Below, piece by piece: positions 1 to 64,000 of a stretch of 64,000 bases of DNA (the stretch's first letter is position 1; each line of letters opens with the position of its first letter). This stretch comes from Archivesica marissinica (Eukaryota; Mollusca; Bivalvia; Venerida; Vesicomyidae). The position numbers were made by a program, and so were the translations under genes. The stretch covers positions 30,571,563 through 30,635,562 of the forward strand of contig CM026400.1 in assembly GCA_014843695.1 (NCBI GenBank), in the 5' to 3' direction. The notes beneath the pieces were generated by a model, which searched no databases, was not told where the DNA came from, and saw nothing but the letters and a program-made list of their open reading frames with translations.

Positions 1-439
1 ATGAGCATAAATTCATGGCTGCCGTTAGAGGTTGTGGAGTAATTTCTACAGAATACACTATAGTGATTTCATCACGCTCGGTGTAGCTCGGAAGACATTT
101 CTTGTGGTAAACGTTTACTGAAACAGACCAGTTTTAGACCTGTTCGGACGGAAAGTATTTCAAGCATTTGCTTGTTGCGTGTCTGTGTGAAGAGATTTTC
201 CATTTCAGTGACTGTGTGACATCGTAAGAAATTTTTACAAGTTATGCAATTTTGGAATTAGTCTTGTTTTGATGCATCAAGTGTAATACAAGTGGAGTGG
301 AATGAGATCGAGTTTATGAAAATCGGTTAAAAAATTTGTCAGCTACGTCAGCACCACTGTCATTTTCTGTATCATTTCCTTTGGAAGATGAACGAACATC
401 TTGATAGTAACTATAGCATAGCACGTGAGGGTATTTCTA
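1..439. other. No recognised feature
   Basis: AT-rich sequence with no coding exon, tandem repeat or family member that I can identify on either strand. It lies downstream of endophilin-B exon 3 on the minus strand, so it is probably intronic to that gene, but I did not find the next exon here. Confidence 0.4.
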
Positions 440-880
440 TATACAGTCAAACCTGTCTTAAGCAGCCAGCCATTTCATATCATTTCCTGATGAACGAAAA
501 CATTTTTTATACTTTATTTATTTTACAACGATTGCGAAGCAAGTTTTAACAACTTATATTAATCACTCTCGTTGGCTCGGATGAAAGCGTATATGTGGTC
601 ATTCATGTGGGAGGAAACTGGAGTACCCGGAGAAAACCTTGATAGTAACTATAGCATAACATATGAGGGCATTATCATAAATATGTGTATGTGTATATAC
701 AGTCAAACCTGTCTTAAGCAGCCAGCCAAGGGAATCATCGACAGTGGCTGCCTAGCAAAGGTGGCTGCTTAATAGAGGTCAAATGTATAAGAAAGTAACA
801 TATTGGGAATCTTACAAATGGCTGCTTAATGCAGGTTGGCTGCTTAATAGAGGTGACCGCTAACACAGGTTGACTAATTG
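440..880. repeat. MITE family E copies (AGTCAAACCTGT ends) plus SINE-H tail
   Basis: A miniature element spans about 696-878. It starts with CAGTCAAACCTGTCTTAAGC and ends with ACAGGTTGACTAA, so its ends are inverted repeats; the interior is made of GTGGCTGCTTAATAGAGG-like words. A broken left end of the same family lies at about 447-475. Between them, about 505-645, is the 3' part of a SINE in minus orientation, also seen near 30.5 and 31.5 kb. Other copies of the MITE lie near 2.2 and 63.7 kb. No transposase is encoded. Confidence 0.7.
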
Positions 881-1111
881 TGATGGCAAAGTTCCGGTTC
901 TGTAAATATATGGGGTAGATCTGGGCCTGGGTAGGGGGTCTGGTCCAGGGAGGGGGGCTATGTTTTTAATTGTGTCCTAGCTCCATGCCGGCTACCTGTG
1001 TATTCAATCTGCTGCGGCTAGGAACCACAAGTTTAAAGCAGTGAGAAATAAAATGTATTATTCCGCTGCTTTAAACAAGGAGAATAACACATTGAATGTC
1101 ACAATAAATAT

Positions 1112-1548
1112 CAATGATTCATTGGAAAGCATAAATTGATGTCAATATTTCATTGGAAAAGCATAAAATGGGTGTCAATATTTCATTGGAAAGCATAAAA
1201 TTGATGTCAATATTTCATTGAAAAGCATAAAATTGATGTCAATATTTCATTGGAAAGGTCTAAAAATAGATGTCTCGATATTTCATTGGAAAGCATAAAA
1301 TTAGTGTCAATATTTCATTGGAAAGGTGAAAAAGCCTAAAAATAGATGTCAATATTTCATTGGAAAGCATCAAATTAATGTCAATATTTCATTGGAAAGC
1401 ATGAAATAAATGTCAGTATTTCATCGCAAAACAAAGATTAGTCAATATTTCATTGGGAATGCATGAAATAAATGTCAGTATTTCATTGGAAGAAAAAAGC
1501 CTAAAAATAGATGTCAATATTTCATTGGGAAAGCATAATGTAAAAGTG
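1112..1548. repeat. Minisatellite, about 32-bp unit
   Basis: About 13 imperfect tandem copies of a unit built on TCAATATTTCATTGGAAAGC followed by ATAAAATTGATG. Units vary in length because of small insertions such as AAAGCCTAAAAATAGATG. A 91-residue open frame on the minus strand (1,413-1,688) reads through it and is not a credible gene. Confidence 0.85.
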
Positions 1549-1707
1549 CATCTTCCACAAAACACTAAAAGCCCTGGGAATTTTACATGAATGAAGTACA
1601 AGCCAAAGCCAGTATTACCAGCAACCAGGGAATAACACCAACAGATAATCAATACCATCCTAAAATGGTGTGAAATCCATGTTTGCATTCATAAGGAGAG
1701 GAAATAT

Positions 1708-1933
1708 TTAACCCATTCAACACCAAGTAACTGACATGGACTGGTCCATGATATTATTAAACCAATAAATTAATAAGAAAATAACCTTTGGACCAGTTCA
1801 TTTATCAAAATGGGGTAATTTTTACTAAAAATAGTAATATTACTGGCAAAAATGAGATGGCTCGTTGAGCCGGCTTATCTGGAACTACATTTTTTAAGCC
1901 TATTTAGAGTTATGTTGGTGTTGAACGGGTAAA
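1708..1933 (+). mobile_element. MITE family B, copy 1
   Basis: Begins TTAACCCATTCAACACCAAG and ends with a decayed GTTGAACGGGT..AA, the inverted complement. The interior carries GGACTGGTCCATGATATT and a hairpin core in which GATGGCTCGTTGAGCCGGC separates complementary arms. Termini of the form TTAACCC...GGGTTAA suggest a TTAA target duplication, as used by piggyBac-like and Kolobok transposases; that assignment is an inference. Related copies lie near 6.4, 24.9, 36.5, 63.5 and 63.9 kb. Confidence 0.75.
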
Positions 1934-2194
1934 TCACACTCGCGAACAATGAACACAGACTAGATAGATCATATGTATTGGTTTTGTTTATAATGCAAGA
2001 CAAAGCAAATAAACGCAAGCTCCTACGCAGCAAGCTTACTTATATATATATGGATTAATACATTACACGCCCACTCATTGCTCTATCTTGAATCAATTCC
2101 ATTACAGAATAATTAATTGCTTTTCATGCATCAGTTGATGTCAGATCAACGGGTGGAAATATTTCTGCACACCGTACCCTCTTGCATAGCAACA

Positions 2195-2325
2195 CATGCG
2201 GACTACAAAGGGAATCACAGAAAGTGGCTGCTTAGAACAGGTGGCTGCTTAATAAAGGGCAAATGTATTTTTAATTTTTTATAAAACGACATATTGTGGA
2301 TCTGTCTTCTGGTTTGACTGTATGG
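2195..2325. mobile_element. MITE family E, partial copy
   Basis: Contains the GTGGCTGCTTAG...GGTGGCTGCTTAATAAAGG interior and ends at GGTTTGACTGTA, the complement of the family left end. The left end is missing. Confidence 0.65.
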
Positions 2326-2370
2326 CTACTATCTTGGATGAATGTGGATTGTATATTATTTGGATACTAC

Positions 2371-2660
2371 ACAGATGGATCTGTAGTCCAGTGGTAACAT
2401 GCTGAACTGGTAATCCAAGGATAGCAGGTTCGATCCCCTGTCTGACCATAATAAAATAAACAGTCTTTCAGATGGGACGTTAAATCGAGGTCTCGTGTCG
2501 GTGCTTTACACCGTGCACGTAAAAGAACCAGAGGAGACTCTGGAATGGGTCTCTTCCTGTATCATTGCACTATCCTCCAAAAATCTAAAATGACTAATCT
2601 CTTCAGGAGGCGTCGCTCATATGGGCAACCGGTAGCGAGGATAAATAAACGTGAACCACA
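2371..2660 (+). mobile_element. tRNA-Thr-derived SINE (SINE-T), full length
   Basis: The head folds as a tRNA: A-box-like TAGTCCAGTGGTAAC, an anticodon arm with loop CTGGTAA (anticodon GGT, threonine in the better copies) and B box GGTTCGATCCC. It is followed by a family body (CAGTCTTTCAGATGGGACGT, GAACCAGAGGAGACTCTGG, GGCAACCGGTAGCGA) and ends in GATAAATAAAC. At least six other copies lie in the window (21.5, 23.9, 24.2, 25.3, 25.6, 29.8 kb). It is a mobile element, not a tRNA gene. Confidence 0.85.
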
Positions 2661-2817
2661 CACTAGAATCAAATGTGGAGCATTCAAACAAATAATGAAA
2701 TTCATCATCAATATATGTATTACAAAGTGTGCATACACAGTGGTCAGATTTGTAATTGCTAGAGGTATTGACGCAGTGGTAGAGTTTCTAAACCTAGAAT
2801 GCTTATACAGTTTGTGG

Positions 2818-3000
2818 AAATCGTGATAGCACAATGATAGCGTGTTCGCTACGGGTTCACTACGGGTGCGAGAGGCCCGGAGTTTCACTCCCAGCTGTAG
2901 CCACATTTTGAGCTATTGGGCAAGGCTCCTAATTCCACATTGCCTCTCTTTCTGTGTGGGTTACATCGGCATCGAGTTGTGTCCCAAATAAACATTAAAT
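2818..3000 (+). mobile_element. tRNA-like SINE fragment with shared core
   Basis: A degraded tRNA-like head (GATAGCACAATGATAGCG, then GGAGTTTCACTCCCAG in place of a B box) is followed by ATTGGGCAAGGCTCC and a tail ending in CCCAAATAAAC. The core resembles that of the minus-strand SINE near 29.3 kb (ATTGAGCAAGGCACC). Probably an old SINE; the family is not named. Confidence 0.45.
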
Positions 3001-3054
3001 AAGGGACCTGCCAGCCACAATCAGATTTGATAGTTTGGCAGTATAACGTAAAAA

Positions 3055-3775
3055 ATAGAACAAGAGGGCCATCATGGCCCTATATCGTTTGCCTGACCTA
3101 TTTTTTACACCGGGGTCACCATTTTAACAACTTTGAATGAGCATTGTACATCAAACATTCCGAACAAATGTTGCTAAAATCTGATCAGTGGTTCGAGAGA
3201 AGATGCTTGAAGAATCTGTGCTATTTTTTTTTAGATGGTGGCCATCACTGAATCGCGACAACCCTCATTTGAACAAATCTGAAAAGGCTTCACCCATGAA
3301 CCATAACTGTGAAATTTGGCTACCAGTAGCCAAGAGCTTTGGGTAGAGGTTCTTGAACACTGGCTGATCAGTTCGTGAGAAGACGCTTGAAATCTCTCAT
3401 AAAAGGTTGACCTATCAGCAGCCATCTTGGATGACGTAATCGTCCCGACTTTATGCACCAGATGTCTCATCGACACCTTCCATTCGATATATGACAAATC
3501 ATGACTATATTTGCTCAAAAATAAAATTTGACCATTACTTGACCTCTCGGGCCACCAACGCCCATTATTGATCCCGGGGTCATCATTTGAACAGCTTTGA
3601 AAGAGCACTGTACATCGATCATTCCTATCAAGATTCGTCTGGCAGTTTATGAGAAAAGATTTAAGAATTTGTGCTATATTTAGACAGTGGCCATCTTGAA
3701 ATTTTGTAACGGTGTAATCCAAGTATGACGACAATAAATGGTGGCTATAGACACGACACATTGTGGTAACAATAC
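3055..3775. repeat. Interspersed repeat, two diverged tandem segments
   Basis: Starts ACAAGAGGGCCATCATGGCC, a word I associate with very abundant bivalve repeats. Two segments (about 3,100-3,330 and 3,575-3,700) share AACAACTTTGAA, GAGCATTGTACATC-like and GAGAAGATGCTTGA-like stretches. A 176-residue open frame on the minus strand (3,231-3,761) lies entirely inside and resembles no protein I know. Confidence 0.55.
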
Positions 3776-4019
3776 CTCACAATACAATTCAAATTTACAC
3801 CGGTATTTAGTGGTAATAAAAAGCTACCTAATGCTTATCATATCAGACGAGACATCAGAGAGTTATTGGCAGTTTTATGGAGTTGTTGCCATAGCATCAT
3901 TTCTGTAAATCTAACTATGGCAGCAACATCATTTCTGTAAATCTAATGGCACTATTTCCCCCATATCGCACTCAAAACTTGTTCACCGAGAATCAAATTT
4001 TGGCATAAAGACAACTCAC

Positions 4020-4148
4020 CATATGCTGTGCCTGGACCGAATTCATTTCCAGCATCCACCATGACGCCACCCAGACCTTCATACACATTGTTTCTGTCAC
4101 GCTTTCTTTTATCGAGTTTCTCATAAAACATCTCCTCCATTCGTATAT
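4020..4148 (-). CDS. SH3GLB: Endophilin-B, coding exon 3
   Basis: The exon runs from an ATAATTTCAG acceptor to a G|GTGAGT donor. It encodes about 43 residues including RMEEMFYEKLDKRKR and GNEFGPGTAYG. The EFGPGTAYG stretch is a hallmark of the endophilin-B N-BAR domain, which bends and tubulates intracellular membranes. Its entry phase (two bases completing an Asn codon) matches the exit of exon 2 at 6,559. It leaves in phase 1 inside a Gly codon. The next exon, expected to begin after AYG, was not found in positions 1-4,000. Vertebrates have two paralogues (SH3GLB1 and SH3GLB2); these exons do not tell which is closer. Confidence 0.88.
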
Positions 4149-4492
4149 CTGAAATTATATCGACAACATTTTTAACCCTTTCCCTCATAGAAGCACCTCT
4201 TTGACGCCATTACCAATACGACATACATTTACAATGTAGTAGCCAAACCAATGTTCATTAACCATTTCCCTCGTAGAAGCACCTCTTGACGCCATTACCA
4301 ATGCGACATACATTTACAAAGTAGTAGTCAAACTAATGTTCATAATAGAGGCCAGAATCTCATGTAGTTCCAGTATTATATCTATGGAGGTGGGATAGAT
4401 ATGGCTACTTATCCACTGCATGATAGCTAATTGGTTGTCGTTTGTATGGAGATATAATAGTATATTAACCTAAGTCTATATGAAGGAAAGGG

Positions 4493-4742
4493 TTAACCCA
4501 TTTGATATTGGATACCGTTCAAACAGTATTTGCAAATAACATAGAGCCAGATCAGCCGCCACGGAACGTTCCGTCTGATCAGGCTCTATGCTGTTTGCTA
4601 TTCAGATGATCTTGCTAAGACACTTGGCGGTATGTAGCAAACAACATAGATCCTGATCAGCATGCAGTGTCACGCTGCGGCTGATCTGGATCTATGTTGT
4701 TTGCAAAAGACTTTAAATGTATCCAGAATGAAATGGGTTAAA
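4493..4742 (+). mobile_element. MITE family A, copy 1
   Basis: Bounded by TTAACCCATTTGATATTGG and CCAGAATGAAATGGGTTAA. It contains two hairpins, one centred on GGAACGTTCC between AGAGCCAGATCAG-like and CTGATCAGGCTCT arms and one joining AACATAGATCCTGATCAG to CTGATCTGGATCTATGTT. A TTAA duplication at both ends indicates a cut-and-paste element without coding capacity. Its second full copy is at 24,463-24,699. Confidence 0.8.
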
Positions 4743-4859
4743 GCCAAAAAAACACAACAACCTAAAGCCAAACCTACTGATGCAGCAAGTAAAATGAAAA
4801 ACCGAAAGTTGCAATATCATGTTCAACACAGATGGCTACAATATCCTTTGCCTGGTGAG

Positions 4860-5700
4860 TACCGTATTTAGCTATGTATAGTGCGCTACCGTGTATAGTG
4901 CGCACCCACGATCTGGCACGAAAATCGGCGGAAAAACTGAGTTCCGATGTATACTGCGCACGTGAAAAACGCAATTTTCCAAGTCAAAATTTAACATTTA
5001 TCAAGAATCGCTAAATATTGTGCTCCGTGATTTTTACAACTTATATTAATCAGTCGAGATACCTCATCGAGGAATGGTAACGCACCCATAATTTCATGAA
5101 AATTACATGCATTTAATTGACAAGTTGAGTGATAATTAATTTCTCAAACTTAACACCTGCTCAAACATCTCAACACGTTCTCAAACATGTCAGCAGTTGC
5201 TCAAACTTCTCAACACGTGTAGCCTACCTAATTAACTGGGACCCATTGTGAAAGGTTTGTCGAAATTAATTATCGCTACAAACAATTGAAATACTGTGTC
5301 GCTTTATGCGGCGAAGTACGCGAAAAGTACGGGAAATATTACATACGATAAAACCACGTGATGTTATCAAATCGCCATTTTTTATGCATTTAGTAATTTC
5401 AATTAGTCTTCAAAGTTTGCCAAAATAAACGCAATATATGCTAATGTTGTGGTCTTATTCATTTCATTTATTTATATAGACTATCGGCAACTGGTTTTAA
5501 TAGCTAGTTTATAACGTCTGTCGAATGTAACAAATTATAGAATGACTATGGGGCCGTTCGGGTCGAAATTCATGAAATATTGGTCAATTTTGGTCCGGAA
5601 AAAATGTCCTGATGTCTGTACTGGTGTATAATGCGCAGTAGATAAATTGGATGAGGATTTCAGTAAGAAATGTGCGCACTATACACAGCTAAATACGGTA
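4860..5700. mobile_element. Non-autonomous DNA transposon family C, copy 1
   Basis: 841 bp with inverted ends TACCGTATTTAGCTATGTAT and the complement ACACAGCTAAATACGGTA. The TA at each end fits a Tc1/mariner or pogo-type TA target duplication. No transposase frame is present. A second copy (22,961-23,789) is colinear over the interior, with small indels. Confidence 0.82.
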
Positions 5701-5711
5701 GATAAAATCGC

Positions 5712-5998
5712 AATTGCAAACAACATACATCCAGATCAGCCAAGTGCTGTAGCTCCTCTTTCCACGTTCTGTGCCGTCTGATCTGGCTCTATGCTGTTTG
5801 CAACAGTGATTTTATTTGACGCTAGCATGCAACGGGTTAAAGCCACCGTTATAATTTACACCTCAACACAGAATGTTCCGTCTGATCAGGCTCTATGTTG
5901 TTTGCTATTCGTGTATAGTGGAGCTTAAACACTTAGTCTGAATAGCAAACAACGTAGATCCTGATCAGATGTGATGCTATGCCGTGGCTGATCTGTGC
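5712..5998. repeat. MITE family A remnants
   Basis: Broken pieces of family A: GCAAACAACATACATCCAGA, ATCTGGCTCTATGCTGTTTG and TTCCGTCTGATCAGGCTCTA, then GTAGATCCTGATCAG. Order and orientation suggest one copy interrupted by about 50 bases, or two partial copies. Confidence 0.55.
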
Positions 5999-6009
5999 AC
6001 TAGATTATA

Positions 6010-6155
6010 AAACTTTTCTCTGATCTAAAACTCTAGCTCAAGTGATTTGATTGGTTGATTCTGAGTTTTAAATAAAACTCTAGCTCCAGTGATTTGATTG
6101 GTTGATTCTGAGTTTTACTGTCAGCTGAACCAATCAGAAGCTTGAGACCGAGTTT
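6010..6155. repeat. Short tandem duplication with inverted part
   Basis: About 55 bases carrying AGTGATTTGATTGGTTGATT occur twice in tandem (from about 6,030 and 6,085). They are followed by an inverted partial copy, GAACCAATCAGAAGCTTGAG, so the stretch can fold back on itself. Confidence 0.6.
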
Positions 6156-6325
6156 GAGATTGGAGGCGGCAGGTAAAGGGTCATAGAAACCATATCCTGT
6201 TCAGAAAGACAATACTGCACTGTGTGCGAGTGTCCGGCGTAATACATCAGCAATTTAAATTTAAAAAATGGCATAACCGATTTACGCATATTAGTTTCTT
6301 TGCTATTACGATTTGTACAAGCCAT

Positions 6326-6542
6326 CTCATCAGGATCTGCATTTTTTGCCAGTAATATTACTATATATAGACAACATTACCCATTTTGATAAATGAACTG
6401 GTCAATGTGTAATTTTCTGATTAATTTATTGGGTCTAAAAATATCATGGACCAGTCCATGTCAGTTACTTGGTGTTAAAATGGTTAACCGGAGGGAGGTC
6501 ATCTGTATCATACATGTAGCACTAAGGTGTTGAATGGGTTAA
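6326..6542 (-). mobile_element. MITE family B, copy 2 (truncated)
   Basis: Minus-orientation copy ending in GTGTTGAATGGGTTAA, with TCATCAGGATCTGCATTTTT at its truncated inner end and ATGGACCAGTCCATGTCAG inside. A short unrelated stretch (about 6,487-6,525) splits the terminal part. It ends 17 bases from endophilin-B exon 2. Confidence 0.65.
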
Positions 6543-6558
6543 CTGTTAAACAACATAC

Positions 6559-6700
6559 TTGGGTTTGGCTGTAGCAGTGCCTCTGTTGATTTGAGCGTCT
6601 TGTCTGTCCATAGTCGTGTTTTCTCCGAGCGATTCAGAAGATTCTCAAAATGTGCGTCCAGTTCTGTTTTCTCTGCTGAGCCAAGCTTCTCCTCGGTGAA
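6559..6700 (-). CDS. SH3GLB: Endophilin-B, coding exon 2
   Basis: From a TGATTTTCAG acceptor to an A|GTATGT donor, 142 bases, 47 codons plus one base. It encodes FTEEKLGSAEKTELDAHFE and then ALLQPNP, the first long helix of the endophilin-B N-BAR domain; FTEEKLG..EKTELD..FE..L is strongly conserved in animal SH3GLB proteins. It joins exon 1 in phase 0 and exon 3 in phase 1. A frame reading past the donor gives a short non-homologous tail and a stop, as expected for intron. Confidence 0.92.
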
Positions 6701-6783
6701 CTGAAAATCACAAACAGATGTTACTCTGTAGCTCATTCTTGCATTTCATGCTTTCAAATATAAACATGCTTGCACAATATTAA

Positions 6784-6884
6784 GGGCTCATTCTAGAGGG
6801 CTATGTGGGGTGAAATTGTCACTCTAGGGACCCTGACTTCACCTGAGCACGTTTTACTCAATTTCAGAATTTCATCGACGTCTC
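6784..6884. mobile_element. MITE family D, copy 1, cut by minisatellite
   Basis: Begins GGGCTCATTCTAGAGGG and continues GGTGAAATTGTCACTCTAGG, matching the first third of family D copies at 21,000-21,301 (same orientation) and 20,606-20,897 (opposite). It stops where the 24-bp minisatellite starts. Confidence 0.65.
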
Positions 6885-9800
6885 AGGGACGCCAGGAGAG
6901 GATGTATCCGGGACACCGGGAGAGGATGTATTGGGGACGCCAGGAGAGGATGTATTACGGACGCCAGGAGAGGATGTATCAGGGATGCCAGGAGAGGATG
7001 TATCACGGACGCCAGGAGAGGATGTATCAGGGACGCCAGGAGAGGATGTATCACGGACGCCAGGAGAGGATGTATCAGGGACGCCAGGAGAGGATGTATC
7101 GGGGACGCCAGGAGAGGATGTATTACGGACGCCAGGAGAGGATGTATCAGGGATGCCAGGAGAGGATGTATCACGGACGCCAGGAGAGGATGTATCAGGG
7201 ACGCCAGGAGAGGATGTATCGGGGAGAGGATGTATCGGATGCCGGGAGAGGATGTATCAGGGACGCCAGGAGAGGATGTATCGGGGAGGCCAGGAGGATG
7301 TATTACGGACGCCAGGAGAGGATGTATCAGGGATGCCAGGAGAGGATGTATCACGGACGCCAGGAGAGGATGTATCAGGGACGCCAGGAGAGGATGTATC
7401 GGGGACGCCAGGAGAGGATGTATTGGGGACGCCAGGAGAGGATGCATCGGGGATGCCGGGAGAGGATGTATCGGGGAGGCGAGGAGAGGATGTATCAGGG
7501 ATGCCGGGAGAGGATGTATCAGGGACGCCAGGAGAGGATGTATCGGGGAGGCCAGGAGAGGATGTATTACGGACGCCAGGAGAGGATGTATCAGGGATGC
7601 CAGGAGAGGATGTATCACGGACGCCAGGAGAGGATGTATCAGGGACGCCAGGAGAGGATGTATCGGGACGCCAGGAGAGGATGTATCAGGGACGCCAGGA
7701 GAGGATGTATCAGGGACGCCAGGAGAGGATGTATCGGGGATGCCAGGAGAGGATGTATCGGGGATGCCAGGAGAGGATGTATCGGAGATGCCAGGAGAGG
7801 ATGCATCGGGGATGCCAGGAGAGGATGTATCGGGAGGCCAGGAGAGGATGTATCGAGGAGCCAGGAGAGGATGTTCGGGAGGCCAGGAGAGGATGTATCG
7901 AGGACCCAGGAGAGATGTATCGAGGCACCAGAGAGGATGTATCGGGAGCCAGGAGAGGATGTATCAGGGATGCCAGGAGAGGATGTATCGGGGATGCCAG
8001 GAGAGGATGTATCAGGGATGCCAGGAGTGGATGTATCAGGGATGCCAGGAGAGGATGTATCGGGGATGCCAGGAGAGGATGTATCAGGGACGCCAGGAGA
8101 GGATGTATCAGGGATGCCAGGAGAGGATGTATCGGGGATGCCAGGAGAGGATGTATCGGGGACGCCGGGAGAGGATGTATCGGGGATGCCAGGAGTGGAT
8201 GTATCAGGGACGCCAGGAGAGGATGTATCAGGGATGCCAGGAGAGGATGTATCGGGGATGCCAGGAGAGGATGTATCAGGGATGCCAGGAGAGGATGTAT
8301 CGGGGATGCCAGGAGAGGATGTATCGGGGATGCCAGGAGAGGATGTATCGAGGACGCCAGAAGAGGATGTATCGGGGATGCCAGGAGAGGGTGTATCGGG
8401 GATGCCAGGAGAGGGTGTATCGGGAGATGCCAGGAGAGGATGCATCGGGGATGCCAGGAGATGATGTATCAGGGGCCAGGAGAGGATGTATCGGGGATGC
8501 CAGGAGAGGATGTATCAGGGATGCCAGGAGATGATGTATCGGGGAGGCCAGGAGAGGATGTATCGGGGAGGCCAGGAGAGGATGTATCGGGGATGCCAGG
8601 AGAGGATGTATCGGGGATGCCAGGAGAGGATGTATCGGGGATGCCAGGGGAGGATGTATCAGGGATGCCAGGAGAGGATGTATCGGGGATGCCAGGAGAG
8701 GATGTATCGGGGATGCCAGGAGAGGATGTATCGGGATGCCAGGAGAGGATGTATCGGGGAGCCGGGAGAGGATGATCAGGGATGCCAGGAGAGGATGTAT
8801 CAGGGATGCCAGGAGAGGATGTATCAGGGATGCCAGGAGTGGATGTATCGGGGATGCCAGGAGAGGATGTATCGGGGACGCCAGGAGAGGATGTATCGGG
8901 ATGCCGGGAGAGGATGTATCAGGGATGCCAGGAGAGGATGTATCGGGGATGCCAGGAGAGGATGTATCGGGGAGTCCAGGAGAGGATGTATCAGGGAGGC
9001 CAGGAGAGGATGTATCAGGGAGGCCAGGAGAGGATGTATCAGGGATGCCAGGAGAGGATGTATCAGGGATGCCAGGAGTGGGTGGATGTATCAGGGACGC
9101 CAGGTGAGGATGTATCGGGGATGCCAGGAGAGGATGTATCAGGGATGCCAGGAGAGGATGTATCAGGGATGCCAGGAGAGGATGTATCAGGGATGCCAGG
9201 AGTGGATGTATCAGGGATGCCGGGAGTGGATGTATCAGGGATGCCAGGAGAGGATGTATCAGGGACGCCAGGAGTGGATGTATCAGGGACGCCAGGAGAG
9301 GATGTATCAGGGACGCCAGGAGAGGATGTATCGGGGATGCCAGGAGTGGATGTATCAGGGATGCCGGGAGAGGATGTATCGGGGAGGCCAGGAGAGGATG
9401 TATCGGGGATGCCAGGAGAGGATGTATCGGGGAGGCCAGGAGAGGATGTATCGGGGAGGCCAGGAGAGGATGTATCAGGGACGCCAGGAGTGGATGTATC
9501 AGGGATGCCAGGAGAGGATGTATCGGGGATGCCAGGAGAGGATGTATCAGGGACTTCGGGAGAGGATGTATCAGGGATGCCAGGAGAGGATGTATCGGGG
9601 ACGCCAGGAGAGCATGTATCGGGGATGCCAGGAGAGGGTGTATCGGGGATGCCAGGAGAGGGTGTATCGGGGATGCCAGGAGAGGGTGTATCGGGGATGC
9701 CAGGAGAGGGTGTATCGGGGATGCCAGGAGAGGGTGTATCGGGGATGCCAGGAGAGGGTGTATCACGAGAGGAGTATCGGGACCAGGAGAGGATGTATCG

Positions 9801-12800
9801 GGAGCCAGGAGAGGATGTATCGGGATGCCAGGAGAGGATGTATCGGGGATGCCAGGAGAGGATGTATCAGGGAGGCCAGGAGAGGATGTATCAGGGAGGC
9901 CAGGAGAGGATGTATCAGGGATGCCAGGAGAGGATGTATCAGGGATGCCAGGAGAGGATGTATCAGGGATGCCAGGAGAGGATGTATCAGGGATGCCAGG
10001 AGAGGATGTATCAGGGACGCCAGGAGAGGATGTATCAGGGATGCCAGGAGAGGATGTATCGGGGATGCCAGGAGAGGATGTATCGGGGATGCCAGGAGAG
10101 GATGTATCGGGGATGCCAGGAGAGGATGTATCGGGGATGCCAGGAGAGGATGTATCAGGGATGCCAGGAGAGGATGTATCAGGGATGCCAGGAGAGGATG
10201 TATCAGGGATGCCAGGAGAGGGTGTATCAGGGATGCCAGGAGAGGATGTATCGGGGATGCCAGGAGAGGATGTATCAGGGACGCCAGGAGAGGATGTATC
10301 AGGGATGCCAGGAGAGGATGTATCAGGGATGCCAGGAGAGGATGTATCGGGGATGCCAGGAGAGGATGTATCGGGGACGCCAGGAGAGGATGTATCGGGG
10401 ACGCCAGGAGAGGATGTATCGGGATGCCAGGAGAGGATGTATCAGGGATGCCAGGAGAGGATGTATCAGGGATGCCAGGAGAGGATGTATCGGGGATTCC
10501 AGGAGAGGATGTATCAGGGATGCCAGGAGNNNNNNNNNNNNNNNNNNNNNNNNNNNNNNNNNNNNNNNNNNNNNNNNNNNNNNNNNNNNNNNNNNNNNNN
10601 NNNNNNNNNNNNNNNNNNNNNNNNNNNNNNNNNNNNNNNNNNNNNNNNNNNNNNNNNNNNNNNNNNNNNNNNNNNNNNNNNNNNNNNNNNNNNNNNNNNN
10701 NNNNNNNNNNNNNNNNNNNNNNNNNNNNNNNNNNNNNNNNNNNNNNNNNNNNNNNNNNNNNNNNNNNNNNNNNNNNNNNNNNNNNNNNNNNNNNNNNNNN
10801 NNNNNNNNNNNNNNNNNNNNNNNNNNNNNNNNNNNNNNNNNNNNNNNNNNNNNNNNNNNNNNNNNNNNNNNNNNNNNNNNNNNNNNNNNNNNNNNNNNNN
10901 NNNNNNNNNNNNNNNNNNNNNNNNNNNNNNNNNNNNNNNNNNNNNNNNNNNNNNNNNNNNNNNNNNNNNNNNNNNNNNNNNNNNNNNNNNNNNNNNNNNN
11001 NNNNNNNNNNNNNNNNNNNNNNNNNNNNNNNNNNNNNNNNNNNNNNNNNNNNNNNNNNNNNNNNNNNNNNNNNNNNNNNNNNNNNNNNNNNNNNNNNNNN
11101 NNNNNNNNNNNNNNNNNNNNNNNNNNNNNNNNNNNNNNNNNNNNNNNNNNNNNNNNNNNNNNNNNNNNNNNNNNNNNNNNNNNNNNNNNNNNNNNNNNNN
11201 NNNNNNNNNNNNNNNNNNNNNNNNNNNNNNNNNNNNNNNNNNNNNNNNNNNNNNNNNNNNNNNNNNNNNNNNNNNNNNNNNNNNNNNNNNNNNNNNNNNN
11301 NNNNNNNNNNNNNNNNNNNNNNNNNNNNNNNNNNNNNNNNNNNNNNNNNNNNNNNNNNNNNNNNNNNNNNNNNNNNNNNNNNNNNNNNNNNNNNNNNNNN
11401 NNNNNNNNNNNNNNNNNNNNNNNNNNNNNNNNNNNNNNNNNNNNNNNNNNNNNNNNNNNNNNNNNNNNNNNNNNNNNNNNNNNNNNNNNNNNNNNNNNNN
11501 NNNNNNNNNNNNNNNNNNNNNNNNNNNNNGGATGCCAGGAGTGGATGTATCAGGGATGCCAGGAGAGGATGTATCGGGGATGCCAGGAGTGGAGGTATCA
11601 GGGATGCCAGGAGAGGATGTATCGGGGATGCCAGGAGAGGATGTATCAGGGACGCCGGGAGAGGATGTATCGGGGATGCCAGGAGAGGATGTATCGGGGA
11701 CGCCGGGAGAGGATGTATCAGGATGCCAGGAGAGGATGTATCGGGGACGCCAGGAGAGGATGTATCGGGGACGCCGGGAGAGGATGTATCGGGGACGCCA
11801 GGAGAGGATGTATCAGGGACGCCAGGAGAGGATGTATCGGGGATGCCGGGAGAGGATGTATCGGGGATGCCAGGAGTGGATGTATCAGGGATGCCGGGAG
11901 AGGATGTATCAGGGACGCCAGGAGAGGATGTATCGGGGATGCCAGGAGATGATGTATCGGGATGCCAGGAGATGATGTATGGGGATGCCAGGAGTGGATG
12001 TATCGGGGATGCCAGGAGAGGATGTATCGGGGATGCCGGGAGTGGATGTATCGGGGATGCCAGGAGAGGATGTATCGGGGATGCCAGGAGAGGATGTATC
12101 GGGGACGCCAGGAGAGGATGTATCGGGGATGCCAGGAGAGGATGTATCAGGGATGCCAGGAGAGGATGTATCGGGGACGCCGGGAGAGGATGTATCAGGG
12201 ATGCCAGGAGTGGGTGGATGTATCAGGGACGCCAGGTGAGGATGTATCGGGGATGCCAGGAGAGGATGTATCAGGGATGCCAGGAGAGGATGTATCGGGG
12301 ATGCCAGGAGTGGATGTATCAGGGATGCCGGGAGTGGATGTATCGGGGATGCCAGGAGAGGATGTATCGGGGATGCCAGGAGAGGATGTATCGGGGAGTC
12401 CAGGAGAGGATGTATCAGGGAGGCCAGGAGAGGATGTATCAGGGATGCCAGGAGAGGATGTATCAGGGATGCCAGGAGAGGATGTATCAGGGATGCCAGG
12501 AGTGGGTGGATGTATCAGGGACGCCAGGGAGGATGTATCGGGGATGCCAGGAGAGGATGTATCAGGGATACCAGGAGAGGATGTATCGGGGATGCCAGGA
12601 GAGGATGTATCGGGGACGCCGGAGAGGATGTATCGGGGTCGCCAGGAGAGGATGTATCAGGGATGCCAGGAGTGGATGTATCAGGGACGCCAGGAGAGGA
12701 TGTATCAGGGATGCCAGGAGAGGATGTATCAGGGATGCCAGGAGAGGATGTATCAGGGATGCCAGGAGAGGATGTATCGGGGACGCCAGGAGAGGATGTA

Positions 12801-15800
12801 TCGGGGATGCCAGGAGAGGATGTATCAGGGATGCCGGGGAGGGATGTATCGGGGATGCCAGGAGAGGATGTATCGGGGAGCCAGGAGAGGATGTATCGGG
12901 GACGCCAGGAGAGGATGTATCAGGGATGCCAGGAGAGGATGTATCAGGGATGCCAGGAGTGGATGTATCAGGGATGCCAGGAGAGGATGTATCGGGGATG
13001 CCAGGAGAGGATGTATCGGGGGGGGTGTATCGGGATGCCAGGAGAGGATGTATCGGGGACGCCAGGAGAGGATGTATCGGGGATGCCAGGAGAGGGTGTA
13101 TCGGGGATGCCAGGAGAGGGTGTATCGGGGATGCCAGGAGAGGGTGTATCGGGGATGCCAGGAGAGGATGTATCGGGGATGCCAGGAGAGGATGTATCGG
13201 GGATGCCAGGAGAGGGTGTATTGGGGATGCCAGGAGAGGATGTATCGGGGAGTCCAGGAGAGGATGTATCAGGGAGGCCAGGAGATGATGTATCAGGGAT
13301 GCCAGGAGAGGATGTATCGGGGATGCCAGGAGTGGATGTATCAGGGATGCCAGGAGAGGATGTATCGGGGATGCCAGGAGTGGATGTATCGGGGATGCCA
13401 GGAGAGGATGTATCAGGGATGCCAGGAGTGGATGTATCAGGGACGCCAGGTGAGGATGTATCGGGGATGCCAGGAGAGGATGTATCAGGGATGCCAGGAG
13501 AGGATGTATCGGGGACGCCGGGAGAGGATGTATCAGGGATGCCAGGAGTGGGTGGATGTATCAGGGACGCCAGGTGAGGATGTATCGGGGATGCCAGGAG
13601 AGGATGTATCAGGGATGCCAGGAGAGGATGTATCGGGGATGCCAGGAGTGGAAGTATCAGGGATGCCGGGAGTGGATGTATCAGGGATGCCAGGAGAGGA
13701 TGTATCAGGGACGCCAGGAGTGGATGTATCAGGGACACCAGGAGAGGATGTATCAGGGATGCCAGGAGAGGATGTATCGGGGATGCCAGGAGTGGATGTA
13801 TCAGGGATGCCGGGAGAGGATGTATCGGGGAGGCCAGGAGAGGATGTATCGGGGATGCCAGGAGAGGATGTATCGGGGAGGCCAGGAGAGGATGTATCGG
13901 GGAGGCCAGGAGAGGATGTATCGGGGATGCCAGGAGAGGATGTATCGGGGATGCCAGGAGATGATGTATCGGGGAGGCCAGGAGAGGATGTATCGGGGAG
14001 GCCAGGAGAGGATGTATCAGGGATGCCAGGAGTGGATGTATCAGGGATGCCAGGAGTGGATGTATCAGGGATGCCAGGAGAGGATGTATCGGGGATGCCA
14101 GGAGAGGATGTATCAGGGACGGGGAGAGGATGTATCGGGGATGCCAGGAGAGGATGTATCGGGGACGCCGGGAGAGGATGTATCAGGGATGCCAGGAGAG
14201 GATGTATCGGGGGACGCCAGGAGAGGATGTATCGGGGACGCCGGGAGAGGATGTATCGGGGACGCCAGGAGAGGATGTATCAGGGACGCCAGGAGAGGAT
14301 GTATCGGGGATGCCGGGAGAGGATGTATCGGGGATGCCAGGAGTGGATGTATCAGGGATGCCGGGAGAGGATGTATCAGGGACGCCAGGAGAGGATGTAT
14401 CGGGGATGCCAGGAGAGGATGTATCGGGGATGCCAGGAGATGATGTATCGGGGAGGCCAGGAGAGGATGTATCGGGGAGGCCAGGAGAGGATGTATCGGG
14501 GATGCCGGGAGAGGATGTATCGGGGATGCCAGGAGAGGATGTATCGGGGAGGCCAGGGGAGGATGTCTCAGGGATGCCAGGAGAGGGTGTATCGGGGATG
14601 CCAGGAGAGGATGTATCGGGATGCCAGGAGAGGATGTATCAGGGATGCCAGGAGAGGATGTATCGGGGATGCCAGGAGTGGATGTATCAGGGATGCCAGG
14701 AGAGGGTGTATCGGGGATGCCAGGAGTGGATGTATCAGGGATGCCAGGAGAGGATGTATCGGGGACGCCAGGAGAGGATGTATCGGGATGCCGGGAGAGG
14801 ATGTATCAGGGATGCCAGGAGAGGATGTATCGGGGATGCCAGGAGAGGATGTATCGGGGAGTCCAGGAGAGGATGTATCAGGGAGGCCAGGAGAGGATGT
14901 ATCAGGGAGGCCAGGAGAGGATGTATCAGGGATGCCAGGAGAGGATGTATCAGGGATGCCAGGAGTGGGTGGATGTATCAGGGACGCCAGGTGAGGATGT
15001 ATCGGGGATGCCAGGAGAGGATGTATCAGGGATACCAGGAGAGGATGTATCGGGGATGCCAGGAGAGGATGTATCGGGGACGCCGGGAGAGGATGTATCA
15101 GGGTCGCCAGGAGAGGATGTATCAGGGATGCCAGGAGTGGATGTATCAGGGACGCCAGGAGAGGATGTATCAGGGATGCCAGGAGAGGATGTATCAGGGA
15201 TGCCAGGAGAGGATGTATCAGGGATGCCAGGAGAGGAAGTATCAGGGATGCCAGGAGAGGATGTATCGGAGATGCCAGGAGTGGATGTATCAGGGATGCC
15301 GGGAGTGGATGTATCAGGGATGCCAGGAGAGGATGTATCAGGGACGCCAGGAGTGGATGTATCAGGGACGCCAGGAGAGGATGTATCAGGGACGCCAGGA
15401 GAGGATGTATCGGGGATGCCAGGAGTGGATGTATCAGGGATGCCGGGAGAGGATGTATCGGGGAGGCCAGGAGAGGATGTATCGGGGATGCCAGGAGAGG
15501 ATGTATCGGGGAGGCCAGGAGAGGATGTATCGGGGAGGCCAGGAGAGGATGTATCAGGGACGCCAGGAGAGGATGTATCAGGGATGCCAGGAGAGGATGT
15601 ATCGGGGATGCCAGGAGAGGATGTATCAGGGACTTCGGGAGAGGATGTATCAGGGATGCCAGGAGAGGATGTATCGGGGATGCCAGGAGAGGATGTATCG
15701 GGGATGCCAGGAGAGGGTGTATCGGGGATGCCAGGAGAGTGTATCGGGATGCCAGGAGAGGATGTATCGGGATGCCAGGAGAGGTGTGGGTGTATCAGGG

Positions 15801-18800
15801 ATGCCAGGAGAGGATGTATCGGGGATGCCAGGAGAGGATGTATCGGGATGCCAGGAGAGGATGTATCAGGGATGCCAGGAGAGGATGTATCGGGGATGCC
15901 AGGAGAGGATGTATCGGGGAGTCCAGGAGAGGATGTATCAGGGAGGCCAGGAGAGGATGTATCAGGGAGGCCAGGAGAGGATGTATCAGGGATGCCAGGA
16001 GAGGATGTATCAGGGATGCCAGGAGTGGGTGGATGTATCAGGGACGCCAGGTGAGGATGTATCGGGGATGCCAGGAGAGGATGTATCAGGGATGCCAGGA
16101 GAGGATGTATCAGGGATGCCAGGAGAGGATGTATCGGGATGCCAGGAGTGGATGTATCAGGGATGCCGGGAGTGGATGTATCAGGGATGCCAGGAGAGGA
16201 TGTATCAGGGACGCCAGGAGTGGATGTATCAGGGACGCCAGGAGAGGATGTATCAGGGACGCCAGGAGAGGATGTATCGGGGATGCCAGGAGTGGATGTA
16301 TCAGGGATGCCGGGAGAGGATGTATCGGGGATGCCAGGAGAGGATGTATCGGGGATGCCAGGAGAGGATGTATCGGGGAGGCCAGGAGAGGATGTATCGG
16401 GGATGCCAGGAGAGGATGTATCGGGGATGCCAGGAGTGGATGTATCAGGGATGCCAGGAGAGGATGTATCGGGGATGCCAGGAGAGGATGTATCAGGGAG
16501 CCGGAGAGGATGTATCAGGGATGCCAGGAGAGGATGTATCGGGGACGCCAGGAGAGATGTATCGGGGATGCCAGGAGAGGATGTATCGGGGATGCCAGGA
16601 GAGGATGTATCAGGGATGCCAGGAGAGGATGTATCGGGGATGCCAGGAGAGGATGTATCGGGGACGCCGGGAGAGGATGTATCAGGGATGCCAGGAGAGG
16701 ATGTATCGGGGACGCCAGGAGAGGATGTATCGGGGACGCCGGGAGAGGATGTATCGGGGACGCCAGGAGAGGATGTATCAGGGACGCCAGGAGAGGATGT
16801 ATCGGGGATGCCGGGAGAGGATGTATCGGGGATGCCAGGAGTGGATGTATCAGGGATGCCGGGAGAGGATGTATCAGGGACGCCAGGAGAGGATGTATCG
16901 GGGATGCCAGGAGAGGATGTATCGGGGATGCCAGGAGATGATGTATCGGGGAGGCCAGGAGAGGATGTATCGGGGAGGCCAGGAGAGGATGTATCGGGGA
17001 TGCCGGGAGAGGATGTATCGGGGATGCCAGGAGAGGATGTATCGGGGAGGCCAGGGGAGGATGTCTCAGGGATGCCAGGAGAGGGTGTATCGGGGATGCC
17101 AGGAGAGGATGTATCGGGGATGCCAGGAGAGGATGTATCAGGGATGCCAGGAGAGGATGTATCGGGGATGCCAGGAGTGGATGTATCAGGGATGCCAGGA
17201 GAGGGTGTATCGGGGATGCCAGGAGTGGATGTATCAGGGATGCCAGGAGAGGATGTATCGGGGACGCCAGGAGAGGATGTATCGGGATGCCGGGAGAGGA
17301 TGTATCAGGGATGCCAGGAGAGGATGTATCGGGGATGCCAGGAGAGGATGTATCGGGGAGTCCAGGAGAGGATGTATCAGGGAGGCCAGGAGAGGATGTA
17401 TCAGGGAGGCCAGGAGAGGATGTATCAGGGATGCCAGGAGAGGATGTATCAGGGATGCCAGGAGTGGGTGGATGTATCAGGGACGCCAGGTGAGGATGTA
17501 TCGGGGATGCCAGGAGAGGATGTATCAGGGATGCCAGGAGAGGATGTATCAGGGATGCCAGGAGAGGATGTATCAGGGATGCCAGGAGTGGATGTATCAG
17601 GGATGCCGGGAGTGGATGTATCAGGGATGCCAGGAGAGGATGTATCAGGGACGCCAGGAGTGGATGTATCAGGGACGCCAGGAGAGGATGTATCAGGGAC
17701 GCCAGGAGAGGATGTATCGGGGATGCCAGGAGTGGATGTATCAGGGATGCCGGGAGAGGATGTATCGGGGAGGCCAGGAGAGGATGTATCGGGGATGCCA
17801 GGAGAGGATGTATCGGGGAGGCCAGGAGAGGATGTATCGGGGAGGCCAGGAGAGGATGTATCAGGGACGCCAGGAGTGGATGTATCAGGGATGCCAGGAG
17901 AGGATGTATCGGGGATGCCAGGAGAGGATGTATCAGGGACTTCGGGAGAGGATGTATCAGGGATGCCAGGAGAGGATGTATCGGGGACGCCAGGAGAGCA
18001 TGTATCGGGGATGCCAGGAGAGGGTGTATCGGGGATGCCAGGAGAGGGTGTATCGGGGATGCCAGGAGAGGGTGTATCGGGGATGCCAGGAGAGGGTGTA
18101 TCGGGGATGCCAGGAGAGGGTGTATCGGGGATGCCAGGAGAGGATGTATCGAGGACGCCAGAAGAGGATGTATCGGGGATGCCAGGAGAGGGTGTATCGG
18201 GGATGCCAGGAGAGGGTGTATCGGGGACGCCGGGAGAGGATGTATCGGGGATGCCAGGAGAGGATGTATCGGGGATGCCAGGAGATGATGTATCAGGGAC
18301 GCCAGGAGAGGATGTATCGGGGATGCCAGGAGTGGATGTATCAGGGATGCCAGGAGATGATGTATCGGGGAGGCCAGGAGAGGATGTATCGGGGAGGCCA
18401 GGAGAGGATGTATCGGGGATGCCGGGAGAGGATGTATCGGGGGCCAGGAGAGGATGTATCGGGATGCCAGGAGAGGATGTATCAGGGATGCCAGGAGAGG
18501 ATGTATCGGGGATGCCAGGAGAGGATGTATCGGGATGCCAGGAGAGGATGTATCAGGGATGCCAGGAGAGGATGTATCAGGGATGCCAGGAGAGGATGTA
18601 TCAGGGATGCCAGGAGAGGATGTATCAGGGATGCCAGGAGAGGATGTATCGGGGATGCCAGGAGAGGATGTATCAGGGATGCCAGGAGAGGATGTATCAG
18701 GGATGCCAGGAGAGGATGTATCAGGGATGCCAGGAGAGGATGTATCAGGGATGCCAGGAGGAGTATCGGGAGCCAGGAGGGATGTATCGGGAGCCAGGAG

Positions 18801-20567
18801 GATGTATCAGGGACGCCAGGAGAGGATGTATCAGGGACGCCAGGAGAGGATGTATCAGGGATGCCAGGAGAGGATGTATCAGGGATGCCAGGAGAGGATG
18901 TATCGGGGATGCCAGGAGAGGATGTATCGGGGATGCCAGGAGAGGATGTATCGGGGATGCCAGGAGAGGATGTATCGGGGATGCCAGGAGAGGATGTATC
19001 AGGGATGCCAGGGGAGGATGTATCAGGGATGCCAGGAGAGGATGTATCAGGGATGCCAGGAGTGGGTGGATGTATCAGGGACGCCAGGTGAGGATGTATC
19101 GGGGATGCCAGGAGAGGATGTATCAGGGACGCCAGGAGAGGATGTATCAGGGATACCAGGAGAGGATGTATCGGGGATGCCAGGAGAGGATATATCGGGG
19201 ACGCCGGGAGAGGATGTATCGGGGACGCCAGGAGTGGATGTATCAGGGACGCCAGGAGAGGATGTATCAGGGATGCCAGGAGAGGATGTATCAGGGATGC
19301 CAGGAGAGGATGTATCAGGGATGCCAGGAGAGGATGTATCGGGGATGCCAGGAGAGGGTGTATCGGGGATGCCAGGAGAGGATGTATCGAGGACGCCAGA
19401 AGATGATGTATCGGGGATGCCAGGAGAGGGTGTATCGGGGATGCCAGGAGAGGGTGTATCGGGGACGCCGGGAGAGGATGCATCGGGGATGCCAGGAGAG
19501 GATGTATCAGGGATGCCAGGAGAGGATGTATCGGGGATGCCAGGAGAGGATGTATCGGGGAGTCCAGGAGAGGATGTATCAGGGAGGCCAGGAGATGATG
19601 TATCAGGGATGCCAGGAGAGGATGTATCGGGGATGCCAGGAGTGGATATATCAGGAATGCCAGGAGAGGATGTATCGGGGATGCCAGGAGTGGATGTATC
19701 AGGGATGCCAGGAGAGGATGTATCAGGGATGCCAGGAGTGGGTGGATGTATCAGGGACGCCAGGTGAGGATGTATCGGGGATGCCAGGAGAGGATGTATC
19801 AGGGATGCCAGGAGAGGATGTATCGGGGACGCCGGGAGAGGATGTATCAGGGATGCCAGGAGTGGGTGGATGTATCAGGGACGCCAGGTGAGGATGTATC
19901 GGGGATGCCAGGAGAGGATGTATCAGGGATGCCAGGAGAGGATGTATCGGGGATGCCAGGAGTGGAAGTATCAGGGATGCCGGGAGTGGATGTATCAGGG
20001 ATGCCAGGAGAGGATGTATCAGGGACGCCAGGAGTGGATGTATCAGGGACACCAGGAGAGGATGTATCAGGGATGCCAGGAGAGGATGTATCGGGGATGC
20101 CAGGAGTGGATGTATCAGGGATGCCAGGAGAGGATGTATCGGGGATGCCAGGAGAGGATGTATCGGGGATGCCAGGAGAGGATGTATCGGGGAGGCCAGG
20201 AGAGGATGTATCGGGGATGCCAGGAGAGGATGTATCGGGGATGCCAGGAGAGGATGTATCGGGGATGCCAGGAGAGGATGTATCGGGGACGCCAGGAGAG
20301 GATGTATCAGGGACGCCAGGAGAGGATGTATCAGGGATGCCAGGAGAGGATGTATCGGGGATGCCAGGAGTGGATGTATCAGGGATGCCAGGAGTGGATG
20401 TATCAGGGATGCCAGGAGTGGATGTATCAGGGATGCCAGGAGAGGATGTATCAGGGACGCCAGGAGTGGATGTATCAGGGATGCCAGGAGAGGATGTATC
20501 AGGGACGCCAGGAGTGGATGTATCGGGGATGCCAGGAGGGGATGTATCGGGGATGCCAGGAGGGGTG
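6885..20567. repeat. Giant 24-bp minisatellite in endophilin-B intron 1
   Basis: About 13.7 kb (including a 1-kb gap) of a 24-bp unit, consensus GCCAGGAGAGGATGTATCRG plus GGAT/C/G, roughly 530 copies. Variable positions are A/G in TATCRGGG, T/C/G before GCC, A/T in GAGWGG and A/G in GGRTGTA. Some units are 22-23 or 28 bp, so frames switch. Because 24 is divisible by 3, every frame stays open for hundreds of codons, giving repetitive octapeptides (MPGEDVSG, GCQERMYR, DARRGCIR). These are not genes: they occur in all frames and on both strands with no codon constraint. The plus strand is purine-rich. Confidence 0.97.
10530..11529. other. Assembly gap, 1,000 N
   Basis: Exactly 1,000 undetermined bases inside the minisatellite, with the array on both sides. 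A round number implies a placeholder, so the true array length is unknown. Confidence 0.99.
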
Positions 20568-20605
20568 TGTAAGTGTGAAAGGGCCCTTAGTGGACATATA
20601 AATAC

Positions 20606-20897
20606 AGGGCTCATTCTAGGTCAGAATTTTTGGGAGAAGTGAGAAAGCGTGTGATTGCGTCTTTAAATGCTGTTATTTAATATAATTCAACAAAATAGGG
20701 TTTAAACCGCAATATGATCATTAAAAAGAAATATTTGAATAGAAGCAGTGCTTTATAATGGGCCAGTGTATCTTACTAGACATATTTTCTTTGAAAACTG
20801 CTATGGAAATTGCAAAAAAAGTGGGGCCCCCATTGAGCTATGTCAGGTTCCTTAGGGTAACAATTTCACCTCAAGTCAACCTCTAAAATGAGCCCTG
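20606..20897 (-). mobile_element. MITE family D, copy 2
   Basis: Ends GGGCTCATTCTAGG and AAAATGAGCCCTG are inverted repeats about 290 bp apart. The interior shares GGGAGAAGTGAGAAAGCG and GATAGTTTTAAA-poor AT-rich sequence with the other copies. No coding capacity. Confidence 0.75.
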
Positions 20898-20999
20898 AAA
20901 TAAATAATGTTCTGATGCACCAATTCTGCTTATTTGGTTGTATTACAATGTACTTCTTCTGCATCAATTTTTTAAAGAACAAATCATCAATGCAGATGC

Positions 21000-21301
21000 A
21001 GGGATCATTCTAGAGGGTGATGTGGGCGAAATTGTCACCCTAGGGGCCCTGCCCTGACTTTGGCCCACTTCTCCCTAAAAAAAAAAAAAATATTTTTTTG
21101 GTTTTTACGATTTCAAACAAAATTGTGTCTATTAAGATACACTGGCCCATTATAAATCACTCCTTCTATTCAAATGTTGTATTATATGGTTGTACTGTGT
21201 ATTTTAACCCTCTTTTGCAGAAGTATATTAAAGAACACTATTTAAGGAAGCGATCACGCGCTTTCTCACTTCTCCCAAAAATTCTGACCTAGAATGAACC
21301 C
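21000..21301 (+). mobile_element. MITE family D, copy 3
   Basis: Begins GGGATCATTCTAGAGGGTGA and ends CCTAGAATGAACCC, inverted relative to copy 2, from which it is separated by only about 100 bases. It contains CACTTCTCCCTAAAAA and CGCGCTTTCTCACTTCTCCC, the complement of copy 2. Confidence 0.75.
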
Positions 21302-21547
21302 AGAGATGTTTTCCCAACAAAGTACAATGTAGGTCTAATTACATGTACTGTATTAATGAATTTCTGTCCCAAGACGCAGCGAACAATTAACTATTTGACC
21401 TACAGATAGAATAATAACAAAATTTATAATGGTATTATTGCAATACGCTTTTTAAGTATGTAGCGATGCTGATCACGCTTTGAATCACTTTTTATAATAG
21501 TTGAAGAAATTGTTGATGTTTATAATAGTTTTGTGTGTTTTATGTTT

Positions 21548-21828
21548 ATTTAATATTTATCGTCGCTACCGGTTGCCCATATGAGCGACGCCTCCTGAAG
21601 AGATTAGTAATTATAGATTTTGGAGGATAGTGCAATGATACAGACAGAGACCCATTACAGAGTCTCCTCTGGTTCTTTTACGTGCACGGTATAATGCACT
21701 GACACGAGACCTCGGTTTAACGTCCCATCTGAAAGACTTAATTTTATTAGGGTCAGACGGGGGATTGAACCTGCGATCCCTGGATTACCAGTCCAGCGTT
21801 TTACCACTGGGCTACAGATCCATCTGTG
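21548..21828 (-). mobile_element. SINE-T, minus orientation
   Basis: Complement of the tRNA-Thr-derived family: starts with TTTATCGTCGCTACCGG and ends with the head GGGCTACAGATCCATCTG. B box complement GGGATTGAACCTGCGATCCC is present. Flanked on both sides by AGTTGAAGAAATTGTTGATG, probably the target-site duplication. Confidence 0.82.
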
Positions 21829-21924
21829 TTATAATAGTTGAAGAAATTGTTGATGTTTATAATAGTTGAACAAATTGTTGATATTTATAACAATTTTTTT
21901 TTTCCGGATCTTAACAACTTAATC

Positions 21925-22440
21925 CAAATATATTATTATTATACCATTCTTATTGAGCGCCCTTATCATATAAAGATTACACGCTCAAAAGCGCTATACA
22001 TAAACATGTAACATAACACACATATAACAACAAAAATCTAAATATTACAAAATGTAGAATGCAGGGTTAAAAGCATGTGATAAAAGTACGGAAAAAATTA
22101 TATAATTTTGATTTTTACATGTTTTAAATAGTACACTTAAACTGATGAGGAACCTACTTAAAATATGGATTGTACATTAGATACACAAAATAAGAAAGTA
22201 TAGATTAAAACTACAACATATAAACCATATGATACAAACTAAGAAATGAAAGATTAATTTAAATTAAAGACATCACCCTAGGGCATAATAAAATCATTTA
22301 CAATACTATCATGAATAAAATAGTTTAGTTTAGTTTATTTTATTAAATTCCAATAGTCTGTCAAGCCCATGAGGACATATATACATATTATATACAGTTA
22401 GCGAACAGTGCAAACATAAAGCATACATTTATACAAATGA
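21925..22440 (-). repeat. Two non-LTR retrotransposon 3'-end fragments
   Basis: On the minus strand, GCGCTTTTGAGCGTG followed by an ATAATAAT tail (about 21,925-22,010) looks like a 3' end of a CR1/L2-type non-LTR element. A second tail, TTTAATAAAATAAACTAAAC on the minus strand near 22,320-22,345, follows GTCCTCATGGGCTTGACAGA. No reverse-transcriptase frame is attached. The assignment rests on tail style only. Confidence 0.35.
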
Positions 22441-22960
22441 GCTCCCACAGCCATTTATATTTATATCTATGTGTAAATACATATAATATTTATCTGATAT
22501 GTGTCTTATAATTAAAGCAAAATAGTTCTTTATTTCTAACAAGGAGAAGGTCAAAAGACACAATAAAATACAAACCATATAATATAATTTTAAAAGTAAA
22601 ATGTTTTCGAGAAAACATAATAAATGGATAGTGATAAAATGAAAAATTGCAATGTCACAGTTTATGTTCCATAAAATTGAATGAAAAAATATGTTTTCAG
22701 TCCTTTTTTAAATGAACACAATGTATACATATCACAAAGTCCTGTAACACAAAGAATAATCCTACTAAAAGTTCACACAGGTTTCTTATTAATTTCCAAT
22801 TTTCTATTCTGTTATTCGATTTTGGAATAGGCGTATATTTCTTTATGAAATAAACAGAGGATTTTATACAAGTTCCAATCGAAATTGACAAGTTACCAGT
22901 AAGTAATATTTTAAAGCCTGGTGAGATTCTTTGACAAAAGGAAGCATTTGTCAATATGAC

Positions 22961-23789
22961 TACCGTATTTAGCTGTGTATTGTGCGCTACCGTGTATAGT
23001 GCGCACCCACGATCTGGCACGAAAATCGGCGGAAAAACTGAGTTCCTATGTATACTGCGCACTTGAAAAACGCAATTTTCCAAGTCAAAATTTAACATTT
23101 CTCAAGAATCGCTAAAAATTGTGCTCCGTGATTTTTACAACATATATTAATCACTCGAGATATACCTCATCGAGTAACGGTAACTCGGGGCACACCTGCT
23201 CAAATTTCTCGACACGTTCTCAAACATCTCAACACGTTCTCAAACATGTCAGCAGATGCTCAAACTTCTCAACACGTGAAGCCTACCTAATTAACTGGGA
23301 CCCATTGTGAAAGGTTTGTCGAAATTAATTATCGCTACAATCAATTGAAATACTGCAGCCAAAAAAGTTTTTTTTATGCAATGCATTGTACATTGTACGG
23401 CGAAGTACGCGAAAAGTACGGGAAATATTACATACGATAAAACCACGTGATGTTATCAAATCGCCATTTTTTATGCATTTACCTTTTCAATTAAATTCAT
23501 CAAAGTTTGCCAAAATAAACGAAATATATGCTAATTTTGTGGTCTTATTCATTTGATTTATTTATATAGACTATCGGCAACTGGTTTTAATAGCTAGTTT
23601 ATAACGATTGTCGAATGTAACAACTTATAGAATGACTGTGGGCCGTTCGGGTCGAATTTCAGTTTTTTCACGAAATTTTGGTCCGGAAAAAAATGTCCTG
23701 ATGTCTGTACTGGTGTATAATGCGCAGTAGATAAAATGGATGAGGATTTCAGTAAGAAATGTGCGCACTATACACAGCTAAATACGGTA
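22961..23789. mobile_element. Non-autonomous DNA transposon family C, copy 2
   Basis: 829 bp, ends TACCGTATTTAGCTGTGTAT and CACAGCTAAATACGGTA, colinear with copy 1. Shared interior words include GATCTGGCACGAAAATCGGC and TAAAACCACGTGATG. It interrupts a 133-residue minus-strand frame (22,697-23,098) that is therefore unlikely to be a gene. Confidence 0.85.
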
Positions 23790-23924
23790 TTACAGAACAA
23801 TACAACAAACTGATTGGTTCTCAAACTGGAAGTCATTGGTGACTATACATATTGTATAGATTTTACAGAGCTTTAGGGTATGAAGTGACTTATCAAATGG
23901 TGACAATAAGTGCTAAAAGCTAAG

Positions 23925-24200
23925 TCCAGTGGTAACACGCTGGACTGGTAATCCAGGGATTGCAGGTTCAATCCCCCCATCTGACCATAATAAAATTAAC
24001 AGTTTTTCAGATGTGAAATTTAAACCAAGGTCTTGTGTCTAACAGTGCTGTACACCGCACCGCGCATGTAAAAGAACCAGAGGAGACTCTGGAATGGGTA
24101 TCTGACTGTATCATTGCACTATCCTCCAAAAATCTAAAATGACTAATATCTTCAGGAGGCATTCATATGGGCAACCGGTAGCGACGATAAATAAACACAC
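23925..24200 (+). mobile_element. SINE-T copy
   Basis: Head AGTCCAGTGGTAACACGCTG with anticodon loop CTGGTAA, B box GGTTCAATCC, body with CCAGAGGAGACTCTGG and end GACGATAAATAAACAC. A few small deletions relative to the 2.4-kb copy. Confidence 0.85.
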
Positions 24201-24214
24201 ACATATTTTTTTAC

Positions 24215-24284
24215 AGATAGATCTGTAGTCCAGTAGTTAACATGTTGGACCAGGGATTGCAGGTTCGATCTACTGTCTGACCAT
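24215..24284 (+). mobile_element. SINE-T head only
   Basis: The tRNA-like head alone (ATCTGTAGTCCAGTAGTTAA to GATCTACTGTCTGACC), with a deletion in the anticodon arm. It starts right after the previous SINE-T, so it may be a second insertion into the tail of the first. Confidence 0.7.
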
Positions 24285-24462
24285 GTTTCTCATCCTCCTA
24301 TGTTTACATAAACAGATGCATCTCTATAATGTTAGAACTCTGTAGCTGTGTTTCAAGAGTATATCAAAAGTTAATCTGGGATAAGGTGAAATTGTATTTA
24401 TGTTTCTGTGTGTGTAAATATGAAAATCAAATAAACGGCAACTCAAAAATATTTATTTTTTA

Positions 24463-24699
24463 TTAACCCATTTCATTCTGGTAACATTTAAAGGCTTTTG
24501 CAAACAACATAGATCCAGATCAGCCACAGCGTGACGCTCAGTATCTATGTTGTTTGCTACATAGCCAAGTGTCTTAGCAAGATCATCTGAATAGCAAACA
24601 GCATAGAGCCTGATCAGACGGAACGTTCCGTGGTGGTTGATCTGGCTCTATGTTCTTTGCAAATATTGTTTGAACGGTATCCAGAATGAAATGGGTTAA
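24463..24699 (-). mobile_element. MITE family A, copy 2
   Basis: Bounded by TTAACCCATTTCATTCTGG and CCAGAATGAAATGGGTTAA. It is inverted relative to copy 1 at 4,493-4,742: here the GATCCAGATCAGCC arm comes first and the GGAACGTTCC hairpin second. Confidence 0.85.
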
Positions 24700-24945
24700 A
24701 AAATGGTAACTCAAAGAAAAGAAAAAAAAAAAAGAACTTTATAATTAGCAAAAGCTGAAGTAAAATATTACAAAGAATACTGATCTACAACTGAACACTG
24801 ATCAAAAGCATCATAGTTAACATACCGGTATACAAAATCTAACAATCAATTTGATATCCAATTTGAGTCGTTATAGCCTGGGATCAGGCGTTGTTGATAT
24901 ATTTTGGCTGGTTAGTTACATAAATATAATTTAACACCGAGACAA

Positions 24946-25186
24946 TTAACCCTTTCAACACCAAGTAACTCACATGGACTGGTCCATGATATTCATAAAC
25001 CAATAAATGAATCAGAAAATCACATTTGGACAAGTTCATTTATCAAAATGGGTAATTATGTCTAAAAATAGTCATATCACTGGCAAAAAGTGCAGATCCT
25101 GATGAGACGGCTCGTCACGAGCCGGCTCATCTGGATCTACACTTTTTGTAAGCCTATTTAGAGGTATGTGGTGTTGAAAGGGTTAA
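24946..25186 (+). mobile_element. MITE family B, copy 3
   Basis: TTAACCCTTTCAACACCAAG to GTGTTGAAAGGGTTAA, 241 bp, the cleanest copy of the family. The core GAGACGGCTCGTCACGAGCC is a near-perfect hairpin flanked by CCTGATGA and TCATCTGGATC arms. Confidence 0.88.
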
Positions 25187-25304
25187 TTGGGACGTGTTGA
25201 GTTTCTGATAATTTGGCCAGAAGTAAATTAGTGAAAAATCGACAAGACTCCCGGAACCCAAGTTAGGGTTGCTATCAAAGTATTCAGTAATGTTGTTCAT
25301 AATA

Positions 25305-25440
25305 CAGGTTCGATCCCCCATCTGACCCTAATAAAGTTAACAGTCTTTCAGATGGGAAATTTAAACGGAGGTCTTGTCGGTGCTTTGCACCGAGCACGTA
25401 AAATGAACCAGATCAGACTCTGGAATGGGTCTCTGTGTTA
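25305..25440 (+). mobile_element. SINE-T, 5'-truncated
   Basis: Starts at the B box (GGTTCGATCCCCCATCTGAC) and continues through the body to GGAATGGGTCTCTGTG. The A-box half and the tail are absent. Confidence 0.75.
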
Positions 25441-25551
25441 TTTACGGTTGATTGGTCTCAACAGTGGTAAGACATGGCATGCTTCCATCATTTTATCATA
25501 CCATATTTACTGACATTGTGTTATATACAGGACAAGGTTGACAAACAGATA

Positions 25552-25838
25552 AACAGACGGATATGTAGTCCAGTGGTAACACGCTTAACTGGTAATCCAG
25601 GGATCGCAGGTTCGATCCCCCGTCTGATCCTAATAAAAGTAACAGTCTTTCAGATGGGACGTTAAACCGAGGTCTCATGTCGGTGCTTTACATCGTGCAC
25701 GTAAAAGAACCAGAGAAGACTCTGGAATGGGTCTCTGTCTGTATCATTGCACTATCCTCCAAAATCTAAAATAACTAATCTCTTCAGGAGGCGTCGCTCA
25801 TATGGGCAACCGGTAGCGACGATAAATAAACATAAAAA
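25552..25838 (+). mobile_element. SINE-T copy inside a 60-bp direct repeat
   Basis: Complete head (GTAGTCCAGTGGTAACACGC, B box GGTTCGATCCC) through to GACGATAAATAAACATAA. The bases before it (about 25,492-25,553) recur almost exactly after it (about 25,849-25,911), both beginning TTTATCATACCATATTTAC and ending GACAAACAGATAAA. This is far longer than a usual SINE target duplication. Confidence 0.85.
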
Positions 25839-26241
25839 CACACACTTTATCATACCATATTTACTGACATTGTGTTCTATACAGGACAAGGTTGACAAAC
25901 AGATAAAACAGTACACTACATGTAGCTGACCAGTGAAATCTACTGGTTTCGAGGAGAAGAATTATATAACAATCTGTCTTTCATTCTAATCCTGTTTCTA
26001 TATTTTGATTATGTGTGATGATTGTTCAATATGTATTATATTGGGAAATAAAATATGTTTAAACTAAATCTACTCGTCACAGACTATCGATTCACCCGTA
26101 ATTCACTTAATAACCCTGGGCAACAATTATATAAAGATTAAGCATGAATGTCAATTGTTGATTTAATAAAGGGAGAATGTGCTTATTTTGAAATAATAGA
26201 TGTATGATATGCACGACTGATGACATATTCAATTATATACC

Positions 26242-27055
26242 AGGGCTCATTCTAGAGTGACACCTGGGCAAAATAGCCGCCATAGAATACATACAATGAA
26301 GTAAAAAATGTTTTAAAATGTTTTTTTTAAATTTTCATATAAATGTTCTCCAGTAAGATAAATTGTTCCATTTATAAAGAACATGCTCATTCTAGAATGA
26401 CACCTAGTCGCCATAGATACCAACAAGTAAAAAAATGTTATAATTTTTTTTTTAATTATCATATAATTTTCTCCAATAAGATAAATTGTCCCATTTATAA
26501 AGAACAGGCTCATTCTAGAGTGTGACTTGGGCAAAATAGTCGCCATAGATACCATGAATTTTTTTTTTTAATTTTCATATAAATTTACTCCAGTAAGATA
26601 CTCTGTCCCATTTATAAAGCACGGGCTCACCCTAGATACCTTGGGGCCCCACTTCTCCCTTAGCCAAAAATATATATATTATTTAGTATTTAATGGTCAT
26701 ATACTGTATTTTAACACTATTTTGTTAAAATATTAATTAAATAACACTATTTTAGGACACAATTGTACGATTCTCCAAACAATTCTGACCTATTCTGTGT
26801 CTGCATACATATACATTATTTTTATCTGTAAGCCTCGAACAATCATATGTTAATGAAATCCTCATTCTTTCATGTATGTATGTGAAATGAGGGGGGGAAA
26901 CGTTTGTGACTTGCATCAGTCACAATTATACTATCACAGGCCAACTTCACCCCAAAAAAAAGAAAGGTAAGTAATTTATTAAATAACACCATTTAAGGAC
27001 CCGAACGCGCGCTTTCTCACTTCTCCCAAAAATACTGACCTAGAACAAACACTGC
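26242..27055. mobile_element. MITE family D, tandemly amplified copy
   Basis: Three tandem units of about 128 bp start with GGCTCATTCTAGAGTGACAC-like words (from about 26,243, 26,385 and 26,508) and contain GTCGCCATAGATACCA and CCATTTATAAAG. They lead into CACTTCTCCCTTAGCC and finally CGCGCTTTCTCACTTCTCCC at about 27,008-27,028. This is a family D element whose left part was triplicated. Confidence 0.6.
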
Positions 27056-27059
27056 TATC

Positions 27060-28114
27060 AAATGCATGCATTTTTGGCACTTCAAAGAGACAACAATGCT
27101 GCAGAATCAGTGGATTCTTTTTGGGTCAATCAGGTCACAATGACAAAATTCGTACAATACAGAAAAAGAATAATAATGAAAGACAGAGTGGAATACATGT
27201 ATTAATCTCCTTAGGATTAGAGTATGTGCATTATTAATTCTCGAATTATAATTGCATCACACATGTGCTGTTGTTTTAGCTTCTTTTTTTTATTAAATAA
27301 TCACATTTCTCAAAATTATACTATATTCTTCCGAAATGTAACTATATTAATTTTATTGTGAACAGATTAATAGCTGAAACATATTTTATTTCCCAATCTA
27401 TATAATACTTGCTTTAGTGCACCTACTAGGTGTCAGATTACCGGATGTCTAGACACTTCTGTGGTTAAATGGGTGCTCTCTACGGGATAATAAGGGCTGT
27501 GTAGCATTTTATTTGTGCTTATTTTTTATACTGCATATTTTCGATATTACGCCAAGTTATCAAAATTGCCATATATACCTGGTACTAACATCTAGTATGC
27601 AGTGGAAAGAATTACTGTAAGCTTTTAGCTTTCAGTTCAATCTACATATCACGATATAAATGTAGGTTTCTGTATATTTCTCAATGTATATATTACATGT
27701 ATCCTGATAAATAAATATGTTTAAACCAAGCACTGTATGGATCATGCCGAAAATACATGTTATATTATGTTGTTCGAAGGTGAACAGTTGCTGTCAGACA
27801 GTCTGACCATGGCTGAAACAATATAATTATTCTGATATCAGCTAATGGGTGAGCTTGCAAGCTAGCCAGTCAAGTAGGTAATTTGTGATAGATAGATAGA
27901 TTCTTTATTAAGAGATTGATATATGACTCATCATAATCTACCACAGATTCATTACATTCAGACTATGACTAGTGTAATACTTTATTATTAGACGTAGTAA
28001 AAAATCAATGAATTCAGTAGACGTATCAATTGTCGTACTGTTTCCTGACGGTCACTTTACTATGACAGGTTAATATTTATAAATAAACAGATCAGATATA
28101 TATGCTTGAGTGTT
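27060..28114. other. Intron 1 sequence of endophilin-B, little structure
   Basis: AT-rich, no exon seen. A minus-strand retroelement-like 3' tail (CTTAATAAAGAATC then TATC repeats) lies at about 27,888-27,915. Nothing else recognised. Confidence 0.5.
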
Positions 28115-28116
28115 AC

Positions 28117-28194
28117 CTGAACAGCTCGGTTAAAAACAGCCCCTGCTGAACCAGCAAAACGCTTAAATTTGCCCCCTAAGTTATTTGCATCCAT
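28117..28194 (-). CDS. SH3GLB: Endophilin-B, coding exon 1 (start codon)
   Basis: A 26-codon exon: ATG at 28,194, protein beginning MDANNLGGKFKRF and ending FNRAVQ, then a CAG|GTAACA donor. Animal endophilin-B proteins start with a short amphipathic H0 helix ending in a similar ..SRAVQ before FTEEKLG, so the join to exon 2 (phase 0) is convincing. H0 inserts into membranes. The transcript would run leftward across about 21 kb of intron containing the giant minisatellite. I found no other in-frame upstream ATG. The short length hides this exon from ORF-based calling. Confidence 0.85.
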
Positions 28195-29479
28195 TTTGTG
28201 TTGATTTGCAATTCACTTCCGTATTGCTACGGAGTAAATGCTGTGAATTTATTAGGTAGTTTATTATATTTCTGATGAATGCAATACACAGATAGCACCA
28301 TAAATTTACTATCCGATACATTGCAGGTAGAATTTCTGTTTTGTTAAATACTTAATTTATTTGCTGCAATATTTACTGCGGTACTTTCTACGGAACTTGA
28401 AGTTGTCAAGATTTTGTTTTAAAATGGCCGACTTTGTGTTGTTGACATTTCCAACTTGAAAAAAAAAGGAAAATGTCTCGAATTAAAGGATTTTGAATAG
28501 TTAATATCAAACAAAATACAGAAAGAAACGTTTAATCTAAGAAATTAAATGGTTGGTTAATACAGATACAAGTTGATTTCCCGCATAATGTGTGCAATGT
28601 GCCTTCTAAATAGTTATCTATGAATTCGCCCCCAAATAATTTCGTACACACACAGCATTAATTTGGAAGGAGTTATCATACTTTGACTTTGTTCATGTAC
28701 CTGTGCATCCTATCTCGAGGTTTTGAATGATCACATGTCCCAAATAAATACATTATATTAGTACATAGCCTGCATGCAAATCAATGGTGAATGGGTGTTT
28801 CCCAAGAAGCAAGGTGCCCCTTAGAAGTTATGCAAGAGAACATTGGTAACTTAAATCCTGTAGTCAAATACTGTAGTTGTCCCATTTAACTACTTTAATT
28901 TGTCGACATTTCGTGAGTGCCAAAAGAGAGGCATAAAAGTTTAAACTTTATGCAATAATACCAACAGCTTTATCGTGCAGGATGGCGTTTGATGCCGATA
29001 TTATCCCAGAATATCCAGCAGCTCAAATACAATTGCATGGGAGAGAATTCTTCCGACATTTTCGCTTTATTGAAATTGATGAATTTAAAACTTGTACAAT
29101 CCCTTCATAACAATAGTAATAATAGTGTTGACAGTTGTTATATGTATGTATGACAGTATGTGGTCCTCTTTACATCCAAATTTTCGGCTTAATAAGCCTT
29201 TTTCAAGAAAAACCCAAATCCGGCTAATTCATTTTCTTTAAGATGTATGTTTGTTCCATTTGGGCATGCTTAGCCGACATAAGTGGTTAACCAGTACTAA
29301 GCAATGTGTGTGAGGTGCCTTGCTCAATGACACTACATACGTGGCCTGACCGAGTATCAAACCAGGGACCACTCGATTCCAAATCCGACGCTCTATCACT
29401 GGACCACGGACGCCACACAAGATTCCTAAGATTGTTATGAATTAGTATTTTTGCATGTTACTGTAATGATTTTATTCAG
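28195..29479. promoter_or_regulatory. Divergent intergenic region
   Basis: Lies between the endophilin-B start (minus) and the first recognised exon of the plus-strand gene. It should hold the 5' UTR and promoter of endophilin-B and possibly an untranslated first exon of the neighbour. No TATA box or CpG island stands out. A small plus-strand frame, ATG at 28,982, 42 codons, is not supported by splice or homology evidence. The right part is occupied by a SINE fragment. Confidence 0.4.
29240..29420 (-). mobile_element. tRNA-like SINE, minus strand
   Basis: On the minus strand the head reads GGTCCAGTGATAGAGCG (A-box-like), anticodon loop about TTTGGAA, then GGTTTGATACTCGG (B-box-like). It is followed by the core CATTGAGCAAGGCACCTC and AGTACTGGTTAACCACTT. 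The same AGTACTGGTTAACC core is in the SINE at 55,137-55,401. Confidence 0.6.
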
Positions 29480-29627
29480 AGCACCATGGCCATGAAAGTC
29501 CACATAGACGAGACAAATTGTGGACCTCTCTGCCAACATCCATCATGTTGGCAATCCAATACCAGACAAGCTAAAGGTTTTCCTAAATTTAGGGCCAGTC
29601 AACCTTCTCTACCTGACATTGAACTCG
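29480..29627 (+). CDS. Unknown gene, exon a (likely start codon)
   Basis: Acceptor TTTTATTCAG precedes the exon and the donor is G|GTAAGA. An ATG at 29,486 sits in a good CACCATGG context and opens MAMKVHIDETNCGPLCQHP, ending LPDIEL plus one base. Calling this ATG the start is an inference; the six bases before it would be 5' UTR after an untranslated exon. Cys- and His-bearing but without a recognisable zinc motif. I do not recognise the protein. Phase continuity with three further exons argues that it is real. Confidence 0.6.
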
Positions 29628-29770
29628 GTAAGAACTATATTTTGTGCCTGTTTACTTACTAAGCAGATCACACAGGGCACTTTCCTGCCATCTGCCACCA
29701 GCAAAGTGGTGAAAGAATTTTGTACTTGATGACAGGATAAAAAAAATCACACCATGAGGTCAGCTGTGAG

Positions 29771-29982
29771 ACCCCACTGGACTGGTAATCCAGGGATCGC
29801 AGGTTCGATCCCCCGTCTGACTCTAATAAAATTAACAGTCTTTCCGATGGGACTTTAAACCGGTCTCGCGTCGTTGCTTTATGTAAAAGAACCAGAGGAG
29901 ACTCTGGAATGGGCCTCTGTCTGTATCATTGCACTATCCTCCAAAAATCTAAAATGACTAGCGATGATAAATAAACGTAAAA
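29771..29982 (+). mobile_element. SINE-T, 5'-truncated
   Basis: Begins in the anticodon arm (CACTGGACTGGTAATCCAGG), B box GGTTCGATCCC, body with CCAGAGGAGACTCTGG and a short end GCGATGATAAATAAACG. It lies in intron a-b of the unknown gene. Confidence 0.82.
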
Positions 29983-30307
29983 CACACACACCTCATTAAC
30001 CCATAATTATACAAATGTACAGTGTATTAACTTACATGCTTCATGTAAATAACTGTGCACAGATGTGTGCATCTATGTCGCAGCTGATTGAAATATACGA
30101 CATTCAATATTTTGTTAATAGTTCACATTTTGTCAACTTTTCTATTGTCTCTCCAAATTCCTATTATTTTATTATCTAGATTTAATACCTATTTTACGAA
30201 TTAAACAAAATGCGGAAACAGAACGGAAACCCTGGTTTTATATATATGTATGTTAGATGATTATAAATGAATGTTCATTGTACATGTACAGGATACATAT
30301 ATTTCAG

Positions 30308-30452
30308 ATTTGCCCACATTGAAGGTGTGTAACATGCTAGATGATTACGGCAATGACCACAGAGATTTGTTTCCCTCGAAGTACGGTGGTAAACCCTCGC
30401 ACAAGAGGAGCGAGCTCTATTCAAGTCTGGAGAAACCTATCCGAGCACAGAG
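30308..30452 (+). CDS. Unknown gene, exon b
   Basis: Acceptor TATATTTCAG, donor AG|GTACAT. The first two bases complete the Asp codon left open by exon a; it then encodes LPTLKVCNMLDDYGNDHRDL and ends KPIRAQ plus two bases. Basic and polar, no domain recognised. Matching phases on both sides support the splicing. The nearby SINE-H and retroelement fragment are intronic. Confidence 0.65.
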
Positions 30453-30491
30453 GTACATAAAATTGCACAACATTATGAGGGTCAAAGTTGA

Positions 30492-30733
30492 AACATTTTT
30501 TTTATTTTACAACAATTGCAAAACAAGCTTTAACAACTTCTATTAATTACTCTCGTTGGCGCTGATGAAAGCGTAAACGTGGTCATTTGTGTGGGAGGAA
30601 ACCGGAGTACCCAGAGAAAACACCCCTGTCCGATCTGGCGACCACCATACCATCTGACATACTTCCTGGTGCAAGGGTCGAACCTGGGTTGCATTTGTGA
30701 GAAGTGAGAGCGCTAACCACTGCGCTTCTAAAG
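30492..30733 (-). mobile_element. tRNA-Glu-like SINE (SINE-H), minus strand
   Basis: Minus-strand head GCGCAGTGGTTAGCGCTC (A box) with loop ACTTCTC (anticodon TTC) and B box GGTTCGACCC. It is followed by GGTACTCCGGTTTCCTCCCA, GCCAACGAGAGT and a tail ending GTTGTAAAATAAA. Tail-only copies lie at about 505-645 and 31,515-31,612. Confidence 0.75.
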
Positions 30734-30849
30734 CCTGTGGTTTTTGGTGTTTGATTCTTACGTATTTGATTGATATCATTTGGCTCCTTTCATTCGACAT
30801 CTACTTTGGTGACTTGACATAACTCTGTCAAGGTCACTTGTTTCTAATT

Positions 30850-31440
30850 TTAACTCTGCATGCTGGGTCGCCCCATACCCAAACACTGATAGACCAAATT
30901 GAAGGTGTCCGGCGAAAAGCAGCCCGTTGGATAAAGGCTGACTTCTATCGTACCTCTAGTGTTACAGACATGCTACATTCCCTAAATCTACGCAGACTAG
31001 ATCAACGGCGTATTGACAATAGGTTATCCCTTATGTATAAAATTCATAATGATCTTGTTGCTATTCCCATTGAAAATTACCTAGTTCCTCTCTCCCGTCC
31101 TACTCGCCATTGCCATTCCTTAAGCTATAGGTTAATTACAGCAACTACAGACTACTACAAGTTTTCCTTCTTTCCAAGAACAATCTATCATTGGAACCAC
31201 CTCCCTCCTGACATTGTCCATCTCCCTACCATAGAGCAATTCAATACGGCAGTTTGCCATATTGAACATGCCAGTCCCTAGTTGTTCTGCGTAGCTGCTT
31301 TTAAACTTTTACCACAACTTATTTTCATACCTTCTTAAATTATACTTTTAACTACTCATACTTTTAACTTCTTTGCGGTTTTTGACGCGCAACATGTCTA
31401 CGTCCCCGTGAGGGGTTCGACATTAAAGGAAAATAGATAG
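30850..31440 (+). pseudogene. Non-LTR retrotransposon, 3' end (CR1/Jockey-like RT C-terminus)
   Basis: A 147-codon frame (30,838-31,281) matches the C-terminal part of reverse transcriptases of CR1/Jockey-type elements: QIEGVRRKAARWI, SSVTDMLHSL, DQRRIDNRLSLMYKI and YYKFSFFPRTIYHWN are typical. The catalytic RT domain and endonuclease are missing, so it is a 5'-truncated insertion. The 3' UTR carries CCCCGTGAGGGGTTCGAC and ends in a TAGATAGATA repeat. It lies in intron b-c of the unknown gene, same strand. Confidence 0.85.
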
Positions 31441-31514
31441 ATAACATAAAGGCTATAAATAGTTCAAATAATTGTAGCAGACGACAATTCATTAATATGT
31501 TTTTCTTATTTTTT

Positions 31515-31615
31515 CTTTAAACTTTATTTATTTTACAACGATTGCGAAACAACTTTTAACAACTTATATTAATCACTCTCGTTGGCACGGATGAAAGCAT
31601 ATATGTGGTCATTTT
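31515..31615 (-). repeat. SINE-H tail fragment
   Basis: TTATTTTACAACGATTGCG to ATGAAAGCATATATGTGGTC, the complement of the SINE-H 3' part, as at 505-645. Confidence 0.65.
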
Positions 31616-31829
31616 TCTTGTTTGTAACTGAAAACTCTTTACATCACAATTCTAATAAAATTCCATGACATATTTGACTGATATTTCCACCGCTAGTATG
31701 CAAAGAATTAAGCCAACTATTGTCAGTGTTCATTACTTCCTTGGTACGCCATTGTTGATTTATGATGCAGTTATCACCCTAAGATATTCGGAACTGGTTA
31801 TGCCTGACCTCTGTCTGAATTTTGACTAG

Positions 31830-32460
31830 ATACCTGCACTGTGCATTAATTAGATATCTGCACTCTGCGTTATACTCACACTGTGCATTAACTAGATACC
31901 CACACTGTGCATTAACTAGATACCCACACTGTGCATTAACTAGATACCCGCACTGTGCATTAACTAGATACCCACACTGTGCATTAACTAGATACCCACA
32001 CTGTGCATTAACTAAATACCCACACTGTGCATTAACTAGATACCCACACTGTGCATTAACTAGATACCCGCACTGTGCATTAACTAGATACCCACACTGT
32101 GCATTAACTAGATACCCACACTGTGCATTAACTAGATACCCACACTGTGCATTAACTAGATACCCACACTGTGCATTAATTAGATATCCACACTGTGCAT
32201 CAATTAGATACCCACACTGTGCATTAACTAGATACCCACACTGTACATTAACTAGATACCCACACTGTGCATTAACTAGATACCCACACTGTGCATTAAT
32301 TAGATATCCACACTGTGCATTAATTAGATACCCACACTGTGCATTAACTAGATACCCACACTGTGCATTAAGTAGATACCCACACTGTGCATTAACTAGA
32401 TACCCACACTGTGCATTAATTAGATATCCACACTGTGCATTAACTAGATACCTGCACTTC
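31830..32460. repeat. Minisatellite, 24-bp unit
   Basis: About 26 units of CACACTGTGCATTAACTAGA plus TACC. Divisible by three, so one frame stays open for 217 codons (TRYPHCAL repeated); this is not a gene. Located in intron b-c. Confidence 0.95.
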
Positions 32461-32975
32461 CTTATTACTTCATGAAATTAATCCGTTACCACAGAAATGT
32501 TATAGTTAAAATCCGTCATCTTATCGATCTAACACAGAAACGTGAAATAATATGTTGACAAATTTGGCAATGTAAATGAGGCTATGGGAGAGTCACTGGG
32601 GGGGGGGTGAAATTCTTTTATGTGAGTTGCTATCCAACTGACTTGCGGTAGGTCAGTGGTTCTAACTGTGTACCGGTACCACACCTTTATTAATTATTCC
32701 AAATGAGACGTGCTTATGTATGTTTTGATAGTCAGTAAATAACTAATTGTTTTTAAATGTGGAAGAAAATAAATTGCAAAGCTAGCGGAAAATTGTTTGT
32801 TTGAGTACGATTCGCCAGTTTCATATTCGGAATGTATGTACATGTATCTAGACTATTGGTTGTTCAGTTTTAGATGGTGTAAAATTTGCAGTTGAAAATG
32901 TTTGGATTTGCGGAGCATATCTTTGGAGAAGGAAAGCTCTTGAACAAAAAAACTGATTAGTTTGTAGGGAAACCG
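32461..32975. other. Intronic, nothing recognised
   Basis: AT-rich intronic sequence with a nine-base G run near 32,600. No exon or repeat family identified. Confidence 0.5.
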
Positions 32976-32979
32976 GTTT

Positions 32980-34112
32980 TTAGAGGAGTTCTGGTTTATA
33001 GAGGTGTTCTGGTTTAGAGGAGTTCCAGTGTAGAGGAGTTTCAATTTAGAGGGTTCCAGTTTAGAGGTGTTCCAGTTTATATGGTTTTCGGTTTAGAGGG
33101 TTTCCTGTTTGGAAAGGTTCTGGTTTCGAGGGTTCCGGTTTCGAGGAATTTGTGTTAAAAGGTTTCCTGTTTAGAGGAATTATTCACTGTATTCAAATTC
33201 TTTTTCAATTTAGAGGTGTTCCGGTTTAGAGGTGTTCCGGTTTAGAGGTGTTCCAGTGTAGAGGTGTTCCGGTTTATAGGTGTTCCGGTTTATAAGGGTT
33301 TCAGTTGAGAGAAAGAGGTTCTGGTTTGGAAGGGTTCCAGTTTAGCGGGTTTCCTGTTTGGAAGGTTTCTGGTTTAGAGAGGTTCTTGTTTGTATGGGTA
33401 CCTGTTGAGAAGAGGGGTTCTGGTTTAGAGGGTTCTGGTTTAGAGTGATTCAGGTTTAGAGTGGTTCTGGTATAGAGGTGTTCCAGTTTGGCGGCGGTGT
33501 TCCGGTTTAGGGGGGTTATGATTTAGTGGGATTTTGGTTTAGGACAATTCCAGTTTAGAGGGATTCCAGTTTAGAGGGATTCCAGTTTAGAGGGATTCTG
33601 GCTTAAAGGGTTCCGGTTTAGAGGAATTATGGGTTAAAGGGTTCCGGTTTAGAGGAATTATGGGTTAAAGGGTTCCGGTTTAGAGGAATTATGGGTTAAA
33701 GGGTTCCGGTTTAGAGGAATTATGGGTTAAAAGGTTCCGGTTTAGAGGAATTATGGGTTAAAAGGTTCCGGTTTAGAGGAATTATGGGTTAAAGGGTTCC
33801 GGTTTAGAGGAATTATGGGTTAAAGGGTTCCGGTTTAGAGGAATTATGGGTTAAAAGGTTCCGGTTTAGAGGAATTATGGGTTAAAAGGTTCCGGTTTAG
33901 AGGAATTATGGGTTAAAAGGTTCCGGTTTAGAGGAATTATGGGTTAAAAGGTTCCGGTTTAGAGGAATTATGGGTTAAAAGGTTCCGGTTTAGAGGAATT
34001 ATGGGTTAAACGGTTCTGGTTTAGAGGAATTATGGGTTAAAAGGTTCCGGTTTAGAGGAATTATGGGTTAAAAGGTTCCGGTTTAGAGGAATTATGGGTT
34101 AAAAGGTTTCCT
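32980..34112. repeat. Minisatellite, degenerate then regular 31-bp unit
   Basis: From about 32,980 to 33,600 are loose repeats of GTTCCGGTTTAGAGG-like words, 15-30 bp apart. From about 33,612 they become a regular 31-bp array of about 16 units (GAGGAATTATGGGTTAAAAG then GTTCCGGTTTA). The gradient suggests the regular array was amplified from the diffuse one. It ends about 125 bp before exon c. Confidence 0.92.
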
Positions 34113-34237
34113 GATTAGAGGGATATTTCACTGTATACAAATCCTTTTTCATAGTTTTTTCACAAGCACACTCTCATATTTATCAATATTCTGTTATTTA
34201 TCTGTTTGATCTGTATTGTTAACTGCCTCTGTTTCAG

Positions 34238-34322
34238 TATTAAAGTCACAAGGGCTCCACGGACCTCGCCAAAATCAGGATCCGCTGCAGAAGCACCCAT
34301 GTCCCGTTTTAAAGTGGTCGAG
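34238..34322 (+). CDS. Unknown gene, exon c
   Basis: Acceptor CTCTGTTTCAG, donor GAG|GTAATT, 85 bases. The first base completes a Ser codon begun in exon b; it encodes IKVTRAPRTSPKSGSAAEAP and MSRFKVVE, leaving in phase 0. Low-complexity basic/Ser stretch, probably disordered. It lies between two minisatellites (31 bp upstream, 38 bp downstream). Confidence 0.6.
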
Positions 34323-34594
34323 GTAATTAGTCTTGTTACTTTATTACTTGACTGCGAGTTGGGCTTTCTGATTCTGAATGTCGGCAATCTTCGTGTGATC
34401 CAATAGTTAGCCTCACTGGCTGACAATCATACATGTACACAGGGTTCCCTCTGTCTGAATGTTTGTCTGCGCCACATCTGTCGCTAATTGAAAAACACTG
34501 GAGCCAATTTAAAAAAACTTGGAGCCAACTAAGAGCCATAGTTCACAAATAAATATTTGAAGCCATGAATTAAAAATATATATATACTTTACTA

Positions 34595-35928
34595 TATGCA
34601 CAGTTTGTATGAAAGATGTACCATGTTTATTACATGCACAGTTTGTATGAAAGACGTACCATGTTTATTACATGCACAGTTTGTATGAAAGACGTACCAT
34701 GTTTACTACATGCACAGTTTGTATGAAAGACGTACCTTTTTTATTACATGCACAGTTTGTATGAAAGACGTACCATGTTTATTACATGCACAGTTTGTAT
34801 GAAAGACGTACCTTTTTTATTACATGCACAGTTTGTATGAAAGACGTACCTTTTTTATTACATGCACAGTTTGTATGAAAGACGTACCTTTTTTATTACA
34901 TGCACAGTTTGTATGAAAGACGTACCATGTTTATTACATGCACAGTTTGTATGAAAGACGTACCATGTTTATTACATGCACAGTTTGTATGAAAGACGTA
35001 CCATGTTTATTACATGCACAGTTTGTATGAAAGACGTACCTTTTTTATTACATGCACAGTTTGTATGAAAGACGTACCTTTTTTATTACATGCACAGTTT
35101 GTATGAAAGACGTACCATGTTTATTACATGCACAGTTTGTATGAAAGACGTACCATGTTTATTACATGCACAGTTTGTATGAAAGACGTACCATGTTTAT
35201 TACATGCACAGTTTGTATGAAAGACGTACCATGTTTATTACATGCACAGTTTGTATGAAAGACGTACCATGTTTATTACATGCACAGTTTGTATGAAAGA
35301 CGTACCATGTTTATTACATGCACAGTTTGTATGAAAGACGTACCATGTTTATTACATGCACAGTTTGTATGAAAGACGTACCATGTTTATTACATGCACA
35401 GTTTGTATGAAAGACGTACCATGTTTATTACATGCACAGTTTGTATGAAAGACGTACCATGTTTATTACATGCACAGTTTGTATGAAAGACGTACCATGT
35501 TTATTACATGCACAGTTTGTATGAAAGACGTACCATGTTTATTACATGCACAGTTTGTATGAAAGACGTACCATGTTTATTACATGCACAGTTTGTATGA
35601 AAGACGTACCATGTTTATTACATGCACAGTTTGTATGAAAGACGTACCATGTTTATTACATGCACAGTTTGTATGAAAGACGTACCATTTTTATTACATG
35701 CACAGTTTGTATGAAAGACGTACCATGTTTATTACATGCACAGTTTGTATGAAAGACGTACCATGTTTATTACATGCACAGTTTGTATGAAAGACGTACC
35801 ATGTTTATTACATGCACAGTTTGTATGAAAGACGTACCATGTTTATTACATGCACAGTTTGTATGAAAGACGTACCATGTTTATTACATGCACAGTTTGT
35901 ATGAAAGACGTACCATGTTTATTACATT
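34595..35928. repeat. Minisatellite, 38-bp unit, resembling a 3' splice site
   Basis: About 35 near-identical units of TTTATTACATGCACAGTTTG plus TATGAAAGACGTACCATG (variant TTT for CATG). The last unit runs into TTTATTACATTCAG, the acceptor of exon d. Each unit therefore carries TTATTACATGCACAG, a lookalike of that acceptor. Confidence 0.95.
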
Positions 35929-35931
35929 CAG

Positions 35932-36372
35932 GGGACCTGGGATGAAACATTTGTACCAAAGTCATATTGTGGAGATGTTGTGCATTGTGTATTACAGGTG
36001 CAGGAAGTCATATTGTGGAGATGTTGTGCATTGTGTATTACAGGTGCAGGAAGTCATATTGTGGAGATGTTGTGCATTGTGTATTACAGGTGCAGGAAGT
36101 CATATTGTGGAGATGTTGTGCATTGTGTATTACAGGTGCAGGAAGTCATATTGTGGAGATGTTGTGCATTGTGTATTACAGGTGCAGGAAGTCATATTGT
36201 GGAGATGTTGTGCATTGTGTATTACAGGTGCAGGAAGTCATATTGTGGAGATGTTGTGCATTGTGTATTACAGGTGCAGGAAGTCATATTGTGGAGATGT
36301 TGTGCATTGTGTATTACAGGTGCAGGAAGTTGTGTTGTGTTTGGTGGGGTATTTGACCCTCAGGACCTTCAG
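35932..36372. repeat. 46-bp minisatellite between duplicated exon starts
   Basis: The first 34 or so bases copy the start of exon d (GGGACCTGGGATGAAACATT and on). About eight 46-bp units of GTCATATTGTGGAGATGTTG plus TGCATTGTGTATTACAGGTG and CAGGAA follow, then a unique stretch and the second exon start at 36,373. The block is 441 bp, exactly 147 codons, and open in the exon frame. Each unit has TATTACAG|GTGCAG, another acceptor-like site. Confidence 0.9.
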
Positions 36373-36476
36373 GGGACCTGGGATGAAACATTTGTACCAA
36401 AGTCATACTATGTTTGGGTACCCAACAAGAAGAAGAAGAGGCATCGAAGAACACTGGCCAAAACTATGCAAGAGAG
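36373..36476 (+). CDS. Unknown gene, exon d
   Basis: Acceptor GACCTTCAG, donor AG|GTGAAT. In phase 0 from exon c it reads GTWDETFVPKSYYVWVPN and then a basic stretch KKKKRHRRT ending MQE plus two bases. If the upstream duplicated acceptor (35,931) is used, the exon becomes 35,932-36,476 with 147 extra codons and the same downstream frame. No later exon was identified; the 37.5-kb gap may hide one. Function unknown; the Lys/Arg run could be a nuclear signal or a nucleic-acid contact, a guess only. Confidence 0.6.
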
Positions 36477-36480
36477 GTGA

Positions 36481-36721
36481 ATAACCCATTCAACACCCAG
36501 TAACTGACATAGACTTATCCATGATATTTTTAGACCAATAAATTAATAAGAAAATTACATTTGGACCAGTTCATTTATCAAAATGGGTAATTTTGTCTAC
36601 AAATAGTAATAGTACTGGCAAAATGTGCAGATCCTGATGAGGCGGCTCATCATGAGCTGGCTCATTTGGATCCACACATTTTGTAATCCTATTTAGATGT
36701 CTGTGGTGTTGAAAGGGTTAA
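36481..36721 (+). mobile_element. MITE family B, copy 4
   Basis: ATAACCCATTCAACACCCAG to GTGTTGAAAGGGTTA, starting 4 bases after exon d's donor junction. Core GGCGGCTCATCATGAGCTGG. The close spacing means the element forms the first bases of the following intron. Confidence 0.82.
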
Positions 36722-37019
36722 AAAATAAACATTGTTACTAAAAAGTTGTTACATTGTTACCAATTTAATTGAAACTCATTTTGGAATTTTGCACGAGTGT
36801 AAGATCCTTTTTATCACATTACCATAGTAACAACAACCATAAATTTGAAGAAAAAAGAATGTTTATGTTTGCCAGTATATTGTTGAGCGTTATTACACTA
36901 AGCTGCATCCGTACGCATTTCATTTTTCTGTGAGGATTATATCATAATTATGTAGGACAATTAGACATGTATATAAATTATGAAATCTAAAAAAATGTTT
37001 CTAAAATAAATGTTTATTT

Positions 37020-37160
37020 AAGAAATAATAAGTATCAACCGTGGTATATCGCAGAATAACCCGAGTTTGAAGTTCTTATGCGTAGAAATATATCACGAAG
37101 GCCTGAGTGATATATTTCTACGCATAAGAACGACAAACGGTTGATACTTATTATTTCGAT
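37020..37160. repeat. Palindromic repeat, about 140 bp
   Basis: Inner arms GTTCTTATGCGTAGAAATAT and ATATTTCTACGCATAAGAAC face each other across about 20 bases. Outer arms AATAATAAGTATCAACCGT and ACGGTTGATACTTATTATT are also complementary. It could form a long cruciform; possibly a foldback MITE. Confidence 0.8.
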
Positions 37161-37516
37161 TCTAACACGACTTACTTCTAATAATTTTAGACGAGATTCA
37201 AAGGAGTATTTTCTTCAAACGCCGTGCTACTCCGCTGCATTTGGCTTTCGAAATTTCCTCCCTCGTATGGGGTGATGACGTTATTTTTTATGGAAAATAT
37301 CAATCTAGTGCATAAATGAACAAAAGTTGTAACTGATCAATAATTTTATTTATTTTGTCAAATAAAACTGTACAGAATAGTAACTGAAACGTTACTTAAC
37401 AGAAAAACAAGACGTACAAGAGATTATCTGATTCTAAAAATAGCTCACTTCCGCGAATTCCCACGATAGTATTTACAAACATCACGTGACTTTCATTCAT
37501 AAAACTTTACATGTAT
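37161..37516. other. Nothing recognised before gap
   Basis: No coding exon or repeat family seen up to the N run. Confidence 0.4.
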
Positions 37517-38516
37517 NNNNNNNNNNNNNNNNNNNNNNNNNNNNNNNNNNNNNNNNNNNNNNNNNNNNNNNNNNNNNNNNNNNNNNNNNNNNNNNNNNNN
37601 NNNNNNNNNNNNNNNNNNNNNNNNNNNNNNNNNNNNNNNNNNNNNNNNNNNNNNNNNNNNNNNNNNNNNNNNNNNNNNNNNNNNNNNNNNNNNNNNNNNN
37701 NNNNNNNNNNNNNNNNNNNNNNNNNNNNNNNNNNNNNNNNNNNNNNNNNNNNNNNNNNNNNNNNNNNNNNNNNNNNNNNNNNNNNNNNNNNNNNNNNNNN
37801 NNNNNNNNNNNNNNNNNNNNNNNNNNNNNNNNNNNNNNNNNNNNNNNNNNNNNNNNNNNNNNNNNNNNNNNNNNNNNNNNNNNNNNNNNNNNNNNNNNNN
37901 NNNNNNNNNNNNNNNNNNNNNNNNNNNNNNNNNNNNNNNNNNNNNNNNNNNNNNNNNNNNNNNNNNNNNNNNNNNNNNNNNNNNNNNNNNNNNNNNNNNN
38001 NNNNNNNNNNNNNNNNNNNNNNNNNNNNNNNNNNNNNNNNNNNNNNNNNNNNNNNNNNNNNNNNNNNNNNNNNNNNNNNNNNNNNNNNNNNNNNNNNNNN
38101 NNNNNNNNNNNNNNNNNNNNNNNNNNNNNNNNNNNNNNNNNNNNNNNNNNNNNNNNNNNNNNNNNNNNNNNNNNNNNNNNNNNNNNNNNNNNNNNNNNNN
38201 NNNNNNNNNNNNNNNNNNNNNNNNNNNNNNNNNNNNNNNNNNNNNNNNNNNNNNNNNNNNNNNNNNNNNNNNNNNNNNNNNNNNNNNNNNNNNNNNNNNN
38301 NNNNNNNNNNNNNNNNNNNNNNNNNNNNNNNNNNNNNNNNNNNNNNNNNNNNNNNNNNNNNNNNNNNNNNNNNNNNNNNNNNNNNNNNNNNNNNNNNNNN
38401 NNNNNNNNNNNNNNNNNNNNNNNNNNNNNNNNNNNNNNNNNNNNNNNNNNNNNNNNNNNNNNNNNNNNNNNNNNNNNNNNNNNNNNNNNNNNNNNNNNNN
38501 NNNNNNNNNNNNNNNN
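37517..38516. other. Assembly gap, 1,000 N
   Basis: Exactly 1,000 undetermined bases, a placeholder. The right border is inside a tandem array; the left border is unique sequence. Confidence 0.99.
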
Positions 38517-39425
38517 CACACTATCTTACCATATCTACATTCATTACTACAAGATCTACGCACTATTTCACCATATCTACGTTCATTACTACAAGATATA
38601 CGCGCTGTCTCACCATATATACGTACATTACTACAAGATCTCCACACTATTTCATCATATCTACGTACATTCCTACAAGATCTACGCACTATTTCGCCAT
38701 ATCTACATACATTAATACAATATATACACGCTATCTCACCATATCTACGTATATTACAACAATATATATCCACTATCTCACCATATCTACATTCATTACT
38801 ACAAGATCTACACACTATTTCATCATATATACGTTCATTACTACAAGATCCACATACTATTTCACCATATATACATTCATTACTACAAGACCTACACACC
38901 ATATCACCATATATACGTACATTCCTACAAGATATATCCACTATCTCACCATATTTACGTTCATTAATACAAGATCTACACGCTATATCACCATATCTAC
39001 GTACATTCCTACAAGATATATCCACTATCTCACCATATATACATACATTGCTACTAAATTTACGCACTATCTCACCTTATATACATACATTGCTACTAAA
39101 TTTACGCACTATCTCACCATATCTACATTCATTACTACAAGATCTACGCACTATATCACCATATCTACGTACATTCCTACAAGATATATCCACTATCTCA
39201 CCATATTTACGTATATTACTACAATAACTACGCGCTGTCTCACCATATCTGCGTACATTTCTACAAGATAAACGCACTATCTCATCATATCTACATTCAT
39301 TATTGCAAGATATACGCGCTATCTCATCATATCTACGTACATTACTACAAGATATAAGCACTATCTCACCAAATCTACTTACATTACTACAAGATATACG
39401 CGCTGTCTCACCATATCTAAATACA
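38517..39425. repeat. Minisatellite, about 42-bp unit
   Basis: About 21 diverged units of ACCATATCTACATTCATTAC plus TACAAGATCTACGCACTATC/TTC. A length divisible by three explains the long frames through it on both strands; they are not genes. Confidence 0.92.
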
Positions 39426-40552
39426 TTACTCTTCTAATCGGTCGCTATTTATAGAAGCGTACGTAATAGTTATTTATGGATCGGTTCGTAGTCTATATTT
39501 ATAGAATGGTACGAGATCGCTATTTATAAAGCGGTTCGTAGTCGTTATTTATAGAAACGTACGCGCTGGCTATTTATAGAGCGGTTCGTTTCCATTGGTC
39601 GCTGTAATAGGGTATGTAGTGTAGTGTAGTCGCTTCGTTTTCTTATACACCACTTTCACTCTGTTACTGTACAGATCGGTATATCGATGTCGTAAAAGAA
39701 CGTCGTTTTTTTATACAAATTTATTTTAGCTCGATCGCGAAACGAGTTATTCCGACTTATCGTTCCTGACGGAGAGAGAATTCAAATGGCGACGCTCGTA
39801 ACAGCTCCAACGGGGCTCGAACTCCGGACCTGAAGCTGCGCTATCGCGACTTCCTGTCGTACGGAGGTGGCGACCCATGATTGCGAGCTGGATTTGGTCA
39901 CCATCGGGTAACCGGATATCCGTGACATCCATTCGTTGTCCCGCGACAACCATTCGCTACACGACCTCGGTACACGGTCTCACATAGCGCGTACCGTAAA
40001 TGAGGGCCGATGCAGCGATAACTCTACCCCAGGGCCAGCCCGGATCTGAATCCGTGTGTGGGCGGAGAATGGAGGTACCCCCCGGTACGGACCAGTTGGA
40101 AGCGGCTCTATTCGGATGTTATTGACTCGAGAACGGATCCAACTGGAAGCGTGAGGGTGTCATCCGGGTACGTGGCGGGGCCACCGATTATTCTGACTAG
40201 TGTCTTCGAAGAAATGCGACGACGCTCCGGATATATAATAGAGGACATATGTCGCATTATTCGCTAATTATAAGATTATCCGATAAGCCGAGGTCATCCA
40301 AAATGGACGCCGCGTAGAGGCTCGTTACTAGATCGGCCTTCGTACACGGTAGTTGCGCGATACGTCATCAATAAACGAGCACGCGCGTGACCTACTTATA
40401 TTAACTTATATGCAAAGAGCCGGGTTTACTAAAAAACAAAGAGCTCGGTAGTTGCGCGATACGTCATCAATAGGCTATGTAGTGACGCGCACGCGCGTGA
40501 CCTACTTTATATTCCCTTATATGCAAATGAGTTACTATAAATCGTATTCAAA
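39426..40552. other. Upstream region with direct repeats
   Basis: 39,425-39,600 holds diffuse repeats of GCTATTTATAGAGCGGTTCG. About 39,750-39,960 on the minus strand has a possible SINE piece with a B-box-like GGAGTTCGAGCCCC. Two direct copies of GGTAGTTGCGCGATACGTCA with GCGCGTGACCTACTT (from about 40,348 and 40,450) end just before the next gene and could be its promoter or part of a mobile element. More CpG than the rest of the window. Confidence 0.5.
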
Positions 40553-42704
40553 ATGGCGCCCGTTTGTTTACATACAAAGAGACGAGAGACGCCCTTACTA
40601 CTGTGGTTGCAATATATTGAAATGGTGGAATTACTGAGAGAATTCATAAAAGCAGAGCGAACAGGAAACTGGCAGTTACACCTGAAGACATTAAGGGCCA
40701 TGTTACCATATTTCACAGCATCTGGGCATAACTTGTATGCCAAATCAGCCTATTTGTATCTAGTGAAAATGAATGCCTTGCAGAAAACACACCCAAAGCT
40801 CTATGAATATTTCATGAAAAGGTTTCATGTTGTTAGACAGAGTGATAGGTATTGGGCTGGATTGTCGACAGATCTAGTGATTGAGCAGGTGCTTATGTGG
40901 AGTTTGAAGAGTGCAGGGGGACTGACTCGAGGTAGAGGAATGACTGAGATACAAAGAGCCGTGTGGGTACTCTCTCGACCTGCAACATCGTCTATTAATG
41001 AAGCAATGCAAACCTTCTCTGGTGCGATATATACCTCAAGTGAACAACACAAAGATACATACTTATCAGTGCGAAAGCGATATAAAAAAGACATACAAGT
41101 GGTAACTGAGTATCTACTTGAACGAAACCCATTCAAAACCGAATATGATCTCAAAAGCATAACAAGTGGGGTAGTGTCGTATGACAGTACTGCTGATCAT
41201 GCAAAGCATATTGGAGAGAATATTGTGACAAAGATGGCTGGCCAAAAAGTAAACGAGTTCTCGTTCAAGAGGAAAGATGCAATCGTGCCTATGAATGATA
41301 CATCTGCGTTCAAAATTGACGAAGATACAGTCAAGATCGACCCTCAGTTGTTGTTCCAGAGATTAGTTAGTGCGGCTAACAGAATGACGAATGAACCCGA
41401 TCTTCCACATACATATGAGTTATGCACACACCCACCGGCATTATTTGAATCATCCAGACAAATGAGAGTAGCAGACAAACCTGTATTAGCGAATGCTATG
41501 AAGTCAGCTGACAATCCTAGTCCGAGAACACATGATCCTGGTGATAGTTATCATGTTGTTGATGGTGGTATGTTGCTGCAGTGGATTCCTTGGGAAAGTG
41601 GTCAGATATTTGAAGACATTTGTTCTACATACGTCCAGTTTGTGCAGTCTAGGTACACCAATTGCATTGTTGCCTTTGATGGTTATGACAATGGGCCAAC
41701 TACTAAAGACAGCACTCATGGTCGTAGAACTGCAGGAATGGTTGGTACAGAAGTAAAATTTACCCAATCCAGCACATTTAGAGGGAAAAAGAAAACATTT
41801 CTAGCTAACCCAACAAACAAACCGCTCTTCATAAACATGTTGTCAGGGAAAATGAAGTGAGGGCATAGAAACATCACACGCCATTGCCGATGCCGATTTA
41901 CTCATCGTATTAACAGCTGTACGCCGTTCACAGTCAAAACCAACCATATTGGTCGGAGATGACACTGACCTATTAGTGTTATTGTGTTATCACACATCAC
42001 ATGACTCGCACCCTGTATATCTACAGCCTAGGCCCAAATTCAACCGTAGTATATGTTGGGATATACACAAACTACAAGCGTACCTTGGCGACGATGTTTG
42101 TAGGAACATATTGTTCTTACATGCTGTGTTGGGGTGCGATACGACGTCAAAAGTGTATGGCTTAGGAAAAGGGACTGCTCTGAAAGCATTTGAAAAGAGT
42201 GTAGTATTCCGTCATGTTGCATCAGTGTTTCATACACCACCAACAGAGGTGACAAAAGAGAATATTGTCAGCAGTGGGGAACAAGCTCTCGTGTATCTAT
42301 ACAAAGGCAGTCGTGGAGAAACATTGGACAAGTTTGTTGAGCAAGTTTGTCGAAAAGGTAGCCAAAAGTACCATGTTTGTTGATCCGAAACAACTCCCCC
42401 CCCAACCTCTGATGCTGCAGAAATCCACAGCTTGCGAGTTTACCTGCAAGTACAGGACTGGAAATGTGATGATGCACTGAATCCAACGGACTGGGGCTGG
42501 GAACTAGTTGGAGACAGGCTATTCCCTGTGACAACTAGGAAAGGTCCAGCTCCAGTACATATATTGAAGGTTGTGCGTTGTACTTGTTATAGAGGCTGTA
42601 AAACAAAGGCATGCAGCTGCAAAAAAGTTGGCCTTGAATGTAGTTCCTGCAAAGGATTTAGTTGTGAAAATTCAGTACATCCAGACTTTGAACCTGACTA
42701 CTAG
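40553..42704 (+). pseudogene. PIN/FEN1-like + CXC multicopy family protein, frameshifted
   Basis: I recognise a large, intronless, uncharacterised family common in corals, bivalves and other invertebrates. N-terminal markers: SGGLT-like SAGGLTRGRGMTEIQRAVW, then STSSEQHKD-like YTSSEQHKD and KIDPQLLFQRL. A PIN/FEN1-like core follows: VDGGMLLQWIPW, VAFDGYDN, KPTILVGDDTDLLVL and HAVLGCDTTSKVYGLGKGTA, with acidic residues expected to bind metal. The tail CTCYRGCKTKACSCKKVG resembles CXC/tesmin motifs. The frame breaks near 41,855 (frame 2 to 0), near 42,350 (0 to 1) and in the C run near 42,400 (back to 0), ending at 42,704. Breaks may be decay or indel errors. Function unknown; nuclease activity is inferred from fold only. 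Confidence 0.75.
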
Positions 42705-44160
42705 CAGTTTACTTTGTGCATACATGTCTGCACATAAAATAGATTTGTAATCATCTTGGAATGTGAATTTGATAGTACACTAATTGAGAACCAGTACCAG
42801 TTTTAACATTTCCTATGTTTGTTTTCTGCGACCACATTGTCAAATCCAGATTATTACAATAATGTATACGCGTAATATTCATTGATGCTAATTTGCATAG
42901 TTCTGTGTTTTGATGCCATATTGGATATTCTAAATTGACCAGCAGCAATGGACTCTCATGACCTTTTCACATGTTGTATTTCACATTATATACAATAAAT
43001 ACACCATACAATTGTTTATGTAGGACACCATTACTTTGTATATGAAAAACGAATTTTCGGCGGCCATTTTGTATTTTTGCCACCATATTGGATTGTTTTT
43101 GAAAACGGTAATGGCTTTAATCTATGCGCAATTTATATTTATACTTCCATGGCCAATTTTAACTTCCTAAGACAAATAAAGATGGAGTTATAGGCGGATT
43201 CCAGAATTTCGCAGTTTTGTTTATATTTTCAACGTTTTACCCCCAAAAAAGGCATTTAGCATCAGAAGACTGTGGTGGACTTTTACTATGTTAGTTAAGA
43301 CACCATATATATTGCATATACCAACAATCGCTTTTGTAGGAATTAATTCCTTTATTTTCATAAAAGAACCCTACTAGAGGTATGATTCAACATATCAAGT
43401 AATTTAATTAAAAAAGACAACGTGGGACAAATGGGGACGATGCATTCCGAATGTAAACAAGTGCGGATGATGCGTTCCGGTTGTAAACATGTGCGTGACC
43501 GATCGACTCGGAAAGTCCTACTTTCGGTTTCGAGTTTGTTTTATCGCAAAAAAACACTGCTTACCAAATGAACATAAGCATACAAAATATAATGTTAGAA
43601 TGTGTAGCATTGAATTTTTCAAATATCTTTTATTTCATACGATGTAATGCTGCTTTAAGAGGCGTTGATTGGTCGTTTCCGACTTACTTAGCCATACAAG
43701 AGGATTATGATCTAAATTGACGAGTGTTTTGATAGAGCAACAGCTAATAATTCCTTCTCTATTTAATTGTAAAGTAGTTTTTCTCCCATGGTATAAGTTT
43801 TCGTGAATACAATGCTACTGGGTGTGATACTTGGCCAATGATCTGAGTCAGTACAGCCGAAATCCCATACTATCCTGAACAAATAATTATTAAGAATATA
43901 TTCTAATGAATTTGTTTTGTCTGTAGTTTTTAATCGTTGACAACAAAAAGCCATTGGAAATCATAAAAGAAAAACAAGTGTTGTGTTTAATAGTGTATAA
44001 TAGGATTTTATTTCATCGAGTTATCACCGAAAGTTGTACTTCCACGAGTGGCGTTATATCCTCTATGTCCTTAATTAATTAATGTTTTCAACATCACGAA
44101 AACCATCATACCTATCATTCTGGCGCCAGATGAATGTGTTTGCAAAAAAAATAGAACTGG
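42705..44160. other. Intergenic, nothing recognised
   Basis: AT-rich sequence downstream of the PIN/CXC gene. GGCGGCCATTTTGTATTTTT and GCCACCATATTGGATTG form a loose pair near 43,060. No exon or family identified. Confidence 0.45.
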
Positions 44161-44186
44161 TGAGACTGGTGCTTCACGTGAGGAGG

Positions 44187-44413
44187 ACTCCGTGGCGACT
44201 GGTTAAGGTCGTTGATTTCAAACCACTTGCTCCTCACCGCTGCAGGATCGAATCCCACTAGGGAGGAAGGTATCCAACTGGACTGGTCGGTGGTTCTACC
44301 CGTGTGCCCGTATGTGCATGCAATACTGCCCGGGGACTTACTCAACCAATAATTGCTGCTGGAGAGTCGCCATATGACATAAGCTGTTGGTACGACCTTA
44401 AGCTCCACAAAGA
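44187..44413 (+). mobile_element. tRNA-derived SINE (SINE-L), copy 1
   Basis: Head GACTCCGTGGCGACTGGTTA (A box GTGGCGACTGG), long variable-arm-like section CCACTTGCTCCTCACCGCTG and B box GGATCGAATCCCACT. Body: CAACTGGACTGGTCGGTGGT, TCTACCCGTGTGCCCG and GCAATACTGCCCGGGG. A diverged minus copy is at 62,775-62,965. Ser/Leu-class tRNA origin is suggested by the extra arm. Confidence 0.72.
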
Positions 44414-45069
44414 ACATAGCAAACCTAAGTTATTTAATAGTTAATATGCATAACGTAGTTACAGACGATTCTATGAAATATATTAATTATTGTTTATATG
44501 AGAAAAAAGTACAATGTATCAAACCTGAAAGCTATATAAATATCCTAGAGTAGTAGTCAGAGCTGTTACTATAGACGAGAAATTAAATTTGAGGGGGAAA
44601 ACGGAATCAGTAGTCAGAGCTGTTACTATAGACGAGAAATTAAATTTGAGGGGGAAAACGGAATCAGCGAGGCGTAACGCTACCTATATGTATACAGCGT
44701 ACCCATTGGTACCATTCCGGATCCAACCGGATTAGTTATTTATAGCCTTCGAGCAAAATAACAGACGATACAAGTAAATGTATACTATAATATGTTTAAT
44801 AAGCTGTCGGTGTAGAGATTAGCCTAATCTATCCCGAACCAAATCAAACCAGTTTGGTTATTTACAACGGTTGCGCAATAGATTAAACTCGGACTAGATA
44901 AAGCAGATACTTCTCTGAAAGCGCTTTTACTTGTCAATTAACCAATCATATTATAATACACCTTTGATAATATATCTTCCCATGTATTCAACTCACGTTT
45001 AAACCAAGTGTCGAGATGTAAACATTGTCGCGTGGTTTACACCTCTGTATTTCACAGGTAAGACCTTAA

Positions 45070-45950
45070 AGGCCTGCAGTTTGACCCCGTCCAATTGTAA
45101 AGATTTATACTTTACTACCTGTTCCATGTGATTAGTGGCTTGCATCAACAATGTAGCAGTACATTCAGTATAATTTGGCGTATGTAGGTATTTTCTAACG
45201 GTTAATATGCACGATCACTCTGTGAGCTGAGAATTAGTCAAAATGAGGCCCTGACAATTTAAGTAAACGTATATTATTGATTGTAAAGAAAATTGATAGT
45301 TATGAGTATTCAAACTACATAATCCAGATCAGCCCAGGGACATAGATTACATGTTATGTAGGTGCCTCATCAGCCGTAGCGTAATCACTGAGACTGATAA
45401 TGTGTATGCATGTATAATGTGCGCTATGGTTGTGATCTGTGCAATCTAATTCAAAATTCAGTTCATGTGTTGACCTAATCAAATATGTATGTATATAATA
45501 TGTATGTATTTATATGAATAAACTATATGTGTTCGTTATATGGTAACCTTCATACTTCATTTAATTATATATCTACAGTATTATTCGCAAGTTTTCTGTT
45601 ATATTTTAAATATTTCTCTGCGTCAGTGTGTGTTTACCGATATTGATGCTACATAATGAATGCTATGAGTACATGTATAATATTATAATTATAATCTCTT
45701 GAACATACGAGTATTACACATATTCTGCCGATTTCTACAAGATGCCATTGAGTAAAATAACAATGTATGTAACTGATGAGCAGAGAAAAGAATTGCTGGC
45801 TTTCTTGCAAAATAAGAACTGGGACGTAGAGATGGAAATAGAAGAAACAGCCACCGCCATGCCCGTTGCAGAGGCGGCTTACGTACCTCCCCCTATGCCT
45901 CAGCATGCTGAAGGTGTTGCCGAGTGTCCACTAGGTCAACCTGCAGGCCT
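45070..45950 (+). mobile_element. TTAA-flanked Kolobok-like insertion 1
   Basis: Inserted in the left Polinton terminal repeat. It reads TTAA|AGGCCTGCAGTTTGACC ... GGTCAACCTGCAGGCCT|TTAA. Joining the outer flanks restores CCTTAAAGTAC, which is exactly what the right Polinton repeat has near 50,655, so this is an empty-site match. 881 bp. The first 350 bases recur inverted at the far end of insertion 2. TTAA duplication with AGG-type ends fits Kolobok; inferred. Confidence 0.8.
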
Positions 45951-45954
45951 TTAA
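45742..45954 (+). CDS. Small unknown ORF, 70 codons
   Basis: Opens MPLSKITMYVTDEQRKELL, continues AFLQNKNWDVEMEIEE and a Pro-rich stretch, and ends in the element tip: GQPAGL and the stop codon are encoded by the terminal repeat and TTAA. The front half looks like a short helical protein start; the end is clearly fused by insertion. Could be a fragment of a Polinton or element gene, or chance. Not recognised. Confidence 0.3.
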   Translation: MPLSKITMYVTDEQRKELLAFLQNKNWDVEMEIEETATAMPVAEAAYVPPPMPQHAEGVAECPLGQPAGL

Positions 45955-46334
45955 AGTACTTTTCTTAAACCATTAGCCAATCAAATGACAGCTTGGTTTT
46001 TATCTCCAGTATGCGGGCGGATAGCGATATGTGCAGCTCGCTTTATTATGTATTATGATTGTTAAAGGCCTGCAGGTTGACCTATATTTGACCTTAAACA
46101 CACGAGGAATAGCGGTACAAATCTGACGGTCGACGCACTAAACACACGAGGAATAGCGGTACAAATCTGACGGTCGACGCACATCGTATTTGCCACATGC
46201 GAGGCCCTGCATGGTATACATCTAATACATGAGCACCACTTATATCTATTATGACCCACGTACATATCAGAGGTTATAAATTGCTGAAATTGAAGTTCTG
46301 TATTTTTATAGTACTTACAACTGGTATAAACAAT

Positions 46335-46634
46335 TCAACTCCACTTATGGCCCAAATAAGGCTGGTTGCGCGGGTTAGGCAGCCAGTTCCTGCATTGCTG
46401 TACCACACATTCAGGCATCAGTTCCCTCTTATGCCAAGTACAGTCTCCTCTTCTAGCCGCTACTTTTCTCTCTATATATCTGACATCTTTCCATGCGCCA
46501 CAATTATATAGCATTGCCCAAAACCTCCTGTATAGAAGCTTTCTCTCATGTGAATTTAGATTATGCGGTGGACGATTATTAGCAGGCCACCAGTGTTGTT
46601 TGTTCTGTTCATTTATTATGCATGGGGAACACAA
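46335..46634 (-). pseudogene. P2X7-ballast-like zinc domain remnant
   Basis: A 99-codon minus frame with LLYRRFWAML, YIERKVAARRG, and MPECVVQQCRNWLPNP followed by YLGHKW. This pattern (Arg-rich helix, CVV..IR..fP...Y.G) resembles the cytoplasmic C-terminal (ballast) domain of P2X7 receptors, which occurs without the channel in many invertebrate proteins, some of them transposon-linked. N-terminal Cys residues of the domain are not evident. It overlaps the divergent transposase-like remnant by 13 bp. Likely part of the element rather than a receptor. Confidence 0.45.
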
Positions 46635-46879
46635 GCACAGTGGACACTAGTAGCGTGGAATCATTCAACAACAGCTTGAATGTTTTCCATGACAAACGTA
46701 TCGGAACCTTCTCTGCTCTTCACTACACTATACGCTCAAATTTGGCAATATGTCAATGGAATGAGACAGTGCAAGTCAAGAATAATACAAGACTCCGTTG
46801 TACGCTCCAGTTCAAATCCAACATTTGGGCAAGGTATAAACAGGCATTATTTTCACACTTAATCTGGCGGCCTTTTTAA
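46622..46879 (+). pseudogene. Kolobok-like transposase C-terminal remnant
   Basis: Plus-strand frame with SSVESFNNSLNVFHDKRIG and RSNLAICQWNE. The pattern (ST..ES.N..L..y..KR..f......R..LA...N.N) recalls the C-terminal part of Kolobok-type transposases, where HTG.LE..hs...kY.PKR..f is common. Only this tail remains; the catalytic acidic residues cannot be checked. It agrees with the TTAA target duplications. Alternative: an unrelated element protein. Confidence 0.45.
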
Positions 46880-47607
46880 ACCAGATGATACATGAAAGTG
46901 ACAGAACAGAATATGAAAGTGACGAAACTCCGACCTTACAAACAACATAGATCCTGATCAGTTTAACAGTTTATTCGTAATTCAAGGCCTCCGGCCCATA
47001 CACATATATTATATACATGCATACAAATGATCAGTCTCAGTGATTACGCTACGGCTGATGAGGCACCTACATAACATGTAATCTATGTCCCTGGGCTGAT
47101 CTGGATTATGTAGTTTGAATACTCATAACTATCAATTTTCTTTACAATCAATAATATACGTTTACTTAAATTGTCAGGGCCTCATTTTGACTAATTCTCA
47201 GCTCACAGAGTGATCGTGCATATTAACCGTTAGAAAATACCTACATACGCCAAATTATACTGAATGTACTGCTACATTGTTGATACAAGCCACTAATCAC
47301 ATGGAACAGGTAGTAAAGTATAAATCTTTACAATTGGACGGGGTCAAACTGCAGGCCTTTAAACGTTAAAGCATAATAGTTGGAATGTAAACATAGAGGG
47401 TTTAATGGGGTCACTCTATGATGAGATAGGACTGTCATAGTACTCTCCCCTTATAACGCGTTAACAATATAATAAGTCTGGGTATACATTTTAAACTTTA
47501 TTGACACTAATTATAATACAAACAGGTATATTTACAACATCGAAAGTAGATATTTAATATATACATAATTATAGCGAGCACATAACTAGTATAGCTTCAG
47601 TGTTCAA

Positions 47608-48825
47608 TCACTGGATGTCACTGGCTTTGATAAAGCTGTTAAATTTTGATGGAAAATTCTTCCACTTAACGTAAATGCGCTTGTTCCGCCCCCGGCCAAC
47701 TGTCTTAAGAACACGTTCAATTTTCCAAATCTGGTCTGGCTTAATGTCCACTTTCTGCAGTTCACTTTGATAAAATGTTCCTTTAATCTCCTCATTGTTC
47801 ATGTCTTTCAATCGGTAAATTGGTATTGTTCCTCTATGATAGCGTTTGTATATTAAAAACGTTTCTCCCGTATATGTTTCGTCGTACGCTCTGGAAAATA
47901 CATGTTTTAAGTGACTGATGCGCACATAATCACCAATTTTATATTTGAATGTTTTGAGTTTGCCATTGTTCTTGCTCTGTGCGAAATATGTGGACAGCCT
48001 GACTGTTTCTTGATTGTCTTCGTTGACGTCGGCTGGAGCCATATCTATGGTCCGGTGATAGGTTTGGTTATAACTATCAGCCATGCTCTGTAGTATCGGT
48101 AGGTACTCGTAATCACCCTTGTGTGTGAAATAACGATTCAGTTTCGTCTTGATGGTCAAGATTGCCCTCTCAGAAGTTGAAGCCTTAGTTTCGTTTTGCG
48201 TAGGGCAGTATTTGATTACGTATTCTTTCATGACTATCTGTACCTTTTTAGCACGGAACTCTTGACCTGAAATGATAGAAAATGCATATGTAATACATAT
48301 CATAAAGCACCAGTAATACATAGAGAATAGTTTATACACATGTAGGAACAGCTTTACCTAATAGATAATGGATAATTAAGCATATACCTTACCTTTATCG
48401 GTAATGAGCCTGGATGGTGACCTTCCAGATTTGGTGAAGACATCTTGAAAGGCGGTTGCTACATCTCCCCCTGTTTTAGATTTCAATGGTCGCATCCAAA
48501 CTGTTTTGCTGAATGTGTCTATGATTAATAGCACATATTTATAGCCTCGATTCCATTTCGCATATTTCACCATGTCCATTAGGTCTGCCATCCATAAATC
48601 GTCCGTTCCTGCACTGATCACGTGGTTTCGTCGAAAGCGTCGCCTCACGGGTTTATGCAGGCTATATGACTCTTGGTTTTGTAAGAATCTTCGTATCCTA
48701 TACATTCCTAGTTTGTATTTTCACTCTCGCTGTACCACTTTGTACAATTTCTGAGGACCAGCATAACTGGCGGGGTGTGAAGGATCATAGTAGATAGTCT
48801 TTAAATAATCCTCCCACGGAGCCAT
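47608..48825 (-). pseudogene. Polinton integrase with chromodomain, one stop codon
   Basis: Start ATG at 48,825 (MAPWEDYLKTIYYDPSHPA). The frame continues to 48,393, then a 126-bp intron (48,392-48,267, GTAAGG...TTTCAG) joins exon 2 to the stop at 47,608. The retroviral integrase core is visible: DLWMADL (first Asp), RLITDKG|QEF across the splice (second Asp) and ASTSERAILTIK (Glu), then an SH3-like part (YKIGDYVRISH) and a chromodomain (IWKIERVL..VKWKNFPSKFNSFI). About 363 codons, near the usual length. A TGA at 48,721-48,723 interrupts exon 1 where relatives have a Gly codon. The enzyme would insert the element; the stop may be decay or error. Confidence 0.88.
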
Positions 48826-48883
48826 GTCTGAACGCGTCTATGGCATAAGCACAAATGAAGTTATATGTCTCTGCACCACACAT

Positions 48884-50585
48884 TTATTGTTCATCGGCAT
48901 CGCCGCTTTCATCGCCGCTGTTTTCATCATCCGATTCATCAAATAAATCCTGGAATTTTGCCTTATTCTTGCGCAGGACACGTTTTACAGCAGATGTTAG
49001 GTTGATACCCTTTGATGTGTCGATCTCTGACATAATCTTGCGATGTATGCCACTTGTTCTGAGAGGAATAATGTAGCTTTCAATGAGCTGACTGTATAGC
49101 TCGATGAATTTACTTTGATCGTAATTCTCCATTCTTTCTTCTGCTAACCGTGTGGCCTCTTTGTCGGGTTCACCATTGGCTACGTATTGGTCATAAAACG
49201 TTCTGTACTTGTCTTCGCCTCTTTCCCGGGCTAGTTTCCACAGCGCAGTGTATGCCTCATTCTCTTCAATATCGTCGTAGCTGTCCATACGTTCTAGGTT
49301 TCTCATAGGTTCATCATTAACTTCTAACTTCATCCGTTTAAGCACTGGTTCTTCATTCTCAGGACATTGCCCGCGTTTAATGTGTCGTTGCACATCGTGC
49401 GTTGTGTCGAACAATAGCCCGCAATCGTCGCAAGCTTGTCCTTTATCAGCCATGTTTCCAGATAACGATTGATCTGATTCAATAGTTTCCTCTTTAGTTC
49501 CGATGTGCACTGTTTGAGTTCCAACTGACGAATGATGAATATCTCTAGCAAAGTCGTCTTTTATAGTATGTTGGCCAGTCATGTGATTAGGAGTTTGTTC
49601 ATATTTGGATTCATCTGCCATGATACATTTTAATCTTTGGTCCTCGGTAGTAAATGGCTTTAAGCCAATTAGTAGATACCCATATGGGTACTTGGTAGCT
49701 TTCTCAAACGTTTTCATGAATTTGTCTGTATGCCCAGGATACATTTGTCTAGCCAATGTCATGACGGATTGCCTGTCTACTGGATTGTTAAACAGTACTA
49801 TATAATGACAATTCCTCCGCTGCGTTGGGTCTTTGTTTCCAAACATGTTCTGAAGGATGGAAATCACTGATAACGATCTGTGACTTGAACCTTCTGTAAA
49901 CAAATCAGTGATGCGTTTATATTTGCCAGCTTCACTAAATAGGTCGTCCAATACGAGCAAGTTGTTTATGTAGGGATTAAAGTAGTCATCATCCTCCAAA
50001 TCTGAAGGTATGCCTCGGATAATTTCCACTATGGGCGACACTGTCCTTTGAATCACAGTGTACAATGGCTGCCACCTCTTGTAAAGCCACACTATTCTCT
50101 GTATGTCCGGATGGATCCGTATGCTATGATTCTGCAGCAAATCTTTGACAAACGTAGTCTTCCCACATGCTGAAATACAAACACTTTTATTAGTAAACAC
50201 TTGTAAGCTATATGTGCTTGTTTTTAATACAATTAAGACCATACAATGCATAATATTATTTTAATAAAAATATAGATGTAATAGGCTTACCCGTTGGGCC
50301 CGATATCATCATGGTAAATGGATGCTGTAACACAGCCATGTCCACTATCTGCTGCCGTTCCGTTTGAATGTGAGGTGGCGGCGGTGGATACGATTGACTG
50401 CTCTGCGGCGGCGGTGGCGGCGGTGGTGGTGGATACGCTTGACTGCTCGGCGGCGGTGGGTGCGCTTCATTGACCACAGTCCTATGATCTAGTTCATCAA
50501 AATTATGTCTGTGTCTCTGATGTCTTAACATAACATCTCTCCTCGAAAAGTCTTGCTTACATTCAGGACAGCTTACAGAATACAT
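48884..50585 (-). CDS. Polinton packaging-type ATPase, N-terminal zinc finger
   Basis: Exon 1 (50,585-50,291) encodes MYSVSCPECKQDFSRRDVML with a C2H2 finger, a long Pro-rich linker and HPFTMMISGPT. A 121-bp intron (50,290-50,170) splits a codon in the Walker A motif, which reads GPTACGKTTF when spliced. Exon 2 (50,169-48,884) has Walker B NNLLVLDDLF, the family block DLFTEGSSHRSLSVIS, NPVDRQSVMTLARQMYPG, a second finger (CDDCGLLFDTTHDVQRHIK) and an acidic C-terminus. About 527 residues, open throughout. This FtsK/HerA-class ATPase is thought to pump DNA into a capsid; no capsid gene is present here. Splicing inferred from GT-AG sites and motif repair. Confidence 0.88.
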
Positions 50586-50654
50586 GTTGCTCCCCGGATG
50601 ATTAACTTCAGAATGATGGCATAGACCTTACTCCGGCTGTTAAGTTATTTGTAC

Positions 50655-51131
50655 TTTAAGGTCTTACCTGTGAAATACAGAGGTGTAAACCACGCGACAG
50701 TGTTTACATCTCGACACCTGGTTTAAAAGTGAGTTGAATACATGGGAAGATATATTATCAAAGGTGTATTATAATATGATTGGTTAATTGACAAGTAAAA
50801 GCGCTTTCAGAGAAGTATCTGCTTTATCTAGTCCGAGTTTAATTTATTGCGCAACCGTTGTAAATAACCAAACTGGTTTGATTTGGTACGGGACAGATTA
50901 GTTGTATGATTATATATTTATAACGGAAATCTCTACACCGACAGCTTATTAAACATATTATAGTATACATTTACTTGTATCGTCTGCTATTTTGCTCGAA
51001 GGCTATAAATAACTCATCCGGTTGGATCCGGAATGGTACCAATGGGTACGCTGTATACATATAGGTAGCGTTACGCCTCGCTGGTTCCGTTTTTCCCCTC
51101 AAATTTCTCGTCTATAGTAACAGCTCTGACT
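50655..51131. repeat. Polinton right terminal inverted repeat
   Basis: Complement of the left repeat with about 5-10% divergence and a few indels. The inner boundary is at GTACTTTAAGGTCTTACC, the outer at CAGCTCTGACT. Unlike the left copy it has no TTAA insertion and no 57-bp duplication. Confidence 0.9.
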
Positions 51132-51204
51132 AACAAAATGAAACGCTACAATGATAAGATATCAAATGCCATGGTGCAAAACCTGCCTGGGTTCCAGTCT
51201 GTCG

Positions 51205-53745
51205 AGTTTTCACTTTTTAACTATTGCATTTAATATAGTACGTTGTTATGGAGACCACGTTCCCAATGTAATATTGCATTTAATATAGTACGTTGTTATC
51301 GAACCAAGTTCCCAATGAAATATTGCATTTAATATAGTACGTTGTTATCGAGACCAAGTTCCCAATGTAATATTGCATTTAATATAGTACCTTGTTATGG
51401 AGACCAAGTTCCCAATGTAATATTGCATTTAATATAGTACATTGTTATCTAGACCAAGTTCCCAATGTAATATTGCATTTAATATAGTACGTTGTTATGG
51501 AGACCAAGTTCCCAATGTAATATTGCATTTAATATAGTACGTTGTTATGGAGACCAAGTTCCCAATGTAATATTGCATTTAATATAGTACCTTGTTATGG
51601 AGACCAAGTTCCCAATGTAATCTTGCATTTAATATAGTACGTTGTTATCGAGACCAAGTTCCCAATGTAATATTGCATTTAATATAGTACGTTGTTATCG
51701 AGACCAAGTTCCCAATGTAATATTGCATTTAATATAGTACGTTGTCATCTAGACCAAGTTCCCAATGTAATATTGCATTTAATATAGTACGTTGTCATCT
51801 AGACCAAGTTCCCAATGAAATATTGCATTTAATATAGTACGTGGTCATCTAGACAAAGTTCCCAATGAAATATTGCATTTAATATAGTACGTTGTTATCG
51901 AGACCACGTTCCCAATGTAATATTGCATTTAATATAGTACGTTGTCATCTAGACCAAGTTCCCAATGAAATATTGCATTTAATATAGTACGTTGTTATGG
52001 AGACCACGTTCCCAATGTAATATTGCATTTAATATAGTACGTTGTTATGGAGACCAAGTTCCCAATGTAATATTGCATTTAATATAGTACGTTGTTATGG
52101 AGACCACGTTCCCAATGTAATATTGCATTTAATATAGTACGTTGTTATGGAGACCAAGTTCCCAATGTAATCTTGCATTTAATATAGTACGTTGTCATCT
52201 AGACCAAGTTCCCAATGTAATCTTGCATTTAATATAGTACGTTGTTATCGAGACCAAGTTCCCAATGTAATATTGCATTTAATATAGTACGTTGTTATGG
52301 AGACCAAGTTCCCAATGTAATATTGCATTTAATATAGTACGTTGTCATCTAGACCAAGTTCCCAATGTAATATTGCATTTAATATAGTACATTGTTATGG
52401 AGACCACGTTCCCAATGTAATATTGCATTTAATATAGTAAGTTGTCATCTAGACCAAGTTCCCAATGTAATATTGCATTTAATATAGTACGTTGTCATCT
52501 AGACCAAGTTCCCAATGTAATCTTGCATTTAATATAGTACGTTGTTATCGAGACCAAGTTCCCAATGTAATATTGCATTTAATATAGTACGTTGTTATCG
52601 AGACCAAGTTCCCAATGTAATATTGCATTTAATATAGTACGTTGTCATCTAGACCAAGTTCCCAATGTAATCTTGCATTTAATATAGTACGTTGTTATCG
52701 AGACCAAGTTCCCAATGTAATATTGCATTTAATATAGTACGTTGTTATCGAGACCAAGTTCCCAATGGTAATCTTGCATTTAATATAGTACGTTGTTATC
52801 GAGACCAAGTTCCCAATGTAATATTGCATTTAATATAGTACGTTGTCATCTAGACCAAGTTCCCAATGTAATATTGCATTTAATATAGTACGTTGTTATG
52901 GAGACCAAGTTCCCAATGTAATATTGCATTTAATATAGTACGTTGTTATGGAGACCAAGTTCCCAATGTAATCTTGCATTTAATATAGTACGTTGTTATC
53001 GAGACCAAGTTCCCAATGTAATATTGCATTTAATATAGTACGTTGTCATCTAGACCAAGTTCCCAATGTAATATTGCATTTAATATAGTACGTTGTTATG
53101 GAGACCAAGTTCCCAATGTAATATTGCATTTAATATAGTACGTTGTTATGGAGACCAAGTTCCCAATGTAATATTGCATTTAATATAGTACGTTGTCATC
53201 TAGATCAAGTTCCCAATGTAATATTGCATTTAATATAGTACGTTGTTATGGAGACCAAGTTCCCAATGTAATATTGCATTTAATATAGTACGTTGTTATG
53301 GAGACCACGTTCCCAATGTAATATTGCATTTAATATAGTACGTTGTTATCGAGACCAAGTTCCCAATGAAATATTGCATTTAATATAGTACGTTGTTATG
53401 GAGACCAAGTTCCCAATGTAATATTGCATTTAATACAGTACGTTGTCATCTAGACCAAGTTCCCAATGTAATATTGCATTTAATATAGTACGTTGTCATC
53501 TAGACCAAGTTCCCAATGTAATATTGCATTTAATACAGTACGTTGTCATCTAGACCAAGTTCCCAATGTAATATTGCATTTAATATAGTACGTTGTCATC
53601 TAGACCAAGTTCCCAATGTAATATTGCATTTAATATAGTACGTTGTCATCTAGACCAAGTTCCCAATGTAATATTGCATTTAATATAGTACGTTGTCATC
53701 TATACCTATCATTGGTTCCAGTCTGTCGATTTTTCACTTTTAACT
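51205..53745. repeat. Minisatellite, 50-bp unit, in duplicated flank
   Basis: About 50 units of GTAATATTGCATTTAATATA plus GTACGTTGTTATGGAGACCA and AGTTCCCAAT. Three alternating types (GTTATGG, GTTATCG, GTCATCT) and AAG/ACG or TAT/TCT variants give a higher-order pattern. Both sides carry GGTTCCAGTCTGTCGA followed by TTTTTCACTTTT (about 51,191 and 53,713), so the array sits between two copies of a flank. No gene. Confidence 0.95.
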
Positions 53746-54189
53746 TCTGGCAAAAGGTTGATATGATCAGAAACTCAACATGGCCCAATTAATAGACTCG
53801 GTGTTATAATATATTTATTTGACTGGCCAGGCAAACTATATCGACGCCTGTTCCCAGGCTAGTGTAAAACGTCAAGCAAAAATACTGAATTGTAATAAAT
53901 ACCATAGTATTAATTCATAATGTTTCTCACAATAAATATTGATTTAGAGCACTGCATGCGTTTCGAATACGGGTATGGAGGACTTGGGCACGGCGGACAC
54001 CATGATAGAAGAGTGGATTAGGATTCTGTTTATTAGAGTTCAAGCAATATTTGAAAGAAGCAAGTGTATCAATATCCTTAGTTTCCTGTGGCAAAGCATT
54101 CCAATCGTTAATGACAGATGGAAGAAAAGAATTTACATATTGAGAAGTTCTGCCACGGATGTTAAGGAGGTTTTCACTGTTCCTCAATG

Positions 54190-54600
54190 ACCAACTGAAA
54201 CTGGAACGAGGGCCTCAATGATCTATTTCTGCCTGACCACCTGAAACTGGAACGAGGGCCTCAATGATCTATTTCTGCCTGACCACCTGAAACTGGAACG
54301 AGGGCCTCAATGATCTATTTGCTACCTGACCAACTGGAACGAGGGCCTCAATGATCTATTTGCTACCTGACCAACTGGAACGAGGGCCTCAATGATCTAT
54401 TTGCTACCTGACCACCTGGAACGAGGGCCTCAATGATCTATTTGCTACCTGACCACCTGGAACGAGGGCCTCAATGATCTATTTGCTACCTGACCAACTG
54501 AAACTGGAACGAGGGCCTCAATGATCTATTTGCTACCTGACCAACTGAAACTGGAACGAGGGCCTCAATGATCTATTTGCTAACTGACTAACTGAAACTG
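54190..54600. repeat. Minisatellite, 40-46-bp unit, inside the RT remnant
   Basis: About nine units of ACTGGAACGAGGGCCTCAAT plus GATCTATTTGCTACCTGACC, with or without TGAAAC. The left edge runs directly into the RT C-terminal piece, and CTCAATGACCAACTGAAACT at 54,185-54,205 looks like the founding unit, so the array probably grew from RT coding sequence. Confidence 0.88.
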
Positions 54601-55136
54601 GAACGAGGGCATTTATCATCTTGTAAAATAATAGCAATGTGTTTGTTGTGTCGAGTGCCTAGGGTTTCCCATCCACATTGAAGATAACGTTGACGGATTG
54701 AGACAGGTTTTGTACAGCCTGTATCGATACGAGCTGCCTCGTTCTGAATGTTGTCCAATTCATCATTTTCGTATTGAGTGGTTTGTCCCATATTACACGA
54801 GCATACCCCAAGTGGCCTGACAACAGACACATACATTATTTCAAACGATGTCCAGTCCTGTATATATACGGAGTCAAAAAAGAAACGATACCAAACTAAA
54901 AATGACGTAAAACGGATAAAACCATAGAAAGGTTTAATATATTATTACGTATCAGTACCGGGTATCTTATTGCAACGTCAGCCAACCATAAACACAGGTA
55001 AATAAACACCCGATAATCCTGGAACGCTGAATTTCCGAAAACAAGGACAACTTCCAGCACATGTACAAATCGGAAAACCGGTTTATTGTACTGCATTATC
55101 GATGAAAAACACCTTACATACCCATTGTTACCTCTA

Positions 55137-55401
55137 TTTTATGTTATGATTCGGGTTTTACGCCTGCATCAGCACCATTTTGGGCTATATCGCCGGCGGG
55201 CAGTTTACCTAACAACACCTTTCCTGGGCAGGCTCCAGCGGTTAACCAGTACTTGGGTGCACCAACCTCCGTAAGAAACTGCCAACTTTTTCATATAAAT
55301 GAGACACGGCCTGAGCGGGGCTCGAACCCGTGACCATCAGTGATGATAGGTTACAGTGGTATACAAGTCAGCGACCTTAACCACTCGACCATGGAGGCGG
55401 A
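55137..55401 (-). mobile_element. tRNA-derived SINE inside the Tc1 element
   Basis: Flanked by a 15-bp exact direct repeat, CCATTGTTACCTCTA (55,122-55,136 and 55,402-55,416). Minus-strand head CATGGTCGAGTGGTTAAGG (A box), extra-arm-like section and B box GGGTTCGAGCCCCGC. Body has AGTACTGGTTAACCGCTGG, shared with the SINE near 29.3 kb. The insertion lies in the transposon 5' leader, just before the transposase ATG. Confidence 0.9.
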
Positions 55402-55421
55402 CCATTGTTACCTCTAACAAA

Positions 55422-56407
55422 ATGCCTAGGCTAAACCGCAATCAGAGAATGCGTGCCATTGGCATGATTGACGGCGGTTTACGTCAGCATGACGTCGCAA
55501 ATCGACTCAGGGTTACGCGGATCACGATAACACGTCTACTTCGACGTTATCGAACACATGGATCGGTGGACGACCGTCCAAGATCTGGGACCGTCACATT
55601 CGGACGTCACATTTACGTGACCGGTTCCTACCTGCTACGCACACAGCTGCCGTTACTCCTGGGATGACCAACAATCGCATCAGTGCACAAACAGTCAGGA
55701 ACCGGCTCGGTGAACGTGGCATTCATGCCTATTGGCCATACGTTGGACCCATCCTGACACGACGTCACCGTGACGTACGGCGGGAATGGACGACGGAACG
55801 TGCTCGCTGGACTCGGTTACAGTGGAATTCGGTGATGTTTAGCGATGAATCGCGGTTCTGTTTGCGTCGAGCGGATGGCAGAGAGCGGGTATATCGCAGA
55901 CGCGGTGAACGTTACGCCGACGCATGTGTACGTCAGGTCGATCTGTTCGGGGGCGGAAGCGTTATGGCGTGGGGCGGTATCACCTTCGGCAGTCGCACTG
56001 AACTGTTAGTGGTGGACGGGAACCTAAACGCCCAGCGGTACTGTGATGAGATCCTTGCGCCAGTTGTTGTGCCGTTCTTTAACGCCAACAGAAACGTCAC
56101 ACTGTTCCAACAGGACAACGCCAGGTGTCATACTGCTCGGATTTCCACCACATTATTGGAGCAGAACAATATTGAAACCCTGCCGTGGCCTGCTTTGTCA
56201 CCAGACTTGTCACCCATAGAACATTTGTGGGATACGTTAGACCGCCGCGTCAGACGACGTCAGCCGGTAACGTTAAACCAACTGAGGGATGTTTTGCGTC
56301 AGGAGTGGACACATATTGACCAGCAAGAGATTCAGACACTCTTCCGTTCGATGCGACGGCGGTGCATTGCAGTGAGAGACGCAAATGGTGCCCATACTCG
56401 GTATTGA
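55422..56407 (+). pseudogene. Tc1 transposase (DD34E), frameshifted
   Basis: Starts MPRLNRNQRMRAIGMIDGG with the paired-like helix-turn-helix (ITITRLLRRYRTHGS). A deletion near 55,590, after RPRSG, shifts the frame; the second part opens at 55,664 and runs to the stop at 56,407. It contains FSDESRF (first Asp), the GGGSVMAWGG loop, FQQDNARCHTA (second Asp) and, 34 residues on, the Glu of SPIEHLWD. The catalytic triad is intact but the protein cannot be made from one frame. Without the deletion it would be about 340 residues, normal for Tc1. It would have cut and pasted the element at TA sites. Confidence 0.93.
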
Positions 56408-57016
56408 CGTCTGTGTGAAAACTCCATTAGACCCCTGTCCGACGAATTACGTCATCACGCAGCAGACAGTTTCGGAGGCTCATTATGCTTTATGTACTAC
56501 TCTTTCAAACATATTGGACTATCATCTTATGAATTTTCAAAGAATTTTCTTAATAAATGTTGAAATTATAGACACATAAACACCAGGTATCGTTTCTTTT
56601 TTGACTCAGTATATTTGAGACGTCTCATTATGTTTACTCTGGTTACAGGTACATGCTTTCCATTTCATATGATTTATCTGATGGTGCTAGGTACAGTCGT
56701 CAGAGATCAGAATACCTAGGTGATTATGGAAATCAACAGACGGAATAATGGAATTTGACATGTGAAGAGCTTAATGCACATGTTTTAGCCGTTTCCGAGA
56801 TATTTTGATTTAGCCGAATTGAAAGTGACGAGCCATTTTTTCGACCATGCTGAAATCTTGTCAATGTCAGATTGGAGTTAAAACAATGTGGTCAACAATA
56901 ATGAACAGACTGGTATCATCAGCAGATATTTATGTAGGACTCAATATCGGTAACAATATCATTTCTATAGATATAAAAACAGCAATGGACAAACTATTGA
57001 CCCTTCGGGAACGCCG

Positions 57017-57744
57017 GTGTAACGTTTATTTGTGACCCCCATCGGAAAGTGACCCCCGGTCATTATTCGCTGTAAAAAAAGTGACTCACATCTGTAAAAT
57101 ATAGACCCCTCGTAAAATGTTGACTCTCCTCGTATGAAAGTGACCCCCATATCTTGACATTCTTTCTGTTCATTGGTGACCAAATATTCAAACCTGGCAT
57201 ATTTTATGACCACCCTTGGTCAGCTGCATGCAGTCAGTGCCGTAGCTTCCGTTAGGCCTGAGCACATCATTTCCACAAGCATAGTGGAATGAATTAATTT
57301 TGTCTCACAATTTATGCCCAAATATACGTACCAAAACGCACCACAGACGTTCTATAGCTTAAACATTTTCCCAGACCCTTTTCAGCTTGCACACCGGAAT
57401 GACTCTAGCAACGCCCTTGGAAGTTACTGCCCCTGCATTATATGTGACTTGTGGGTAATTCTGTGCAAAAATATGTTCAGGGCAGGGCCTGAGGGCCGAT
57501 TAAGGTATGGTACCCTAGAACATAGAATGCAGAGAATGGCCTGGCGACAATATAATGATCTGGTTGTACTCGGGGGAAACTACCTAAATATGCTGCGGAA
57601 GGGCTTGATATGGTACATTAGAGCTTAAATAGGTTGTGGAAAGGGTCTAGTGCTTTAATAGGCTAGCAATGGTGGGGTACTCTGTACTTAAATTGTTTGG
57701 GAAGGACCTGGTGGGTACTTAAGGATAGTAAGCTGCCACGAATA
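57017..57744. other. Foreign block in the retrotransposon, unidentified
   Basis: Starts with several GTGACCCCC words (57,031, 57,046, 57,138) that look like a diffuse repeat. The rest resembles no family in this window. A 104-codon plus frame (57,314-57,628) shows no recognisable domain. Confidence 0.4.
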
Positions 57745-58488
57745 CTGGTGTAACAGGAAATTTAACCCCCCCCCCCCCCCCCGCCAGGGGGGAAATATAC
57801 TAGGAAGTATACCCCCATCCCTGAAAAGTTCCACCCCTCTCCTCAATTTTGTTGTTAATATATTTCTTTATTTTAGGTATGATGATTTGAGTATAATATA
57901 TATTACTGTTTTACCTCATATTAAAATATATTTGTTAACAAAATATAGATTTCAGTGTTTGGTTTTTGATCAAAAGGGCGAGATATTTTGGACAGCTGGT
58001 AATTGTACCGAACTAGTATCATTTTTTGGTGTGAAATATATAACAAATTGACCATTTTTGCAATAAAGATTTACTGACATTGCTGTCAATTTTTATTGTT
58101 TTCATTAGTTGGGTAACATGTATTTGTTTAAAAAAACGTATTTCAATACTAATAAATTAGTAATAGAACAATTGCACCAAACTAGTATCATTTAACCAAA
58201 TTATTTTTGTGTGTGAAATATATAACAAATTGACCATTTTTGCAATAAAGATTTACTGACATTGATGTCAATTTTATTGTTTTATTGTTTTCATTGGTTG
58301 GGTAACATGTATTTGTTTAAAAAAACGTATTTCAATGTGTAGTGGGGGGTAAATTTCCAGGGTGGGGGTATTTTTTCCTAGGAAATCTTCCCCCTCTGGG
58401 GGTATATATCCTAGGAAATACTCCCCAGGGGGTATATTTCCTAGGATATTTACCCCCTCCCGGGGGAAGATTTCCTGTGACACTGGCT
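57745..58488. mobile_element. Non-autonomous DNA element with CCCC-rich ends
   Basis: Ends GGTGTAACAGGAAATTTAAC and the inverted GGAAGATTTCCTGTGACACTG. Subterminal repeats are built on GGGGGTATATTTCCTAGGAA-like words, 4-5 copies at the right and inverted at the left, beside a 19-base C run near 57,766. About 744 bp without coding sequence; the interior contains a direct duplication (GTGTGAAATATATAACAAAT). Family unknown. Confidence 0.75.
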
Positions 58489-59157
58489 TGTTCCAGCTTG
58501 TAGAGGAGAACACCTTATCTATTTGCTAATGTCAAAGAAAATAACCCTTACCTCTAGCCCATTATCAAGAGCACGAATTGTACAAATATGTAAGCTGGTT
58601 CACAGTTGAATCGCCTGGCATAAAACCAGACTGATAGCAGGTAAAGAAATTATTATTACGAAAGAAGTTAAACACATGCTTGAATATTATCCTCTCCAAA
58701 ACTTTCTCCATAGTGCTCAGTTGCTATATATGGGTCTCCCTTCTTAAAGATAGATTAAATAGATAGATAGATTAAACATTTGCAGACTTCAATGCCACAA
58801 GGCATTTCGCAGGAACGAAGAGAAGAATTAAGAGGTCACAGAGTGGTGTAGAAAGTTGAGCTGTAGTTTCAATTACATGTAATACACGATTACTTATTCC
58901 ATCTGGTCCAGGAGCTTTCCCAACGACTAGACATTTAATAGCATCAGATATATCTGAAGCAAGAATTATTATTGACCCAAGTGTTGGCTTTCCATCATCA
59001 ACAAGTACAGGCGATAGAATATGCTTTGAATCAATGAACGTTTGCTGCACAAAGAAGTCATTCATAACATTAGCCTTAGCGACATCGGAAATGAACGCGC
59101 CTGTTGATGAATCGAGAATAGATGGGATTGCTGGTGAAAGAGTGTGTAATAAATGAC

Positions 59158-59220
59158 TGGATATACACTCCGTGGCCTAGTGGTCAAGGCGTCCGGCTAC
59201 GGAGCGGAACCTCGTCAGGG
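59158..59220 (+). repeat. tRNA-Arg-like fragment
   Basis: CTCCGTGGCCTAGTGGTCAA then GGCGTCCGGCTACGGAGCGG gives an A box and an anticodon arm with loop CTACGGA (ACG, Arg), but no proper B box or acceptor stem. Probably a SINE head rather than a tRNA gene. Confidence 0.5.
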
Positions 59221-59864
59221 GTTTGTTATGATATGGCTTGTTGGTGAGCCTACAGCTTGTTAAATAATGGATACAAATTGCCTACCATACAATTCGGGAA
59301 GTACTGATGTTCATAAAAACAGGTGTCTCATAAGTCAGAAATGGCTGGTCCTTTAAATATGAATGACACTTATAATAAACAAACACTACTTTATATTTCG
59401 GATATACGAAGCCTCCAGACACTTGGGATATATATACATATATACTCCTATATACAGGCCCCATACTCTCATATACTTGGTATATACAGAGATGCCAAAA
59501 ACACACCTACAAGTAGAATATACTTAGGGGGTACATGGGCTCCTTGCACTCACATACACTTGTGATATATGGAGACTTGTACACTCCTACAAACATACTT
59601 TGGATATATAGACAGATATACATTCTCATACACCTATTTTCAGCAGTGCACATCTTCGACCAAGCGGCACGAAAATGCACGGTAAATAAAAATGAACACA
59701 TTGATCGAAGTAAGAGATTTATTCAGATCTTTAAACTTAGCATTGATGTTACTACTAATTCCTTGTTTCTAGATAGTTCACAAATTTAGATGATACATTT
59801 GAATTGATAGCAAGCATGCTTACAGGACATTTGCTTACAGGATTAAACAATGAAAAATAAGGGA
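59221..59864. other. AT-rich, nothing recognised
   Basis: Contains TATATAC-rich stretches (59,430-59,640). Several 60-80-codon frames overlap on both strands with no family resemblance. Confidence 0.4.
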
Positions 59865-59867
59865 AAG

Positions 59868-60102
59868 CCAGGCAGTAATTCGCAAGATTGTTTTATCTAT
59901 TTAGATGGATTAGTAATTCGCAAGATTGTTTTATCTATTTAGATGGATTAGTAATTCGCAAGATTGTTTTATCTATTTAGATGGATTAGTAATTCGCAAG
60001 ATTGTTTTATCTATTTAGATAGATTAGTAATTCGCAAGATTGTTTTATCTATTTAGATGGATTAGTAATTCACAAGATTGTTTTATCTATTTAGATGGAT
60101 TT
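59868..60102. repeat. Minisatellite, 38-bp unit
   Basis: Six units of GTAATTCGCAAGATTGTTTT plus ATCTATTTAGATGGATTA, nearly identical. Confidence 0.93.
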
Positions 60103-60431
60103 ACTTTCCACTGGTTGTATGTGTGTAGACTGACTGGAGAAGACAATATCTGAAATTTCATAAACTGCCAAATTTAATAAATGTTCAAGTATATGTTTTG
60201 CAATAGTGATGATATTAAATTCCAAGGAAGTTAAATGCAATGGATTACACATCAGCTGCTTGTGAATTGTAAAATATTTAATCAGATGATAAATTATTTG
60301 ACTATTTTAGCTATATGTCGTGGTGGAATCAAAGCTGCCGTGGTGGAATCAAAGTTGCCGCCTATGCAGCCAATCTACACATATGGTTATTTTGTATGTC
60401 AAATTGATTACACAATATTACAACACATCTA

Positions 60432-60998
60432 CATCAGTTGGACTGTAGCCACCATAAACACAATCACATCAGTTGGACTGTAGCCACCGTAAACACAATC
60501 ACAACAGTTGTACTGTAGCCACCATAAACACAATCACATCAGTTGGACTGTAGCCACCGTAAACACAATCACAACAGTTGTACTGTAGCCACCATAAACA
60601 CAATCACATCAGTTGGACTGTAGCCACCATAAACACAATCACATCAGTTGGACTGTAGCCACCGTAAACACAATCACATCAGTTGGACTGTAGCCACCGT
60701 AAACACAATCACAACAGTTGTACTGTAGCCACCGTAAACACAATCACATCGGTTGGACTGTAGCCACCGTAAACACAATCACATCAGTTGGACTATAGCC
60801 ACCATAAACACAATCACATCAGTTGTACTGTAGCCACCGTAAACACAATCACATCGGTTGGACTGTAGCCACCGTAAACACAATCACAACAGTTGTACTG
60901 TAGCCACCGTAAACACAATCACAACAGTTGTACTGTAGCCACCGTAAACACAATCACAACAGTTGTACTGTAGCCACCGTAAACACAATCACAACAAG
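60432..60998. repeat. Minisatellite, 35-bp unit
   Basis: About 16 units of GACTGTAGCCACCGTAAACA plus CAATCACATCAGTTG, with two alternating types (GACTG/ATCAG and TACTG/AACAG). Confidence 0.93.
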
Positions 60999-60999
60999 A

Positions 61000-61896
61000 G
61001 ATGAATTCTTTAAAAACTATTACACGACGGTTATCATTTCATCTGCAATAGATTTTTTTCCTTTCTATTTTTTACTTTTTGCCAAGATTACAAAAAAAGG
61101 CCATCACCAAAAACAAAGCCAAGTGCTTCAAGCGATAAATAGGGCATATTCACATTTTTCAGCCACCCAGGTCTAAAAAATGACTTCAAAATGAGCCATG
61201 CTAGTGTAATGTACTACCTTGTCAAGGACTGTTGAAATATTATATTTGTTGCACAAGGCCAAAACTCGTGGGATTTGCAGGACTGGTTTTAAAGCAAATT
61301 ACAGCAAATTACAGCATTTAAGTAATGTTCCAGTTAAATTTCGGCGATTCTTTCCAAATTCATAGTATGCACGCAGCTTCACAAGCATTCAACCGTTTGT
61401 GTGAATCCCAGATGATTCTTCTATCGCTATGCTAGAAGCCGAAGGTTTGAAAAAATGTCATTTAAAATGAGTCGTAAAAATGTGGTGAATAGATGGAACT
61501 ATATAGTGTATAATACCAAAAAGTCTTTATTCGGAATTATAAAGTATTGACAAAAATGTGAAAAATATGGATCTGCCCCTTTAAAACAATAGATTTCATG
61601 AAAAACACAAATGCCACAAACGTTATATCTTAAGTGCATATTCTAGTATTAGATACAATTCCAAATAAAAGTACAATGCACACTGAGTAACATGAAACAG
61701 TGGAGTCGCATTCTCCAACCTTATCTTGAATATACAAGTCCAAATATTGTTTCTTTGAATTCCTCCATTAAAAATGTAAACGCACAATATACTATATTAA
61801 AATTATGACTTGTCTATAAGCGGACATATACTGCACTGCGTATAATGTAACATATTTATAATGTTTATAACCTACGGTATATAAGATCAAAGTCTA
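61000..61896 (-). other. Alpha-spectrin 3' flank / probable 3' UTR
   Basis: Follows the spectrin stop codon on the minus strand. A minus-strand AATAAA (61,531-61,526) about 370 bases past the stop is a candidate polyadenylation signal. The rest is AT-rich without recognised features. Confidence 0.45.
61526..61531 (-). terminator. Candidate polyadenylation signal for alpha-spectrin
   Basis: AATAAA on the minus strand, 366-371 bases beyond the stop. Placement is plausible but not proven. Confidence 0.35.
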
Positions 61897-62022
61897 CTAA
61901 TTAACAAACATGGAGTGAGTAAAATCGGCGTAGTCGAATGTGTCTGGTATGACACGTCCTGTTCGATCCACGTACGGTTTCATACGTCCGATACAATAGT
62001 CTGCTTGATCCTTCGTAAGATT
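61897..62022 (-). CDS. SPTAN1: Alpha-spectrin, last coding exon
   Basis: Acceptor GTCTGTTTCAG; 41 codons plus TAG at 61,899-61,897. It encodes NLTKDQADYCIGRMKPYVD and ends FDYADFTHSMFVN. The LT.EQADYC..RMKPYVD and FDY..FT.S.FVN pattern is the C-terminal EF-hand end of alpha-spectrin; alpha-actinin ends differently (..ALYGESDL). The domain closes the calmodulin-like module near the actin-binding end of the spectrin tetramer. Some normally invariant positions differ (DRTGRVIPD), which may mean a divergent paralogue. Confidence 0.9.
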   Translation of the reverse strand, partial: NLTKDQADYCIGRMKPYVDRTGRVIPDTFDYADFTHSMFVN

Positions 62023-62035
62023 CTGAAACAGACAA

Positions 62036-62206
62036 AAAGCACACGTAACTATATAAGTACTTATTGTACACGTAACTATTTATGTACTTATTGTACACGT
62101 AACTATTTGAGTACTTATTGTACACGTAACTATTTGAGTACTTATTGTACACGTAACTATTTGAGTACTTATTGTACACGTAACTATTTGAGTACTTATT
62201 GTAGTC
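62036..62206. repeat. Minisatellite, 27-bp unit, in last spectrin intron
   Basis: Six units of GTACACGTAACTATTTGAGT plus ACTTATT. It starts 14 bases from the acceptor of the last exon and so occupies the usual branch-point/polypyrimidine region. Confidence 0.92.
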
Positions 62207-62372
62207 TAGTAAGCTATACAACGCACAAACAGCTCCGTTTAAACGGCACATAACATGACTTAACAATTAACTGGGCGTGCTCGGAAAGCATCGATACGTA
62301 TTGCAATGTTACAAATAGTATTTCACCCAATGTTAGATCTTGAAAGCTTCGCTCGAGAGCTTTGATACTTAC

Positions 62373-62520
62373 AGCATAAAGTTCTTGTGACGTTATAAAT
62401 GGTTTTTCTCCGGATGTTAGAGCTCGGAATGCTTGTTCCACTTCCGAGCTCGACTGGACGTTCTCTGTCTCTCGGCTGATCATAAACGCCATATATTCTT
62501 GTAGCGACACAAGGCCATCC
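62373..62520 (-). CDS. SPTAN1: Alpha-spectrin, penultimate coding exon
   Basis: Acceptor TTGGTTTCAG, donor GCT|GTAAGT, 148 bases (one completing base plus 49 codons). It encodes DGLVSLQEYMAFMISRETEN, VEQAFRALTSGEKPFIT and SQELYA. VSLQEYMAFMISRETENV is a near-diagnostic alpha-spectrin EF-hand sequence. It leaves in phase 0 and joins the last exon directly (ELYA|NLTKDQADYC). Upstream exons of this very long gene are outside the window. Confidence 0.93.
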
Positions 62521-62556
62521 CTGAAACCAAGTAAATGATGCTTATCTCAATATATA

Positions 62557-62640
62557 TCAGGGTTCATTCTAGGTCAGAAATGTTGGCAGAAGTGAGAAAT
62601 CATGTGTTTATCCACTATGCCTCCACCATAAATAGTAAAC
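62557..62640 (-). repeat. MITE family D fragment
   Basis: GGGTTCATTCTAGGTCAGAA then GGCAGAAGTGAGAAATCATG, the end of family D as at 20,606. It lies just outside the spectrin exon, in intron. Confidence 0.65.
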
Positions 62641-62774
62641 TTTAGATTAATCGTGACAATGAAACATACATGAAACGTATATCTATGTTTGATTGTTTGT
62701 GGGGTTTAAGGTCATACAAATATCTTAGGTCGATGACAACACACTATTCTATCACATCTATTATTGGTGGAGGA

Positions 62775-62965
62775 AGACCCTGGGTGCCTCTCAGAGCAGT
62801 ATTGCAGGCACGGCCGAGCACCCGGGTAGAACCACCCACCTACCACGAACCAGTAGGATAGCTTCCTCACATGACATAATTTGACACCCCCAAGTGGGAT
62901 TCGCACTTACAGCAGTGAGGGGCAAGTGATTTAAGTCTGAGACTTCAGCCCCACTTATAATCCTA
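62775..62965 (-). mobile_element. SINE-L, copy 2
   Basis: Complement of the 44.2-kb SINE: minus-strand head GGGGCTGAAGTCTCAGACTT, CACTTGCCCCTCACTGCTGT, GCGAATCCCACTTGGG (B box) and body GGTGGGTGGTTCTACCCGGG with GCAATACTGCTCTGAG. Confidence 0.7.
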
Positions 62966-63482
62966 TATGGCTGCCGTGTTTTTGCGCGGATGAATACATC
63001 GACGACTATACGTCGTGAGTCGATACACAAATCTGCCGCCATCTTGAATTTAAAGTTGAATCGAGGAAAAATACATGAAAACATTTATTGGATTTATTGT
63101 TACAATTTGCAGTGACAAAATTCGAGACATTGTCAGTTGTATTTCGCTTTTGATTTGTTTCATAACAAAAACAATAATACAGGTAAATAGCGTCATTGAA
63201 GCCAGGTAAACGGTGAAAATTAAATGACACGTGTGACACGGTGCAAGTTGGTGTATTGGGAAGGGAGATAATAATAAAAAGCAGTCCGGCAAAATACAGT
63301 GAGTGATATGCAGTGAGTGATATGGATTATATCTCACTAATAGAACACTGTATTACATCAATTAGCATAAAATAAATGATGATACTACACTAGTGTCAAT
63401 AGATTGATTCATGTTTATGCAATTTTGGTTAATAGGACTATCAATGTAAGTTTCGCTTTTGTGTGTTTATATGTATACGGTA
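62966..63482. other. Nothing recognised
   Basis: AT-rich probable intron of the spectrin gene. A 17-bp tandem duplication (CAGTGAGTGATATG) is at about 63,297-63,325. No exon identified. Confidence 0.4.
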
Positions 63483-63695
63483 AGTAACCCTTTCAACACC
63501 ACAGACCTCTAAATAGGCCTACAAAGAGTGTAGATCCAGATGAGCCACTCTGCATTTTTTGCCAGTAATACTACTATTTTTAGACAAAATTACACATTTT
63601 GATAAATGAGCTGGTCCAAATGTAATTTTCCTATTAATGGTCTAAAAAATAACATGCACCAGTCCATGTCAGTTACTTGGTGGTGAATGGGTTAA
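63483..63695 (-). mobile_element. MITE family B, copy 5
   Basis: GTAACCCTTTCAACACCACA to TGGTGGTGAATGGGTTAA, in minus orientation and lacking part of the hairpin core (GATCCAGATGAGCCACTCTG runs directly into the TTTTTTGCC stretch). Confidence 0.78.
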
Positions 63696-63721
63696 ATGAA
63701 AATAAAAACGAACATATATAT

Positions 63722-63868
63722 ATACAGTCAAACCTGTCTTAAGCAGCCAGCCAAGGAAATCACAAAGTGGCTGTTAGCACAGGTGGTGGTTTAATAGAGG
63801 TTTAAATGTATAATAAAACAAAATATTGGGAATTTGAAAACTGGCTGCTTAATACAGGTTGGCTGCTT
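63722..63868 (+). mobile_element. MITE family E, 3'-truncated by family B
   Basis: TACAGTCAAACCTGTCTTAA to GGTTGGCTGCTTAA. The right end is replaced at a TTAA by the next element, so family B copy 6 inserted into the TTAA of this element. Confidence 0.75.
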
Positions 63869-64000
63869 AACCCTTTCAACACCACATACCTCTAAATTGG
63901 CTTACAAAAAAGTGTAGATCCAGATGAGCCGGCTCGTGGCGAGCCGTCTCATCAGGATCTGCACTTTTTTCAAGTAATATAACTATTTTTAGGGAAAAAA
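63867..64000 (-). mobile_element. MITE family B, copy 6, cut by window end
   Basis: Starts TTAACCCTTTCAACACCACA, with the hairpin core GAGCCGGCTCGTGGCGAGCC intact, and continues to the end of the window. Confidence 0.82.

What the first reader, a model, noticed from the sequence alone, without database searches (positions are those of the whole stretch)
35932..36476. In-frame minisatellite between two copies of a host exon start
The sequence TTCAG|GGGACCTGGGATG occurs at 35,927 and 36,368, each with an acceptor AG. The 441 bp between them hold about eight 46-bp units yet contain no stop in the exon frame, and 441 is exactly 147 codons. Either acceptor therefore gives the same downstream frame: a 104-bp exon, or a 545-bp exon with 147 extra codons. 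As 46 is not divisible by three, three frames are used in rotation and all stay open. This could be a recently expanded, polymorphic coding minisatellite or a tolerated exon duplication.
Basis: partly seen in the sequence, partly recalled or inferred. Interest (0 to 1): 0.78.

Follow-up and report, generated by a model that had tools for sequence, protein, structure and literature searches.

The report
Clam splice-boundary minisatellite ("mirage")
In a gene of a clam-like bivalve, the short stretch where an intron ends and an exon begins has been copied eight times in a row, so the repeat carries a ladder of splice sites; similar repeats have been described in amphioxus.

Summary
The raw observation holds: TTCAGGGGACCTGGGATG lies at 35,927 and 36,368, 441 bp apart, with a 40-bp identical block, eight identical 46-bp units and an open frame. 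The reading as "two copies of an exon start" does not. Four bivalve relatives show that TTCAG|GGG falls inside continuous coding sequence (FDPQDLQGTW in Dreissena). The homologous exon start lies 11 codons upstream, ATTACAG|GTGCAGGAAGT. The unit carries exactly this boundary: 31 nt of intron end with the acceptor, 11 nt of exon start, and 4 nt from further inside the exon, joined at a shared AAGT. The upstream block is an exon fragment. This is a tandem array spanning an intron-exon boundary, a kind called "mirages" in amphioxus. Eight of eight copies keep the acceptor, but only three give the native frame. A G/T-only 20-bp stretch puts the last acceptor out of frame; it equals the boundary with every A and C missing, unexplained and possibly an assembly error. 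No RNA or relative's DNA could be examined. The neighbouring 38-bp array may be an older array of the same boundary (suggestive only).

The parts
29486..29627 (+). coding exon a (start codon at 29,486)
   Evidence: tblastn of P0121-P0124, 65-81% identity; donor CTCG|gtaaga
30308..30452 (+). coding exon b
   Evidence: tblastn 52-79% identity; phase fits exon a
34238..34322 (+). coding exon c, ends in phase 0 at ...FKVVE
   Evidence: tblastn 64-77% identity with 3 of 4 relatives (P0121-P0123; P0124 gave no hit above 28 bits here); exons a+b+c = 372 nt, open
34588..35927 (+). 38-bp array in intron c-d (35 copies), possibly an older decayed boundary array
   Evidence: TRF 98% matches; two-block similarity to boundary plus exon d: 1 of 2000 shuffles and 0 of 413 window segments as good; weaker under lenient scoring
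35927..35966 (+). first copy of the 40-bp block: a fragment of exon d (codons QGTWDETFVPKS), not an exon start
   Evidence: identical to 36,368-36,407; matches inside the relatives' coding sequence
35967..36330 (+). boundary array: eight copies of the 31-nt intron 3' end, each followed by GTGCAGGAAGT, and (first seven) CATA; first exon bases 35,998, 36,044, 36,090, 36,136, 36,182, 36,228, 36,274, 36,320
   Evidence: 8 exact copies of the 31-mer, 46-bp period; VQEV follows 8 of 8 acceptors
36331..36350 (+). G/T-only 20-bp stretch with no counterpart in the 4 relatives' proteins; equals the boundary stretch with all ten A and C letters absent
36351..36476 (+). body of exon d (its Val codon begins at 36,349: VFDPQDLQGTWDETFVPKSYYVWVPN...), donor GAG|gtgaat at 36,477
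   Evidence: tblastn 62-80% identity, E 7e-11 to 4e-16, from 36,349

Best explanation
An intron-exon-boundary minisatellite ("mirage" type) in a bivalve gene related to Mercenaria LOC123549036. Shown by sequence: the 46-bp unit is the intron 3' end with its acceptor (31 nt), the first 11 nt of exon d, and 4 nt (CATA) that also occur further inside the exon after a second AAGT. The block at 35,927 is an exon fragment followed directly by the intron end, i.e. a tandem-duplication junction. Inferred: a segment from the intron end into the exon was duplicated in tandem; a deletion between two AAGTs in one copy made the short unit; the unit then grew to eight copies recently, since they are identical. 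It is most likely a by-product of replication slippage or template switching with no function of its own, lying in or at the end of the intron, with splicing choosing among equivalent acceptors (inferred, no RNA). In this assembled allele the array acceptors that give VQEV in the native frame are 35,998, 36,136 and 36,274, adding 114, 68 or 22 residues; 36,364 and 36,373 are in-frame but drop 8 or 11 conserved residues.
For: 4 of 4 relatives read VQEV(F/Y)(D/E)P(E/Q)DL directly after the exon c residues, and GTG CAG GAA GT follows TTACAG in 8 of 8 units. Exon c ends in phase 0, as this needs. Eight exact copies of the 31-nt intron end, the first directly after the exon fragment ...GTCATA. In a rough matrix the array acceptor scores 2.40, between the gene's own acceptors of exon b (-2.77) and exon c (3.02). 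Published mirages span boundaries in the same way and often hold AG/GT signals (passages).
Against: The last acceptor (36,320) is out of frame because of the 20-bp stretch, so the expected native junction cannot be made from this sequence. No RNA and no DNA of a relative was available; the own-genome search did not complete. An open frame through all units would be expected if the array were coding, and is a coincidence if it is intronic. The rough matrix ranks 36,373 and 36,364 above the array acceptors. The 38-bp array's kinship is only suggestive: under two lenient scorings 6 and 69 of 1262 window segments did as well against exon d.
Confidence: 0.85

Rival explanations
1. One reading: exon c joins to 35,932 and the 147 extra codons are translated.
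For: 441 is 147 codons and the frame stays open; a stop-free unit is a 0.4-4.4% event.
Against: The AG at 35,932 lies inside continuous coding sequence in 4 of 4 relatives, and the join would lose VQEVFDPQDLQ at its own place. Its rough acceptor score is below all 8 array acceptors and below 36,364 and 36,373. The period is not a multiple of three, so only one unit number in three keeps the frame. The encoded 46-residue repeat looks Cys-rich and hydrophobic; none of 5 weak Pfam matches reaches its cut-off.
Confidence: 0.06
2. Array intronic, with a new exon start: since the last boundary copy is spoiled, splicing has moved to the cryptic AGs 36,364 or 36,373, giving a 113-bp exon or the reader's 104-bp exon, minus 8 or 11 residues. 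(Not exclusive with the boundary-array reading.)
For: These are ranks 1 (36,373) and 2 (36,364) of 128 AGs in a rough recalled matrix and both are in-frame.
Against: Drops residues kept in 4 of 4 relatives; needs 8 fair upstream acceptors to be skipped; the matrix is weak (exon b's own acceptor scores -2.77).
Confidence: 0.25
3. Assembly or consensus error: the true allele has an intact last boundary; the 20-bp G/T-only stretch, and perhaps the unit count, are artefacts. (Not exclusive with the boundary-array reading.)
For: The 20 bp equal the boundary's 30 nt with every A and C missing, about 3e-5 by chance, and no mutational process known to me does that. Two exact 1000-N gaps lie in the window, and the gene's residues after about 172 were not found in it.
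Against: Surrounding sequence keeps A and C normally. An earlier, stringent local comparison of the 20 bp with the boundary was unremarkable (995 of 5000 shuffles as good). No reads could be checked.
Confidence: 0.4
4. The gene copy is a truncated pseudogene, so frame and splicing no longer matter.
For: Only residues 1-172 of about 1000 were found in the window; the last acceptor is out of frame.
Against: Exons a-d are open, with splice sites at a-c and 71% identity to Mercenaria; a scaffold gap 1 kb downstream explains the missing part as well.
Confidence: 0.15

Closest known systems
Mirages of amphioxus (globins BflGb6 and BflGb9; Adh3, PGBD5 and troponin C as described or cited there), PMC3087553 (passages) and PMC3902484 (one passage)
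   Same: Tandem repeats that span an intron-exon boundary and copy splice signals; BflGb6 copies the 3' end of an intron plus the 5' part of an exon, as here.
   Different: A bivalve, not a lancelet. BflGb6 units are 150-160 bp and 81-100% alike; here 46 bp and identical (Adh3 units are given as 10-72 bp). The last acceptor is out of frame in this assembly. Regular splicing, suggested there by RT-PCR, was not testable here.
Intron gain by tandem duplication of AG|GY proto-splice sites (PMC2891723, passages)
   Same: Duplicated AG|GT (ACAG|GTGCAG) inside a repeated segment.
   Different: No new intron is shown; the array sits at an existing intron end.
Coding minisatellites such as Prdm9 zinc fingers (search listing only)
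   Same: Homogeneous tandem repeat next to or in coding sequence.
   Different: Period not a multiple of three; no sign of translation.

Membership tests
mirage (boundary-spanning minisatellite) | repeat unit spans an intron-exon boundary | tested here: met
   31 nt intron end + 11 nt exon start in 8 of 8 copies; exon start inferred from 4 of 4 relatives' proteins and the phase of exon c
[quoted passage not shown]
   ACAG|GTGCAG in 8 of 8
mirage (boundary-spanning minisatellite) | regular splicing is kept despite the array | not testable with these tools
   no RNA; the last acceptor is out of frame in the assembled sequence
mirage (boundary-spanning minisatellite) | unit number differs between haplotypes | not testable with these tools
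   one sequence only; own-genome search not answered
coding minisatellite | period a multiple of three, so unit gain or loss keeps the frame (recalled) | tested here: not met
   46 bp; in a series of 0-12 units only n = 2, 5, 8, 11 keep the native frame
   the position is inside continuous coding sequence: LQ-GT in Dreissena, LR-GT in Mactra, LS-RT in Mercenaria, LH-SS in Sinanodonta; no intron between VFDPQDLQ and GTWDE in the window
DUF4647 (PF15504) | reaches the family's curated cut-off | tested here: not met
   26.2 bits against 27 for exons a-d; 0 of 3 relatives scanned (P0122 not scanned) listed at E <= 0.01

The most novel reading that the evidence does not exclude
The array is a working splice ladder: eight interchangeable acceptors, every third one in frame, yield proteins with 22, 68 or 114 extra residues after VQEV. 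Each change of unit number rotates which acceptors are productive. The neighbouring 38-bp array would be an earlier, worn-out round of the same process, making this exon start a repeated source of boundary arrays outside chordates.
Probability: 0.12. Interest if true: 0.65.

Novelty: new member of a known kind. Interest (0 to 1): 0.42.

Why it matters
Boundary-spanning minisatellites have been offered as a route to new introns (PMC3087553, passages). In the listings of my literature searches the cases called mirages were lancelet ones; the library is partial, so this is weak evidence. A bivalve case with identical units, a readable duplication junction and perhaps a decaying neighbour would show that the process is not peculiar to lancelets. 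It would also give a locus where acceptor choice among identical sites can be counted directly. It warns, too, that a repeated coding motif ending in AG can pass for a splice acceptor.

Tried and rejected
Rejected: TTCAG|GGG as exon start. Rejected as primary: an insertion with a 40-bp target-site duplication, which I considered before the relatives were found; the 'inserted' sequence turned out to hold the exon's own boundary. The 401 bp between the blocks, the doubled unit and the tail match nothing but themselves in the window at E <= 0.01. DUF4647 / C9orf43 identity (C9orf43 is recalled, from no call): 26.2 bits, just under the cut-off of 27, and not listed for the 3 relatives scanned, so the name is dropped. 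PDB sequence searches of exon peptides: best E 0.72 and 1.5. First homolog search: 43 candidates, none at E <= 0.1; the second, with a longer nominal length, gave 4 of 74 candidates, E 2e-68 to 8e-38. An earthworm metallothionein paper (passages) has intronic minisatellites and an exon duplication; the passages describe no boundary-spanning unit. The 20-bp stretch was first taken as a plain insertion; a stringent local score showed nothing (995 of 5000), a gap-tolerant one chosen afterwards showed the A/C-less match. 46-bp unit against exon d: not above chance; 38-bp unit against the tail: not above chance.

Full report
Observation. The motif TTCAGGGGACCTGGGATG occurs at 35,927 and 36,368, 441 bp apart. 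The identical block is 40 bp (35,927-35,966 and 36,368-36,407), with no identity further left. TRF gives 8.1 copies of a 46-bp unit at 35,959-36,330, 100% matches; 8 of 8 full units are identical. The frame reading GTWDETF stays open to the donor at 36,477. A unit without any stop trinucleotide is a 0.4% (single-base shuffle), 0.8% (dinucleotide shuffle) or 4.4% (46-mers from chosen parts of the window) event.

The gene. Exons a (29,486-29,627), b (30,308-30,452) and c (34,238-34,322) join to 372 nt, open, ending in phase 0 at ...FKVVE. A protein search found four relatives among 74 candidates, all bivalves: Mercenaria mercenaria LOC123549036 (71%), Mactra antiquata (69%), Dreissena polymorpha (64%), Sinanodonta woodiana (51%), 997-1036 aa. 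I take them as orthologs; no tree was made. The host is therefore probably a bivalve, of the species found closest to Mercenaria and Mactra; Mercenaria is in Venerida. Only residues 1 to about 172 lie in the window. For later residues nothing above 25.4 bits was found outside 6,801-20,599; inside it, one search showed only low-complexity matches to the 24-bp array (up to 39.7 bits). An exact 1000-N gap begins 1 kb downstream of exon d.

Where the exon begins. In 4 of 4 relatives the residues after those of exon c are VQEV(F/Y)(D/E)P(E/Q)DL, two residues, then (T/S)WD and PK.YYVWVP. The window reads VFDPQDLQGTWDETFVPKSYYVWVPN without a break from 36,349. That start is GTG CAG GAA GT (VQEV), and it follows TTGTGTATTACAG in 8 of 8 units. 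The relatives' exon borders were not seen, only their proteins.

Anatomy. The 31-nt intron end TTGTGGAGATGTTGTGCATTGTGTATTACAG occurs exactly eight times, at 35,967 and every 46 bp to 36,289. Each copy is followed by the exon's first 11 nt, GTGCAGGAAGT, and the first seven then by CATA. CATA is what follows the second AAGT of the exon (CCAAAGT|CATA), so the unit is explained by a deletion between two AAGTs. The block at 35,927-35,966 is the inner part of the exon up to the same GTCATA, followed directly by the intron end: a tandem-duplication junction. The order of events (duplication, internal deletion, growth to eight units, trimming of the left copy against the 38-bp array) is inferred.

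Frames and acceptors. From 35,998, 36,136 and 36,274 the downstream frame is native, with 114, 68 and 22 residues inserted after VQEV. The other five array acceptors are out of frame: 36,090 and 36,228 run into stops, while 36,044, 36,182 and the last, 36,320, stay open in a wrong frame to the end of exon d. 36,364 and 36,373 are in-frame but lack 8 and 11 conserved residues. Several lower-scoring AGs within the array are also in frame and open. In a rough splice matrix that I wrote from memory, 36,373 scores 2.93, 36,364 2.55, each array acceptor 2.40 and 35,932 1.99 (ranks 1, 2, 3-10, 11 of 128 AGs); the gene's own acceptors score 3.02 (exon c) and -2.77 (exon b), so the matrix is weak, and exon a's site was scored one base off.

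The odd 20 bp. Between the last GTGCAGGAAGT and ATTTGACC lie 20 bp of G and T only (36,331-36,350). They equal, letter for letter, the boundary stretch TGTGCATTGTGTATTACAGGTGCAGGAAGT with its ten A and C letters absent. With a gap-tolerant score, 0 of 20,000 shuffles and 0 of 30 G/T-rich 20-mers of the window aligned as well; with a stringent local score 995 of 5000 shuffles did. The chance for a random G/T 20-mer to match any of the 31 such strings of the unit is 3e-5; the test was devised after seeing the match. It may be a decayed ninth unit or a consensus error. I have no mechanism for it.

The 38-bp neighbour. The intronic 38-bp unit resembles exon d (score 26; 0 of 1262 window segments and 1 of 3000 shuffles reach it; but 6 and 69 of 1262 segments under two more lenient scorings). 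Split in two blocks it fits the boundary plus the exon interior (38; 1 of 2000 shuffles, 0 of 413 segments). I found this after looking at seven pairings, so it is a lead, not a result.

What is known. [quoted passage not shown] BflGb6 copies the intron 3' end and exon 5' part, with 6 and 3 units in two haplotypes, and RT-PCR suggested regular splicing (PMC3087553, passages; PGBD5 paper PMC3902484, one passage). The original Adh3 paper was not held (a wrong PubMed id was tried). The listings of my searches showed no other animal group for which I recognised the term; listings only, from an open-access library.

Verdict. The boundary array is well supported (0.85). How it is spliced is open. 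I hold it to be a by-product of tandem duplication rather than a coding repeat: a new member of a known kind, in a phylum for which I found no earlier case.

Noticed in passing
36331-36350: G/T-only 20 bp that equals the adjacent boundary repeat with every A and C missing; with flanking GT a 22-nt run, the longest of the 3 G/T-only runs listed (6,880-20,570 left out).
   Followed up: partly
61897-62520: Minus-strand 3' end of an alpha-spectrin-like gene (Pfam Ca-insensitive EF hand; the name spectrin is recalled); its last intron ends in a 27-bp, 6-copy array lying about 18 bp from the acceptor.
   Followed up: partly
6883-20562: 13.7-kb array of a 24-bp unit (also reported at 48 and 72 bp), interrupted by an exact 1000-N gap at 10,530-11,529.
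   Followed up: no
37517-38516: Exact 1000-N gap just after exon d; the gene's residues after about 172 were not found in the window, so the join may be wrong or the gene broken.
   Followed up: partly
40553-41857: Repeat-element ORF with 686 relatives at E <= 0.001, 120 listed (named ones include Mytilus, Mya, Patella, Actinostola, Porites); two are named 'Tesmin/TSO1-like CXC domain-containing'.
   Followed up: partly
54873-56605: Tc1/mariner-like transposase ORF (55,493-56,407; resemblance recalled) between inverted copies of GTCAAAAAAGAAACGATACC, seen by eye.
   Followed up: no
47608-50627: Minus-strand ORFs that look like integrase and packaging-type ATPase genes of a Maverick/Polinton-like element (recalled resemblance; not tested).
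   Followed up: no
36482-36721: Interspersed repeat right after exon d, with relatives at 24,947, 1,709, 6,486 (-), 63,694 (-) and 63,998 (-).
   Followed up: no
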